This document shows positions 1-64,000 of a stretch of DNA of 64,000 bases, piece after piece (the first letter of the stretch is position 1; the number at the start of each line of letters is the position of its first letter). The DNA is from Panorpa germanica. Its lineage: Eukaryota > Arthropoda > Insecta > Mecoptera > Panorpidae. The notes below the pieces were generated by a model, which saw only the letters and a list, made by a program, of their open reading frames with translations, was not told where the DNA came from and searched no databases. The DNA lies in NCBI GenBank assembly GCA_963678705.1, contig OY783219.1:6572001-6636000 (forward strand), written 5' to 3'. Both the position numbers and the translations under genes were made by a program.

Positions 1-450
1 GGTAAACCCAAATTTTGTTAAGTCTGGAATTTCTATCTGTTATATAAATGGCGAGAGAGTTCAGAACCTTCCCGTGGTTCTCGCCGAACAATGTTATTTT
101 TCATTGGCCAATACTGAACATTTTAATTCTTTTATCAATAAATATATTTCTCCATTTTCTTGCTTTACTTCTATTTATTCTGTTTTATTAAAAATTATAA
201 ATTTTAATATATAACTAAAAGTACCATCTTTAGCAACAATCAATCACAGAAAAATCCGTTTCTATTTTTTTCTGTTTTTTAATTAACTACATTAACTATT
301 TCTGTTATTAAGAACATATAGATAAGTTCATACTAACGCGTTTGTAAAGCTGTGTTATATATGTTGCCTATTCCATGTAAGAAAGAAGTACTTTTTATGT
401 TATATATTAAACTATAAATGGGCTATATTTAATAAATAAATTTTTTAAAG

Positions 451-730
451 GAGGTTGATCCAACCAATTTCGAAAGATATGAAAATGTGGAAGAGGAGGC
501 TGCACAACTTTTTTCCAATTCAATTGACGAATACATGGAAGCGTGGGTTGCGATGAACAGACAACGTTTGTGCGAAATAGACTTAATGCGTCTTATTATA
601 GGTGAATAGAGTGAATCCAATGACTCATACTATACATTTTTACAAAATAATATTTAAAATTTGGCCACAATATATTTCAGGCAAATATGGTTGTCAGGAT
701 TTTACCAAGGAGCTGGAAAAATTAGAATAA
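451..730 (+). CDS. 3' terminal two exons of an unrecognised protein gene
   Basis: An exon at 451-601 follows an AG acceptor (449-450) and ends at a GT donor (602). A second exon, 681-730, follows the acceptor TATATTTCAG and ends in TAA. Joined in phase they give about 66 codons of acidic, helical-looking sequence (it includes ERYENVEEEAAQLF and ends in TKELEKLE). A stop lies in frame just upstream of 451, so earlier exons must be to the left, probably outside the window. I do not recognise the family. The codon use, clean splice sites and absence of stops favour a real gene over chance. Polyadenylation-like AATAAA follows at about 838. Confidence 0.5.
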
Positions 731-1656
731 TTTTATATAACAGTTTGCATTCAACAGGATTACGAATATGGATTTATTATAACTTTGGAATATATTACTT
801 TTTGTATAAATAATACCTTTTAAAAGTTTCGTTTTAATAAATAAAACTATCTAACCAATAAATCTTGTTTCTATTTTAAATTTAATTCGAGTTAAAATTC
901 AAACTATTAAAATAATTAATCCCCTATTGAAATTAACCACAGGTTATTCAGCTTAATTTTGAAAAAGAATTTTTAATTGTTGTTAAAATGTATGAAGAAG
1001 CAAAACGGTAAGTAATTTTACTTCATCATTTTTCATTGATTTTTAGTAATGTTTAATAAGTTTCTGTTGAGTAAGTGAGTTTGAAGTGAGTCGTTACTAT
1101 ACGTCAACATAATTTTTATAAAGCATGTATTTGATTTATTAAATAATGTAAAGAGTTATTATATTGGATTATTAATTGTGGAAGTTACTGTGGTAAGTTT
1201 TAAAATAGTTTGTTAATGATTATTGACATATTCTAAATTATTGTGGATGTTTATATTTTGAGGTTATGTTTGTTATTTGTTCTGTAATAAATAGATAAAT
1301 AAAATACTATTTTTATATCCTTTAGGAAATTATGGAAATAACTTGCATGTAAGAAAGATTTAGAATGTTTATTAGAGTATATAACTTATGACAATGAAAT
1401 ATACACTATAATCTTTTGATGCTTTGTTTAAATTTTGCCAATATATTTGCATAATTCAGTTTACGCGGTTTTATAGTCCTTGGATTTATCGTTTACGAAA
1501 TGTAATTTTTTAATACTGTATCTGGATAAGGTTTAGTTCGTTCTCTTATCTTTTATATACTAGATTTGTGTATACGATAACATTTCACTATATTTTCCTT
1601 TTTCTAATGCAGAGGTGAACTATTTCATGTATAATTGTTTATAATCGAGAGACAAC
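731..1656. other. intergenic stretch; possible 5' non-coding exon of r2d2
   Basis: AT-rich spacer. At 988 an ATG opens a short frame (MYEEAKR) that runs into a good donor (GTAAGT, about 1008). An acceptor (CTAATGCAG) lies at about 1612, 45 bp before the r2d2 start. Splicing the two gives a short upstream ORF that stops before the r2d2 ATG. This fits a 5' UTR exon but is inference only; nothing else recognisable is present. Confidence 0.3.
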
Positions 1657-2734
1657 ATGCATACTGTTTTTAATTACAGCATGAAAATGTCGGATAAGAC
1701 ACCAATAACTCAACTTCAAGAATTAGCAATAGCTTATTCGTCAATTCCTCAATATGAACTAATTCATGATGGATCTGCAAACCCTGAGCCTTCTTTTCAA
1801 TACAAAGTAGATGTTAATATAAAAGGACATGCAGTCTTTGGAATTGGTCTTGGAAGAACCAAAAAGGAAGCTAAACACGATGCGGCTAAGGTAGCTATAG
1901 AAACGTTTGCAAAGCTCGGAATTAGGCCTGCTTCTAGTTCACCTACAGAACCATTAAGTGCGCCAGCGAGATATGTTAACTGGAATTCCATAGGTAATAA
2001 AAATTATGATGAAATTATGACAAAGAACAATGAATTAAAAAATACAGCAGTATAACTAATCTGATTGTCGTACAAATTTATATCAGAATAAAATTATTGT
2101 TATTTTATAGTATTAATTAATGAAAATATTATGCATTTTTTTAGGTACATTGCAACAAATGTGTACCGATTTCAAAATGCCAAATCCTGAATATGAATTG
2201 ACTCAAGATGTAGGTCCTCCACATGCTCGTGAATTTACAATAAAATGCAGTGTAGCATCAATCACAAAATATGCCACAGCTGCAACAAAAAAAGCTGCAA
2301 AACAATTAGCTGCATTATCTATGATTGAATTATTTAAATCTTTGAATCATTATCCACTGTCTGGAGGTGAAGTAGTGGCACAAAATAGTGGCATGGAAAC
2401 TGCTGAAGTACCTCTTCAAAATGATAAAGACAAAACAACTATTTTAACAACCAGAATAGCAGAATATGATGCCCCGTTCAGAGCTTATGATCAAGAATTA
2501 TGTGAACTTGCTAAAGAAATTTTACAACTGAAGGAAGGAGACAGTGAAGATGTATTTAAAAAAGCTATGGAAGCGTTAAATATTGATTATTCTATGCATG
2601 AGCTTCATTTTGAAAGTACAGAGAAGACATTATATACAATAGCTTTAAATACTGAACCTCCATATGTTTTTAGTGAATATACATTACCTGCTGTTTATGA
2701 AAATGCAGCTGAGAGACTTTTAATTCTACTTTAA
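1657..2734 (+). CDS. r2d2: R2D2-type dsRNA-binding protein (Dicer-2 partner)
   Basis: Two exons, 1657-1993 and 2145-2734, join across a 151-bp intron to give about 308 residues, close to the 311 of Drosophila R2D2 and shorter than Loquacious. Residues 14-82 form a first dsRNA-binding domain (TPITQLQELA ... GRTKKEAKHDAAK). A second follows right after the splice (TLQQMCTDF ... ATAATKKAAKQLAA). The C-terminal third is a weakly conserved domain ending YENAAERLLILL. In this family the protein pairs with Dicer-2 to load siRNA into Argonaute2 in the cytoplasm. The join I G|T L Q Q M reproduces the family linker. Met at 1657 gives the full N-terminus; the Met codons at 1681 and 1687 are alternatives. 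Loquacious/TARBP is the main alternative, but length and the single linker favour R2D2. If the intron is retained, translation adds about 20 residues and stops at 2055. Confidence 0.8.
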
Positions 2735-3544
2735 TTAATAGACAAATCGATGTATTATATCACTGCTGTAAATTTTTTTTTTGTATATTAGTCTAATTTA
2801 TTTCTCATCCCAATTGCTACAGTTTAGAAGTTTATTTTTAGTAATTATTACAAATTTATATTAGACTAACATATACATACAGAATCACATGCATTCACAG
2901 AATTAAAAGCAAAGAGGCCTTGTTCTTGCAATTATGTAGATTCACTTCTAAAGAATCTACTAATTATAATTTTTGTGATTAATAATATTATGAAATAGAT
3001 AATAGTAAAATACTTGAATAGCGTTTGTTTAAATCTTCTTTTTTAAACCATTTATTTGTTACAATTAGGTATAACTGAATTATAATATAAAATAGATTAT
3101 GATAACTTATTAATAAGCAACATTTCTATTTGAGTTAGTTCATTAGTAAAACTACTGATCTATAGAATTTGGCAAATATAATGTCCTTAATTTTATTACA
3201 AAACGTTTTGACCAGCTATGAATTAATTTAACTGCCATAACTTAAAAATATTTTGACTGTTTTTCTTAGATTCATTCAGTTAGAAAAAAGATATAAAAGT
3301 AGAACGTAGTAAGTTATTTTTTACGCCCGTGAGCATGCCAAGTAAATACGTTACTATACTACGTGGTTGCGTTGCCATATTTCTCAATAGTATATCATTG
3401 TAATTAGTATGTATATGTATATAAAAGCTAAAATATGTCTTTGAAAAAATAAAGAGCGGTGTACCTAACGTTTGAATTGAATATCTGACTATACTTTTGC
3501 CTGCGATTGTCACTAATGAACTACTTTAATAATCCAATAATTTA
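2735..3544. other. intergenic spacer between convergent r2d2 and ODC-A
   Basis: The spacer separates the 3' ends of r2d2 (+) and ODC-A (-) and presumably contains both 3' UTRs. It is AT-rich with no exon, repeat or RNA gene that I can support. Small open frames here lack splice or homology support. Confidence 0.5.
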
Positions 3545-5422
3545 TTAACAAATCTTTCTGTTGGCTACTGCTTCCATGGTGATAAAATGTTTCTTATCCA
3601 ATAATAATCCTTGCAAATTATTCCTGAAAAGATCAATAATTAATTCTAAATTTTTTTAAATTTATTTTTGTATTGTTCAAGCTTACCAAGTTTCTTTGCT
3701 AGCCACCGGATAGCAGTCAGGTTTGCCAAATGCATTAAAACCCGTAGTTAATGGAATAGTGAAAGCCCCCATATTTGGGAATACCAACCATTCCCCAATA
3801 TCCAGTTCTGGTAGTATAATATTTTTAGCTACTAAATCCATACTGCTACAAGTTGGTCCCCAAATTTTCGAAGGATATAACTCAGAAGATTTTTCCTACA
3901 ATGAAATTGAAAATATTAAATTAATTTGTTAGTTAGGCCACACTTTCTACCACAACGAATTATTGCGTGTGGAATTAATAATTGTTGATAAATAAAATAT
4001 TACCTTTAAACGGAGAGGATTAATTTTTGAATTCTCAAAATAAATAACGCGTAGAAAAGACATAAAAATTCCATTATTCATATAATACATGATACTTTCT
4101 ATACTTTTGTTGGAGGAGAAAATCTAAAATAAATATGTTTGCCTATAGAAATCTTTCTTTTAATATAACACTGAATATAATTGTCAATTTAACGTACTTC
4201 TCTTTTTGAAATAATATTACAAGCCAGGGAATAAGCAGATGCAACATAATACCTCCCAAGCTCGGCAATGACTTCAATATTTGGGTCAGGAAAATATTCG
4301 TTTAAAGCAGCATTCACAGTATCTGCTATCTAAAAATATTAAAGCAATACCAAAACATTAAATAGAAGCTTGGACCATATTCGATGAATAATAATATGTC
4401 GATGTATACTTCATCAACAGATGTGTTTTTATTTCCTGGGAAACCTCCTCCGATGTCCAGAACATGTAAATTATGACCTGTGGAATTAGCATAATTAAAC
4501 ACATCTCGACATGCAGCAATAGCACGGTAATAAGCAGAAGGTTCCCCGCAGTCAGACCCAACATGAAAACTTACACCAATTACCTGTAAATATACAAAAA
4601 TAGTTGATTTTTTCTTACAATATCATTCTAACTTATATACATACTTCAAGATGTAATTTTTTTGCAGTGTCTAACAGTCTTGGCGCATCATTTAGAGCGT
4701 CGCAACCAAATTTATCTCCGAATGAAATTGCAGACACAGAAGAATCATAACGAATTCTTAAAATTAATCTGTAAATGCATATTTTAGATTTGAATCCATG
4801 CCTGAATAGTAGGCAACAAAATATACATATTATATGATTCCTACTTTGATTTGGGATAAATTTCTTTAATCTTTAACAATTCGGAATCGTCATCAAAGGT
4901 CATGACCTGGATGTCGTTCTGGTTAGCGTATTCAAGGTGTGATCTCGCCTTCACTGGATTACCATCAATTATCCTATCTGAATGGACTCCAATTTCAAGA
5001 ACCTATAAGTATCATTTTTTAGTATTGTATTTAGTAGAAAGTATTTAAAAATACATTAAATTTACTTTTTGAATTTCATTTTTAGAGACAGTAATGAATC
5101 CAACTTCCAGAGCTGCCAAAGTTTTCAATACTTCTGAACTATCGTTACAATTAATAGCTGCAACAATATTTAAATAAATAATTTTCTGAAGTGAATTTCA
5201 TGACAAATTTGATTGGCCATTTGGGATTGGATATGTACCATAAAAGGGTTTCACTCGTGGAAATTTCTTCAACCAATTGCTGTGTTTCTTCACTATGTCT
5301 CCTAAGTCACATACGAAGAACGATTCTTGGCTACCACCTTCTGCAGTAAGTGCCTTGATGGCACTCCAATCATCCTGGCCTTTCTCCACAATGTGAACCA
5401 CATCACTCTGCATTACGTTCAT
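3545..5422 (-). CDS. ODC-A: ornithine decarboxylase-like pseudoenzyme
   Basis: Nine exons: 5239-5422, 5066-5157, 4845-5002, 4645-4768, 4410-4583, 4198-4329, 4004-4123, 3687-3895, 3545-3623. All are in phase with GT-AG borders and give about 423 residues without a stop. The fold is clearly ODC ([21 protein letters not shown]). Catalytic positions are changed: the PLP lysine motif AVKCN reads AINCN (K69N), FDCAS reads FITVS (D88 lost), GPTCD reads GPTCS (C360 kept, D361S), MGAY reads MGAF (Y389F), EPGR reads ELGR, and NDGVY reads NNGIF. ODC makes putrescine from ornithine in the cytosol; this copy should not. Vertebrate antizyme inhibitors are a known case of inactive ODC relatives, so a regulatory role is possible. 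A 5' UTR intron is suggested by an AG acceptor just before the ATG and a GTAAGT donor near 5500. Confidence 0.85.
4800..4814 (-). promoter_or_regulatory. conserved hairpin motif in ODC-A intron 3
   Basis: On the sense (-) strand the intron contains GTTGCCTACTATTCAGGC, with a GCCT/AGGC stem. The same motif stands in intron 3 of all six ODC copies (about 10325, 13835, 17735, 23059 and 27160). A related form (GTTGCCTA ... AGGCG) occurs in intron 7 of ODC-B, -D, -E and -F, with a weaker version in -C. Function unknown; it could be a splicing or RNA-structure element. Confidence 0.5.
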
Positions 5423-5449
5423 GTCTGACTGAAGCGATTTCTGTCTAAA

Positions 5450-5810
5450 TTACAAATAACCAGTAATGTAGCAGCTATATTAAATAAATATAAAAGTACT
5501 TACAACGTGAGATATCAGATAACGACCTTTTGTTAAGGAAAACTGATTTGAAATGTTATTTTACTTTGAAAATTTTATATTTTCATGAAGATTTTTTGAT
5601 AAAATTTATGGCCAAAATAATATCATGGAAAGTTTATGACTTATCTATTTGCATTTTAATCCATTTAAATAAAATTTTTATCAGTTACTTTTGGGAATAA
5701 AAATTATCTATCTATCTGTTTTATATGCAGTAATTTAAAGTTTTATCGATTTTACGGTAACAAATATTTAGATTTTTTTTTTTTATATGTTAGAACCGAT
5801 TTAAAGACTT
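5450..5810. other. 5' flank of ODC-A, duplicated among copies
   Basis: This stretch resembles the 5' flank of ODC-D (about 19600-19940) and, less well, that of ODC-C (about 15340-15670). Shared landmarks include TGTTTTATATG, a T-rich run and AACAAATATTTAGA. The duplicated unit therefore included promoter-proximal DNA. A donor (GTAAGT, about 5500) marks the end of a likely non-coding first exon. I cannot point to a TATA box with confidence. Confidence 0.5.
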
Positions 5811-6655
5811 CCTAGTAAACATTTTGGAGTAAATTCTACTTAATTTCTATTACATATCATGAATTTTTTGTCTGGAACGTGCTCGTTTTCTATTCAGTCG
5901 TTCATAGGAAAGGCCCTTTTTTTATGAGTTACAGAGATGGCAACGACGGTTCACTGCTGAATTAAAAGCGGAGTCGGTTTATGATTTATGACCGGAGTTA
6001 TAAACTTGAAACTAGCAGGGGTATAAAACTTAATGGAATTCTACTTTTTAGAGTCTGCAAAATATAAATATTTAAATGAAGAAATAAATAGATGTAATCT
6101 ATAGTACGGATCGTGATTTTTTTAATGAATATTATTCATCTTCAACAATACGCGTTATATTAGTTTTTTACATTGTTTTGGTGATTCAAAAATCCACGAT
6201 CGGCAGGACTGCGTTAAGTTTAAAACCCCTGTCTTACCATCGCTAGATGCTAACTTCGTTTATATACATTATATTCGGGGATTGAGGGAGATAGCGTCTG
6301 TCTATTACCATTAAAGAAATATTTGTTGAAAAAGGACAGCATATACTTTAAACATCTGTATTGAATGAAATATTATACAAGTGCAACGGTGAAAAATATA
6401 TTTCACTTGTCTAACGCATCTCGTTTCTCTCTCACTTTGGAATAAATGAGATGAAAGTGAACTTAAAAAAAATATATCCATGTGCGAAAGAAACAGAAAT
6501 ACTTAATGAATGATGTTGGAAAAAGAAAGAATACTAGAAAGAATAACTAACACAAAATCTGTGACAGGTAAGAACTTGTAAAGCGTTAGAATACAATTGT
6601 ACGAGTGACTCGAACTTCACCAAATAGGGCACTTCACCAAATTGTTTACTGGGTT
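5811..6655. mobile_element. non-autonomous TIR element, CCCAGTAAAC family (long form)
   Basis: An approximately 845-bp unit also present in opposite orientation at 37290-38143, with long stretches almost identical. The ends are inverted repeats: CCTAGTAAACATTTTGG on the left (one base changed from the consensus) and CCAAATTGTTTACTGGG on the right. No coding frame of any length is present. The copy at 37290 is flanked by TA on both sides, which suggests Tc1/mariner-type integration. Between 6656 and 7080 there is only AT-rich DNA, with short repeats of an AATTAAAAC-containing segment. Confidence 0.75.
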
Positions 6656-7119
6656 ACTTCAAAAAGAAGTATGGGCTATTAGTTAGATAGTGCCAAGATG
6701 ATAGTTATGTTTATAAATATTCTACATAAATTTACATATTGTAGAATAGTGTGTAATCTATTTAATAAAATATGTATTTGGTTTAAAATAATTAAAACCT
6801 GTTATGTTTCCATTCGTTAGGTAGTATCAAGATAAAATTTGGGTTACTAAATATTATAATGTATATGTAATTGTATGTTTACCTATTTTATCTAAGAGAA
6901 TATCGAGTAATTACTACACAAACTATTAATTAAAATAATTAACACATTTAATTGTTTTAACATAATTAAAACAAGTTATATTTTCATCCAGCATGAAGCT
7001 GATGCATAAATTGGGTTACATTTTTATGTTATCAATCAAAAAAACTATAAATTGAATCTAAAAACTGTATTTTTATATATATATATTTACTTATCTCCCA
7101 CTTACTTATTATCCACTTA

Positions 7120-7900
7120 CTTGACTTTCTTTCGTCATAGCCACCATCATACATTTTTTATACATCTTTTATAATTTATAATGCAATTTAAAAATTTCTG
7201 AATATTTCAATAATTCACTAATTAATTTTGAATCACTTAACAAAAATTTAGTTTTAATCACATCTAATATTTCACTATTGAATTTTGATCTTTCTAAACA
7301 ATAATTTATGCATTCAAATATAATATGATCCAAAGTTCCTTCTTCACCACATTGACATCTATCGTCAGATTTAATATTAATTTTGTACATGTGAGCTGGA
7401 GTTTTACAATGGTTACTTTTAATTCTGATTATAGTTGATATAATTTTGCGGGACTCATTTCGAAACCATCTTTTCTTTCTTAAATTTGGATGTAACATAT
7501 AATAATCTCTTCCTTATAACTGACTTTTGTTAATGAAATCTTGGTTACTCAAATTGAAGTTTAATTTTTTGATTATATTAAAAATTTCATATGAAGGTAA
7601 TTGATTCCTTTGCCAATTTATCCGCAATTTCGTTTCCTCTTATTCCACAATGTTCCGGTATCCACATAAATTCTATGGTATTATTTTTATTTATTATATT
7701 AAAATACAGCTCCTTAATTTTGCATGTCAAAATATCATTATTTGATTTGTGATCATTGGAATTTAAATTTTTTAAAACACTTAAAGAATTCGTTATTATT
7801 ATAATTTTATTATTGTTCATATTTTCATTAATTTCTTTATAGATACAAGAATTACATTTTCATTTATTACAAATTTCTAACAAACATATATTTCGATTTT
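7120..7900 (-). mobile_element. LINE fragment: RNase H domain and 3' end
   Basis: On the - strand, 7820-7587 encodes an RNase H-like piece with the signature WIPEHCGIRGNEIADKLAK. After a short gap, 7498-7169 encodes a C-terminal segment with a C-x-C...H...C-type motif (RCQCGEEGTLDHIIFEC). Both are typical of the 3' end of jockey/R1-like non-LTR retrotransposons. No reverse transcriptase domain remains, so the element is 5' truncated, as is usual for LINEs. The 3' end near 7080-7130 runs into a short repeat of CTTACTTA-like units, the likely tail. The fragment lies just downstream of the ODC-B stop codon. Confidence 0.8.
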
Positions 7901-7968
7901 TACATAGATTTATTATATTGATTATATTTAATAAACTTTTTGAATCTGTTGGTCCATTTTCTTACAAA

Positions 7969-10900
7969 CTAATTCTTGTGTGAACAATTATCCTCTGCTT
8001 CAATAGCGATAAAATGTTTTTTATCCAGTAATAAGCCTTGCAAATAATTCCTGAAAATATCATTTATTAAATAAGATTTTGTTATATATTTAAATATCAT
8101 TTTAACATACCAAGTTTCCTCACTGGCCACCACATGGATAGATGGCTTAGGAAAACCATTAAATCCGTTATATAAACCAGTTGTATAAGCGCCCATATTT
8201 GGGAAAATTATCCAATCACCAATGTCCATTTCTGGTAACATAACATTACCAAGCACTTTATCTGAACTGTCACAAGTTGGGCCCCAAATAGTAGATGGGT
8301 ACAATTGAGAAGAACGTTTCTGAATTAGAAATTTATTTATTATACAACATTGCTATATCTATCCTGCAAATATATTATTCAGCATATAAAACTAAATAAG
8401 TTTAAATATAATTGTTGCGCCTCGCTGAATTTGATAGGCAACATTTATAACTTATAATTCTTTAACCTTCTAGAATTAATAGATATAAGATATTACCTTT
8501 AAAGGAATGGCATTTACTTTTAAATTATGGATACAACCGCTTAAAAATGATGCATAAACTCCATCATTGATATAATACATCATTGTTTCCAATTGAATTG
8601 AAGAAGTTCTCTAAAAATAAAGTACGTTTACATGAATTGTGTTTTAATATGCACAGAATTAATTTGACCAACCTTTTGTTTTGAATGAACATTGCAAGCT
8701 AGGGTATAAGCAGACTCGACGTAATATCTTCCTGGTTCGGCCATGATGTCAATATTTGAATCAGGAAAATATTTTTCGAGAGCATTATTAATAATCACTG
8801 CTACCTGCAACGTGTAATATAAAATTAGAGATTCGAATAGTTACAAATAAATTAAATAGGCTAGTGTCCTATGTCTTAATTTCTATAAAAGTGTACTATA
8901 TATTGATAAAGTGGCTTACTAGAACCTCAAATGTTTTCCCCCTTATATTTCAGGAGATATTAACAATTAAAAAAGTCATTTTGTCTCTTTAATTATTAAA
9001 GGGATTCAACGTTGTACACATTCCAAATGCATGTGACATCACAACTGCTGCCAACCTTACAGCTCATAAATCTCTGCTATATGTATTTATATATCAAAAT
9101 ATCAAATATTATTTACAACTATTTCAAGGAACAATAAAATTTCGATATTATGTCTGCCGTAACAGGGTTAAATTAAATAAAAACATATTATTCTTTGACT
9201 TAACTTGATTATTTCGACTACCAACAGCTGCAAAACATTAAAACAGCACTGACCTACTCAACAAATAACTGATGTTAAAATTCATTTCACGTCATACAAA
9301 TATGGCCGACCATTTCTAGCGCATTGTGGTAATGTTTTGTAGCTGTTGGTACTCAAACAATCCAGTCAAGTCAAAGAATAATAAGTTTTTACTTTATTTA
9401 ACCCTGTTAAGGCAGACATAATATTGAAATTTTATTGTTCCTTGAAATAACTGTAAATAATATTTGATATTTTGATATATAAATACATATAGCAGAGATT
9501 TATGATCTGTAAGGTTGGTAACCTTACACAAGGATTGTGATGTCACATGCATTTGGAGTTTGTACAACGTTAAATCCCTTTAATAATTAACGAGACAAAA
9601 TGACTTTTTTAATTGTTAATATCTCCTAACATATAAGGAGTTATTAAAAAATAATTGAACATTTGAGGTTCTAGTAACCCACTTTATCAATATGTAGTAC
9701 ACTTTTATAGAAATTAAGACATAGGACACAAGCCCATTCAAACTTTTAATTGCTATATCTCCGTCAACATTTAGATATTTAATAAAATAGACACGCCAAT
9801 ACACATTTATTAACTAAAATTTTTATTAAATTGAAGACCACTTAAAAATGAAGACACAAGCCAATTAATATACCTCATCAATAGAAGTTTCTGTTTTTCC
9901 AGGAAAGCCTCCTCCGATATTTAAAACACGTAGATGATGCCCTGTGGAATTACCATAATCAAAAACATCTTTAGATGCAGAAATTGACCGATAATAAGCA
10001 GTGGGTTCGAAGAAATTTGCCCCAACATGAAAACTGACACCAATTACCTACAAATATATAAATTTCTCTTAAAATATTTTTACACTTTTCTTAAAGTTTG
10101 AATAGTTATTTTAGGTAGTAAACTTACTTCAAGACCCAATGTCTTAGCTGTGTCTAATAATTTTGGTGCTTCATTCATAACATCGCATCCAAAGGTGTCT
10201 TCATGCGGAACTGCATACGAATCATAATCACACCGAATTCTTAGAAGTAATCTGCAAATTATAATAAATAGATAAATTTCTTGAAACGCCTGGTATAAAT
10301 TACAAGCTAGGTAGATAAATACCCGCCTGAATTATAGGCAACTAAACAATCAAATATGCTTCTTACTTCGATTCAGGAAAAATGTTCTTAATCTTCAGCA
10401 ACTCGTATTCGCTGTCAAATGTCATAATCTTAACGTCGTACTTCTTAGCGTATTTAATATGCGATGCTGCTTTTACTGTATTCACGTATATTATATTATT
10501 TGAATGAACACCAATATCTAGAACCTATAATTATTATGAAATTAAACAGAGACATATTTTAAACATAAGATTAAGTTACCTTTTGAATTTCGATTGAAGA
10601 AACGCAATTGAATCCAGCTCCTAGAGCCGCTAGGGTCCTTAAGACTTCTTTGCCATCGTTGCATTTGACAACTAAAATAATAACATTTAATACAGATAGT
10701 AAACAAAGTAAATAAATTTTCTTTACGGTAGAAAAACCATTTGGATTTTGAACCGTTATAAAAATGAAAAGTGTCATACGCAAACGTAGTGCTCAAGCTT
10801 ATTTTTACAGTCATTTATTTTAGTATACTTTAATAGATTTTTAATTCTTTGTGTTTATCTTGACTGTTACTATATTTACCATAATGAGGTTTTACGCGCG

Positions 10901-11063
10901 GTAATTTCTTTAACCATGTCATATGTTTTTTCACAATGTCTCCTAAATCGCATACGAAGAACTGCTCTTCGCGACCATCCTCTCCTGCTAATCTCTTAAT
11001 AAAGTTTCTAACATCGTTTCCTTTTTCCAGGATTTGAACCACACTACTCTGTACGTTATTCAT
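7969..11063 (-). CDS. Odc: ODC-B: ornithine decarboxylase paralogue
   Basis: Nine exons in the same phases as ODC-A, first Met at 11063, stop at 7969, about 422 residues. An in-frame extension to 11108 is probably intron, because an AG acceptor lies directly before the Met. Catalytic features kept: VVKCN (K69), FHVG (H197), GGGFPG, AEPGR (R277), GPTCDS (C360, D361) and NMGAY (Y389). Changed: FDCAS to FNCVS (D88N), HVGS to HVGA (S200A), and YANPVK to YVNTVK. The YD at 331-332 is replaced by IH. It lacks the long C-terminal degron of vertebrate ODC. Activity is plausible but the phosphate and substrate pockets are altered. Intron 5 is swollen to about 1.07 kb by a composite MITE. Exons 7-9 and the 3' flank closely match ODC-E. 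Confidence 0.85.
8857..9864. mobile_element. composite palindromic MITE in ODC-B intron 5 (GGGCTTGTGTCCT family)
   Basis: A copy of the family starts at about 8857 and runs to about 9321 (ending ACCATTTCTAGCGC). It is then interrupted by a partial copy in opposite orientation, about 9322-9735, which ends in the full terminal repeat ACACAAGCCCATT. The first copy resumes at about 9736 and closes with ACACAAGCCA at 9864. The two arms of roughly 410 bp are inverted and could fold on each other. The element lies wholly within the intron. Confidence 0.7.
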
Positions 11064-11822
11064 CTTAAACTGAAGATTTAAAAACAATAAATTAGTGAAT
11101 ATAGTCATTAAATAAATGACATAATATGTCTATAATATCATTATATTTTTATTGTATTTCTTAACGTTAGAAAATTAAATTTAATAATGCCTGAGACCCA
11201 AACCCTACATAATTCTGCCAATGTGCTATGTAAGAAAAGGTTGAACTTACAAAATATCAATAAAGTACCAATCAACAACAAATAAATTGATGAAGGTGAT
11301 GACGTACTACTTACGCTCGGTCTTGCTAGCAAATGTTAATTTTTATTGTATGCTTTAAATACACTTTCAATAGTTTTCAGAACAAATATTTATAATAAAT
11401 ATTATAAGACATCTAAGCAAAGTTATGTTTGTTATCGTTATCAGTTGAGCAGCTTTATGTGCAATTAAAAATAAATAATTATATTTAATTGTTTTTTCTT
11501 TTGTAAAATGCATGACATCTATAGTCCTTGTGCCTTTTTTTTATGTATTAAAAGTTTGCAGGTACTTTAAAAGAAATGGGACGAATTTTTATAATAATGT
11601 TTGTTATATAGCGCCTTCGTGATAAATACTAACATTAATTGTACTTCTTTCTTATTTATATATTGCTTTGAAGCTTCTTTTATCGATTCCTTGTTCAATA
11701 TTCTGGTTAGTTGTACTTCATTGAACAAGAGAAAATATATAATTACTCAGATAGCGTACAATGTGGTTGGTAGGGGATCTTTCCTTTTTGAAAATGGTTA
11801 CAGCACATTTATACCATTTATA

Positions 11823-12409
11823 CGAGGCATGTTTTTTAAGTAAGTACCGTTTTGCGTTTCCGCCTTTGCAGCGCTACGGTCGGCGTTACCTGCATGCGCG
11901 CTGGTTACCTACATCTCTTGTCTACGCTCTGACGCTATTACAGTCTGATTCTTCATTGTATACGTTGTTTACTGCGTGTTTAAGATGCCTCCGACAATCG
12001 TGAGTCCCGCCGATTGTGAAGTACGGGCTGTTATACGATTTCTTAGTGCTAAAGGCGTAAAACCGATCGATATTCATCGTGAGATCTGTGAAGTTTACGT
12101 ACAAAACATTATGAGTGATGGAATGGTAAGGAAATGGGTGAGAGCAGTAAGGGTATCGTTTTGCTGCATGACAATGCCCGTCCACATGTGGCGAATCGGA
12201 TACAGTGGTTAACAAGTCAGGCGGCAGAATTTTATGAGGAGGGTATTCAAAAACTTGTGCCACGTTATGACAAGTGCCTCAATATTCACGGAAATTATGT
12301 AGAAAAGTAGATTAAGGTACAGGCTTTCATGTAAAAATAAAATTATTGCGATATCTTTGGACGCCTTTTTTTAATTCCAAAACGGTACTTACTTAAAAAA
12401 CACGCCTCG
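11823..12409 (+). mobile_element. mariner deletion derivative A
   Basis: A 587-bp element with about 30-bp inverted repeats (CGAGGCATGTTTTTTAAGTA at the left, its near-complement at the right) flanked by TA on both sides. A frame starting MPPTIV at 11985 gives the N-terminal helix-turn-helix of a mariner transposase ([20 protein letters not shown] ... MVRKWVRA). It is then fused out of frame to the C-terminal part, which contains the HDNARPH catalytic motif and ends NIHGNYVEK. About half of the usual transposase of about 345 residues, including the central catalytic region, is missing, so it is non-autonomous. It stands between ODC-B and ODC-C. Confidence 0.9.
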
Positions 12410-12666
12410 TATAATAAATAAAATGCTGACTGGAGAAAATTGTATTCAGTGTGTACACATAACATATTCATTTCAGATAATTAATAATAGATACACACTG
12501 TTAAATAAATAAAAACATGAATATTTTTTCATAAAATGACTAATTGTTTTATTATTTCTTTATTCCCATAAAATCAACGACAATTGTAAAACCTTGGCCG
12601 GAGTGATAAAAGTATAGTTTATTGTTTATCATTACAAATTAAACAACAACTTATTTTTAGAGGTCT

Positions 12667-15113
12667 TTAATTTCTTTTATTCAGCAGAAAACCTAATCCT
12701 TGCAAATAGTTCCTGAAAGAATCGTTAATAAGTTTTCAATATTTTTTGAATGTATACTTTGTATGGCTTGAGCTTACCAAGTTTCCTCACTGGCCACTAT
12801 AACGGTGCTGGGTTTCGCATAACCGTTGAAGTTGCTAACCAAACTAATTGTATAAGATCCCATGTTTGGAAAAACTAACCATTCACCAGTAGCAAGTTCT
12901 GGTAGCATAATGTTATCAGCTACTTTATCAAAAGTATCACAAGTTTGACCCCAAAGTGTAGATGGATATAACTCACAAGAATGCTTCTGGAATAAGAAAT
13001 GGAAACAAAAACTTATAACGCCTTTAAAATAGGCAAAACGTATACCACATTAAATGTAAAAATAATTACCTTTAATGGAATAGGTTTGAATTTCAAATTA
13101 GAAAAACATGCAACAAATATAAAAGATGAATAAATTCCATCATTAATATAATACACAAATTTTTCTAACTTTGTAGAGGAAGTTATCTAAAAATTAATAA
13201 TTAATAACAAAAATAGTTTTTCATGAAAAATAAGAAAGTATTTTCAGTTTTACAAACTTTTTTCTTCGAGTGAACATTGCAAGCCAGGGTAAATGCAGAT
13301 TCAACGTAATACCTTCCAGGCTCGGCTATGACTTCAATATTTGGGTCAGGGAAATATTCTTTTAAAGCAGCATTCACAGTGCCTGCTATCTGTGAAAATA
13401 ATGAAAATGCTAAAAATATATTTATAGTCTGGGTTTGAATCCAAAATATTCACTAACAAAATTGCAAATAGATACCTCATCGATAGGCTTGTCTTTATAT
13501 CCTGGAAAACCTCCTCCTATATCCAAAACATGTAACTGATGCCCTGTAGAATTTCCATAATTAAACACGTGTCTAGAGGCAGCTATAGCACGATAAAAAG
13601 CAGAGGGTTCGTTGCAATCCGAACCAACATGAAAACTGACACCAACTACCTGAAAATATCAATAGAAAAGTTCAATTTAACGCGGTTTAAACTTTAAATA
13701 AGTACATACTTCAAGATCCATTGCTTTAGCTTTGTCTAAAAGTCTTGGCGCTTCCGTTAAAGCATCGCATCCAAATTTATCTCCAATAGCGAATTCTTAG
13801 AACTAATCTGTAAATGTATGTTAGTAAACACAACGCCTGAATAGTACGCAACAAAATATACACAAATGAATTATGTATGAAGTAATTGATTCTCACTTTG
13901 CTTGAGGAAATATTTTCTTAATATTTTGCAGTTCATATTCGTTATCAAATCTGCACCTTGTTCTTCTTCGCATACTCAAGATGCGATGACGCCTTCACTG
14001 TATTCGCAAATATTATTCTGTTTGGATGTACCCCCATTTCAAGCACCTAAAGTTGTTCGTCCTCATTTACATATACAGAAATATTTAAGAGAGTATCTGA
14101 AATTTATTTAATTACCATTTGAATTTCAGTTGCAGTTGCGCAATCAAAACCAGTTCCTAGGGTTGCTAAAGTCTTCAGCACCTCGGGACTATTGTTGCAT
14201 TTAACAGCTAAAGAAATATATTAATTAATAAACTAATGGGCTTGTGTCCTCATTTTTAAGTGGTCGATTTTTTAATTGTTGATTGAAATTGATGTTAATA
14301 AATGTGTATTGACGTGTCTATTTTATTAAATATCTAAATGTTGACGGAGATATAGCAATTAAAAGTTTGAATTGTAGTTTTAGCGCTAGAGATGGTCGGC
14401 CATATTTTTATGACGTGAATGCATTTTAACGTCAGTTATTTGTTGAGTAGGTCAGTGCTGTGGTAATGTTTTGTAGCTGTTGGTAGTCAAATAATCAAGT
14501 CAAAACAAAGAATAATACGTTTTTATTTTATTTAACCCTGTTACGGCAGACATAATATTGAAATTATATTGTTCCTTGAAATAGCTGTAAATAATATTTG
14601 ATATTTTGACATATAAATACACATAGCAGAGATTTATGAGCTGTAAGGTTGGTAACCTTACACAAGGGTTGTGATGTCACATGCATTTGGAATGTGTACA
14701 ACGTTGAATCCCTTTAATAATTAAAGAGACAAAATGACTTTTTTAAATGTTCATATCTCTTAATATATAAGGAGTTATTAAAAAATAATTGAACATTTGA
14801 GGTTCTAGTAACTCACTTTTATAGAAATTAAGACATAGGACACAAGCCCATTAATAAAAAATGTAGAAATTCTATTGTGTCGCCATCTCTTAATAGCTGT
14901 GGCTAACCATCGATTTCTTAAACAAATACAATATTTACCATAATGAGGTTTAACTCGCGGTAATTTCTTTAACCAATTGTGATGCTTCTTTACAATATCT
15001 CCTAAATCGCACACATAGAACGCATCTTCGCGGCCATCCTCTGCAGTTAATGCTCTGATGACGCTCCACTCGTCTTGCTCTTTCTCCAGGATGTGAACGG
15101 TCTCGTTCTTCAT
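12667..15113 (-). pseudogene. ODC-C: frameshifted ornithine decarboxylase copy
   Basis: All nine exons can be found (Met at 15113, last in-frame stop at 12667), but two deletions break the frame. Exon 3 lacks 8 bases near 13949, where GGTCATGACC of ODC-D is reduced to TC; this removes part of the segment matching the antizyme-binding region. Exon 4 lacks 26 bases near 13786, removing about nine residues after LRIRY. Their sum (34) is not a multiple of three. The last exon is also degraded and stops early. Outside these sites the frame is well kept: AVKCN, FHVGS, GGGFPG, EPGR, GQTCD, MGSY. The closest relative is ODC-D (both have GQTC). The loss looks recent. Confidence 0.85.
14235..14852. mobile_element. 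MITE in ODC-C intron 1 (AATGGGCTTGTGTCCT family)
   Basis: A 618-bp unit bounded by inverted repeats AATGGGCTTGTGTCCT and its complement. It fills nearly all of intron 1 and stops about 27 bp from the start of exon 2. Orientation is reverse with respect to the copy at 20043. No transposase-like frame. Flanking TA could be a target duplication in this copy, but other copies do not confirm it. Confidence 0.85.
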
Positions 15114-16479
15114 CACCTGCAAAATATTAAAGTAATGTTTTAAGATTTTACTTTTGTGTGATATGTACTAATTGCGTTATCAGGAGGCGGGCAGAGTTGA
15201 AAGATGGAAAAGAAGAAGAGAACAACTTGAACGAGTTGGTGTTATCACATTTCAATAAGAAACTGCTTAAAAATCTTGTCAAAAGGAGAAATTTGTTTAT
15301 TATAATTTAAATATAAGCGTGAGATAATAATTTCCACAACATATTGATTTATGACCGTAACGTAGCAGTATACCATCTGACAATTCTGACAGCTGTCAAC
15401 CACTGTGAAGTGAAATTAGCAAACAATAAATATTCCATCGATCATCGACTCGGTCGAAAACTTTGACTGTGGTAAACTCTACTAAACTCGCTTTAGAGAA
15501 AACTGATGTAGTACTTATGTAAAATCATTATAACAGGACTTACAGAATAATATTTGACACGAGCTAATGGATTTTATATAAAACAATTAAAAATTTTGTC
15601 GATTTTATGATAAAGAAGCAATCAGATATATTTACGAACCGGTTAATGACTTTCTACAAAAAAGAACATGGACTGATATACAGTTTGGTAACGGCAAGAT
15701 TACCATCGCATTAATTATATACTTTAATTATGTTTACATACGATATTATAATATTTAATAACGTAAATATTATAATATATGTAAACATTATTACGGGTAT
15801 GTATCTAGAGCGACTAATTACTCTTCAAACTATTAATTAAAATAATTAAAACATGTCATATGACATAAATGTTTCCATCCTGCGTGAAACTGTTAGAACC
15901 ATTGGGTTTTGAACTGAGTTTTGAAGGTTAGATTTTTAATTGGGTTTAATTAATGTATATAGATCATTTTTATTTAATAAATATCCAAAAATTGACGGAT
16001 ATGTATCTATTTAAAGTTTGAATCCTAGTAGTTGAAGTATTTTTATTTATTTTTTACTTATATGAAAACTTGATGGGTTGCTGCAACAGTTGCTATTGCT
16101 TTGACGTTTAATACTGCATCTCTTTTACACTTCGCTTGTTTTACAGTAATGACAAAGATAACCAAATAAAAATAATTGGTTATTTGAGGTTGTGATAGCC
16201 AATTTTATCAATATACAGTGCAGTTTTATGTAAATTCAGTTATAGTACACGACCCAATTAACATACTTTTCACGTTATGAATGAAAAAAACTATAAATTG
16301 TCTCTAAGAAGTGTATTTTATTTATAAAATATAGTTTTGTGTTACAGTTTTATGCATACAAGAAATAAATTATTGTTGCCCCATAAGTAAAGTTAAATAT
16401 TTCTAGATAAATAAATAAATATTTCTAATAAATAATTAGATCTTGTGGTTCGATTTCTATACATAGCTTTAATAATTAA
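15114..16479. other. spacer between ODC-C and ODC-D
   Basis: Contains the 5' flank of ODC-C (similar to that of ODC-A around 15340-15670) and AT-rich DNA. A segment around 15830-15890 (AATTAAAACATGTCATATG ...) recalls 6780-7010 upstream of ODC-A. No gene, RNA or complete repeat seen. Confidence 0.4.
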
Positions 16480-18947
16480 TTAATTCTTCTGTGACAGATC
16501 CTTCGCTTCAACGGCGACAAAATGTTTTTTATCTAGTAATAAATCTCGCAAATAATCCCTGGAAAGATAATTTATTAAATAGAGTTTTTTTTTATATTTG
16601 AATATTTTTCAAACTTACCAAGTTTCCTCACTGGCCACTATAACGGTGCTCGGTTTGACATAACCGTTGAAGTTGCAAAACAAAGTAACTGTATAAGCTC
16701 CCATGTTTGAAAAACCTAACCAATCACCAGTAGCAAGTTCTGGTAGCATAATATTATCAGCTACTTTATCAAAACTATCACAAGTTTGACCCCAAAGTGT
16801 AGATGGATATAATTCACAAGAATGCTTCTGGAATAAGAAATACAAACAATAACGCCTTTGGGATAGGCAACACGTATACCTCCTATAATTGAATGTAAAA
16901 ATAATGAACATTACCTTTAATGGAATAGGTTTTAATTTCCAATTCGCAAAACATCTAAAGGTTAAAAAAGATGAATAAATTCCATCGTTAATATAATAGA
17001 TAAATTTTTCTAACCTTGTAGAGGAGTTTATCTAAAAATTAATAATTAATAACAATAATAGTTTTGCATGTAATATATGAAAGTATTTTCAGTTTTACAA
17101 ACTTTTTTCTTCATGTGAACATTACAAGCTATGATATATGCAGTTGTAGGATAATACATTCCAGGTTCGGCTATGATTTTAATATTTGGCTCAGGAAAAT
17201 ATTCCTTTAAACCAGCATTGACAGTACCTGCTATCTGAGAAAATATATAGAATGCTAAAAATATATTTATAGTCTGGGTTTGAATCTAAAATATTTGATA
17301 ATCGAATCTTATCAAATATTCTAACCACTTTAAGGAAATGGAAACATGTAGATACCTCATCGAAAGTATTGTCTTTATCTCCTGGAAAACCTCCTCCTAT
17401 ATCCAAAAGATGTAACTGATGTCCTGTGGATTTTCCATAATCAAACACGTGTCTAGAGGCAGCTATAGCACGATAAAAAGCAGAGGTTTCCTTGCAATCT
17501 GAACCAACATGAAAACTGACACCAACTACCTGAAAATACCATTATAGAAATTCATGTAGTTTAAACTTTAAATAAGTACTTACTTTAAGATCCATTGCTT
17601 TAGCCTTGTCTAAAAGTCTTGGCGCTTCCGTGAAAGCATCGCATCCAAATTTTTCTCCAAAAGATAGCAGCGCTTCAGCAGCATCATAGCGAATTCTTAG
17701 AACTAATCTGTAATAGCATGTTGGTAAACACAACGCCTGAATAGTATGCAATGAATTACACATATTCTTACTTTGCTTGAGGAAAAATTTTCTTAATATT
17801 TTGCAGCTCGTATTCGTTATCAAAGGTCATGACCTGCACGTCGTTCTTCTTAGCATACTCAAGATGTGATGACACCTTCACTGGATTCGCGTATATTATT
17901 CTGGTAGGATGGACCCCCATTTCAAGGACCTGTAGAGATTAGAGATAAATATATATTCAAGAAAATATCTGAAATTTCTGAAATTACCAGTTGAATTTCC
18001 GTTTTAGAGGCGCAATCAAAACCAGTTCCTAGGGCTGCTAAAGTTTTCACAACTTCCGGACTATCGTTGCATTTAACAGCTAAGGAAATGATATATTAAG
18101 ACACTTTTCTTTAAATGAGAGAAAGTAATGTAATTTATTTTGTAAGTTACGAGGCATGTTTTTTAAGTAAGTACTGTTTTGGAATTAAAAAAAGACGTGC
18201 AAAGATATCGCAATAATTTTATTTTTACATGAAAGCCTGTACCTTAATCTACTTTTCTACAGCCATTACAGTCTGATTCTTCATTGTATACGTTGTTTAC
18301 TGAGTGTTTAAGATGCCTCCGACAATCGTGTGTCCCCGCCGATTGTGAAGTACGGGCTGTTATACGATTTCTTAGTGCTAAAGGCGTAAAACCGATCGAT
18401 ATTCATCGTGAGATCTGTGAAGTTTACGGACAAAACATTATGAGTGATGGAATGGTAAGGAAATGGGTGAGAGCATTTAAAGATGGCCGCACAAATGTGC
18501 ATGATGAAAAAAGTCAAAACAGTTGTGATACAGTGGTTAACAAGTCAGGCGGCAGAATTTTATGAGGAGGGTATTCAAAAACTGGTGCCACGTTATGACA
18601 AGTGCCTCAATATTCATGGAAATTATGTAGAAAAGTAGATTAAGGTACAGGCTTTCATGTAAAAATAAAATTATTGCGATATCTATGCACGTCTTTTTTT
18701 AATTCCAAAACGGTACTTACTTAAAAAACACGCCTCGTATTTTGTTTTCTTGACAAAATCAATATTTACCATAGTGTGGCATAACACGCGGTAATTTCTT
18801 CAACCAATTCTTGTGTTTCTTAACTAAATCTCCCAAATTGCATACGTAGAAAGCATCATCGCGGTCATCCTCTGCAGTTAAAGCTGTGATGAAACTCCAC
18901 TCGTCCTGCCCTTTCTTCAGGATGTGAACAACCTCACTTTCCATCAT
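16480..18947 (-). CDS. Odc: ODC-D: ornithine decarboxylase paralogue with altered PLP-phosphate site
   Basis: Nine open exons, first Met at 18947 (a second Met follows at once), stop at 16480, about 420 residues. Kept: AVKCN (K69), FDCAS (D88), FHVGS (H197, S200), [12 protein letters not shown] (C360, D361) and NMGAY (Y389). Changed: the EPGR motif reads EPGM, so the arginine that holds the PLP phosphate (R277) is Met; the following YYVAS reads YYPTT; GPTC reads GQTC; and the YDH at 331-333 is lost. In the well-studied enzymes R277 is important for cofactor binding, so activity is doubtful though not excluded. Intron 1 contains a mariner derivative, intron 3 the conserved hairpin motif. Closest to ODC-C. 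Confidence 0.85.
18150..18737 (+). mobile_element. mariner deletion derivative B with foldback 5' end, in ODC-D intron 1
   Basis: A 588-bp element with TA on both sides and the same termini as the copy at 11823. The transposase N-terminus ([20 protein letters not shown] ... [23 protein letters not shown]) joins the C-terminal tail ([16 protein letters not shown] ... NYVEK) after an internal deletion. Unlike copy A, its first roughly 110 bp are the reverse complement of its own 3' end, so the terminal inverted repeats are over 100 bp long. Non-autonomous. Confidence 0.85.
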
Positions 18948-18982
18948 CTACCCTATATAAATATTTCATGCTTTTACCTCTG

Positions 18983-19594
18983 TTTGATATAAACATTAAT
19001 ACAGTAATTTTGTAAAATCATTATAAAATTACTTACAAAATGTAAAGTTAATTTTTTTTTTATTTACTTATTTATTTGCGTTGACTTTTTTTCGTCATAG
19101 CCACCATCAAACATTTTTTATAATTTATAATTCAATTTTACAAATTTCTAAATATTTCAATAATTCACTAATTAATTTTGAATCACTTAACAAAAATTTA
19201 GTATTAACAGGAAATGTTTTAATCACATCTAATATATCACTATTTAATTTTGATTTTTCTAAACTATCATTTATGCATTCAAATATAATATGATGGAGTT
19301 TTGCAATGATTACTTTTGATTCTGGTTATAGTTGATATAATTTTGCGAGACTCATTTCTAAACCATCTTTTCTTACTTAAATTTGGATGTAACATATAGT
19401 AATCTCTTCCTTTTAACTGACTTTTGTTATTGATATCTTGGTTTCTCAAATTAAAGTTTAATTTTTTGATTATATTAAAAATTTCATATGAAGATAATTT
19501 CACTTTCATCTCAATTTCCAAATTTATTGATATAAATATTAATATGGTAATTTGTAAAATCATTAGAAGAGTACTTACAAAGTGTAAAATTAAA
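18983..19594 (-). mobile_element. LINE fragment flanked by a 67-bp direct repeat
   Basis: The core, about 19050-19520, is the same LINE 3' end as at 7120-7600 (GRDYYMLHPNLSKKRWFRNE and downstream), with an internal deletion around 19295 relative to it. It is bracketed by two imperfect copies of an approximately 67-bp segment (18983-19049 and 19527-19594). Each holds a splice-donor-like GTAAGT on the - strand, as expected for the end of the ODC-D non-coding first exon. The repeat could be an unusually long target-site duplication. Confidence 0.65.
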
Positions 19595-20042
19595 TATTTA
19601 AGACGGATTACCCTGTTGGAACCGGAAACAAATCCCTAATGTTATTTTACCTTGAAAACTTTATATTTTGTGCAGACCTGAAGAATTATGACCGTAAATT
19701 TTGATTCATGGATAAGAGTTGATAAAGTTTATAGCTAAAATAATTGTGTTTATAATTTACGACTACTTATTTCCATATTAATCCATTTATATAAATATGT
19801 CATTATTTCTATTTAGTAATAAAGATTACCCTATCTGTTTTATATGGAATTATTTAAAGTTTCATGGAAACAAATATTTAGAATTGTTTCTTATACGTAA
19901 GAATCGATTGAAAAACTTACTACAAAAAACAATATGAAATATATTCTATATATATTATTCTATAACTTTGTACACTATGAAAGATTGTAAACAAGTATAG
20001 TAGCTGAATACTGAATAAGCTAATAAATAATTAAGTAGCTAC

Positions 20043-20666
20043 AATGGGCTTGTGTCCTATGTCTTAATTTCTATAAAAGTGTACTATATATTGATAAAGT
20101 AGGTTACTAGAACCTCAAATGTTCAATTATTTTTTAATAACTCCTTATATGTTAAGAGATATTAACAATTAAAAAAGTCATTTTGTCTCTTTAATTATTA
20201 AAGGGATTCAACGTTGTACACATTCCAAATGCATATGACATCACAATCGCTGCCAACCTTACAGCTCATAAATCTCTGCTATATGTATTTGTACATCAAA
20301 ATATCAAATACTATTTACAGCTATTTCAAGGAACAATCAAATTTCAATATTATGTCTGCCGTAACACGGTTAAATAAAATAAAAACTTATTATTCTTTGA
20401 CTTGCCTTGATTATTTCGACTACCAACAGCTACAAAACATTACCACAGCACTGACCTACTCAACAAATAACTGACGTTAAAATGCATATCACGTAATACA
20501 AATATGGCCGACCATTTCTAGCGCTAAAACTACAATTCAAATTTTTAATTGCTATATCTCTGTCAACATTTAGATATTTAATAAAATAGACACGCCAATA
20601 CACATTTATTAACATCAATTTCAATCAACTATTGAAAAACGACCTCTAAAAAATGAGAACACAAGC
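20043..20666. mobile_element. MITE between ODC-D and ODC-E (AATGGGCTTGTGTCCT family)
   Basis: A near full-length unit of about 620 bp, forward orientation. It begins AATGGGCTTGTGTCCTATG and ends GAGAACACAAGC; the right terminal repeat is slightly worn. Internal landmarks are GACAAAATGACTTTTTT (inverted) and GCCGACCATTTCTAGCGC. No meaningful ORF. Confidence 0.85.
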
Positions 20667-20788
20667 ATATTGGGTTAAATTTTTATGTTATGATTTAATT
20701 TTAGGGTTTGATTCTTTAACATAATAGTTTAATTGATTATATTTAATAAATAACATTTTTTTAATCTGTTGGTCCTTTTTTTTATGAA

Positions 20789-23722
20789 CTAATTCTTGTG
20801 TGAACGATCCTCTGCTTCAATGGCGACAAAATGTTTTGTATCCAGTAATAAATCTTGCAAATAATTCCTGAAAATATCAGTTATTAAATAGAAGTGTTTC
20901 TATATTTGAATATCATTTAAACATACCAAGTTTCCTTACTGGCTACCACATGGATAGATGGTTTAGGAAAACCATTAAATCCGCTATAGAAAGCAAATGT
21001 ATAAGCCCCCATATTCGGGAATATTATCCAATCACCAATGTCCATTTCCGGTAGCATAACATTCTCAAATACTTTGTCCGAACTGTCACAAGTTGGGCCC
21101 CAAATAGTAGATGGGTACAATTGAGAAGAACGTTTCTGAATTAGAAATTTATTTATTATATAAAATTACTATCACTTATCCTGTAAATACTATTATTCAG
21201 CCTATTAAACTAAATAAGTTTAAATATAACTATTGCGCCTCGCTGAATTTGATAGGCAACATTTATAACTTACAATTCTTTAAGCTTCTAGGTTTAATAA
21301 TTCCATGTAATAGATATAACGTAATACCTTTAAAGGAATAGGATTTAATTTTAAATTATGAATAAAAACGCTCAGAAATGATATATAAATTCCATCATTG
21401 ATATAATACATCATTGTTTCCAATTTACTTGCGGACGTTTTCTAAAAATAAATATTTATTTAGATAAATAGTGTTTCAATAAGAAATAGAAATTATTGTC
21501 AATTTTACAAACCTTTTTCTTCGAGTAAACATTACAAGCTAGAGTATATGCAGATGCGACATAATACCTTCCAGGCTCGGCTATAACTTCAATATTTGGG
21601 TCAGGAAAATATTCGTTTAAAGCAGCATTCACAGTATCTGCTATCTAAGAAAATCAATAGAATACCAAAAATATATTTAAAGTTACACAGGTTTAAAACC
21701 AATATATATATCATTTATAAAAACCTCATCGATAGAAGTGCCTTTATTTCCTGGAAAGCCTCCTCCTATGTTCAGAACATGTAGCTTATGTCCAGTGGAA
21801 TTTCCATAATTAAACACGTGTCTACAGGCAGCAATAGCACGATAAAAAGCAGAGGGTTCGTTGCAATCCGAACCAACATGAAAACTGACACCAATCACCT
21901 GTAAAATATATTGTTTTAGTGTGTGTAAAGTTTGTGTTTTAAGAGTCCTGGCTGCTTCTCTAGGCTCTAAAGTAAAGGTAAGGTTAAATATGGGTTAACA
22001 ATGTTCGTCTTCATCTTGAAAAATTAAACTTTTGGATGTTTTGTTTTATTTAACACATTTACTCTTTCACTTTTTATTTAACACATTTATACTTTCAGTT
22101 GTTAATAAGAATTGACAAATAGTAAAAAACGCGGAAAAAAACAGAATATTGTTATAAAATTCATAACTTTATAACAAACAAATATTAAGAAAAACGATTG
22201 TAGACTATTTTATCTTAGGTTATAAGCTTTCGAAAGAATGTAGTGTCTTTGGCGTGGGCTCCAAAAAGTTGAATTATTTGTGCACCTGAAAGTGGGGAAT
22301 ATTTTACGAATTCAGTCATACGCATTAACTAATAAAAAAAATCTATATATACAATCTAAGAAATAATATATTAAATTACATAAAACATTTATTTTAACAA
22401 TGATAAAACTGTAAAACAACGAGAAAAGCAGAAAAAAATTAATTTACTAACATTGGAAAATACTAACGTCGTTTGTACATTGACCCTTTTAGGCAAGTTT
22501 CACTGGCTCGCCTTGCCGGTAAACTGCCAGATCCGTACGCAGTTGGAACCTTAAGTATCATGATTTAAGTATCATGACACTTAGATTTTTTAGCGGGATC
22601 ATGAGAAAGAAATAGGAGTTTGAAATTTCAACTGTTCTTTAAAAGACCCAGTGTACACACGCATGGTTAATTTGATTCTTTGATCAGTTAAAAATTAAAT
22701 GTGAATATTTGTAAGAAGATGTAAGGTCGCCGAGACATATACAATAAATATATTCAAATCAATTCAATTAAAAAATAAATATAAGTTTTAAAGTTAGATT
22801 GTTGGATTAATAGATTTAAGTATAGATTGAGTCATAATAAATATTCGTTTGATGAAGTTTCAAATCAATATATACCTACTTACTTCAAGATCCATTGATT
22901 TAGCTGTGTCCAATATTTCCGGCGCTTCAAAAAAAGCATCACATCCAAATTTATCTCCAAGTGCAACTGCAGATGCAGCAGCATCATAACGAATTCTTAA
23001 AATTAATCTGTAATTGTATGTTGGTTAACATGAAAAGCAAGCAAGAAATATCTTCAGCACCTGAATGATAGGCAACAAGATATACAAACAAGAAAACAAT
23101 TTTATGTATTACCTACTTTGCTTGAGGAAAAAAATTCCTAATATTTTGCAGTTCGTATTCATTATCAAAGGTCATAACTTGAACGTCATTCTTCTTGGCG
23201 TACTTAAGATGCGATGGCACCTTCACTGGATTCGCGTATATTATTCTGTTTGGATGAACTCCCATTTGAAGCACCTATAGTTTTTATTCCTCACTTTAGG
23301 ATATATAAACATTTAGGAGAGTATGTGACATTTAATAAGTTACCAGTTGAATTTCCGTTTTGGAGGCGCAATCGAAACCAGCCCCTAGTGCTGCTAAAGT
23401 TCTTAAGACTTCGGGATTATAGTTGGATTTAACAGCTAAAGAAATGATTTTTATTATATTTTATATTTAATATAAATTTCTACTGTGTCGCCATCTCTTA
23501 ACAGTGGTGACTACAAGGGTGTTTTTGGTAAATACAATATTTACCATAATGAGGTTTAACTCGCGGTAATTTCTTCAACCAATTGTTATGTTTCTTTACA
23601 ATATCTCCTAAATCGCATACATAGAACGCATCTTCGCGGTCATCCTCTGCAGTTAATGCTCTGATGATGCCCCACTCGTCTTGCCCTTTCTCAAGGATGT
23701 GAACGACCTCGCTGTTCATCAT
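20789..23722 (-). CDS. Odc: ODC-E: ornithine decarboxylase paralogue (mosaic)
   Basis: Nine open exons, first Met at 23722, stop at 20789, about 419 residues. Kept: K69, D88, FHVGS, GGGFPG, AEPGR (R277), GPTCDS (C360, D361), NMGAY (Y389). Changed: AVKCN to AVKSN (C70S), and YD at 331-332 to IH. Exons 1-5 resemble ODC-C and -D, exon 6 resembles ODC-A. Exons 7-9, intron 7 and the 3' flank (GGACCAACAGATT near 20775) match ODC-B, which points to gene conversion or unequal crossing-over. Intron 4 (21901-22882) is enlarged by about 0.9 kb of unassigned AT-rich DNA. Of the set, E and F look most likely to be enzymes. Confidence 0.85.
21901..22882. other. enlarged intron 4 of ODC-E, unassigned insertion
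   Basis: Corresponding introns in the other copies are around 60-100 bp, so about 0.9 kb has been gained here. It contains short direct repeats (TTATTTAACACATTTA-like at about 22047 and 22077; TTTAAGTATCATGA at about 22549) but no terminal repeats or ORF that identify an element. Confidence 0.4.
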
Positions 23723-24651
23723 CTACAAAATACAAAAGTAATTCTTCATAGTTTGACATCTATTTGATATAAACAATAATAAAGCAGTGGTGTAAAATTT
23801 ATTTAACAATACTTACAAAGTTTGACATTAAATATTTTGTTGATAATTTGTATTTTGCTTTAATTTCGTGATCAGTTTTGTAACAAGTATACTGTATATA
23901 ACTATTTCTTTGCATTACAATCTATGTTGAAAATATTCTTAATTTTTTATTTATGTAAAGTTGTTAACTGAAAACAAATGTGTCTATCTTTAACAACAGA
24001 CGTATACTTGTTGCAAAAGACAATGTATGTAATGGTTTTGTTTTTAAATATGCACTTTTTTGTTCTATATATACCGTTTGATAAGTTTGTACTTGTGAAT
24101 AATTATCTCTATCTACAGAATGCCACAGAACCCTTTAAATAAAACATATACAGGTAGTGTTCGACTTACCACCGATGTAGCCCCTATAGACATTTGTTGT
24201 AGATCGAGTTTCATACAAAATAAAAGCGTTTGGAAACTGGAGCCTCATCCGAATTTATTACATCAGTACAATCCTTGAGTTATGTTGACTGAATTGTTTT
24301 AAAAAAATACTTTCATGAATTATTTTAGGTCGTTAATCGAATCTTCTTCAGTCGAGGACTACCTGTATTTGCAGTACGTATCTCGAGATAACACTTATAT
24401 GCATTTTTCAATGTTATTACAAATACGGAAATAGTTATTCTGATAATATACATTCTTTGAGCTGTCAGATTCTACTTTCAAGGACCACTCAGCTGTTATC
24501 GAACAGCTGTCATCTAGTGTTATATTATCTGCTGACAACAATGTAAATAGAGCCAACAATTGGCACAATAATTAGTTTTTTTTACTATTGATACTTTGTA
24601 ATAATTATAACCTACAAACACAATATGACGCCATTTTTCTGTATGTTTTAC
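23723..24651. other. spacer upstream of ODC-E
   Basis: Holds the likely non-coding first exon donor of ODC-E (GTAAGTATTG on the - strand near 23815) and AT-rich flank. No gene or repeat recognised between 23900 and 24650. Confidence 0.4.
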
Positions 24652-25290
24652 AATGGGCTTGTGTCCTCATTTTTTAGTGGTCGATTTTTCAATTGTTGAT
24701 TGAAATTGATGTTAATAAATGTGTATTGGCGTGTCTATTTTATTAAATATCTAAATATTGACGGAGATATAGCAATTAAAAGTTTGAATTGTAGTTTTAG
24801 CGCTAGAAATGGTTGGCCATATTTGTATGACATGGAATGCATTTTAACGTCAGTTATTTGTTGAGTAGGTCAGTGTTGTGGTAATGTTTTGTAGCTGTTG
24901 GTACTCAAACAATCCAGTCAAGTCAAAGAATAATAAGTTTTTACTGTTTTTAACCCTGTTAAGGCAGACATAATATTGAAATTTTATTGTTCCTTGAAAT
25001 AACTGTAAATAATATTTGATATTTTGATATATAAATACATAGAGCAGAGATTTATGATCTGTAAGGTTGGTAACCTTACACAAGGTTTGTGATGTCACAT
25101 GCATTTGGAGTTTGTACAACGTTGAATCCCTTTAATAATTAAAGAGACAAAATGACTTTTTTAATTGTTAATATCTCCTAACATATATGGAGTTATTAAA
25201 AAATAATTGAACATTTGAGGTTCTAGTAACCCACTTTATCAATATATAGTACAGTTTTATAGAAATTAAAACATAGGACACAAGCCCATT
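24652..25290. mobile_element. MITE between ODC-E and ODC-F (AATGGGCTTGTGTCCT family)
   Basis: A complete unit of 639 bp with perfect 16-bp terminal inverted repeats (AATGGGCTTGTGTCCT). Reverse orientation relative to 20043. This is the best reference copy in the window. It contains chance ORFs only. Confidence 0.9.
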
Positions 25291-25565
25291 TAGCCAGATA
25301 CTAAATCATATGTCTTTTTAATCATTTATTTAATAGAAATGGAGCTAGTATTTATATATAATACTATATCTTCTATAAGAAAAATACATCTACCGCTACT
25401 GTGGCATTTACTAGCATTTATTATACTCCACCATTCAAGCAGGTGTTACTCTAGAAGTAAACAAATGATGTTAAATAATAAGATGCATATTTTATTTATA
25501 AATTCATAATTGTTTTATTAGTCAATATATACATTTAATGTTATATTGTCAGTGACAGTTCTAAA

Positions 25566-25652
25566 AGCGTGGTCGGTGCGATATAACTCCTGTGAATTTA
25601 ATTTTATTCTCACTATAAATTTGAATTTCGCGCTTATCGCACAGCCCACGCT
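25566..25652. repeat. 18-bp inverted repeat with 51-bp spacer
   Basis: AGCGTGGTCGGTGCGATA (25566-25583) pairs with TATCGCACAGCCCACGCT (25635-25652) at 16 of 18 positions. The arms are unusually GC-rich for this DNA. It lies downstream of the ODC-F stop codon. It could be a worn small TIR element or an RNA hairpin; I cannot decide. Confidence 0.45.
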
Positions 25653-25812
25653 ACAGTAATGCCACCTCGTTTGTTTATTTGGAAGCTAAAACCTAACCTA
25701 CAGTTCATCTAGTAATATCTAGCAGTATAAAATTATTTACAAGATAAAAAAGAAAAAGACGAAAAGAGAAGATTTGTCCAGTTAAGTACTAAGGTTACAA
25801 ACTATCAACACG

Positions 25813-28525
25813 TTAATCTTCTAATTTAAATTCTTTTTCATTTATCGATCCATTTAAATAATTATTTTTAATTATTAATTTTTCAAAAGATTCCTTCGGC
25901 TCGATAGGGATGAAATGATTTTTATCCAGAAGTAATCCTTGTAAATAATTCCTGAAAGTATCATAATTTATTACAACTATTTAAAGAAAAAAATATGTAT
26001 GCATTATTCAAATTCAAACTTACCAAGTTTCTTTACTGGCCACTAGATGGATGCTGGGTTTGTCAAACGCGTTGAAACCGGAAGCTAATGGAATAGTGTA
26101 AGCTCCCATATTTTGAAATATCAACCATTCGCCAATATCTAGTTCTGGTAACATAATATTTTCCGTAACTTTATCGGAGCTGTCACAAGTAGGCCCCCAA
26201 ACTGTAGATGGGTATAGTTCTGAAGAATGCTTCTATAATCATAAATAATTTCAAGGTATATAATTATTACGCCTACCTAAACTAGACAGGCAACATTTAT
26301 AACACACAACACTTTTTGCATGCAGGTTATTAACTATATGCGACATTACCTTTAAAGGAATGGGTTGTAATTTCCAATTTTCGAAAAACACACTTACGAA
26401 TGACATGTAGATTCCGTCGTTAATGTAATACATCATTTTTTCTAATTTCGTTGAAGAGGTAACCTAAAAATATATTGCGAATTACTGAAGTTCTTATTTT
26501 AATATAATAATATAAAAGTAATGGTCAATTTTACAAACTTTTCTCTTGGAGTGAACATTACAAGCTAGGGAATATGCAGATGCAACGTAATATCTTCCGG
26601 GCTCAGATATAATGTCAATATTTGGATCAGAAAAATGTTCCTTTAAAGCGGCATTAACACAATTCGCTATCTAAAAAATAGATATAAAAGGTTTAAAGCC
26701 AAACTATTATCATATGCAACCAAAGATTCGAACCAGAAATTTAAACACATGTATACCTCATCTATAGACGTGTCTATATTTCCTGGATAGCCTCCTCCAA
26801 TATCCAAAACTCTTAAATGATGGCCTGTGGTATGACCATAATCAAATACGTCTTTACATGCAGCCATAGCACGAGAATAAGCCAAAGCCTCTTTGCAATC
26901 AGTACCAATATGAAAACTGACACCAATAACCTAGAAATATATAAAGTTAACTTCTCTTACACTGTTCTTCAAGAAGATTTAAAGTTTAAACTTATATTTA
27001 CTTTAAGGTTCAATGTTTTAGCTTTGTCTAACAACCTTGGCGCATCAGTTAAAGCATCGCATCCAAATTTCTCCCCAAATGCAATTGCTGATACAGCAGC
27101 ATCATATCGAATTCTTAGAATTAATCTGTAAGTCAATATTTCGGATTTATAAATAAACCCCTGAATAGTAGGCAACTAAATATACAGTTATATGATTCTC
27201 ACTTTGCTTTGGGAAATATATTCTTAATTTTTAACAACTCGAATTCGTTATCAAAGGTCATAGCCTCTACGTCATTCTTCTTAGCGTACTCAATATGTGA
27301 TGAAGTCTTCGCTGGATTCGCGTAAATTATCCTGTTTGGGTGGACTCCAATTTCAAGAATCTGTAAGAATATCTCATTTAGCAGGTGATATAAAATATTA
27401 AGGAACATTTTTGAATTTACCTTTTTTATTTCATTTGCAGATGCGCAATCAAAGCCAGTTCCAAGAGCTGCTAAAGTTTTTAGTACTTCTGGACTATCAT
27501 TGCATTTAACGGCTAGAACATATTTTTAACATTATCAATGGGCTTGTGTCCTATGTCTTCATTTCTATATAAGTGTACTATATATTGATACAGTTGGTTA
27601 CTAGAACCTCAAATGTTCAATTACTTCTTAATAACTCCTTATATTTTAGGAGACATTAACAATTAAAAAAGTCATTTTGCCTCTTTAATTATTAAAGGTA
27701 TTCAACGTTGTACAACATTCCAAATGCATGTGACATCACAACCGCTAGTTGCTATCTCTTTTATACAACAGAGCGTAAAAGAGATACATTCTTGACAGAA
27801 CTCTGACAAGTTTACAGGTTACCAACCTTACAGTTCATAAATCTCTGCTATATGTATTTATATATCAAAATATCAAATATTATTTACAGCTATTTCAAGG
27901 AACAATAAAATTTTAATATTAAGTCTGTCTTAACAGGGTTAAATAAAATAAAAACTTATTATTCTTTGACTTGACTTGATTATTTCGACTACCAACGACT
28001 ACAAAACATTACCACAGCACTGACCTACTCAACAAATAACTGACGTTAAAATGTATTTCACGTCATACAAATATAGCCGACCATTTTTAGCGCTAAAACT
28101 ACAATTCAAATTTTTAATTACTAAATCTCCATCAACATTTAGATATTTAATAAAATAGACACACCAATACACATTTATTAACATCAATTTCAATCAATAA
28201 TTGAAAAATCGACCACTAAAAAATGAGGACACAAGCCCATTTATATTTTATGGAAATATTTCGTCATAACAAATTATATTAGCTCGCCATCTTTTAATTA
28301 AAAGACTAACCACTACTTTTAATCATAAAAACTATATTTACCATAATGAGGTCTAACTCTTGGTAATTTCTTTAACCAATTCTTATGTTTCTTCACAATA
28401 TCTCCTAAATCGCACACGTAGAACGCATCTTCGCGATCATCTTCTGCAGCTAATGCTCTGATGGTGCTCCACGCGTCCTGTCCCTTTTCCAGGATTCGAA
28501 CCACATCACTTTGTACCAACTTCAT
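25813..28525 (-). CDS. Odc: ODC-F: most conventional ornithine decarboxylase copy
   Basis: Nine open exons, first Met at 28525, stop at 25813, about 441 residues. Kept: AVKCN (K69, C70), FDCAS (D88), EPGR (E274, R277), GPTCDSSD (C360, D361), NMGAY (Y389), RIIYANP. Conservative changes: FHVGS to FHIGT, GGGFPG to GGGYPG, and YD at 331-332 to FE, which aligns without gaps and keeps an acid. The C-terminus is about 20 residues longer than in the other copies and charged, ending KEFKLED; it does not resemble the vertebrate PEST degron. Product: putrescine from ornithine, PLP-dependent, cytosolic homodimer. It is probably the parental gene. Intron 1 contains a MITE. Confidence 0.88.
27537..28241. 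mobile_element. MITE in ODC-F intron 1 (AATGGGCTTGTGTCCT family, longer subfamily)
   Basis: Unit of about 705 bp, forward orientation, filling nearly all of intron 1 and ending about 24 bp from exon 2. It carries about 75 bp not found in the 24652 copy (GCTAGTTGCTATCTCTTTTA ... GACAAGTTTACAGG). The same extra block occurs in the copy at 54703, so there are two subfamilies. Confidence 0.85.
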
Positions 28526-28599
28526 ATTTCACTGAAATTTATTAAAATAAATTTAAATATTCTTTAGTGATAAAGAATTGTGAATAGAAAAGTATTGTT

Positions 28600-29011
28600 T
28601 TTAGTTTCTTTAGAATCAACATGATGAAGAGAACGATGTAGTTAGTGCTCTTAAGATTGGTTACAAGGTGAAATAAGGAAAGAGTAGGAAATTATAAACG
28701 ATGAGAAATAGAGGTAGAGGAAATTAAAGGATATGCGAGAAGAATATTGTGCAGTTATTAAAGGGAGGCAGTGAAGGAAGTGAAAGGAGAAGTGAAAATG
28801 ACGACAGAAGGGAATAAGTATAGTGAAAATATAATAGAGGGTTTGTCGAGAGGTGACAAAGAAGACAAGAGGTCAAGAAACATTGAGGATGAAGGAGGAC
28901 TAGGGAAAATGAAGGGAGAGAAGAAGTAGAAAGTACTTTTGGAAATAGAAAGGTCTAGAATAGTTTAAGTTTAATTTCAAGTTGAAGTTCTATGAAATGT
29001 ATTAAGAATGT
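28600..29011. other. purine-rich spacer left of the BEL array
   Basis: About 300 bp (28640-28940) of the + strand is dominated by A and G in long runs of GAA, GAG and AGG. Similar purine-rich DNA resumes right of the BEL array (about 36320-36620), so the array probably landed inside one such tract. No supported ORF. Confidence 0.5.
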
Positions 29012-29320
29012 TGTTCAGTACAAAATTAGTACAGAACATAAGAAGATGTCTCTGTTGGCATTCCAACATTATAATGTATTGTTGTCTCTAATAGAAGTAA
29101 TGCGCATGACTACAATACGACGACTGCTGTACGCTACAGCGATATGGCATTCGTGTCAGTTGTGTTTTGGGCTTCTACACTGTCAAGATCATAATTCCCA
29201 ACCATCTTGTTATTATAAGAATGTTGGTTCAAAGTAATTAAAAAGTGTAAAATTATTTTATCATTAAACAATTGAATAATTATTCAATCTACAAATACTC
29301 GCATGGTTTTATTTCGTACA
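29012..29320 (+). repeat. LTR1 of BEL-like element
   Basis: 309 bp, TGTTCAGTAC ... TTTCGTACA, matching LTR3 except for single-base changes such as GTCAGTTG against GTGAGTTG. Just inside, TGGTCCTTCGAG at about 29329 is a candidate tRNA primer site. The small open frames in the LTR are not genes. Confidence 0.85.
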
Positions 29321-29986
29321 TGCGAAGCTGGTCCTTCGAGTCTTACAAAGCCGATCCTTCGAGTTTATTAACCGCGTGTGTTTTTCATTGTATTTTTGGC
29401 GTTTTATTACATTTGCCCCTTGGCGATTGCCATTGATTGGGTAAATGGGACGCTCTATTTTGGCGGATTCACGGAGGATTTGGATATTTTACAATTACAT
29501 TTCCAGAAGCCTTACAAGCGAAGCTGGATATTTTACAATTACATTTCAAGAAGGTTTTAAATCCTACAAAAAAAAAAACTGGCCTTACAAGCCATTGGTA
29601 CCCGCGTGTGATTTCGTGGTGTTTTGAGGTTACATCTGTATAGTAACCAGCACAAGTGCAAGCTATTTTGTTACATTTACCCTATGGCGTCCTGGCAAGT
29701 CATCAATTGCCATTGATTGGGTAATGCAACGTTTGATTTAAGCGGATTCGCATATAATTTGGATTACTACACGTTTATATTTTAAGAAAAATTATTCATT
29801 ACGGAAGAGGATACATGGATGCTGGAGGAGAGTAAAATACTTCTTTACTCATGAAGGTACAAAGTTATTATTACTATCTGCAAGTACCAATCTATTAAAA
29901 ACTTCTCATGTTGCTGGATTAACCTGGATTAGTTTGTCATCCACGTTTCATCTATCATATAAGTACGAATCTATCACCTAAGCAAG

Positions 29987-31672
29987 ATGGAGGGATTGAA
30001 AAGGCTTAGATCGGCGCGGACGGCTGCAAAAAGTGCAATATCACGGATGGACAATTACGTCAGCGACCCAAGGGCTCTCGACTCCGCTACAGTGGAGGTG
30101 CTGCAGGTGAAAAAAGAAAAGATGATGACTACATTCCAATCGTACGAGCTCACGCAGTACAGCATTTTAGAAATTGATGATCAAGATGAGGAAGACATTG
30201 AAGAAGTTGAAGAGAAGTATTTTAACATTATTGCAAAATTAAATGCTAGCATCAATAAGTTAAAAGAAGTTAATAGGCCTGAATTAGTTCCATTGAAGCT
30301 CCCAGCGGTGGAAATTCCAACCTTCGATGGCAAGGATATAACCAGGTTTAAGCCCTTTTATGAGCTCTTCCAAGCAGTGGTTCACAATAATGCATCATTG
30401 TCCGATGTTCAAAGACTTTTTTATTTGAGAAAGTATCTCGTTGATGAGGCTCTCTCAATAATTATAAATCTGCCGCTTGTGAACAGTTCATACAAAGAGG
30501 CTATTGATTTATTGTTAGCGCGGTATGAAAATAAGGCAAGATTAATCTTTTATCACATTAATATAATACTTGATATTCCCAACATGCAGAAAGGTACTGC
30601 AGTCGATATAAGGGCTTTTTTATGTCAAGTAAAACAGCAATTACAAGCGTTAAAAAATCTTGATGAGCCTGTAGACAAGTGGGATATGATTTTAATCTCG
30701 GCCTTAAGTAGAAAATTAGATATCGTTACTAACCGCACTTTCCACATGGAAAGAAATTTAGAAGAACTGCCTACTATGGCAGAATTTATTTCATTTTTAG
30801 AAAGACGTGCAATTGCAATTGAGTATAGTTTAGATTATAAAAATATGTCACATGACAATAATAATAATAAAGGAAATGTGGTTCCAAGAAAATTGTATAA
30901 TAAAAATAAGTATTCACATAATAATATTGTATGTAATCTTGCTATTTGTGAATATACAAACCTTGAGAATGTTATGAAACAATCTTGGACAACTGAGAAA
31001 GTCCCAGAGGAATCAGATAAGTTTTCTGAGGATTACTTAAAGGCTGAACATAAATTTCAAAATTCAGTAGCACTTAAAAATAATTTAACTGTTGATTTGC
31101 CATTACTCAGCCTAGTAAATAAAATAGAATTGGAGGATTCTTTCTCAGTTGCCCCGCAAAGATTTAATGTGTTGGAAAAAAGATTTAGACACAATCCTTC
31201 ATTATTGGAGGTTTATAAAACATTATTAAACAGATCAACCAGTATTATGACATTAGGTTTAAAACACAATATTATTTTTATAAATATTAAAATAAAAACA
31301 AATTTAATTTGCTACAAGTCCAGTGTAGCTCCATCAAGTAAGGTACTTACAATACCCCAGCTTGAGATTATTAGCGCAGTGTTGCTGGTGCGAATCAAAC
31401 AAGCAACAAATAAAATTTTTGATTCAAATACAATACTTCCATCAGATATTAATTGCAATGTTTACAACATTGATGTAAAACAAACATCTGTACTGTTGGA
31501 ATTGTTAAAAGATAATTGTTTCAATAACATTGTAACTATTGAGTTGATGATTGTTGTGTACATTATGCAAATGATAATGTATGCTACATTGATAATTATG
31601 GTTTCTGTTATATTTAGGATAGTAATTAATTTGTTTTATATTATTTTCACAAAATTATGTAGACTACCATAA
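29987..31672 (+). CDS. BEL/Pao Gag fused to pol remnants, unit 1
   Basis: 561 codons in one frame. Residues 1-90 are coiled-coil-like, with an acidic patch (DDQDEEDIEEVEEK). Residues about 100-280 match the BEL/Pao Gag core (PAVEIPTFDGKDITRFKPF, HNNASLSDVQRLFYLRKYL). After residue about 320 come short pieces reminiscent of BEL pol, still in frame: SWTTEKVPEESDKFSEDYLK with RFRHNPSLLEVYKTLL, then KVLTIPQLEIISAVLLVRI. No Zn-knuckle or protease DSG is present. The last 50 residues are strongly hydrophobic. The ORF thus derives from a larger gag-pol by internal deletions that kept the frame, and may supply Gag only. Confidence 0.8.
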   Translation: MEGLKRLRSARTAAKSAISRMDNYVSDPRALDSATVEVLQVKKEKMMTTFQSYELTQYSILEIDDQDEEDIEEVEEKYFNIIAKLNASINKLKEVNRPELVPLKLPAVEIPTFDGKDITRFKPFYELFQAVVHNNASLSDVQRLFYLRKYLVDEALSIIINLPLVNSSYKEAIDLLLARYENKARLIFYHINIILDIPNMQKGTAVDIRAFLCQVKQQLQALKNLDEPVDKWDMILISALSRKLDIVTNRTFHMERNLEELPTMAEFISFLERRAIAIEYSLDYKNMSHDNNNNKGNVVPRKLYNKNKYSHNNIVCNLAICEYTNLENVMKQSWTTEKVPEESDKFSEDYLKAEHKFQNSVALKNNLTVDLPLLSLVNKIELEDSFSVAPQRFNVLEKRFRHNPSLLEVYKTLLNRSTSIMTLGLKHNIIFINIKIKTNLICYKSSVAPSSKVLTIPQLEIISAVLLVRIKQATNKIFDSNTILPSDINCNVYNIDVKQTSVLLELLKDNCFNNIVTIELMIVVYIMQMIMYATLIIMVSVIFRIVINLFYIIFTKLCRLP

Positions 31673-31827
31673 AGTTAAGAAGTTTATGTTATTTTGTGTA
31701 ATTTTGTTTATAATAGTTTTAAGAAGTTCACATTATTTTTTGTAAATTGGTTTATAATAATTTTATGTAACATTGTATAATTTGATATTGGTTGTGAGCT
31801 TATCTACTTCTGCTGGCTGGCAATTTA

Positions 31828-32319
31828 TGTTCAGTACAAAATTAGTACAGAACATAAGAAGATGTCTCTGTTGGCATTCCAACATTATAATGTATTGTTG
31901 TCTCTAATAGAAGTAATGCGCATGACTACAATACGACGACTGCTGTACGCTACAGCGATATGGCATTCGTGTCAGTTGTGTTTTGGGCTTCTACACTGTC
32001 AAGATCATAATTCCCAACCATCTTGTTATTATAAGAATGTTGGTTCAAAGTAATTAAAAAGTGTAAAATTATTTTATCATTAAACAATTGAATAATTATT
32101 CAATCTACAAATACTCGCATGGTTTTATTTCCCAGCTTTGCACCAGCTTCGCATGTACGAAATAAAACCATGCGAGTATTTGTAGATTGAATAATTATTC
32201 AATTGTTTAATGATAAAATAATTTTACACTTTTTAATAACTTTGAACCAACATTCTTATAATAACAAGATGGTTGGGAATTATGATCTTGACAGTGTAGA
32301 AGCCCAAAACACAACTGAC
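31828..32319. repeat. LTR2 followed by an inverted LTR end (palindrome)
   Basis: LTR2 (31828-32131) stops about 8 bp short of the usual end. It is followed by a few bases of inverted internal sequence (CCAGCTTCGCA, about 32143) and then the reverse complement of the last approximately 165 bp of the LTR (32154-32319). Together they form a near-perfect palindrome with a loop of about 20 bp. Confidence 0.85.
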
Positions 32320-33013
32320 CATGCGACAGGTTGGCTTTTGCTCGTGTCGCGAAGCTGGTCCTTCGAGTCTTACAAAGCCGATCCTTCGAGTTTATTAACC
32401 GCGTGTGTTTTTCATTGTATTTTTGGCGTTTTATTACATTTGCCCCTTGGCGATTGCCATTGATTGGGTAAATGGGACGCTCTATTTTGGCGGATTCACG
32501 GAGGATTTGGATATTTTACAATTACATTTCCAGAAGCCTTACAAGCGAAGCTGGATATTTTACAATTACATTTCAAGAAGGTTTTAAATCCTACAAAAAA
32601 AAAAACTGGCCTTACAAGCCATTGGTACCCGCGTGTGATTTCGTGGTGTTTTGAGGTTACATCTGTATAGTAACCAGCACAAGTGCAAGCTATTTTGTTA
32701 CATTTACCCTATGGCGGCCTGGCAAGTCATCAATTGCCATTGATTGGGTAATGCAACGTTTGATTTAAGCGGATTCGCATATAATTTGGATTACTACACG
32801 TTTATATTTTAAGAAAAATTATTCATTACGGAAGAGGATACATGGATGCTGGAGGAGAGTAAAATACTTCTTTACTCATGAAGGTACAAAGTTATTATTA
32901 CTATCTGCAAGTACCAATCTATTAAAAACTTCTCATGTTGCTGGATTAACCTGGATTAGTTTGTCATCCACGTTTCATCTATCATATAAGTACGAATCTA
33001 TCACCTAAGCAAG

Positions 33014-33610
33014 ATGGAGGGATTGAAAAGGCTTAGATCGGCGCGGACGGCTGCAAAAAGTGCAATATCACGGATGGACAATTACGTCAGCGACCCAAGG
33101 GCTCTCGACTCCGCTACAGTGGATGTGCTGCAGGTGAAAAAAGAAAAGATGATGACTACATTCCAATCGTACGAGCTCACGCAGTACAGCATTTTAGAAA
33201 TTGATGATCAAGATGAGGAAGACATTGAAGAAGTTGAAGAGAAGTATTTTAACATTATTGCAAAATTAAATGCTAGCATCAATAAGTTAAAAGAAGTTAA
33301 TAGGCCTGAATTAGTTCCATTGAAGCTCCCAGCGGTGGAAATTCCAACCTTCGATGGCAAGGATATAACCAGGTTTAAGCCCTTTTATGAGCTCTTCCAA
33401 GCAGTGGTTCACAATAATGCATCATTGTCCGATGTTCAAAGACTTTTTTATTTGAGAAAGTATCTCGTTGATGAGGCTTTCGTACATGCGAAGCTGGTCC
33501 TTCGAGTCTTACAAAGCCGATCCTTCGAGTTTATTAACCGCGTGTGTTTTTCATTGTATTTTTGGCGTTTTATTACATTTGCCCCTTGGCGATTGCCATT
33601 GATTGGGTAA
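33014..33610 (+). pseudogene. truncated BEL/Pao gag, unit 2
   Basis: Identical to the first 155 or so codons of the other gag copies apart from one E to D change. It breaks at about 33478, immediately before an 8-bp LTR remnant. The frame then runs by chance into leader sequence of the next unit until 33610. It cannot make a complete Gag. Confidence 0.85.
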
Positions 33611-34152
33611 ATGGGACGCTCTATTTTGGCGGATTCACGGAGGATTTGGATATTTTACAATTACATTTCCAGAAGCCTTACAAGCGAAGCTGGATATTTT
33701 ACAATTACATTTCAAGAAGGTTTTAAATCCTACAAAAAAAAAAACTGGCCTTACAAGCCATTGGTACCCGCGTGTGATTTCGTGGTGTTTTGAGGTTACA
33801 TCTGTATAGTAACCAGCACAAGTGCAAGCTATTTTGTTACATTTACCCTATGGCGGCCTGGCAAGTCATCAATTGCCATTGATTGGGTAATGCAACGTTT
33901 GATTTAAGCGGATTCGCATATAATTTGGATTACTACACGTTTATATTTTAAGAAAAATTATTCATTACGGAAGAGGATACATGGATGCTGGAGGAGAGTA
34001 AAATACTTCTTTACTCATGAAGGTACAAAGTTATTATTACTATCTGCAAGTACCAATCTATTAAAAACTTCTCATGTTGCTGGATTAACCTGGATTAGTT
34101 TGTCATCCACGTTTCATCTATCATATAAGTACGAATCTATCACCTAAGCAAG

Positions 34153-35838
34153 ATGGAGGGATTGAAAAGGCTTAGATCGGCGCGGACGGCTGCAAAAAGT
34201 GCAATATCACGGATGGACAATTACGTCAGCGACCCAAGGGCTCTCGACTCCGCTACAGTGGAGGTGCTGCAGGTGAAAAAAGAAAAGATGATGACTACAT
34301 TCCAATCGTACGAGCTCACGCAGTACAGCATTTTAGAAATTGATGATCAAGATGAGGAAGACATTGAAGAAGTTGAAGAGAAGTATTTTAACATTATTGC
34401 AAAATTAAATGCTAGCATCAATAAGTTAAAAGAAGTTAATAGGCCTGAATTAGTTCCATTGAAGCTCCCAGCGGTGGAAATTCCAACCTTCGATGGCAAG
34501 GATATAACCAGGTTTAAGCCCTTTTATGAGCTCTTCCAAGCAGTGGTTCACAATAATGCATCATTGTCCGATGTTCAAAGACTTTTTTATTTGAGAAAGT
34601 ATCTCGTTGATGAGGCTCTCTCAATAATTATAAATCTGCCGCTTGTGAACAGTTCATACAAAGAGGCTATTGATTTATTGTTAGCGCGGTATGAAAATAA
34701 GGCAAGATTAATCTTTTATCACATTAATATAATACTTGATATTCCCAACATGCAGAAAGGTACTGCAGTCGATATAAGGGCTTTTTTATGTCAAGTAAAA
34801 CAGCAATTACAAGCGTTAAAAAATCTTGATGAGCCTGTAGACAAGTGGGATATGATTTTAATCTCGGCCTTAAGTAGAAAATTAGATATCGTTACTAACC
34901 GCACTTTCCACATGGAAAGAAATTTAGAAGAACTGCCTACTATGGCAGAATTTATTTCATTTTTAGAAAGACGTGCAATTGCAATTGAGTATAGTTTAGA
35001 TTATAAAAATATGTCACATGACAATAATAATAATAAAGGAAATGTGGTTCCAAGAAAATTGTATAATAAAAATAAGTATTCACATAATAATATTGTATGT
35101 AATCTTGCTATTTGTGAATATACAAACCTTGAGAATGTTATGAAACAATCTTGGACAACTGAGAAAGTCCCAGAGGAATCAGATAAGTTTTCTGAGGATT
35201 ACTTAAAGGCTGAACATAAATTTCAAAATTCAGTAGCACTTAAAAATAATTTAACTGTTGATTTGCCATTACTCAGCCTAGTAAATAAAATAGAATTGGA
35301 GGATTCTTTCTCAGTTGCCCCGCAAAGATTTAATGTGTTGGAAAAAAGATTTAGACACAATCCTTCATTATTGGAGGTTTATAAAACATTATTAAACAGA
35401 TCAACCAGTATTATGACATTAGGTTTAAAACACAATATTATTTTTATAAATATTAAAATAAAAACAAATTTAATTTGCTACAAGTCCAGTGTAGCTCCAT
35501 CAAGTAAGGTACTTACAATACCCCAGCTTGAGATTATTAGCGCAGTGTTGCTGGTGCGAATCAAACAAGCAACAAATAAAATTTTTGATTCAAATACAAT
35601 ACTTCCATCAGATATTAATTGCAATGTTTACAACATTGATGTAAAACAAACATCTGTACTGTTGGAATTGTTAAAAGATAATTGTTTCAATAACATTGTA
35701 ACTATTGAGTTGATGATTGTTGTGTACATTATGCAAATGATAATGTATGCTACATTGATAATTATGGTTTCTGTTATATTTAGGATAGTAATTAATTTGT
35801 TTTATATTATTTTCACAAAATTATGTAGACTACCATAG
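34153..35838 (+). CDS. BEL/Pao Gag fused to pol remnants, unit 3
   Basis: The 561-codon product appears identical to the ORF at 29987, with the same Gag core, pol-derived pieces and hydrophobic C-terminus. Its 5' LTR is reduced to a few bases, so it may lack its own promoter; it keeps the leader with the candidate primer site and the 3' LTR. The preserved frame is explained by recent duplication and is not by itself evidence of selection. Confidence 0.8.
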   Translation: MEGLKRLRSARTAAKSAISRMDNYVSDPRALDSATVEVLQVKKEKMMTTFQSYELTQYSILEIDDQDEEDIEEVEEKYFNIIAKLNASINKLKEVNRPELVPLKLPAVEIPTFDGKDITRFKPFYELFQAVVHNNASLSDVQRLFYLRKYLVDEALSIIINLPLVNSSYKEAIDLLLARYENKARLIFYHINIILDIPNMQKGTAVDIRAFLCQVKQQLQALKNLDEPVDKWDMILISALSRKLDIVTNRTFHMERNLEELPTMAEFISFLERRAIAIEYSLDYKNMSHDNNNNKGNVVPRKLYNKNKYSHNNIVCNLAICEYTNLENVMKQSWTTEKVPEESDKFSEDYLKAEHKFQNSVALKNNLTVDLPLLSLVNKIELEDSFSVAPQRFNVLEKRFRHNPSLLEVYKTLLNRSTSIMTLGLKHNIIFINIKIKTNLICYKSSVAPSSKVLTIPQLEIISAVLLVRIKQATNKIFDSNTILPSDINCNVYNIDVKQTSVLLELLKDNCFNNIVTIELMIVVYIMQMIMYATLIIMVSVIFRIVINLFYIIFTKLCRLP

Positions 35839-35993
35839 AGTTAAGAAGTTTATGTTATTTTGTGTAATTTTGTTTATAATAGTTTTAAGAAGTTCACATT
35901 ATTTTTTGTAAATTGGTTTATAATAATTTTATGTAACATTGTATAATTTGATATTAGTTGTGAGCTTATCTACTTCTGCTGGCTGGCAATTTA

Positions 35994-36302
35994 TGTTCAG
36001 TACAAAATTAGTACAGAACATAAGAAGATGTCTCTGTTGGCATTCCAACATTATAATGTATTGTTGTCTCTAATAGAAGTAATGCGCATGACTACAATAC
36101 GACGACTGCTGTACGCTACAGCGATATGGCATTCGTGTGAGTTGTGTTTTGGGCTTCTACACTGTCAAGATCATAATTCCCAACCATCTTGTTATTATAA
36201 GAATGTTGGTTCAAAGTAATTAAAAAGTGTAAAATTATTTTATCATTAAACAATTGAATAATTATTCAATCTACAAATACTCGCATGGTTTTATTTCGTA
36301 CA
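35994..36302 (+). repeat. LTR3 of BEL-like element
   Basis: 309 bp, same boundaries as LTR1 (TGTTCAGTAC ... CGTACA) and almost identical to it. To its right is purine-rich flank (about 36320-36620). Confidence 0.85.
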
Positions 36303-37289
36303 TGCGAAATTCAACAATAGGAAAATATGAGTAAGGTGGAAGAATCGATGCCGATTATAATTACGAAATTGCGGACAACAGAGAACTAAAGAAACTGTAA
36401 TGATAATAATCTTTAGGATAGGAAATGAAGAAAGTGGAAGTAAGTAATGGAGAAGAGAGGCAGAGGGAAATGCAGAATATTATACGAGAAAGAAGAGAAG
36501 CTGGGACACATGAGGAGTAGGTGCATGGAGAAGATTGAAAGCAAAGAGTGTCTGTACGAATTGTAGCAAGGGGAAAGTCAATAAAGAAGATGGATGACGG
36601 AAATAAGAAGAGGAGGAAAGTCAATACAATATCCACAGCATTGTACAACCTTTAGAATGACACTTACATAGAAATTTTAGATCGGAGTAACCTGTTACGA
36701 ACACATAAAGGTCCATAATGGCACATTACGGTGAAAACCTTATATTTTATTCCGATAGCTATAGCTATTACGCAATTGCGTCAAGTTTAACGTCATAAAA
36801 CTATGATTTCCTTATTTATTTAGATAATATTAATGGGAAAAACTGTTTTAATCAACAGTTTATGACCATTTACGTATGTAAACGCCTTATAATTTCCATT
36901 AATATTCATTATATAATTGTTTATCAATTAATTATATTAATAAATATATTCCTATCTCTTATACAGACTTAAACTTTAATTAATATTACCTGAAGTGTTT
37001 GTTGAATAAATTGAACGAGAAACTAAACTAAAATAATAATAAAAATTGTGCGTTAGATAATATGAAGGCGGATTAACCTTGGCTAATTATTATTATTATA
37101 TATAAGCTATAGATAGATAAGTATATAGCTGAAAACAATTATCTACAACCATATCTGCTTGGTATCGTGCAGCCACCAAACAGAAATTGTTTAATATCAT
37201 TTCTTTATAGGGTAATAATATGATATTAGTCTACATGGCACGTGTCAGCATGCTAGTTGGCTTAAACCCTTTTAAATATTACGCAAGTT
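36303..37289. other. spacer with purine-rich tract
   Basis: From 36320 to 36620 the + strand is rich in GAA/GAG, with a fragment readable as EKLGHMRSRCMEK that faintly recalls the cysteine motif at the end of LINE ORFs; this is too weak to call. The rest is AT-rich and without recognised features. Confidence 0.3.
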
Positions 37290-38143
37290 ACCCAGTAAAC
37301 AATTTGGTGAAGTGCCCTATTTGGTGAAGTTCGAGTTACTCGTACAATTCTATTCTAACGCTTTACAAGTTCTCTACCTGTCACAGATTTTGTGTTAGTT
37401 ATTCTTTCTAGTATTCTTTCTTTTTCCAACATCATTCATTAAGTATTTCTGTTTCTTTCCCACATGGATATATTTTTTTTAAGTTCACTTTCATCTCATT
37501 TATTCCAAAGTGAGAGAGAAACGAGATGCGGTTAGACAAGTAAAATATATTTTTCACCGTTACACTTGTATACTTGTATAGTATTTTGTTCAGTACGGTA
37601 TGCTTAAAGTATATGCTATCCTTTTTCAACAAATATTTATTTAATGGTAATAGACAGACGCTATCTCCCTCAATCCCTGAATATAATGTATATAAACGAA
37701 GGTAGTATTTAGCGATGGTAAGACAGAGGTTTTAAACCTAACGCAGACCTGCCGATCGTGAATTTTTGAATCACCAAAACAATGTAAAAAACTAATATAA
37801 CGAGTATTGTTGAAGATGAATAATATTCATTAAAAAAATCACGATCCGTACTAAAGATTACATCTATTTATTTCTTCATTTAAATATTTATATTTTGCAG
37901 ACTCTAAAAAGTAGAATTCCATTAAGTTTTATACCCCTGCTAGTGTCAAGTTTATAACTCCGGTCATAAATCATAAACCGACTCCGCTTTTAATTCAGCA
38001 GTGAACCGTCGTTGCGATCTCTGTAGGTCATAAAAGGGGCCTTTCCTATGAACGACTGAATAGAAAACGAACACGTTCCAGACAAAAAACTCATGATATG
38101 TAATAGAAATTAAGTAGAATTTACTCCAAAATGTTTACTGGGT
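37290..38143. mobile_element. TIR element, CCCAGTAAAC family (long form)
   Basis: 854 bp, the inverse of the copy at 5811-6655. Termini CCCAGTAAACAATTTGG and CCAAAATGTTTACTGGG, with TA immediately outside both ends. No coding capacity. The copies are similar enough to date from one burst. Confidence 0.85.
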
Positions 38144-38697
38144 ACTGTCTTGTGTAACTCACATGCTAGTGATCAAAAATCATTGCGTCACAATACATAC
38201 ATACCACGTACCTTACGACAGTACGCCAAGTCAAACTTGTGTACTGTAGGGTGTATTCGAGTTGTTTTGTACTAACATAATTTATCATAAGAGCAAAAAT
38301 TTACTTTAATTCTTATCGATACACCACTGTTATGAAAGAGACTATTGCATTGTCTTCCAGCCTGAGACGGCTAATTGCATTTATATATTCGTTTGGTTAA
38401 AAAATTGTACAATATATCAGCTTAGCCAGTTTAACCTCTGGTTATAAGGAAGTGAAAAGGGAATCTCTTGCAATTACACAATCTCTGTTATCAGGTGTAG
38501 CATTGTTACTTTGTTTGTTTTAGTGATGTTGCAATTATGTCATTTCCAAACAAAGAACAGCGGATTCAATCGACTTTAAACATTTATAAACATGATTTCT
38601 ATGTTGTATAAACAACGTTGTTGAGGTTACCTTGAACCTATTTATTGGTTTCGAATAAAAAGACCATTTTGGGATGTAAGAAGCAAAGGATATAGGA

Positions 38698-38931
38698 ACC
38701 CAGCAAACATTTTGGAGTCACTGAAGATACATATGATTTCTTTGTCATGAAAGAGTTCATTTACAGTACAGTGTCGTTCACATGAAATGTCTACTTTGTT
38801 GGCTACAAATGTCGAAACCACTCTAACTATCGGAATACAAATGAAGATAAAGTTGATGTGAACTATAATTAAAGTGTAATAGTGATAGAAACGTCACAAA
38901 ACAAGACACGTCACCAAATTGTTTACTGGGA
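38698..38931. mobile_element. TIR element, CCCAGTAAAC family (short form)
   Basis: About 234 bp between CCCAGCAAACATTTTGGAGT and CACCAAATTGTTTACTGGG. The interior differs from the long form and matches the worn copy near 57190-57405 in opposite orientation (CACTCTAACTATCGGAATAC-like, ATTTGTATTCC shared). Probably another deletion derivative using the same transposase. Confidence 0.75.
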
Positions 38932-40816
38932 CAAGCATATAAAAAGTGAGTTACAATGTACTTTCTTTAAGCCTACGGAAATTAATTCTTGCACTGATGA
39001 AAAATACGCTAAAGATAAAACGGAATCACTGATTTCACTGATTTAATAATAACAATTAATTTTACGTCAAAACAAAAATTATTTCTATTTAAAATATTAT
39101 TTGAACTAACCTGTGTTAATGTTCACAATCCAAGTAATTAAAGATTTGCTAATTAACGTAATTAGTCGGATTATATTATTTAATTTACATAAACAAATAC
39201 GAAATTTTAGATAAATATGTAAATTTATAACATATGGTAATCTTTATAAATTTGAAACAACAAAAATGTTTATATCCGTGTCTCCACGTGGATTAGGTAA
39301 TTAGGTTAATATATGGTACAATGTTAAACAATGTGTAAATTAAATTGGAAAACTACTGAGCTAAATATATACAAATAAACACATAATATAACACATATAT
39401 TATTTTATAAAATATTTCTACTAAAATAATAATTTATGCTTACATAATATTGCAAACAACAAAAACAAATTAGAGACGACAATAAATAAATAATTAAATT
39501 CGATAGATGCTAGTTAAAAACTGTTGCACAAAATAACTATAACAACAAAACACGCGGTGTTAAAAACAACGTCTGTATTCAAAGCAATTTTTCATTTCTT
39601 TTTATATTCGAAATATCTATTTACTTTACTTGGGGGTTTTTCATTTCGTATGAATAGGTTGTAATAAAAACAAATATGCACTGATTGAAGAGTATTTAAT
39701 TAATAACCATTACTTCCGTAATAGATTTTTCCAAGGATTTTAATATTACAACTGCAGTTACAACACAGGGTTATTCTACAATCGTAATCTTGAAGATTAT
39801 AAGATCTTAACTGATAAGCATACGCCTGAATTATATGCAACTCTTGTTACTTATATTTTTTTATATTCTGTTAATAATTCTTTCTTAATAAGTAATTGGA
39901 AAAAAGGGAAACCCGTCATGTAATAAACAAATATGTTGCGTATATTTTCCATGTATTTCTAGTCGATCAATTAATCTGAGTGTAAGAAATAAATATTGCT
40001 AGATCGGGCAATATATGTACATACTTATTAAAAACCCATTCAGTTATACTGCAGTTAAGACAATAACCTAAGAATGGGATTTTAATTCCAGTTGTTCTAA
40101 GAAAGACCACAGATGACTAACGTAAAATGTTAATTAGTTATTTTCCTTGAGTAAACCACAAATAAGTTCTACTTTTAAACAATCTGTGCTGAGAAACGAT
40201 ACTATTGACGAAGGTTTATAATAAACCACTTAAAAAATATACTACTAAAATTAGTGAGAGGTATTCAATCAAACAAGCGAACGTTGAATAGAAGAATTCT
40301 AATGAAACATAAGTTATTTAAATAACTGAATTGAATTACTGTTTATTTGGAGAGTGTTTTTTAATGGACCTAAATGTTTAAAATTATAAAAACATGTATC
40401 AGACGTCCTTCTTCACAATATGTTTATTTAAATTTCCCACAAAATAGAAATCACATTTAATTAGTTGTTTATTTCGACAATAGAATGCGCAATAAGTTAT
40501 TCTTTGACAGTAGATGTCTAGCTTGTTGTCGTACATCTTGTAATTATTTTAGTAATGCAATAATATTTTTAATATTAAGTAATTTGTATGTTATAAACAA
40601 GGCAATGTTTAAATAAATATTAGCCTAAGATAGTAGTTAGTTATTGGTATGTGTTCGAGATTTAATACCAGTAGATATACCTTGAAAGTTATTAAAATAC
40701 CTTTTAGGTTAAAGAATAAATAGCTTTTTGTAAAGTGTTTATGTTTAAATTCTCTAGGTTAAAGGAATCTTATCTGTTTGTATTATTACATTTTGGAATA
40801 GTCTTAAGTAATTAAA
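38932..40816. other. intergenic region upstream of the ZAD gene
   Basis: AT-rich with no exon I can support. One item of note: 39826-39845 (ACGCCTGAATTATATGCAAC) is a solitary match to the hairpin motif of the ODC introns, in the same orientation. The promoter of the ZAD gene should lie in the last few hundred bases; no TATA box is convincing. Confidence 0.4.
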
Positions 40817-41516
40817 ATGGCTTTTGATCTTAAATCACTACCTTTAGAAGATATGTCTTACCTTTGTCGAACATGTTTGGTTTTTGTTGGTGAACGAAAT
40901 GTTTTTGATAAAATGCCAAATGGTCGTTCTGTTAAACAGGATTTGGAATATGTGGCTAATATAGAGGTATGCTTCTTATAAACAAATTAAATCTCTTGTT
41001 TCTACATACATTTATGGTAAATTTAATGTTTCAGGTGAAGGAGAATGATGGCTTGCCAAGTGCTATATGTACGTCATGTTTCGATATATTAAATAAGTTC
41101 TTTTTCTTTAAAGAACAAGTCGAAGAACGAGATAAATTTCTACAAAAGAAATTAGAGATATCTAAGGAGACGAAAGAAATAGAGAAAGTAGAAATAATTG
41201 ACGAGGTAGTTATTAACAAACATCTATTTATTTGACACATGTTTTGAATTTGTGCATTTCCTGCTTGTAGGAAGATCCCGTAATTGTCATCGAGGATGAG
41301 GATGATGATATGACAGTCGTTATCGAAGAAATAGAAGAGTTAGACAGCAAAGAGTGCATCACAGCTCAACCTGATTTGTCAAATGTAGAGATCTCACTAG
41401 ATTCAAAAGAACACATTGCAAAAGTGGATGCCACGATAACATCTTATAGACTTGATACTTTAGATATGTGTGATGATAATTTAGAAACTAAAAATATTAT
41501 TGCTCCTAGTTTCTAA
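40817..41516 (+). CDS. ZAD-domain protein without zinc fingers
   Basis: Three exons, 40817-40966, 41035-41205 and 41271-41516, all phase 0 with clean GT-AG borders, giving 188 residues. The N-terminal 75 residues form a zinc-finger-associated domain: YLCRTCL at about 15-21 and ICTSCFD at about 60 supply the four zinc-binding cysteines, followed by a helix (LNKFFFFKEQVEERDKFL). The rest is highly acidic (VIEDEDDDMTVVIEEIEELD) and ends in KNIIAPSF. ZAD mediates dimerisation in insect C2H2 transcription factors. Here no C2H2 finger follows before the stop codon, and none is seen in the 900 bp downstream. It may act as a finger-less partner, or later exons may be spliced from an unseen donor. Confidence 0.75.
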
Positions 41517-42433
41517 AATTGTATCGGAGGAAAAACAAATCACTTACAAGCGGTTAAAGTTAAGTAAAACGTTCATCAAATAATAACGTTTTAATTTTGT
41601 AATAGAAATAATTGTTATTGTTTTTTGATATTGTTTGAATGACTGAACTAAGACTTGAATATAAAGGATTATATCTAATTTATTTAGAATATTACTTATT
41701 TTGACTTAAGTTAAATGAAACAAATAGTTATTTAAAAAAAACGTATGTATATTATTATATTTAATTTTTTTTTTGTAAATACAGTGCTTTTGTTAATTAT
41801 ATTGGCACATTTTTGTATAAATATGCTACAAATATTTCTTCTTATCTTTTATATGATATAATAATGATGTATTTGAAGCAAAATCTAAAAATATACAATC
41901 TACCAAATTATTTTAAACTTTTATATTACTTAAAGAAATGTTTGTTTATAATATTTATGATTTCAAATAATAAATAATTTTACAGAAAAGAATTTCAAAA
42001 TATTAACGTTAGTCAAGTAACATAAATATAATGGCAAGTACAATTTGATACATTGTGTATTTTTTTTTTAGAGAGTTTTAAATTAGAGATCCCCTACGAC
42101 GGCATTTTATAGAATTTGGGTCTGACATGATTGGTGACCATGTACCGTCGAAATACTACTGTCTACTTTTATCAAAGATTAAACTAAAATAAATAAATAA
42201 TTGTTTTGTTATATTATTTTGTAAATATATGAAATACAAAGACATTTATTTACAAAATAAGTTTTCATAAAATGTAGTATTTTTATCTAATAATATATTA
42301 GTTGTAGGACTATCCTGTTTACAAACCATCAATTAAATGTTTCTACAAATGGTTTGAATATTTGTCAAAAATATAACAAATTCATTTTATAATATTATTA
42401 AACAATATTTAGCCAACTTGTATCCTTTATATT
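41517..42433. other. convergent 3' flanks of the ZAD and Kazal genes
   Basis: AT-rich, presumably 3' UTRs. A short GC-richer block at 42090-42160 (CCCCTACGACGGCATT ... ACCATGTACCGTCGA) does not resemble a gene or a recognised repeat. Confidence 0.4.
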
Positions 42434-45400
42434 TTAATATAAATAATTATGTACGGGTTCTTCTATTGGTTTTCCACAAGCTCCTAAATGTTTTCTGTTC
42501 ACAAGCATCCTTGAGCGACAATTTTCAATACCTAAGAAACATTCATTGCTATATGTTTTTCCGTCAGTTCCGCAAACTGGATCAAACTCTGGAGAACACA
42601 TGCGGGCGCAGCCTTTGAATTGGAATGCTGCAAGACATCTCTTTAGAGGAATTACAAACATGTGTTTACTGAAACAAATATGAAAGAGTGTAATAAACAG
42701 TAATTTTGAATTGGTAAATATAGATTGTTTTTTACCCGCAATTTTCTCTTCTCATTTCACATTCAGTACGGTATATTTTGTTATCAGAAGCGCATACAAA
42801 TTGAGGAGGTGCTGTTGGACAAGCTGCGTTGCATTGGGCTGTACTTGGACAATGATGATCTGGAACTGGGATTACATGCTGTCCGCAGGTCTGGCTTAGA
42901 AGTTCGCATCTTGACCTGAAAAAGGTATATTTCATTTATTAATACACATTTATTTTTAAAATACCTGTTAATTATTAATAATACCTATATACATTCCCAT
43001 CAGATGCACACACTGGTTCTTCTGGAACATTTTCACAAGACTCAGGGCAAGGAATTGGACGCAAGTTGGTGCAGTTGCCTACATGAGCTTTTTGAACACC
43101 ACGCCTGTAAGTACATCAACATATTTATCATATCTTTAGCTCTATTATTACATCTTCAATTTCCACACGTTATACTTACAAACAAGTCGCTTGTTCTAAG
43201 TGACATTGACTTGGATACGTCCTAGCATCAGTACCACATACTTGATCTTGAGCAGTAGGTGCAGTAGGTGGACATTTAGGCATTGCTAAGCATCTAGTTA
43301 AACGCGTTCTGCATCTATCCATTCCTACCGGAATAACACGCTTACGGGAATTTGATTGGGAACTAAAATAATCAAAAAAGTATTAGAAATAAAATGAAAG
43401 TTCTTTATTTGATAATAATTCATATATACTATACTTACTTGCAATTTAACATCCGCATTTCACATTCGCTGTTATATAAGTTGCCATCAGAACCACAAGC
43501 TGGCGCACTTGTTTGTGAAATTGGACATTCTGTTGGACATAATTCCATTGCACCATTTCCATTTCGTTCTTGAGAAACACAGTAAGCCATTGGTACTTCA
43601 AAGACATGTTTACTAAAACATCAAATAATTAGTAACATAGTTTAAAACGTTTCTAATGGTAGTATGCAGTATTTTAGTGATAAAATGTTAACGTACCCAC
43701 AGTTGGAAGCCCTCATCTTGCAAGCACTGGCATAAAGTCGACCATCAGATCCACAGGTTGGTCTTGCGACACGCCAACAAGATTCTCGACAATGTCTTGT
43801 GTTTTGACAATGTTTTCTATTGGTTCTTACCACTCCTTGTCTATTAATACAATTAAAAAACAGTATTTAGCATTCTAATGTATCTAAAATTGTTATCACA
43901 AAACAAGCCACAAGTTATTTATCATATTTATAATTTATTTACCCGCAAGTTAATAATTTCATTTGGCAAGTTGAATTATATACATTTCCATTTGATGCAC
44001 ATACAGGACCATCCTGTGGAGCTTCATTACAATCGACGGGGCAACTTTCACGAATTGCAGATCCGTTTCCGCAAGATCCGATATGGGATAGACTCACTGC
44101 TTTCATTCCAACACTATAACAAAAGAATAACACAAAATTATCTTTGATATAAAGATAAAAATCGATTTTTTTATGAGTATTATAAATATTTTCTTACCGA
44201 CATCCTTGGACTCTTAACATACACCTATTTAGGTAGGTTCTGCCATCAGTTCCACAAACAGGGTCATTATCTATAGTACATTTATGGGGACATTGTGACC
44301 CACTTGATCTTAAACATACCTCATCGTCTGCTACTGTTACTCCTGTAAAAGAAACATATTTTATTATTTAAAATAATATTTATTTATGTCTCAACGTATC
44401 TACTACATAAAATTTAAGTAAATACTTATAAAAATATTGGTCTTTCAGTCTTCCAGTATATACTACACCAGTATAAAGACACGTTAGCAGTTCGCAACAG
44501 ACTATATTTGACATAAAAAAAAAGTTTTTACACAACAGATTACAGATGGCGTTACTAGTTACTAAGTAGTGATATTTTGATACCTATTACAATACCCCCA
44601 CTTATCAAAATAATCTAAGTACACATGATTACACAGAAACAATGCCAAGTAAATTCATAAACTTATAATGTTTCAGATGACAAAGACCTTTTGTTAAAAT
44701 ATCTGCAGGCATTTCTTCAGTAGGAATGTACTTAACTTTTACAAAGTTGTTCTTTACAACATCTCTAATAAAATGACAACGCACATCTATATGCTTGGAT
44801 CTATTATGACTCTGACTACTCGAAGCTAACTTCAATGCACTTTGGTTATCACAATACAAATCAATTACATTAAATACATCAGTAATTTCATGCATTAAAT
44901 TTCTTAGATAAATAGCTTCTCTTGAAGCTTCAGAAAGAGCAGTGTATTCCGCCTCAGTACTGGATAATGAAACCGTTTTCTGCTTCCTACTTTGCCAGGA
45001 AATGGCAGACCCTGACAACATAAAGCAAAATCCAGTATAGGATTTTCTATCTAGAGCATCACTTGCCCAATCACTGTCTACAAAACCTTGTAAATTACTA
45101 TTGTTATTATTGGTATATTTTAAACAATAACTTTTAGTATGCAGTAAATATCTTAATACACGTTTACAATAATTCCAATGTATGTGACTATAACAACTAT
45201 TAAATTGACTGAGATAGCTAACACAGTAAGCAATATCTGGTCTTGTTAATACTGCCAGATACATCAGACTTCCAATAAGTTTTTGATAAGGAACATCAGG
45301 TAAACATTTATCAGATGACTTATCTAAATTCAATTTAGGCTCAATCGGAGTACTTTGTGTCTTACAATCAGACATTTGAAATTTAGAAACTAACTGTTCA

Positions 45401-48400
45401 ATATATTGTTGTTGATCTACAGTAATAACATTTTTATTTTTATCTAAATTTATTCTCATGCCTAAATATTGTCTTACAGGTCCCAAGTCTTTTAACTTAA
45501 ATTCTGAACCTAATACACTTTTTAATTTATTTGTTTCAAAATCATTGTTTGAAAAAATCAAAAAATCATCCACATACAGGGCCACTATCACTTTAATTTT
45601 ACCAGTTATTTTTGTAAACAAACATGGTTCATATTGACTATTTTTGAAATCTAATCTACTCAAAACTTCTTTAACTCTTTCATACCATGCCAGGGAAGAC
45701 TGTTTTAGCCCATAAATGGCTTTATTTAATTTTAAGACCTTTCCCCCACTTTTGTTTACAAAACCTTCAGGTAATGACATATAAATATTTTCTTTCAAAA
45801 AACCATTAAGGAAAGCAGTGGTTACATCTAGATGTGTTATACTCATTTTCATTTGAACACTAAGTGCAAACAACAATCTTAGAGTAGAATGCCGCACTAC
45901 CGGTGAAAAAGTATCTGTATAATCAACACCTGGTTTCTGCGAGAAACCTTTTGCCACTAATCGAGCCCTATACCTTACATTGTTTTCAAAATCATACTTT
46001 TTATTTAGCACCCACCTACACTTCACTATTGTCACATCACCTGGATGGTCCACAAGCTGCCACGCATCACTGTCCTCAAATGACTGTAATTCATCAGCCA
46101 TTGCCTGCTTCCACTGCTCCCGGTCAGGCCCTTCAAGAGCCTCTGAGAATACAATCTCCTCCGATGCTGGAACAGTACTGGAAACACATATGTTGCTAAT
46201 ACCATAGCGCTCAGGCTTCTTTCTCTGACGCTTACTTGGCACATCTGGCACTTGCTCAGGTATTGATACTGCTTGTTCTGGAACATCTTCAGTGTTTATT
46301 TCAGTCAGTGTTTCATTGTCATCAGTATGTAATGAGGAACCTGAAGAGCAATCTAAAAAATCTGTTTCTGAAACATTATTAGACAGATCCCCCACTGAAT
46401 CTCTGCTCTCCCCCACTTTATCTTTACTTTCCTCCACTAAATTGTCGGTAGGATTTTCTTCATTGGATATCCAAATAGCTGACTCTTCACTGACTTCCTT
46501 GATAGGTGTTACATCTTCTATCACTATTATATCTCTACTGATCATTACAGTGTTCTTAGAAGGATTGTACACACGATAACCTTTAACACCATCACCATAT
46601 CCAACTAGAATATGTTGTGTAGCTTTCTTGTCCCATTTCAAACGTTTCTGTTTGGGTACATGCACCATAATTTTGCTTCCAAACAAACGTAGGTGACTTA
46701 AGTCTGGTTTTGATCCATACCATAACTCATAAGGTGTTTTATCCAATCCTGATGCAATCGATCTATTTTTCAAGTACACAGCAGTATTGGCTGCTTCCGC
46801 CCAAAATTTCTTATCTAAATTTGCATCATATAGTAAACATTTGGCTTTCTCAACAACTGTACGATTACTCCTTTCACAAAGTCCATTTTGCTCAGGTGTA
46901 TAACAATTTGTTTTCTGGTGTATAATTCCAGCTTGCTTCAAATAGCCTTCAAATTCCTTGTTACAAAATTCTAGTCCATTGTCTGACCTGATCACCTTTA
47001 TTTTCTTACTCTGTTGATTCTCAACCAATGATTTGAACTCTTTAAATCTGTTCAAAGCTTCATTCTTTTGCTTCAGAAAATAAATAAAAGTCATGCGACT
47101 ATAATCATCAACAAATAACAGGAAATAGCGAGCACCACTCAAAGAACTTGTTTCCATTGGGCCGCAAATATCTGTGTGGATTCTGTGTAAAGTTTCTGTA
47201 CTCCGCTCACCCACATGAGAAAATGGTAATCTCATTTGTTTTCCCTCACAACAAGTAGTACATTGTGATTTGGTTATGTCAAGTGAGTTATCATAAGACA
47301 AACCATCAACAATACCATTTCTCATTCTGTGCATGTCTTGGCTGTTTATATGTGCCAGTCTTCTGTGCCATAACTTTGCACTAGCTGTAGTAGCCAACAT
47401 ACAACTTTGTGATTGTAATCTCAACTTATAAACACCATCAGATAAATCAGCTGTCGCCACCAAAACATTGTTCTTGTCTCTAATATAACAGTTTTTCTTT
47501 GTAAATATCACATGATTGCCATTCTGAATGAGCTCACTAACCGACAATAGGTTGGTTGTCAGGCTAGGCACACACAACACATCTTTCACTATTATATTGC
47601 ATCCAAGTTTAGAAATAATGTCAACTTCTCCGGAACAAACAACTGGCACTTTTGATTCATTTGCTACAACAATTTCTGGTATACATGGAGTTGTGTTCAT
47701 GTTCTTTACCCAATCTTTATTTGCTGTTATGTGTGCACTTGCGCCGGAGTCAATGTACCATTCGTTTTTGTTATACTTTCCGTTTAGGAAAACAACGTTA
47801 AACACGCATTTATTTGTGTTTTTCTTCAACATTGGGCACTGATTTCGATAATGTCCATCCTCTTTACATTTGAAACAAGTGATTGTTTTTGCTGATGTAT
47901 CTGCCGCGGTCTTTTTGTTCGACATTGGGTTGCCGCCATATTTCTTTGGTTTACCGCTGCTGCCAGAATTATATTTATTTCTCGCTGCAAATGCCGCCGT
48001 ACCGCCAGCTGCACCTTCAAAATCACTGGTTACTTCCATGTCGAGTAACTTCGACTTTATAGTATCCGCACTTATCGAAATGCCAGAATGTTCTATTGCC
48101 ATTATCATTGGAGAATAGCGATCAGTCAAACCTGCTAATAATAATGATCCGACCCATTCATCTGTTATTGTAAATCCAGTGCCATTTAACTTTTGAGCCG
48201 TTTCGATCATTTGTGTGACATAGGTAGTCATCGAATCACAGTTTTCAAGTCTTATCGAAATCAAATGTCGAAGTAAGGTTATTTTTCTTGAGAAACCGGA
48301 GTCATCGAACATGGCTTTCAATTTTGTCCATAATTCTGCCGAGCTCCTGGTATTCCTTATATGCACGTACAATGCTGGATCGATGGTTAAAATTAGCTTT

Positions 48401-49720
48401 GCCTTCGTTTTGGAGTCGTCCACTGGCTTAACTTCGAAGTCTGCACTAGGTTTGATGTACTTTTCCATCCCTTCTAGTACCAACAAGTTTTCGGCCGCGA
48501 AACACCACTCATCGTAATTCTCTCTGCCTTTTAGCTTTGGCACACTCGCAATATAGTTCGTAGTCATGTTTCCGCGAAAAAAAAAAAAACGTAACAATTT
48601 ATCTATTTTATACTATAAAAAAAAACTGATAAACCGGTAAATTTGCCCATAACCTATAAAGACACGTTAGCAGTTCGCAACAGACTATATTTGACATAAA
48701 AAAAAAGTTTTTACACAACAGATTACAGATGGCGTTACTAGTTACTAAGTAGTGATATTTTGATACCTATTACAATAACCAGAGATGTGCATAATGCTTT
48801 TCAAAAGTATTTAAATATAAAATGCAAATACCTCGTTATTTTCCTATTTCAAATACAAAATAAAAAATAATTGAATGAAGCATTTAAGTACAAAATACTT
48901 ATTTTAAAAATACTTTTGAGAAAATAGAATACTCTTTATGTTACTAATATAAATGTTATTTTTTTTTAATAATTATGAGAATTCTCTTTGATAAAGACTT
49001 CGTTTTGAAACATTTTTGAAGTACTACCTAGAATTTTTAAAAATAGGAAAAGTAAGGGTTTTATTAGTGTCGCATTTTTATGTCGGACATTGGATGTCGC
49101 ATGTGGGGGTAGTAGGTAAAATAATATATATCTATGGATATATATATTTCAGTAAGGAATGTAGTGGAGTGATTGTCTTGTAGTAAAACAAATAATGAAC
49201 GAGAAAATATGATAAACAAATTTAGGTAAACGAAAATCAGATGTCTTATGGTGGGGATAACAGGAAGGATAATAAAATAATAGGCACATCATTTTAAATT
49301 AGAATTCTAAGACAATTGTGCAGTTCTTTTTAGATCATAGATGGTGCTAATATTGGTGGGGTTTTAAGTTTATATTCAAAAAATAATATTTACTGATTAA
49401 CACTATGAAGTAACAAAAATGAAAAAAGTATTTTGTATTTTTCAAATAGGAAATAGGTTTGTAAAAATTTTCAAATAAAATATAAAATTCTACACTCTTA
49501 AAAGATATTTAAATACAAAGTAGAAAATAGGTTTTTACTATTTTGTATTTGCATTTTGAGTATATGTATTTGAAATACATACCTTTTCCACATGTCTTTT
49601 TCTTCATGTCACACAAAGTTGGGTAGATGGTTCCATCTGTAGCACATACTGGTTCATCGAGTCCATTAGAAGAAGGTGGACACGATCGTGGACATGCTGA
49701 ATTACGTGCAGCTAGGCAAT
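42434..49720 (-). CDS. multi-Kazal-domain protein, 3' nine exons (5' end not found)
   Basis: Exons in transcript order: 49583-49720, 44198-44342, 43943-44113, 43697-43840, 43439-43612, about 43190-43370, about 42987-43108, 42738-42915 and 42434-about 42673. Each carries about one Kazal module with the pattern C-P-x2-C ... P-V-C-(G/A)-(T/S)-D-G-x-x-Y ... C ... C, e.g. [14 protein letters not shown] and [15 protein letters not shown] count nine. Splice phases agree from exon to exon, and the last exon ends EEPVHNYLY. Kazal modules inhibit serine proteases outside the cell; several here are atypical and may be structural. The first exon seen starts in mid-domain, so signal peptide and upstream modules lie further right; I did not find them. 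A copia element and a MITE sit in the first visible intron. Confidence 0.85.
44472..44594 (-). repeat. copia 3' LTR
   Basis: 123 bp, TATTGTAATAGG ... GTGTCTTTATA in element orientation, with no difference that I can see from the 5' LTR. Confidence 0.93.
44629..48567 (-). CDS. copia gag-pol polyprotein
   Basis: Open frame of 1,322 codons from 48597. I prefer the Met at 48567 ([20 protein letters not shown]), which matches copia Gag starts, giving about 1,312 residues; the preceding residues come from a T-rich run. Order: Gag (1-220); zinc knuckle [14 protein letters not shown] (about 230); aspartic protease [12 protein letters not shown] (about 270); integrase zinc region [10 protein letters not shown] and core ([34 protein letters not shown]); reverse transcriptase ([20 protein letters not shown], catalytic YVDD); RNase H ([22 protein letters not shown]). 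No stop or frameshift. It encodes everything needed for a copia cycle in cytoplasmic particles. Confidence 0.95.
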   Translation of the reverse strand: MTTNYIASVPKLKGRENYDEWCFAAENLLVLEGMEKYIKPSADFEVKPVDDSKTKAKLILTIDPALYVHIRNTRSSAELWTKLKAMFDDSGFSRKITLLRHLISIRLENCDSMTTYVTQMIETAQKLNGTGFTITDEWVGSLLLAGLTDRYSPMIMAIEHSGISISADTIKSKLLDMEVTSDFEGAAGGTAAFAARNKYNSGSSGKPKKYGGNPMSNKKTAADTSAKTITCFKCKEDGHYRNQCPMLKKNTNKCVFNVVFLNGKYNKNEWYIDSGASAHITANKDWVKNMNTTPCIPEIVVANESKVPVVCSGEVDIISKLGCNIIVKDVLCVPSLTTNLLSVSELIQNGNHVIFTKKNCYIRDKNNVLVATADLSDGVYKLRLQSQSCMLATTASAKLWHRRLAHINSQDMHRMRNGIVDGLSYDNSLDITKSQCTTCCEGKQMRLPFSHVGERSTETLHRIHTDICGPMETSSLSGARYFLLFVDDYSRMTFIYFLKQKNEALNRFKEFKSLVENQQSKKIKVIRSDNGLEFCNKEFEGYLKQAGIIHQKTNCYTPEQNGLCERSNRTVVEKAKCLLYDANLDKKFWAEAANTAVYLKNRSIASGLDKTPYELWYGSKPDLSHLRLFGSKIMVHVPKQKRLKWDKKATQHILVGYGDGVKGYRVYNPSKNTVMISRDIIVIEDVTPIKEVSEESAIWISNEENPTDNLVEESKDKVGESRDSVGDLSNNVSETDFLDCSSGSSLHTDDNETLTEINTEDVPEQAVSIPEQVPDVPSKRQRKKPERYGISNICVSSTVPASEEIVFSEALEGPDREQWKQAMADELQSFEDSDAWQLVDHPGDVTIVKCRWVLNKKYDFENNVRYRARLVAKGFSQKPGVDYTDTFSPVVRHSTLRLLFALSVQMKMSITHLDVTTAFLNGFLKENIYMSLPEGFVNKSGGKVLKLNKAIYGLKQSSLAWYERVKEVLSRLDFKNSQYEPCLFTKITGKIKVIVALYVDDFLIFSNNDFETNKLKSVLGSEFKLKDLGPVRQYLGMRINLDKNKNVITVDQQQYIEQLVSKFQMSDCKTQSTPIEPKLNLDKSSDKCLPDVPYQKLIGSLMYLAVLTRPDIAYCVSYLSQFNSCYSHIHWNYCKRVLRYLLHTKSYCLKYTNNNNSNLQGFVDSDWASDALDRKSYTGFCFMLSGSAISWQSRKQKTVSLSSTEAEYTALSEASREAIYLRNLMHEITDVFNVIDLYCDNQSALKLASSSQSHNRSKHIDVRCHFIRDVVKNNFVKVKYIPTEEMPADILTKGLCHLKHYKFMNLLGIVSV
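48655..48777 (-). repeat. copia 5' LTR
   Basis: 123 bp, reads identical to the 3' LTR. The primer binding site follows immediately inside at about 48643-48654. Target duplication ACCAG at 48778-48782. Confidence 0.93.
48780..49577. mobile_element. hAT-like MITE, copy 1, in the Kazal intron
   Basis: About 800 bp closely similar to 52351-53149. It starts CAGAGATGTGC; its other end has lost the terminal repeat and stops a few bases from the splice donor of the exon at 49583. The copia target site ACCAG overlaps its first three bases, so copia inserted after the MITE. No ORF. The terminal sequence suggests the hAT superfamily, but no 8-bp target duplication can be shown. Confidence 0.75.
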
Positions 49721-50361
49721 CTAAAAATTAAAAAATATTTATTTTATTTATTATCAATTGTAGCTGCAATATGGTTGATTCAAAATTTGAATTCAGAGAA
49801 GTATGTGCAGCGTATGTGAAGCATACTGATAAATAGTTCCTTGAAAGGAGTATTGCGACAGTTGTATCGTCAGTTCAGCTAGCGAAACATGTTATTATTT
49901 CCAACATATCCTATTTGAACCATTTATTATATCTGTAAGTGTAGTTGCATCTTTCAGAAGTTAGGCGCAAAACTTGTTGAATTTCATAGAATTGTAATAT
50001 TTTTAATACAGTCCTCTCAAACACAATAGTTTATTGTGAATGATATATGCATCTTACAAGATAAGTACTATGAGTAACATATAATTTATATTTTCTATTG
50101 TATTATATTGAAGGAATATAATCGTATACATAGAATTATGGTGTTTAAATTAGGGCGTGTTCGAACTATCTTGTAGATTGTTGTTAGATTATTGTATTAG
50201 CTTTTCTTTGTTCAAGATTTAAATTAAGGGCATACTGAACTGCGTTACCTTCATTTCATTCTTCTAATAACATCTTAGCTAATATATAATTTTAATGTTC
50301 TTAATTTTTGTAGTTTTGACTTAAGGCAGTGGAAAATTTTAAAAATAGTAAAAATACCCTA
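49721..50361. other. upstream intron or flank of the Kazal gene
   Basis: AT-rich sequence immediately upstream of the first visible Kazal exon. I looked for a further Kazal exon on the - strand and found none. Confidence 0.4.
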
Positions 50362-50883
50362 AATGGGTTTGTGTCCTCATTTTTTAGTGGTCGATTTTTC
50401 AATTGTTTATTGAAATTGACGTTAATAAATGTGTATTGGCGTGTCTATTTTATTAAATATCTAAGTGTTAACGGAGCTATAACAATTAAAAATTTGAATT
50501 GTAGTTTTAGAGCTAGAAATGGTCGGCCATATTTGTATGACGTGAAATGCATTTTAACGTCAGTTATTTGTTGATTTGTCAAGTCAAAGATTAATAAGTT
50601 TTTATTTTATTTAACCCTGTTACGGCAGACATAATATTGGAATTTTATTGTTTCTTGAAATAGCTGTAAATAATATTTGATATTTTGATATATAAATACA
50701 TATAGCAGAGATTTATGAGCTGTAAGGTTGTGAGGATGCATTTGGAATGTGTACAACGTTGAATCCCTTTAATAATTAAAGAGACAAAATGACTTTTTTA
50801 ATTGTTAATATCTCTTAACATATAAGGAGTTATTAAAAAATAATTAAACATTTGAGGTCTAATAACCAACTTTATCAATATAT
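50362..50883. mobile_element. MITE, AATGGGCTTGTGTCCT family, truncated
   Basis: Reverse-oriented copy starting AATGGGTTTGTGTCCTCA and ending inside the terminal part at CAATATATAG. It also lacks about 35 bp around 50573 (the stretch with the TGTTTTGTAGCTG block) and about 25 bp around 50730. Confidence 0.8.
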
Positions 50884-52261
50884 AGTTAGGATATTGATTA
50901 TGTACACTTATTAGGCAGTGATGTAGCCCAGATATATGAGCCTATGGCGCCACAAATACTGCCAACATTATAAGAGGTTGTCGTCGATATGATTCAGCAT
51001 GAGAAAGAAGCCAACGTTAAATAAATTAAATTAAAAAATAAACATATAAATGTCGCATTAGTTTGGACGATATAAGTTCAACAAATCTAGTACACTCGTG
51101 CCTAAAAAATGTCATTTGTGAATGGAAATATATGAATGTCGCTCTGGTGGCCAGTTGGATATCCTCGCATATTCTTGAATGCAGGTATAAGAAGATTAAC
51201 AAAAAATAGAAATTTGATTTTCAACACGCTATTTGTTTCAAATTAATCGATATACTAATTAACGATCTATTTATAAACAAAGCTTGAACATTTCTCTACC
51301 TCTTAAAGTTTATATGGTTTAAATAGCTCAATCGTGTGCAAAGTTATTAACGTTTTTATATTTGAAAACATGGAGTGCTAGTACACTGTTGCCCTCTATA
51401 TCTAATAGTATAACCATGAAGTAATGTTTCAGTTTGTTAATGTTAATGTCTTAAAGAAAAATTGGCTGTACGATCTTAGACAAAGTGAATAAAACAAAAT
51501 GTAGCATGCTTTTACTATTGAAGTGAAACTTCTATACGATTTATTTGGAATGGGTAAAAGATTAAACCACCGTTGTGACATTTTAGTAAATGTATTAACT
51601 GTGTGAATCTCCGGTTAGATAGAACTATTATATATATCTGTACTGTATCTTTAATACAATCATTTATATTCATCCAGTGTTCTTCTACAATACGTTCTCT
51701 TTTTAGGTTATGTGGAGCGTTTAACATTAATGTAATCTTGAAGAATAATCTGTTTTCAAAACCTCAAAAAGAAATCCAATTGCATCGCGCTCTGGGTAAT
51801 GCAGGCATATCACGTGATCGTATGTTTCGTTTACTATAACATGTCTCAGTAGATATACTGTAAACGTTTTGTAACTTGAATCGTGATTCTTGTATTATAT
51901 CATATCTTATTCTTTGATTTATTATATTAACCGCACACTGTCAAAAAATATTCTGTTTGTTATTGAAATGCATCAAGTTTTTTTTTTATTTTTCTGATAA
52001 TATGAACTACTAGTTATCTTTCTTGTAAGTTCTTAAGTTACGTTTTTATTTTAAATTGAAATAAAATTACTACAAAGTTGTAAGCTAATGACATGAACAG
52101 ACATGTTGTAATCTCTTTTCTTCAGAGGTGAGATCCGATAAGTAGAAGTATAATTGCATTTTCCGTAGGCGTCTTAGAATTGACTGAAAAGAATGTGGAA
52201 TGTGCAGAGGTTTTGAGATTAATCTTACAAATGCACTTGTACGATTATTATCATTTAAACC

Positions 52262-52262
<1 letters not shown>
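50884..52262. other. no supported feature
   Basis: AT-rich DNA with chance ORFs only (for example around 51515-51840). No splice-bounded exon, TIR or LTR recognised. Confidence 0.4.

Positions 52263-52264
<2 letters not shown>

Positions 52265-52312
<48 letters not shown>
52265..52312. repeat. (TA)n microsatellite
   Basis: 24 uninterrupted TA units, followed by imperfect TATACC repeats up to 52345, next to the hAT-like MITE. Confidence 0.95.
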
Positions 52313-52315
<3 letters not shown>

Positions 52316-52350
52316 ATATATCCTATATATATACCTATATATTACTTATA

Positions 52351-53149
52351 GAGATGTGCACAAATGCATTTAAAAAGTATTTAAATATAAAATGCAAATA
52401 CCTCGTTATTTTACTATTTCAAATACAAAATAAAAAATAAATTTCATGTTAGTATTTAAATACAAAATACGTATTTTAAAAATACTTTTGAGAAAATAGA
52501 ATACTCTTTATGTTATTAATATAAATGTTATTTTTTTAAATAATTATGTGAATTCTCTTTGATAAAGACCGATTTCGTTTTGAAACATTTTTGTTTCATA
52601 AAAGTACTACCTAGAATTTATAAAAATAGCAAAAGTAAGGGTTTTTTTTAGTAAATCTTGGATGTCGCATGTGGGGGTAGTAGGTAAAGTAATATATATT
52701 TATGTATATATATATATTTCAGTAAGGAATGTAGTGGAGTGATTGTCTTGTAGTAAAACAAATAATGAACGAGAAAATATGATAAACAAATTTAGGTAAA
52801 AGAAAATCAGATGTCTTATGGTGGGGGTAACAGGAAGGATACTAAAATAATAAGCACATCTATCATTTTAAATTAGAATTATTAAGACAATTGTGCAGAT
52901 ACTTTTAGATCATAGATGGCGCTAATGTTGGTGCGGTTTTAAGTTTATATTCAAAAAATAATGTTTACTGATTAACACTATGAAGTAACAAAAATGAAAA
53001 AAGTATTTTGTATTTTCCAAATAGGAAATAGGTTGGTAAAAGTTTTCAAATAAAATATAAAATTCTATACTCTTAAAAGATATTTAAATACAAAATAGAA
53101 AATAGGTATTTTCTTGAAATATGTATTTATTTGAAAAACGCACATCTCA
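52351..53149. mobile_element. hAT-like MITE, copy 2
   Basis: About 800 bp, complete at both ends: GAGATGTGCA on the left and GCACATCTC on the right. The interior matches copy 1 almost throughout, including the block TGTCGCATGTGGGGGTAGTA and a repeated set of AAATACAAAATA-like units. No coding frame. Embedded in TA repeats, so a target duplication cannot be read. Confidence 0.8.
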
Positions 53150-53734
53150 GTATATATATACATACCTTATAATATATATATATATATATACCTTACTATT
53201 AATAAATTCGTTCCAAAAATAAGACAGTATTACTAACTTGCACATATTACAAACACGTCGCTTGGCGAAGGGGCAAAGGTCTAATTCCGCATTCAAATTT
53301 TTTACAACACTAACATCAATAACATAACTTTATTAAAATTAAAAGTGAAAATTATTATGCAAATTATGACACAAACATTCAAGAATTTGCAAAAATAAAA
53401 TTAATATTTTACATAAATAATAAAAACCATTTTTATATCTTCTATGACATCCGTTTATAACCTCTTGACCTCGTATGTGCGGTCGTTCTGCATGACAATA
53501 AAATATATTACCACCTGAGGTTATTATTAAATCCACCATGCAAATATTCCGTCAACCGTAGCTTTATGACCCGGGGTTAAAGGTGATAGAGTTAATGTCA
53601 CTATGTAGTCATGTCTGGTTGATGTGCTGTGGAACACATGCTGATAGAAGCTAGAACGTGGATGGCATGTTCTATTAGTCGAGTTACTTGAAGTCAAGTT
53701 AGGTTTCATGCAAGCTAGCATTCTAAGTCATTTC

Positions 53735-54440
53735 CCAGGTACAAAATTATCTACCAGGTTCTATATTATCCACAAGCTAATTAAAGTGTACATTTTCTAC
53801 CTGAGTTCATTAGAATTAAAGCAAGGTTAATTATGCGTAATAACCAGGTTATATAAAAAAAACCCAGGTTCTCTATTTCCTAAAATAAACTGAGTAAGTA
53901 GCACAAAAACCAACATGCACATCGTGTAAATGCAAGGTATGGTAATAGTTTAGCTTAACACACATCACCCAGGTCATTGTTAACTCCAAGTATAGTGATT
54001 ATAACAAATTACGCTGTTATTTATGTACAAACATGCATTATCTCCAGTCCCAGGTACATGACATATTCACGTTTACAATTCACATTCAGGTACGTGCTCA
54101 GTTTTCATTAAAACGATGTCCAAGTCCTTGTTGGGGCCGAAGAGGTCTTGGCCGTGACATTGAACCATCGACAACAACGTTAAAGTAAACCAGACCGTGT
54201 GAACAGCTGATTAACTAGAAAAAAAAACAACCTAGGTCTAGAAAATTACCTGGGTTTGTGTGTTACACAGTAGATACAGATATAGACCTGACATTGACAT
54301 TACCCAGGTTTTGTTGAAGGTTTATTTGCAGGTTAAGTGATTTAATACGTTGTTGACAACGCTGGTCGCTGGATAATGGAAACCACTATCATACCTGAAT
54401 CGCTAATCAGTGATTTACAGTACTGTAAACCTGAACCTGG
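53735..54440. promoter_or_regulatory. cluster of CCAGGT motifs (candidate enhancer)
   Basis: Nine exact CCAGGT/ACCTGG hexamers at 53735, 53754, 53844, 53864, 53969, 54050, 54248, 54304 and 54435, plus looser CAGGT/ACCTGA forms at about 53799, 54087, 54329, 54393 and 54429. Spacing is irregular, unlike a satellite, and both orientations occur. CAGGT is the core bound by Snail/ZEB-type factors and, with a following A(G), by Zelda in insects. This is the only such density in the window. Which gene it would serve is unknown. Confidence 0.5.
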
Positions 54441-54702
54441 TTACTTGCTTGAATTTCCGGTTGGTTTTTGAGGTTATGGGCTTTGAATACATTTAAAGAC
54501 ACATTTATATACTTTTAATCGTTTGTAGTTTAATCTGTATTACATTAGTTTAAGTGAACAATGGTACTGACCGATCAAACGCAACCTTTTAATCCTTAAA
54601 AAGGACTTATTAAGACTGTATAATCTTAATGGTTATAATGTAATGGTTGAACTTTAAGTTGGTTAATGTTATACCATATTACATTAACTAAATTTTGTGT
54701 TT

Positions 54703-55254
54703 GTTTATTTTTTAATAACTCCTTATATGTTAGGAGATATTAACAATTAAAAAAGTCATTTTGCCTCTTTAATTATTCAACTAAGGGAAATTCAATTAAG
54801 GGATTCAACGTTGTACACATTCCGCTAGTTGCTATCTCTTTTATACAACGGAGCGTAAAAAAGATATATTCTTGACAGAACTATGACAAGTTTACAGGTT
54901 ACCAACCTTACAGCTCATAAATCTCTGCTATATGTATTTATATATCAAATATTATTTACAGCTATTTCAAGGAACAATAAAATTTCAATATTACGTCTGC
55001 CTTAGCAGGGTTAAATAAAATAAAAACTTATTATTCTTTGACTTGACTTGATTATTTCGATTACCAACAGCTACAAAACATTACCACAGCACTGACCTAC
55101 TCAATAAATAACTGACGTTAAAATACATTTCACGTCATACAAATATGGCCGACCATTTCTAGCGCTAAAACTACAATTCAAATTTTTTAGTTGACAAATT
55201 TAATAAAATAGACACAACAATTGAAAAATCGACCACTAAAAAATGAGGCCCATT
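54703..55254. mobile_element. MITE, AATGGGCTTGTGTCCT family, longer subfamily, worn
   Basis: Forward copy that lacks its left end and most of the right terminal repeat (GAGGCCCATT remains). It contains the 75-bp extra block shared with the ODC-F intron copy and several small deletions. Confidence 0.8.
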
Positions 55255-55915
55255 ACCGATATAGATGCCATTGTAAAAATCAATAATAATTCAATACATT
55301 TTTTGCTCAACTTATAATCGAATTAATTATATTGCTACTTCATTTATTTACATAATTATTAATCTGTAATTAAGAATTGTAGTTCATTAAACAAACTATT
55401 AAATATTACATGAACGATGCAAGAAATGAACAAAAAATAATATCAAAATAGCTAATTAAGATGTTAATTAAGAATCTGTCAGGCTGATTGGCATTTTGAG
55501 CCTCAAGCGCGAATAGTATCGGTATGGTAATTTACGTGAAGAGCTGCTGGGAAATTTAGCGCAACTAATCAACAAAATACCTATAAAATAATAAGTGGTG
55601 GCACTAAAGAAGCTAATTAACGTAAAATATACTGTTAATGTTTATTACAGATGGTAATAAAATCATAGTTATCAAATTATATAACTGTTCTAAGATATAA
55701 AACCTGGTAATCGCTTGACGAGTGAGAGAGATGCATGATATAGGAATATGGATGTTAGGATGAGATGCAGCATCATGTTAAGTTTTAGTATTCGATTAGG
55801 AAATTAAACAGATATTGAAAATATATTTATTACTAGCGTTTAACTTGTATATTTAGTTTAAATTTGATAAAATATTTCGTACTTGCAAGATCGTTTATAA
55901 CTTTCCTTACTTGAA
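55255..55915. other. no supported feature
   Basis: AT-rich spacer between the MITE and the charged-protein pseudogene. Nothing recognised. Confidence 0.4.
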
Positions 55916-56335
55916 TTAGATGAAAACCTTTCTTTTCCTGTAACCGTATGTATTCTGTTGTATTTCCATTGCATCAAACTGCACCTGAACCACCATCTTT
56001 CTGCTGTTCTCCTTCTCTAATCTTTTTCTTTTTATCTCCTTTTGTTTCGTTTTTCTTTCATCCTCTGATTTCTCTTCTTTATCCTGTTCATTTTTTACGT
56101 CTTTATCATTTTCTTCTGTAACCTCTACTTCTTTTTCATCATCAGTTGCTTTAGCCTTAACTTTGACTATTACGTTTTTTATTCATTTCTTAGTTTCAAA
56201 CGTTGCCACTTCTGTTCTTACTTTATTTCGTAACTTAATTTTTAAATTTGAAGTTAGCAAATTGTCTCCTTCAATCTTACGTTTAGAACTTGAAAACCGC
56301 GCGCTTGAAAAGGTCTTAGTTATATTCAGGTTCGT
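55916..56335 (-). pseudogene. probable pseudogene or broken exon of a Lys/Glu-rich protein
   Basis: On the - strand one frame reads for about 140 codons with a single internal TGA. Before it comes TFSSARFSSSKRKIEGDNLL; after it a strongly charged stretch (KATDDEKEVEVTEENDKD, then KQKEIKRKRLEKENSRK) and an end MEIQQNTYGYRKRKVFI before TAA. The alternating acidic and basic composition and nuclear-localisation-like KRKR are unlike the surrounding DNA. There are no flanking splice sites or poly(A) to prove a retrocopy. I do not recognise the parent gene. Chance is possible but less likely given the composition. Confidence 0.4.
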
Positions 56336-56845
56336 GTCTTACGTGTCTACTGGAGTCTCCCGAGCTTTTAATTTTGTTTCGAAGCTTTTCATATAGCGAT
56401 CGTCCAGTTTATTAATGAGACAACTCAGAATATAAAGTTTGTAGAGAACGACGAAAACAATATTCGAGTAGTATTCAATCTAGCCTTTATCTGACTATAT
56501 ATATAGGGTGGTTTAATAGATTTCTAATATTTTGAATGGCGTAAAAAATAAACAAGCGGTATTAATCAAGATCTCTTAATTGTATTTTAAAGTACATAAA
56601 TGTTGATTTCATTTTATATCATTTAAAATGTGTATAGTTGAAATTACGAGAGTTCGGCGGCGACACATACTTAAAACAAGTTGTATGGTATAAACTGCCG
56701 ATATAACTAAAAAGCACTGACTCACTTATTTTTCTGTAATGTATATAGAAATGAATAAAATAAAATTCTTATTATTTATACCGATTTATACCGCTCTTAT
56801 AACCTCTTTTAAGTATAAGTCGCCGACTAACTATCGTGATTTGGA

Positions 56846-57226
56846 CTATACCTTGATTATTTTTACACTCTTGTAATCTGCACTGGAAATTTTGCATGCC
56901 GCTCCGCAAGTGGTTGGTGAAATATTTTTCATTTCGTTGCTTATGTTTTCTTTTAATTCTTCAATAGTATCTGGATTATTGATGTAAACTTTGCTTTTAA
57001 GGTATCCCCAAAGGAACAAGTCCATTGCGGACAAATGCAGGCTGCGGAATGTCCAGTTTATATCACCTCTTTTGTATATCACTTTTTGGCTAAAAATTTT
57101 ACGAACTGGCGTTGCAGTTGTGGCATTAATTGTAACCGAGACGTAAATCTTTGTCAGTAAATTTATTGTTCTCCCACCTCTGTAAACAATTTGGTGAAGT
57201 GTCCTGTTTTGTGACGTTTCTATCAC
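56846..57226 (-). pseudogene. transposase C-terminal remnant (IS630/Tc1-mariner type)
   Basis: A 126-codon frame whose middle carries the block around MDLFLWGYLKSKVYINNPDT followed by IEELKENISNEMKNI. This matches the region after the last catalytic acid in a common insect group of mariner-related transposases. The usual WPPRSPDLTPLD is degraded to FRSLHLSAMD, so the D is uncertain. The N-terminal catalytic part is absent. It sits beside a worn CCCAGTAAAC-family element, but nothing proves that they belong together. Confidence 0.65.
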
Positions 57227-57409
57227 TATTGCACTTCAATTATAGTTCGCATCAACTTTATCTTCATTTGTATTCCGGCAGGTGGAGTGGTTTCGATGCA
57301 ATAGACATTTCATATGAACGACTTTGAGAAACTGAACTTTATGAACACTTTCATGACAAAAAAATCATACGCATCAATTTGATGTCAAAGAGACTCCAAA
57401 ATGTTTACT
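57184..57409. mobile_element. TIR element, CCCAGTAAAC family (short form, worn)
   Basis: Runs from TGTAAACAATTTGGTGAAGTG to GACTCCAAAATGTTTACTGTG, inverse of 38698-38931. Both termini have lost the outer CCC/GGG. Shares ATCAACTTTATCTTCATTTG and GTGGTTTCGA with that copy. Confidence 0.65.
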
Positions 57410-59925
57410 GTGATTCCTCTACCCTTTTTCTCTCTTCGCTTGAAGATAGTAACAAATATTCGCGAAGATTAAATTTGAAAAGGTTTTTAAGTAGGTTTAC
57501 GAGAATTGAAAATAATAATCGGAGAAAGATTTCAATAAGAAAAAAATATAAGTAATAAAAAGTTAATTAAAAAATCTATGAATCATACATTAGAGTCCAA
57601 GGTATACCTGTACAAAATGCCATTAAGTAGCGGATTTAAGTAACTGTTCCCATTAACGAAAGTATTTCAAGTTAATAGCATTATTAGATTTTTTGCATGA
57701 AATTTGCATCACTAATTTTACAATTAAAATGTCAGAAGATAGATGCTGGGAAATAAGAAGAAGACGAAGATTCAATAATCATTTGTTACCGTATTTAACG
57801 TATTTAGGAAATAACTGGAGATTGCTAATAGATAAAATATCATTCATTGTTAATTGATTGTTAATAGATACACAGGAAGGCAACTGTAGTTTACACAATT
57901 AATTAGTCGCGAACAAATTTGCTGTAATTTTTTATAGATTTGTTTTTTTTAATATTTCAATGGGAAAAAATATTTTGAATCTATATCTGAAGAAAAGAAT
58001 GTTTACTTCCTCTAAAAGGAACAAATTCACCGTTTAATTGTTATCGTTAAAGTTAATTAATGGATTACAATTATATTTATAAGTACAGGATATTCCAGAC
58101 ACTGTAATATTTTTTATCTAACGTTATGTTTTATTATTTAACGAAAATCTCTTACTAATATATTAGTTTAATATGTACGTATATTAACCTAACAAAATTA
58201 TCGGGAAATGTAAACTTAAAAAAACCTTTGCGGGATAATTGGGCACAAAATATAATAAAGACATCCTAATATATTATTATGCCAAATTCTATTCACAAGT
58301 TCTAAGAAATTTACAAGCCCTAAAAGAAATTATAAAAATAAATCAGTTATTTGAGGTTATGTTTCTTAACAACGCAGTGTTGTAAAGCTAGTGTAAGATA
58401 GAGGCAGCAACAATAAAGAAAACACCATCTAAGACAAGATTACCACAATGTATGTCGAAGATGGGTTGTCCAGCAGCTTCGTTGTCTGCATCATTACCTT
58501 TTGAATTATAGTCATTGACTTATTTGTCTTTAATCATTCCAGAAAGTTGGTTTAAACAATATAATTAGAGTTCTCTGCGGTGTCCAGGTGTTGGAGATCT
58601 TATCTCACTGCTGCAGTTAGCTGTGAGATGGATTTAACGAGCTCCTGGTGGAGATCAACTTATGGAGGTCAACAAACGCATCGAAACGAACACCATTGTT
58701 ATATGTGTTACTATAAAATCTCAAGGTTGGCAAAACTGAAACTTAGCGCTCACTCTGTCAGCTATAAAAGTTATTAAGGTGGCTACCCTGAAACATTACA
58801 CTTTTTTTGCTTTTTTTGCTTTTGTCGTAATTTTAGACCTATCCTGATCCTAAAATGGATCTTTGCCTCTCTTTTCGTCCTAAAAACACTAAAGTGAACC
58901 TCGTCTCATACTAAACATTATAATATGACCCTCGCTTGATTCTAAATGAAATCATAATTAAGAAATGTATTTATACCTGTGACTTGGACTTTATTGTTAA
59001 GAGATGAATATGAAATAATGAGTTAGAGAGAGATAGATAGATGCAGTAATGAGTTAGATAGAGAGGTGCACCTAGTCAGAACTTGCGTATATTTCAAGCA
59101 AATTTGGTCTTAGACGGGCAGAGGAATATAGGCCCAGAAATACAGAAGGATGAGCAGACGTTTAAGAATCTTGCATCTACGTTTGAATATTTACGTAACT
59201 GATATATTTAGACTTAAACATAACTGTGTTTAATGGGATATTAAACAAAGAAATAACAACTTAAAAATCATGAGTGTACAAATAAATATAGACTAATATT
59301 TTAAATAAATAAAAATGAAGAAAAAACTAAATTAAATTATAGTTAAAGTAAAAAAAGAAGAAATGATCATTAATATTAAAAGTAAATTAAATGTGAAAGG
59401 TTCGTGCTTGCGTTATTATTAAATATTGATAATGTAATTAAATAATGAAATGAAATTAATGAAAAAATTTGAACAGTCAAAAGAACCGCCGTAGTCGTCA
59501 CCGCGCTTCGGCTGTGCACTTCGTTCAATTGTAGTGGATTATTTGTTGTAATTGTGTTTTGGAGAATTGTTAAATGTTGTTGAATGGGTATGGAATACCT
59601 GGTGTATTTTAACAACAATTTAAATTAAATGAACGACTAACCGACAAAATGAATTAGCCGAGATTTACACCTATTATTTATGACAGCATCTTCTAAACAT
59701 TCGTAAAAAAATCGTTGTCTTTAAATTCGTTTAAATATAAGGAGGTACCTACGAAAAACTGCTGACGTATATAGCATTGATTGGCGTGTTACACGGGTGC
59801 AAAAGAGTTAGCTCAAAAGGCTCAATACACAGCCGAACATAAACGTGATCAACATTAGTTAACAAGCAAATGTCACTTGGCAGTAATTTTTATATTTGTG
59901 TGAAAAAATAAAGCCTTATTCCCAC
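57410..59925. other. no supported gene; mixed unassigned DNA
   Basis: Two GC-richer islands, 58570-58680 (around a chance ORF) and 59485-59525 (GCCGTAGTCGTCACCGCGC), stand out from the AT-rich background. The second could be a promoter or first exon on the - strand, but no splice-supported exon follows. Confidence 0.3.
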
Positions 59926-60432
59926 TCACTGTTTTGATATTTAATTTACTGTTTTTATTTAATATTGTAATCTAGATTTCAGGTTTTCGTTTAAGCATAC
60001 CTTTTCACATTTGTGTTTTAATTTAGGTTTAGTTAATTTAGTTGGTGCGTATGCATCGTTAGTAATATAAATTTTGACAGTCGACAAAATTGTATGTGAA
60101 ATAATTAAAATTGTTATTGTTAATAACAATTAGTAATAGAAATTGTTTTCTCTTCTATATTTTTCAAAAACTGACATTAAACTTCTGTTAAATATATATC
60201 CTACTACATTTTGACAGATTGTCACATTTTGGAGGTATAGTTTATTTTAATTTAATATTTTTAATTTAAAACATTGTACCTTGTAAGATTCTAAATAAAA
60301 CTAAGAGAACTTAAAAGATAAATTAAATTAAAAATGGTACTGTGAATGACTACGCGTATCGCCATATGCTAAACAATTTAAATTAAATACAAAATGCAAA
60401 ATTAAATTAAAGCAGTGAGTGGGAATGATACT
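59926..60432. mobile_element. candidate MITE with CATTCCCACTCACTG-type ends
   Basis: ATTCCCACTCACTG at 59928 is repeated in inverse orientation as CAGTGAGTGGGAAT at about 60414-60428, about 0.5 kb apart. Similar AT-rich subterminal sequence (ATTTAATTTA) occurs inside each end. No ORF; target duplication not clear. Confidence 0.55.
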
Positions 60433-62024
60433 TTATACAATAATATTTTGCTTTAATGTAAAACTAATTGTTATTATCAAATCAGTGAAAATGGGGATTT
60501 TATTTTAGCTTTAGCGTACTCTTTATAGTGTTTATATTTCTGTTTTTCTTTTTTCTTTTTACGTTCTAAAGAAACCTTAGTTCTTTATTCCCTTCTTACA
60601 AGACCACTTTAATATATAGTCCATTCCAATAAGTAGCTCTCAAAAATTCGCGAGATTTAGTATCACTTAAAAATTGACCTTCATTTAAAATTTAATTCAT
60701 TCAGACAGTTGCCAATGCTTCAGGTGTTATTGGCCCAGTGGTCACACCAGGGGGGACTCTTCCCCTTCCCTCTTCACACATCTACAGACCGCTATCAGCT
60801 TCCAAGTCACACATCTTCGGCTACTATTCTACACCAACAGATTTTGTAACAAATGCCAGCCTAATATCTGGTTCCACACGATTCACTTTACCGTTTTTTT
60901 ATACGAAATCACTAAAACACTAAACAAATAATGTATTTCAATTTATAAACGGATTCTGGAAGTCTACGTTTGATCTAGATTTACAGCGTATGGTAAAATG
61001 TGTGAATAAAATAATACAGCAATCAATTCAGTATAAAGTGGACAAATTATCATTTAAGTTTATACTTGTGCATTAAAATTTAAGTTTAGTATGATGTTGG
61101 GTCAGTTATCCTGATAGATTTTTTATTTTTAAATAATTATTTGAGTGCATCAACTTTCAAAAGTTATTACCACTTAAAACAATATATACATTTATAAACA
61201 TTTACAAAACATAATTTACAACTTATAGACACGAGTATGTGTATTTAAATAAAAAAAAGATTAAATCTGTTTTGTTGATAAAGTTTTTCAGACTTTCCCT
61301 GCTTTTAAATATCTGTCTGTATTTTTCAAGCGTAATATAGCCTTGTAATTTTTACTTTTTAGACTTATTATTACACTTATTCTACATACTTGAAAAACAT
61401 TTTTTAAATTTAAAAATATTGGTAAATACTCGTATGTTAAAAATGACGCTAAAGTTGACTCTGTTAAAAAATTGGTTTTGCCGATTTTGGCTCTTCTATT
61501 TATCTGAATAATAAAAACCAAGAAAATTATTAATTAGTATGAGTACAATTATGGCCGGAACTAGAGAGAAAAAAATATATTAAAAATTGACAAAATGGCG
61601 CGCTTTTGAAATTGAAATTCTAAAAATTGGGTTTTTTTACCAGTTATTTAATGAAAAAAATACGAAATTATTGAAATAAAAAAATGATTCTATGACTCCA
61701 ACGATAGCTATTGATGTTGTGAATAACAAATTAAAATTTCAGACGATTCGGTTGAATAGTTTTTTTTCTACAACACCATGCCAAAAAAAGTAGTTTTGAA
61801 ATAAATAAGATTAAAGTTTTAAGTATGCTTTGGCTAAATGGCCATTAATATATGTTAAAACGGCTGTAGCAACGAAACTATTGGCAGTATCCTTACAAAA
61901 GTTTAAGAATATATTCTTAAGAGACTATACTTTCGAAATAGCAAAAAAAAACAAAAATCGATTTTTTCAAAATTCTAGATTACCGTCCACCCTTAAGTTT
62001 AATCTAATTAAGCCGCAGATTAGA

Positions 62025-62044
62025 GTGTGTGTGTGTGTGTGTGT
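62025..62044. repeat. (GT)10 microsatellite
   Basis: Twenty bases of uninterrupted GT repeat. Confidence 0.9.
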
Positions 62045-63265
62045 AGAGATGTAATTTTACCAAGCATTCAATAGATGTTAGTAGTTTTACAAACATCTAA
62101 CATATATTTACAGAATCGTCGTGCCCGCATTAATCTACTCGTTTCGGTTTTTGGTAATTTGCTTTTTTACGGTATATACTATTAAAATACCGGATTAAAA
62201 AAAATCTACGTCCTCAGTCGACGTAAACGTTCTTCTTTGTGTGCCATTATATTCAGATGTACATTCACTTCAAAAGATGACGTTGACACTAATAAAATAA
62301 ATCGTTAATTGAATTTGAACGATCTCAATAAGGATATAGTCTAAGCACAACCAAAAGAATCTAAAAATTTGTGTCTAAATGCGGAAAATTGACTTAAAAG
62401 CGGGGAAAAAAACTTTTATGACTAACTATTTCTAACTTATTGGGTATAGGCAAGATACTTATTCATTTTAAATATTATTAATGATAATTTTGTTGCAAAA
62501 GAGAAAAAAATCTATAAAACCGCTTCTAACTTTTGAACTACTAGTTAAAAAAAAAAATGTTATTGATTATTAATTTTGCGTAATTTATTTAGCTTTCATT
62601 TGCCGTAAAAATAATTAAAAAATGTTCAGCAGTTATTTAGATATCGCATTAATACGATCGTGATGTCACATGAACGCTGTCAGTGCACCAAATTTCAGAA
62701 TTCTATCTCAAACTAACCTGTACTAACTTTAAAAGTTTTTATCTAAAAAGTAAATATTTTATTTTAAATAAATGTTAAATAAATGTAGTTACTTATGGTA
62801 TTATCACGAATTGCATTAACCAATTATTTGAAACCGATACACAGATTTAGGTCAATGACCTTTTCAATTTGCATTACGTTGATAATTCAGATAAGGTACA
62901 TGTTCATTATTTGCGGATATCGATACAATACATTATCCATTATTTTGATCGCAAGTATTGAAAGAATCAATTCCATTTTATCGGCATGCAAGTTATAACA
63001 AGATAAATCCATTTCCTTGTTGATGTTGCAAATATTATTGACCTGAAAGTATTGAAAGGTTGAGATAAACAAATAAATACTACTGGATGCTGGGAGAATC
63101 AAGAACTCTGTGAACCAGATGCTAGATATAAAGCGTTTTGAGCCCCTGCAAAATATCCCTAGCCGAAAATTTTCACACTTCATGGTCATTTCCTAATTAT
63201 TTACTGGTCTTTTTCAGTAATTTTTGGATATGTTTTAAAGTTAAGGCTGTTAATAAAAACTACAA

Positions 63266-63312
63266 CACGGGCGACGTCAGCGCGCGCCGCCATGTTGGAA
63301 AAATGGCGGCCA
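63266..63312. promoter_or_regulatory. GC-rich island with paired GCCGCCAT / ATGGCGGC
   Basis: CGACGTCAGCGCGCGCC is followed by GCCGCCATGTTGG and AAAAATGGCGGCC, an inverted pair of the YY1/Pho-type core (GCCAT) next to a CRE-like GACGTCA. It may be a promoter of a gene to the right or part of a repeat. Confidence 0.3.
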
Positions 63313-64000
63313 ATAACGGTTTTTAGCAATATCTCCTTACTAGTGTGTCCTACGATAAAAGTAGTTATTATCAAACTTATAGAGGACTCAATTCCCTACA
63401 AGTTTTGCGTACAATATTTTTTTGTGTGCCTTACAGTTACGGAGCTACGTCACTCCAAAGTAGGGCATCTCAATGAAAATTTTAAAATATTTCAATTTTG
63501 AGCTCAATTTTTGTTTGTTTATTTGTTATATATTATAAATTAACTATTAATATATCAACTGTTTTTAACAATAAATGTAGCCAAGTTATTGTGCTCAAGA
63601 TATACTAAGAACGTTTTTTTCAAATAGAATGTTGCACTTTTTCATGCAATTGAAGAAAAATTCTGCCCTTTAGAATATATCGTGCTTTATTGTAAAAAGT
63701 GTCGCCCTGTGTACATTGAATTAGTGACTTTTTTTTTCGCTTTTGACACTCAATTTTTATTACAAGTTATTATTAAATACCAACATACAAAAATTAACAT
63801 GATTTTTTATTACCAATTACCAACCTTAATAATAATGCATTTTTATATATGTATTTATTATTAAAGAGTATATATTTAAAGTGAATTTGTGCTCTATTCA
63901 TAACACAAAACTGGTGTAAAATACAGTGCCGAACTGGCTTAAGCATTTCAACAAGAGCGATCATTTTAAATCAACGGAAAAACGCAAAATTTCGGTGACA

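Follow-up and report, generated by a model that had tools for sequence, protein, structure and literature searches.

The locus described here raises the question of why an ODC-like gene should keep an open reading frame when residues needed for its chemistry are gone, and of what its product might then do. The window, that is, the whole stretch of 64,000 nucleotides that was analysed (C16:6572001-6636000), belongs to a Panorpa germanica assembly of 464 Mb in 249 contigs. It contains six tandem ODC-like genes between positions 3545 and 28525, all on the minus strand, five of which (A, B, D, E and F) are open and one of which (C) is broken:

3545..5422, minus strand: ODC-A gene, nine exons, 423 aa; key catalytic residues gone, reading frame open
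7969..11063, minus strand: ODC-B, nine exons open, 422 aa; D88N, K169T, S200A, D332H
12631..15116, minus strand: ODC-C, pseudogene; deletions of 8 nt (exon 3) and 26 nt (exon 4), changed last exon
16480..18947, minus strand: ODC-D, nine exons open, 420 aa; R277M, D332A
20789..23722, minus strand: ODC-E, nine exons open, 419 aa; D332H, C70S
25813..28525, minus strand: ODC-F, nine exons open, 441 aa; S200T, D332E

Gene structure and residue losses of ODC-A

The joined exons of ODC-A, as obtained by spliced alignment, comprise 423 codons with no stop or frameshift, and all eight introns are of the GT-AG type (61-108 bases), which bears out the claim of the initial annotation that nine open and correctly spliced exons are present, its coordinates being exact. 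Both PF02784 (Orn_Arg_deC_N, 236.8 bits) and PF00278 (the C-terminal sheet domain, 69.1 bits) scored above the Pfam cut-off, and ODC-A is a homologue of ODC, a fold III PLP decarboxylase. The exons and the positions discussed below are as follows:

5422-5239, 5157-5066, 5002-4845, 4768-4645 and 4583-4410, minus strand: ODC-A exons 1-5 (spliced alignment)
4329-4198, 4123-4004, 3895-3687 and 3623-3545 (stop), minus strand: ODC-A exons 6-9 (spliced alignment)
5150..5155, minus strand: ATT AAT, encoding I68-N69 in ODC-A (V68-K69 in the other copies); the PLP Schiff-base lysine is gone
4845..5002, minus strand: ODC-A exon 3, with the antizyme-binding element (human residues 117-140); omega 0.53 on the A branch
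4004..4123, minus strand: ODC-A exon 7, with D320N, Y323F, Y331F and D332E
3687..3895, minus strand: ODC-A exon 8, with C360 retained, D361S and Y389F

Human ODC served as the numbering reference, and the key set comprised the 20 residues held necessary for ODC according to PMC5518511, 18 of which are tabulated in PMC5574924. Five of the 20 differ between ODC-A and human ODC in the alignment, namely K69N, D88I, D332E, D361S and Y389F (the assignment at 331/332 varies with gap placement, as a one-residue insertion lies just before the pair), and the other 15 are retained (E94, R154, K169, G171, H197, S200, G235-237, E274, R277, C360, D364, G387 and F397). Further changes from human ODC include P275L (EPGR to ELGR), D320N, Y323F and C89T. 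The codon at position 69 is AAT in ODC-A and AAA in the other five array copies, while D88I, D361S, Y389F and Y323F are encoded by ATT, AGC, TTC and TTT, respectively. The joint alteration of K69, D88, D361, Y389 and Y323 had been noticed in the initial annotation, and the alignment with human ODC confirmed it at all five positions; P275L, D320N, C89T and D332E, the pseudogene C, the substitutions in B and D, and the absence of Y331 and D332 from all six copies are additions to that account. An active ODC is expected to retain the full set of 20, and K69 in particular, and a canonical ODC found elsewhere in the genome is changed at none of them, whereas ODC-A lacks five, including K69. Judged from these residues, ODC-A is almost certainly catalytically dead, and no Schiff base of the usual kind can form between PLP and its predicted product.

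Changes at key residues are found throughout the array, with five differences from human ODC in A, four in B, two each in D and F, and one each in E and C. Position 332 is E, H, S, A, H and E in A, B, C, D, E and F, so that D332 is found in none of the six, and Y331 is replaced by F or I in every copy (column pairing there hinges on gap placement in A, C and D, which have a one-residue insertion beside 331/332), while the canonical ODC has both residues. This suggests that the substrate side of the pocket has been altered array-wide, and a substrate shift of the whole array is possible. By extension, ODC-A itself might still be catalytic with a changed substrate or mechanism, as in Xenopus AZIN2, which was formerly deemed an inhibitor and is a lysine/ornithine decarboxylase (PMC6738921). 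Such a reading is very improbable for ODC-A, from which the Schiff-base lysine is gone, and it suits copies E and F better. Moreover, human ODC carrying D332E is reported to have a kcat of 177 versus 225 per minute (PMC4139326), so that E332 alone implies little, and ODC-F, and perhaps other copies, may retain activity. With Y331 and D332 missing throughout the array, it is of interest whether the open copies have a substrate and which one; following up leucine decarboxylase as a candidate activity yielded nothing.

The distribution of the changes in ODC-A was compared between key sites and the remainder of the protein. Along the ODC-A branch, changes were not significantly denser at key sites (3/14) than elsewhere (10/108, P = 0.17), nor were they in a second comparison (4/17 vs 9/105, P = 0.08). 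A key-site density test was also non-significant (5/19 vs 44/238, P = 0.37), and extending each key site post hoc by one residue on either side gave 9/47 vs 40/210 (P = 1.0). Relative to the canonical ODC, the key sites of ODC-A were less changed than the rest (5/20 vs 174/351, P = 0.026). The key/rest change ratio of A (0.50) is the highest of nine copies (0.42 in B and 0.11-0.29 in the others) yet still below 1, implying that the special protection of these sites has weakened and leaving a targeting of the losses undemonstrated. Active-site targeting was rejected on the grounds of both the non-significant density and the smaller change at key sites.

Selection and decay on the ODC-A branch

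Selection was assessed by a codon model with branch-specific omega, using paralogues only, with either the whole gene on one tree or exons 1-6 and 7-9 on their own trees. For the whole gene, omega on the ODC-A branch was 0.20 (95% interval approximately 0.14-0.29; likelihood ratio 63 vs omega = 1), with a background of 0.24, and the separate trees gave 0.172 for exons 1-6 and 0.189 for exons 7-9 (likelihood ratio 61 vs 1). With the canonical ODC added, the values were 0.213 and 0.208 on two trees. When the method was checked by simulation, with 12 runs each, the mean estimate was 0.197 for a true value of 0.20 and 1.08 for a true value of 1. The marks of a pseudogene (frame damage, lost introns and neutral omega) were all absent from ODC-A, which has its eight introns, an open frame and a low omega.

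A low branch omega is by itself no proof of present function, since the broken copy C also shows one (0.26 over exons 1-6; the estimate for exons 7-9, 20 on a branch of 0.007, is unusable). In C, the low value is explained by a branch that mostly predates the damage, and the low omega of ODC-A likewise partly represents time before the loss. It is conceivable that ODC-A lost catalysis recently and is now in neutral decay, its frame being open for want of time and most of the selection on its branch preceding the loss, as in C. In line with this, omega is indistinguishable from 1 in exons 3, 7 and 9 (2dl 0.99, 1.75 and 0.47), that of exon 3 being indistinguishable from the background as well (2dl 2.65), the neighbouring C is a pseudogene, and other array copies carry damaging changes. 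In exons 1, 2, 4, 5, 6 and 8, omega is below 1 (2dl 5.3-26.9).

Several results argue against recent decay. When the last 10% of the ODC-A branch was simulated as neutral, omega ranged from 0.28 to 0.48, and none of the 12 runs reached the observed value of 0.20 or less. In a further simulation, an active copy like F evolved strictly neutrally for one of twelve durations (0.01 to 1.0 of the branch), and 19 key residues were scored, D332 being omitted as the change is common to A and F. An open frame combined with at least four of 19 key losses appeared in at most 0.37% of simulations (0.0037) at any of the twelve durations, and in at most 0.05% (0.0005) when frameshifts were counted at a rate taken from the introns of C vs D (8 gap events per 106 mismatches in 469 bases). 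In addition, D88I and D361S would each have required two base substitutions, starting from the codons of the sister copies. Under these models, simple late neutral decay fits poorly, and a recent loss followed by decay is quite unlikely.

The comparison with C points in the same direction. ODC-C displays the pattern of decay, with a broken frame and 19 of 20 key residues matching human ODC, and ODC-A displays the reverse. This reversal, together with the simulations, suggests that ODC-A most likely lost its chemistry while under selection, and on this modelling it has probably been kept by selection since then, as a pseudoenzyme. The kept non-enzymatic role proposed at the outset was thereby upheld as far as the loss of chemistry, the open frame and an omega of 0.20-0.21 are concerned, and was not upheld in its choice of antizyme binding as that role, as discussed below.

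Gene conversion was also considered as the cause of the open frame of ODC-A and was rejected, because A is on average the farthest copy (dS 0.87-1.10 to the other five) and because its omega was 0.22 after leaving out C and exon 6, the A exon nearest to E (86%). Signs of gene conversion in the array occur above all in B and E, with little in A. Exons 7-9 of B and E (3' parts, 7891-8773 and 20707-21613) have 85-91% identity, versus 71-79% in exons 1-6, and this similarity may reflect gene conversion or recombination within the array.

Antizyme face, dimer face and candidate roles

The other members of the family in this genome were sought by a whole-genome PF02784 profile search conducted exon by exon, in which 29 candidates yielded 24 matches, a number to be read as a minimum. 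Outside the window, it yielded one ODC gene and a cluster. The former, at approximately C16:6116084-6118642 and about 0.46 Mb from ODC-A, has none of the 20 key residues changed in its spliced model and is likely to be a working (canonical) ODC. The latter forms another array, with three ODC-like genes at C7:14801957-14822842 (approximately 14.802-14.823 Mb), all of which carry C360L, E332 and V331; S200G is present in two of the three, and the last exons of these copies were not cleanly modelled. A separate genome search for antizyme, with four candidates, gave one match (C21:17997431-17997688). In a protein tree, the six copies of the window formed one clade with 100% support, apart from mouse AZIN1, and ODC-A adjoined ODC-F with 69% support, which makes F its probable nearest relative. 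ODC-A therefore appears to have lost its chemistry within its own lineage. The presumed independence from vertebrate antizyme inhibitors was corroborated both by this clade and by the different set of losses in AZIN1 (3btn).

If ODC-A acted as had first been suggested, it would bind antizyme in the manner of vertebrate AZIN1/2 and so release active ODC. The antizyme encoded in the genome has conserved ODC-facing residues (K153, E164, E165, R188, F192 and L193, counted along the 5bwa alignment, outside which residues 216 and 219 fall), while ODC-A retains D134, P113, F170 and N398 and has E332 in common with AZIN1. ODC-A is changed from the canonical ODC at seven of 12 antizyme-facing sites, the highest number among eight copies, although just two of the seven changes are non-conservative (BLOSUM62), a number that F and the C7 copies match or exceed. 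On the other hand, the net charge of the element 117-140 is -5 in A, -4 in F, -3 in D and 0 in both the canonical ODC and AZIN1, placing A at the extreme of a trend. The high affinity of AZIN1 has been attributed to K125 and K140 (PMC3084279), where ODC-A has Q125 and L140. According to the contact map in PMC4595762, N144E of ODC-A sits opposite antizyme E165, and D361S drops a contact to antizyme residue 178, which is R in the antizyme of this insect. Moreover, the element shows 6/18 changes from the array near-consensus in A, the most of five copies (P = 0.12 vs the rest of the protein), and only one of the monomer-making residues of AZIN1 (S277, S331, E332 and D389) is common to ODC-A, which has R, F, E and F. 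H119 was dropped as a further argument against binding, since the canonical ODC of this genome has H119 too. Taken as a whole, the antizyme face of ODC-A looks poorer than that of the canonical ODC, and the initial proposal of antizyme binding as the kept role lost ground. Because the yardsticks come from vertebrates, four contact residues (D134, P113, F170 and N398) are retained and the changes are mostly conservative, antizyme binding by ODC-A is disfavoured and nothing stronger, and a role in releasing ODC from antizyme is unlikely.

The dimer face of ODC-A appears better preserved. Four of ten dimer-face residues differ from the canonical ODC (V322I, Y331F, D332E and Y389F), and none of these changes is non-conservative (BLOSUM62) in A, nor is any in F, versus one to three in the other six copies. 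Y389 serves the PLP of its own subunit. The ODC site is built by two subunits, with the PLP half coming from one and C360 and D361 from the other, and antizyme occupies the place of one ODC subunit (PMC4595762). ODC-A would be expected to fold as an ODC monomer that retains most of the cofactor cup and the dimer face, and it could pair with active ODC as a regulatory dimer partner. Both of its half-sites are damaged, the PLP side having lost K69, D88 and Y389 and the other side D361, so that a mixed dimer with active ODC would have no complete site, and through such dimers ODC-A would reduce decarboxylase activity or titrate it.

It is also conceivable that ODC-A has a function unrelated to polyamine synthesis, for example the binding of PLP or another ligand without chemistry. 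Most of the PLP cup is intact in ODC-A (R154, H197, S200, G235-237, E274 and R277), and silencing of planarian ODC5/ODC6, which are without C360 and K69, is described as giving a phenotype that putrescine did not rescue (PMC5574924). However, P275L, D88I and Y389F change the cup, any ligand binding is putative, and a role of this kind is rather doubtful. The combination of a conservative dimer face and a poor antizyme face would favour a dimer partner that inhibits or titrates, ahead of another non-enzymatic role and, in third place, an antizyme inhibitor, these likelihoods overlapping in that the latter two also include the pseudoenzyme part. A dead paralogue kept by selection and acting as a regulatory dimer partner is given an even chance, slightly lower than before the key sites were compared with the canonical ODC, and the dimer-partner mechanism taken strictly, which is drawn from the sequence at ten residues, a somewhat smaller one.

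More speculatively, duplicates of ODC may have built up a regulatory layer in this genome, comprising the complete ODC, two altered arrays and the lysine-less A, in which mixed dimers would act without antizyme. ODC-A might then control either the active enzyme or the remaining copies; of the altered copies, six are without Y331 and D332 and three without C360 too. Both suggestions are tentative.

Related systems and other elements of the window

Inactive ODC homologues are reported to have arisen repeatedly beside a complete ODC, often by lineage-specific duplication, and both antizyme-inhibitor and inhibitory-heterodimer roles were proposed for them (Ivanov, Firth and Atkins 2010; PMC5574924, PMC5518511). 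ODC-A shows the same features, with several losses among the 18-20 key residues, an open frame, lineage-specific duplication and a complete ODC elsewhere in the genome, and it differs from the homologues described there in its setting, an insect tandem array containing a pseudogene. Planarian ODC6 (DjODC6, Smed-odc-6), as tabulated in PMC5574924, resembles A in having lost both K69 and D88 (each to S) while its siblings are milder; in contrast to A, it is changed at R154, G171, H197, S200, G236, E274 and R277 and retains D361 and Y389. With these precedents, ODC-A adds a member to an already described kind, and a regulatory function without enzymatic activity, of a sort known from other animals, is probable for its protein.

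AZIN1 is likewise an inactive ODC fold with five of 20 key residues changed, and it resembles ODC-A in E332 and in the changes at D88 and Y389. Unlike ODC-A, it has K69 and D361 in the 3btn alignment (mouse), lacks R154 and R277, and carries K125, K140, the monomer-making S277, S331 and D389; identity to A is 37%, and its origin is separate. AZINs are described in PMC6738921 as lacking K69 and C360, which the 3btn alignment does not show. The trypanosome prozyme and the dead deoxyhypusine synthase paralogue offer a parallel to the role proposed for A, in that a dead polyamine-pathway paralogue is reported to regulate its active sister by mixed assembly; both activate, whereas inhibition would be the expected effect of A, in which the two half-sites are damaged.

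The literature search identified no published dead ODC in an insect array, though Ivanov 2010 may contain some, and a search of viral contigs confirmed no relatives of ODC-A. A bacteria-induced termite 'antizyme inhibitor 2' was set aside as an insect precedent, since in PMC8954430 it is an annotation name without residue data. Dead ODC copies have been catalogued across many eukaryotes. The present setting adds value by combining two altered arrays, one contrast pseudogene and one complete enzyme in a single genome; the dead but kept A, the broken C, the milder E and F, the complete ODC and antizyme together offer a test bed for distinguishing a decoy from a dimer partner.

Besides the ODC-like genes, the window contains a number of other elements. 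Exons of a dsRNA-binding protein with two dsrm domains adjoin the array on the plus strand (1657-2734), and a 0.85-kb inverted repeat pair with 95% identity occurs at 5814-6659 and 37285-38139, one copy lying just upstream of A. A palindromic (inverted-repeat) element of about 0.9 kb recurs at seven or more sites, some of them within introns of B, C and F, with one copy at 8852-9741 and the others near 14234-14855, 20043-20666, 24652-25292, 27537-28246, 50362-50886 and 54705-55187. Two mariner-like fragments are 91% alike, one at 11928-12412 between B and C, with a Mos1-type HTH domain, and one at 18256-18740 in intron 1 of D. Two 2.8-kb copies (29312-32131 and 33478-36297) that encode a BEL/Pao-type protein (DUF1759, Peptidase_A17) are 99.9% identical and have a third, partial copy between them, which points either to duplication in the very recent past or to a repeat made by the assembly. 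A domain search revealed a zf-AD domain, a type that marks arthropods, encoded at 40960-41232, and an unbroken frame of 1327 codons at 44629-48612 resembles, by eye, a Copia-type polyprotein.
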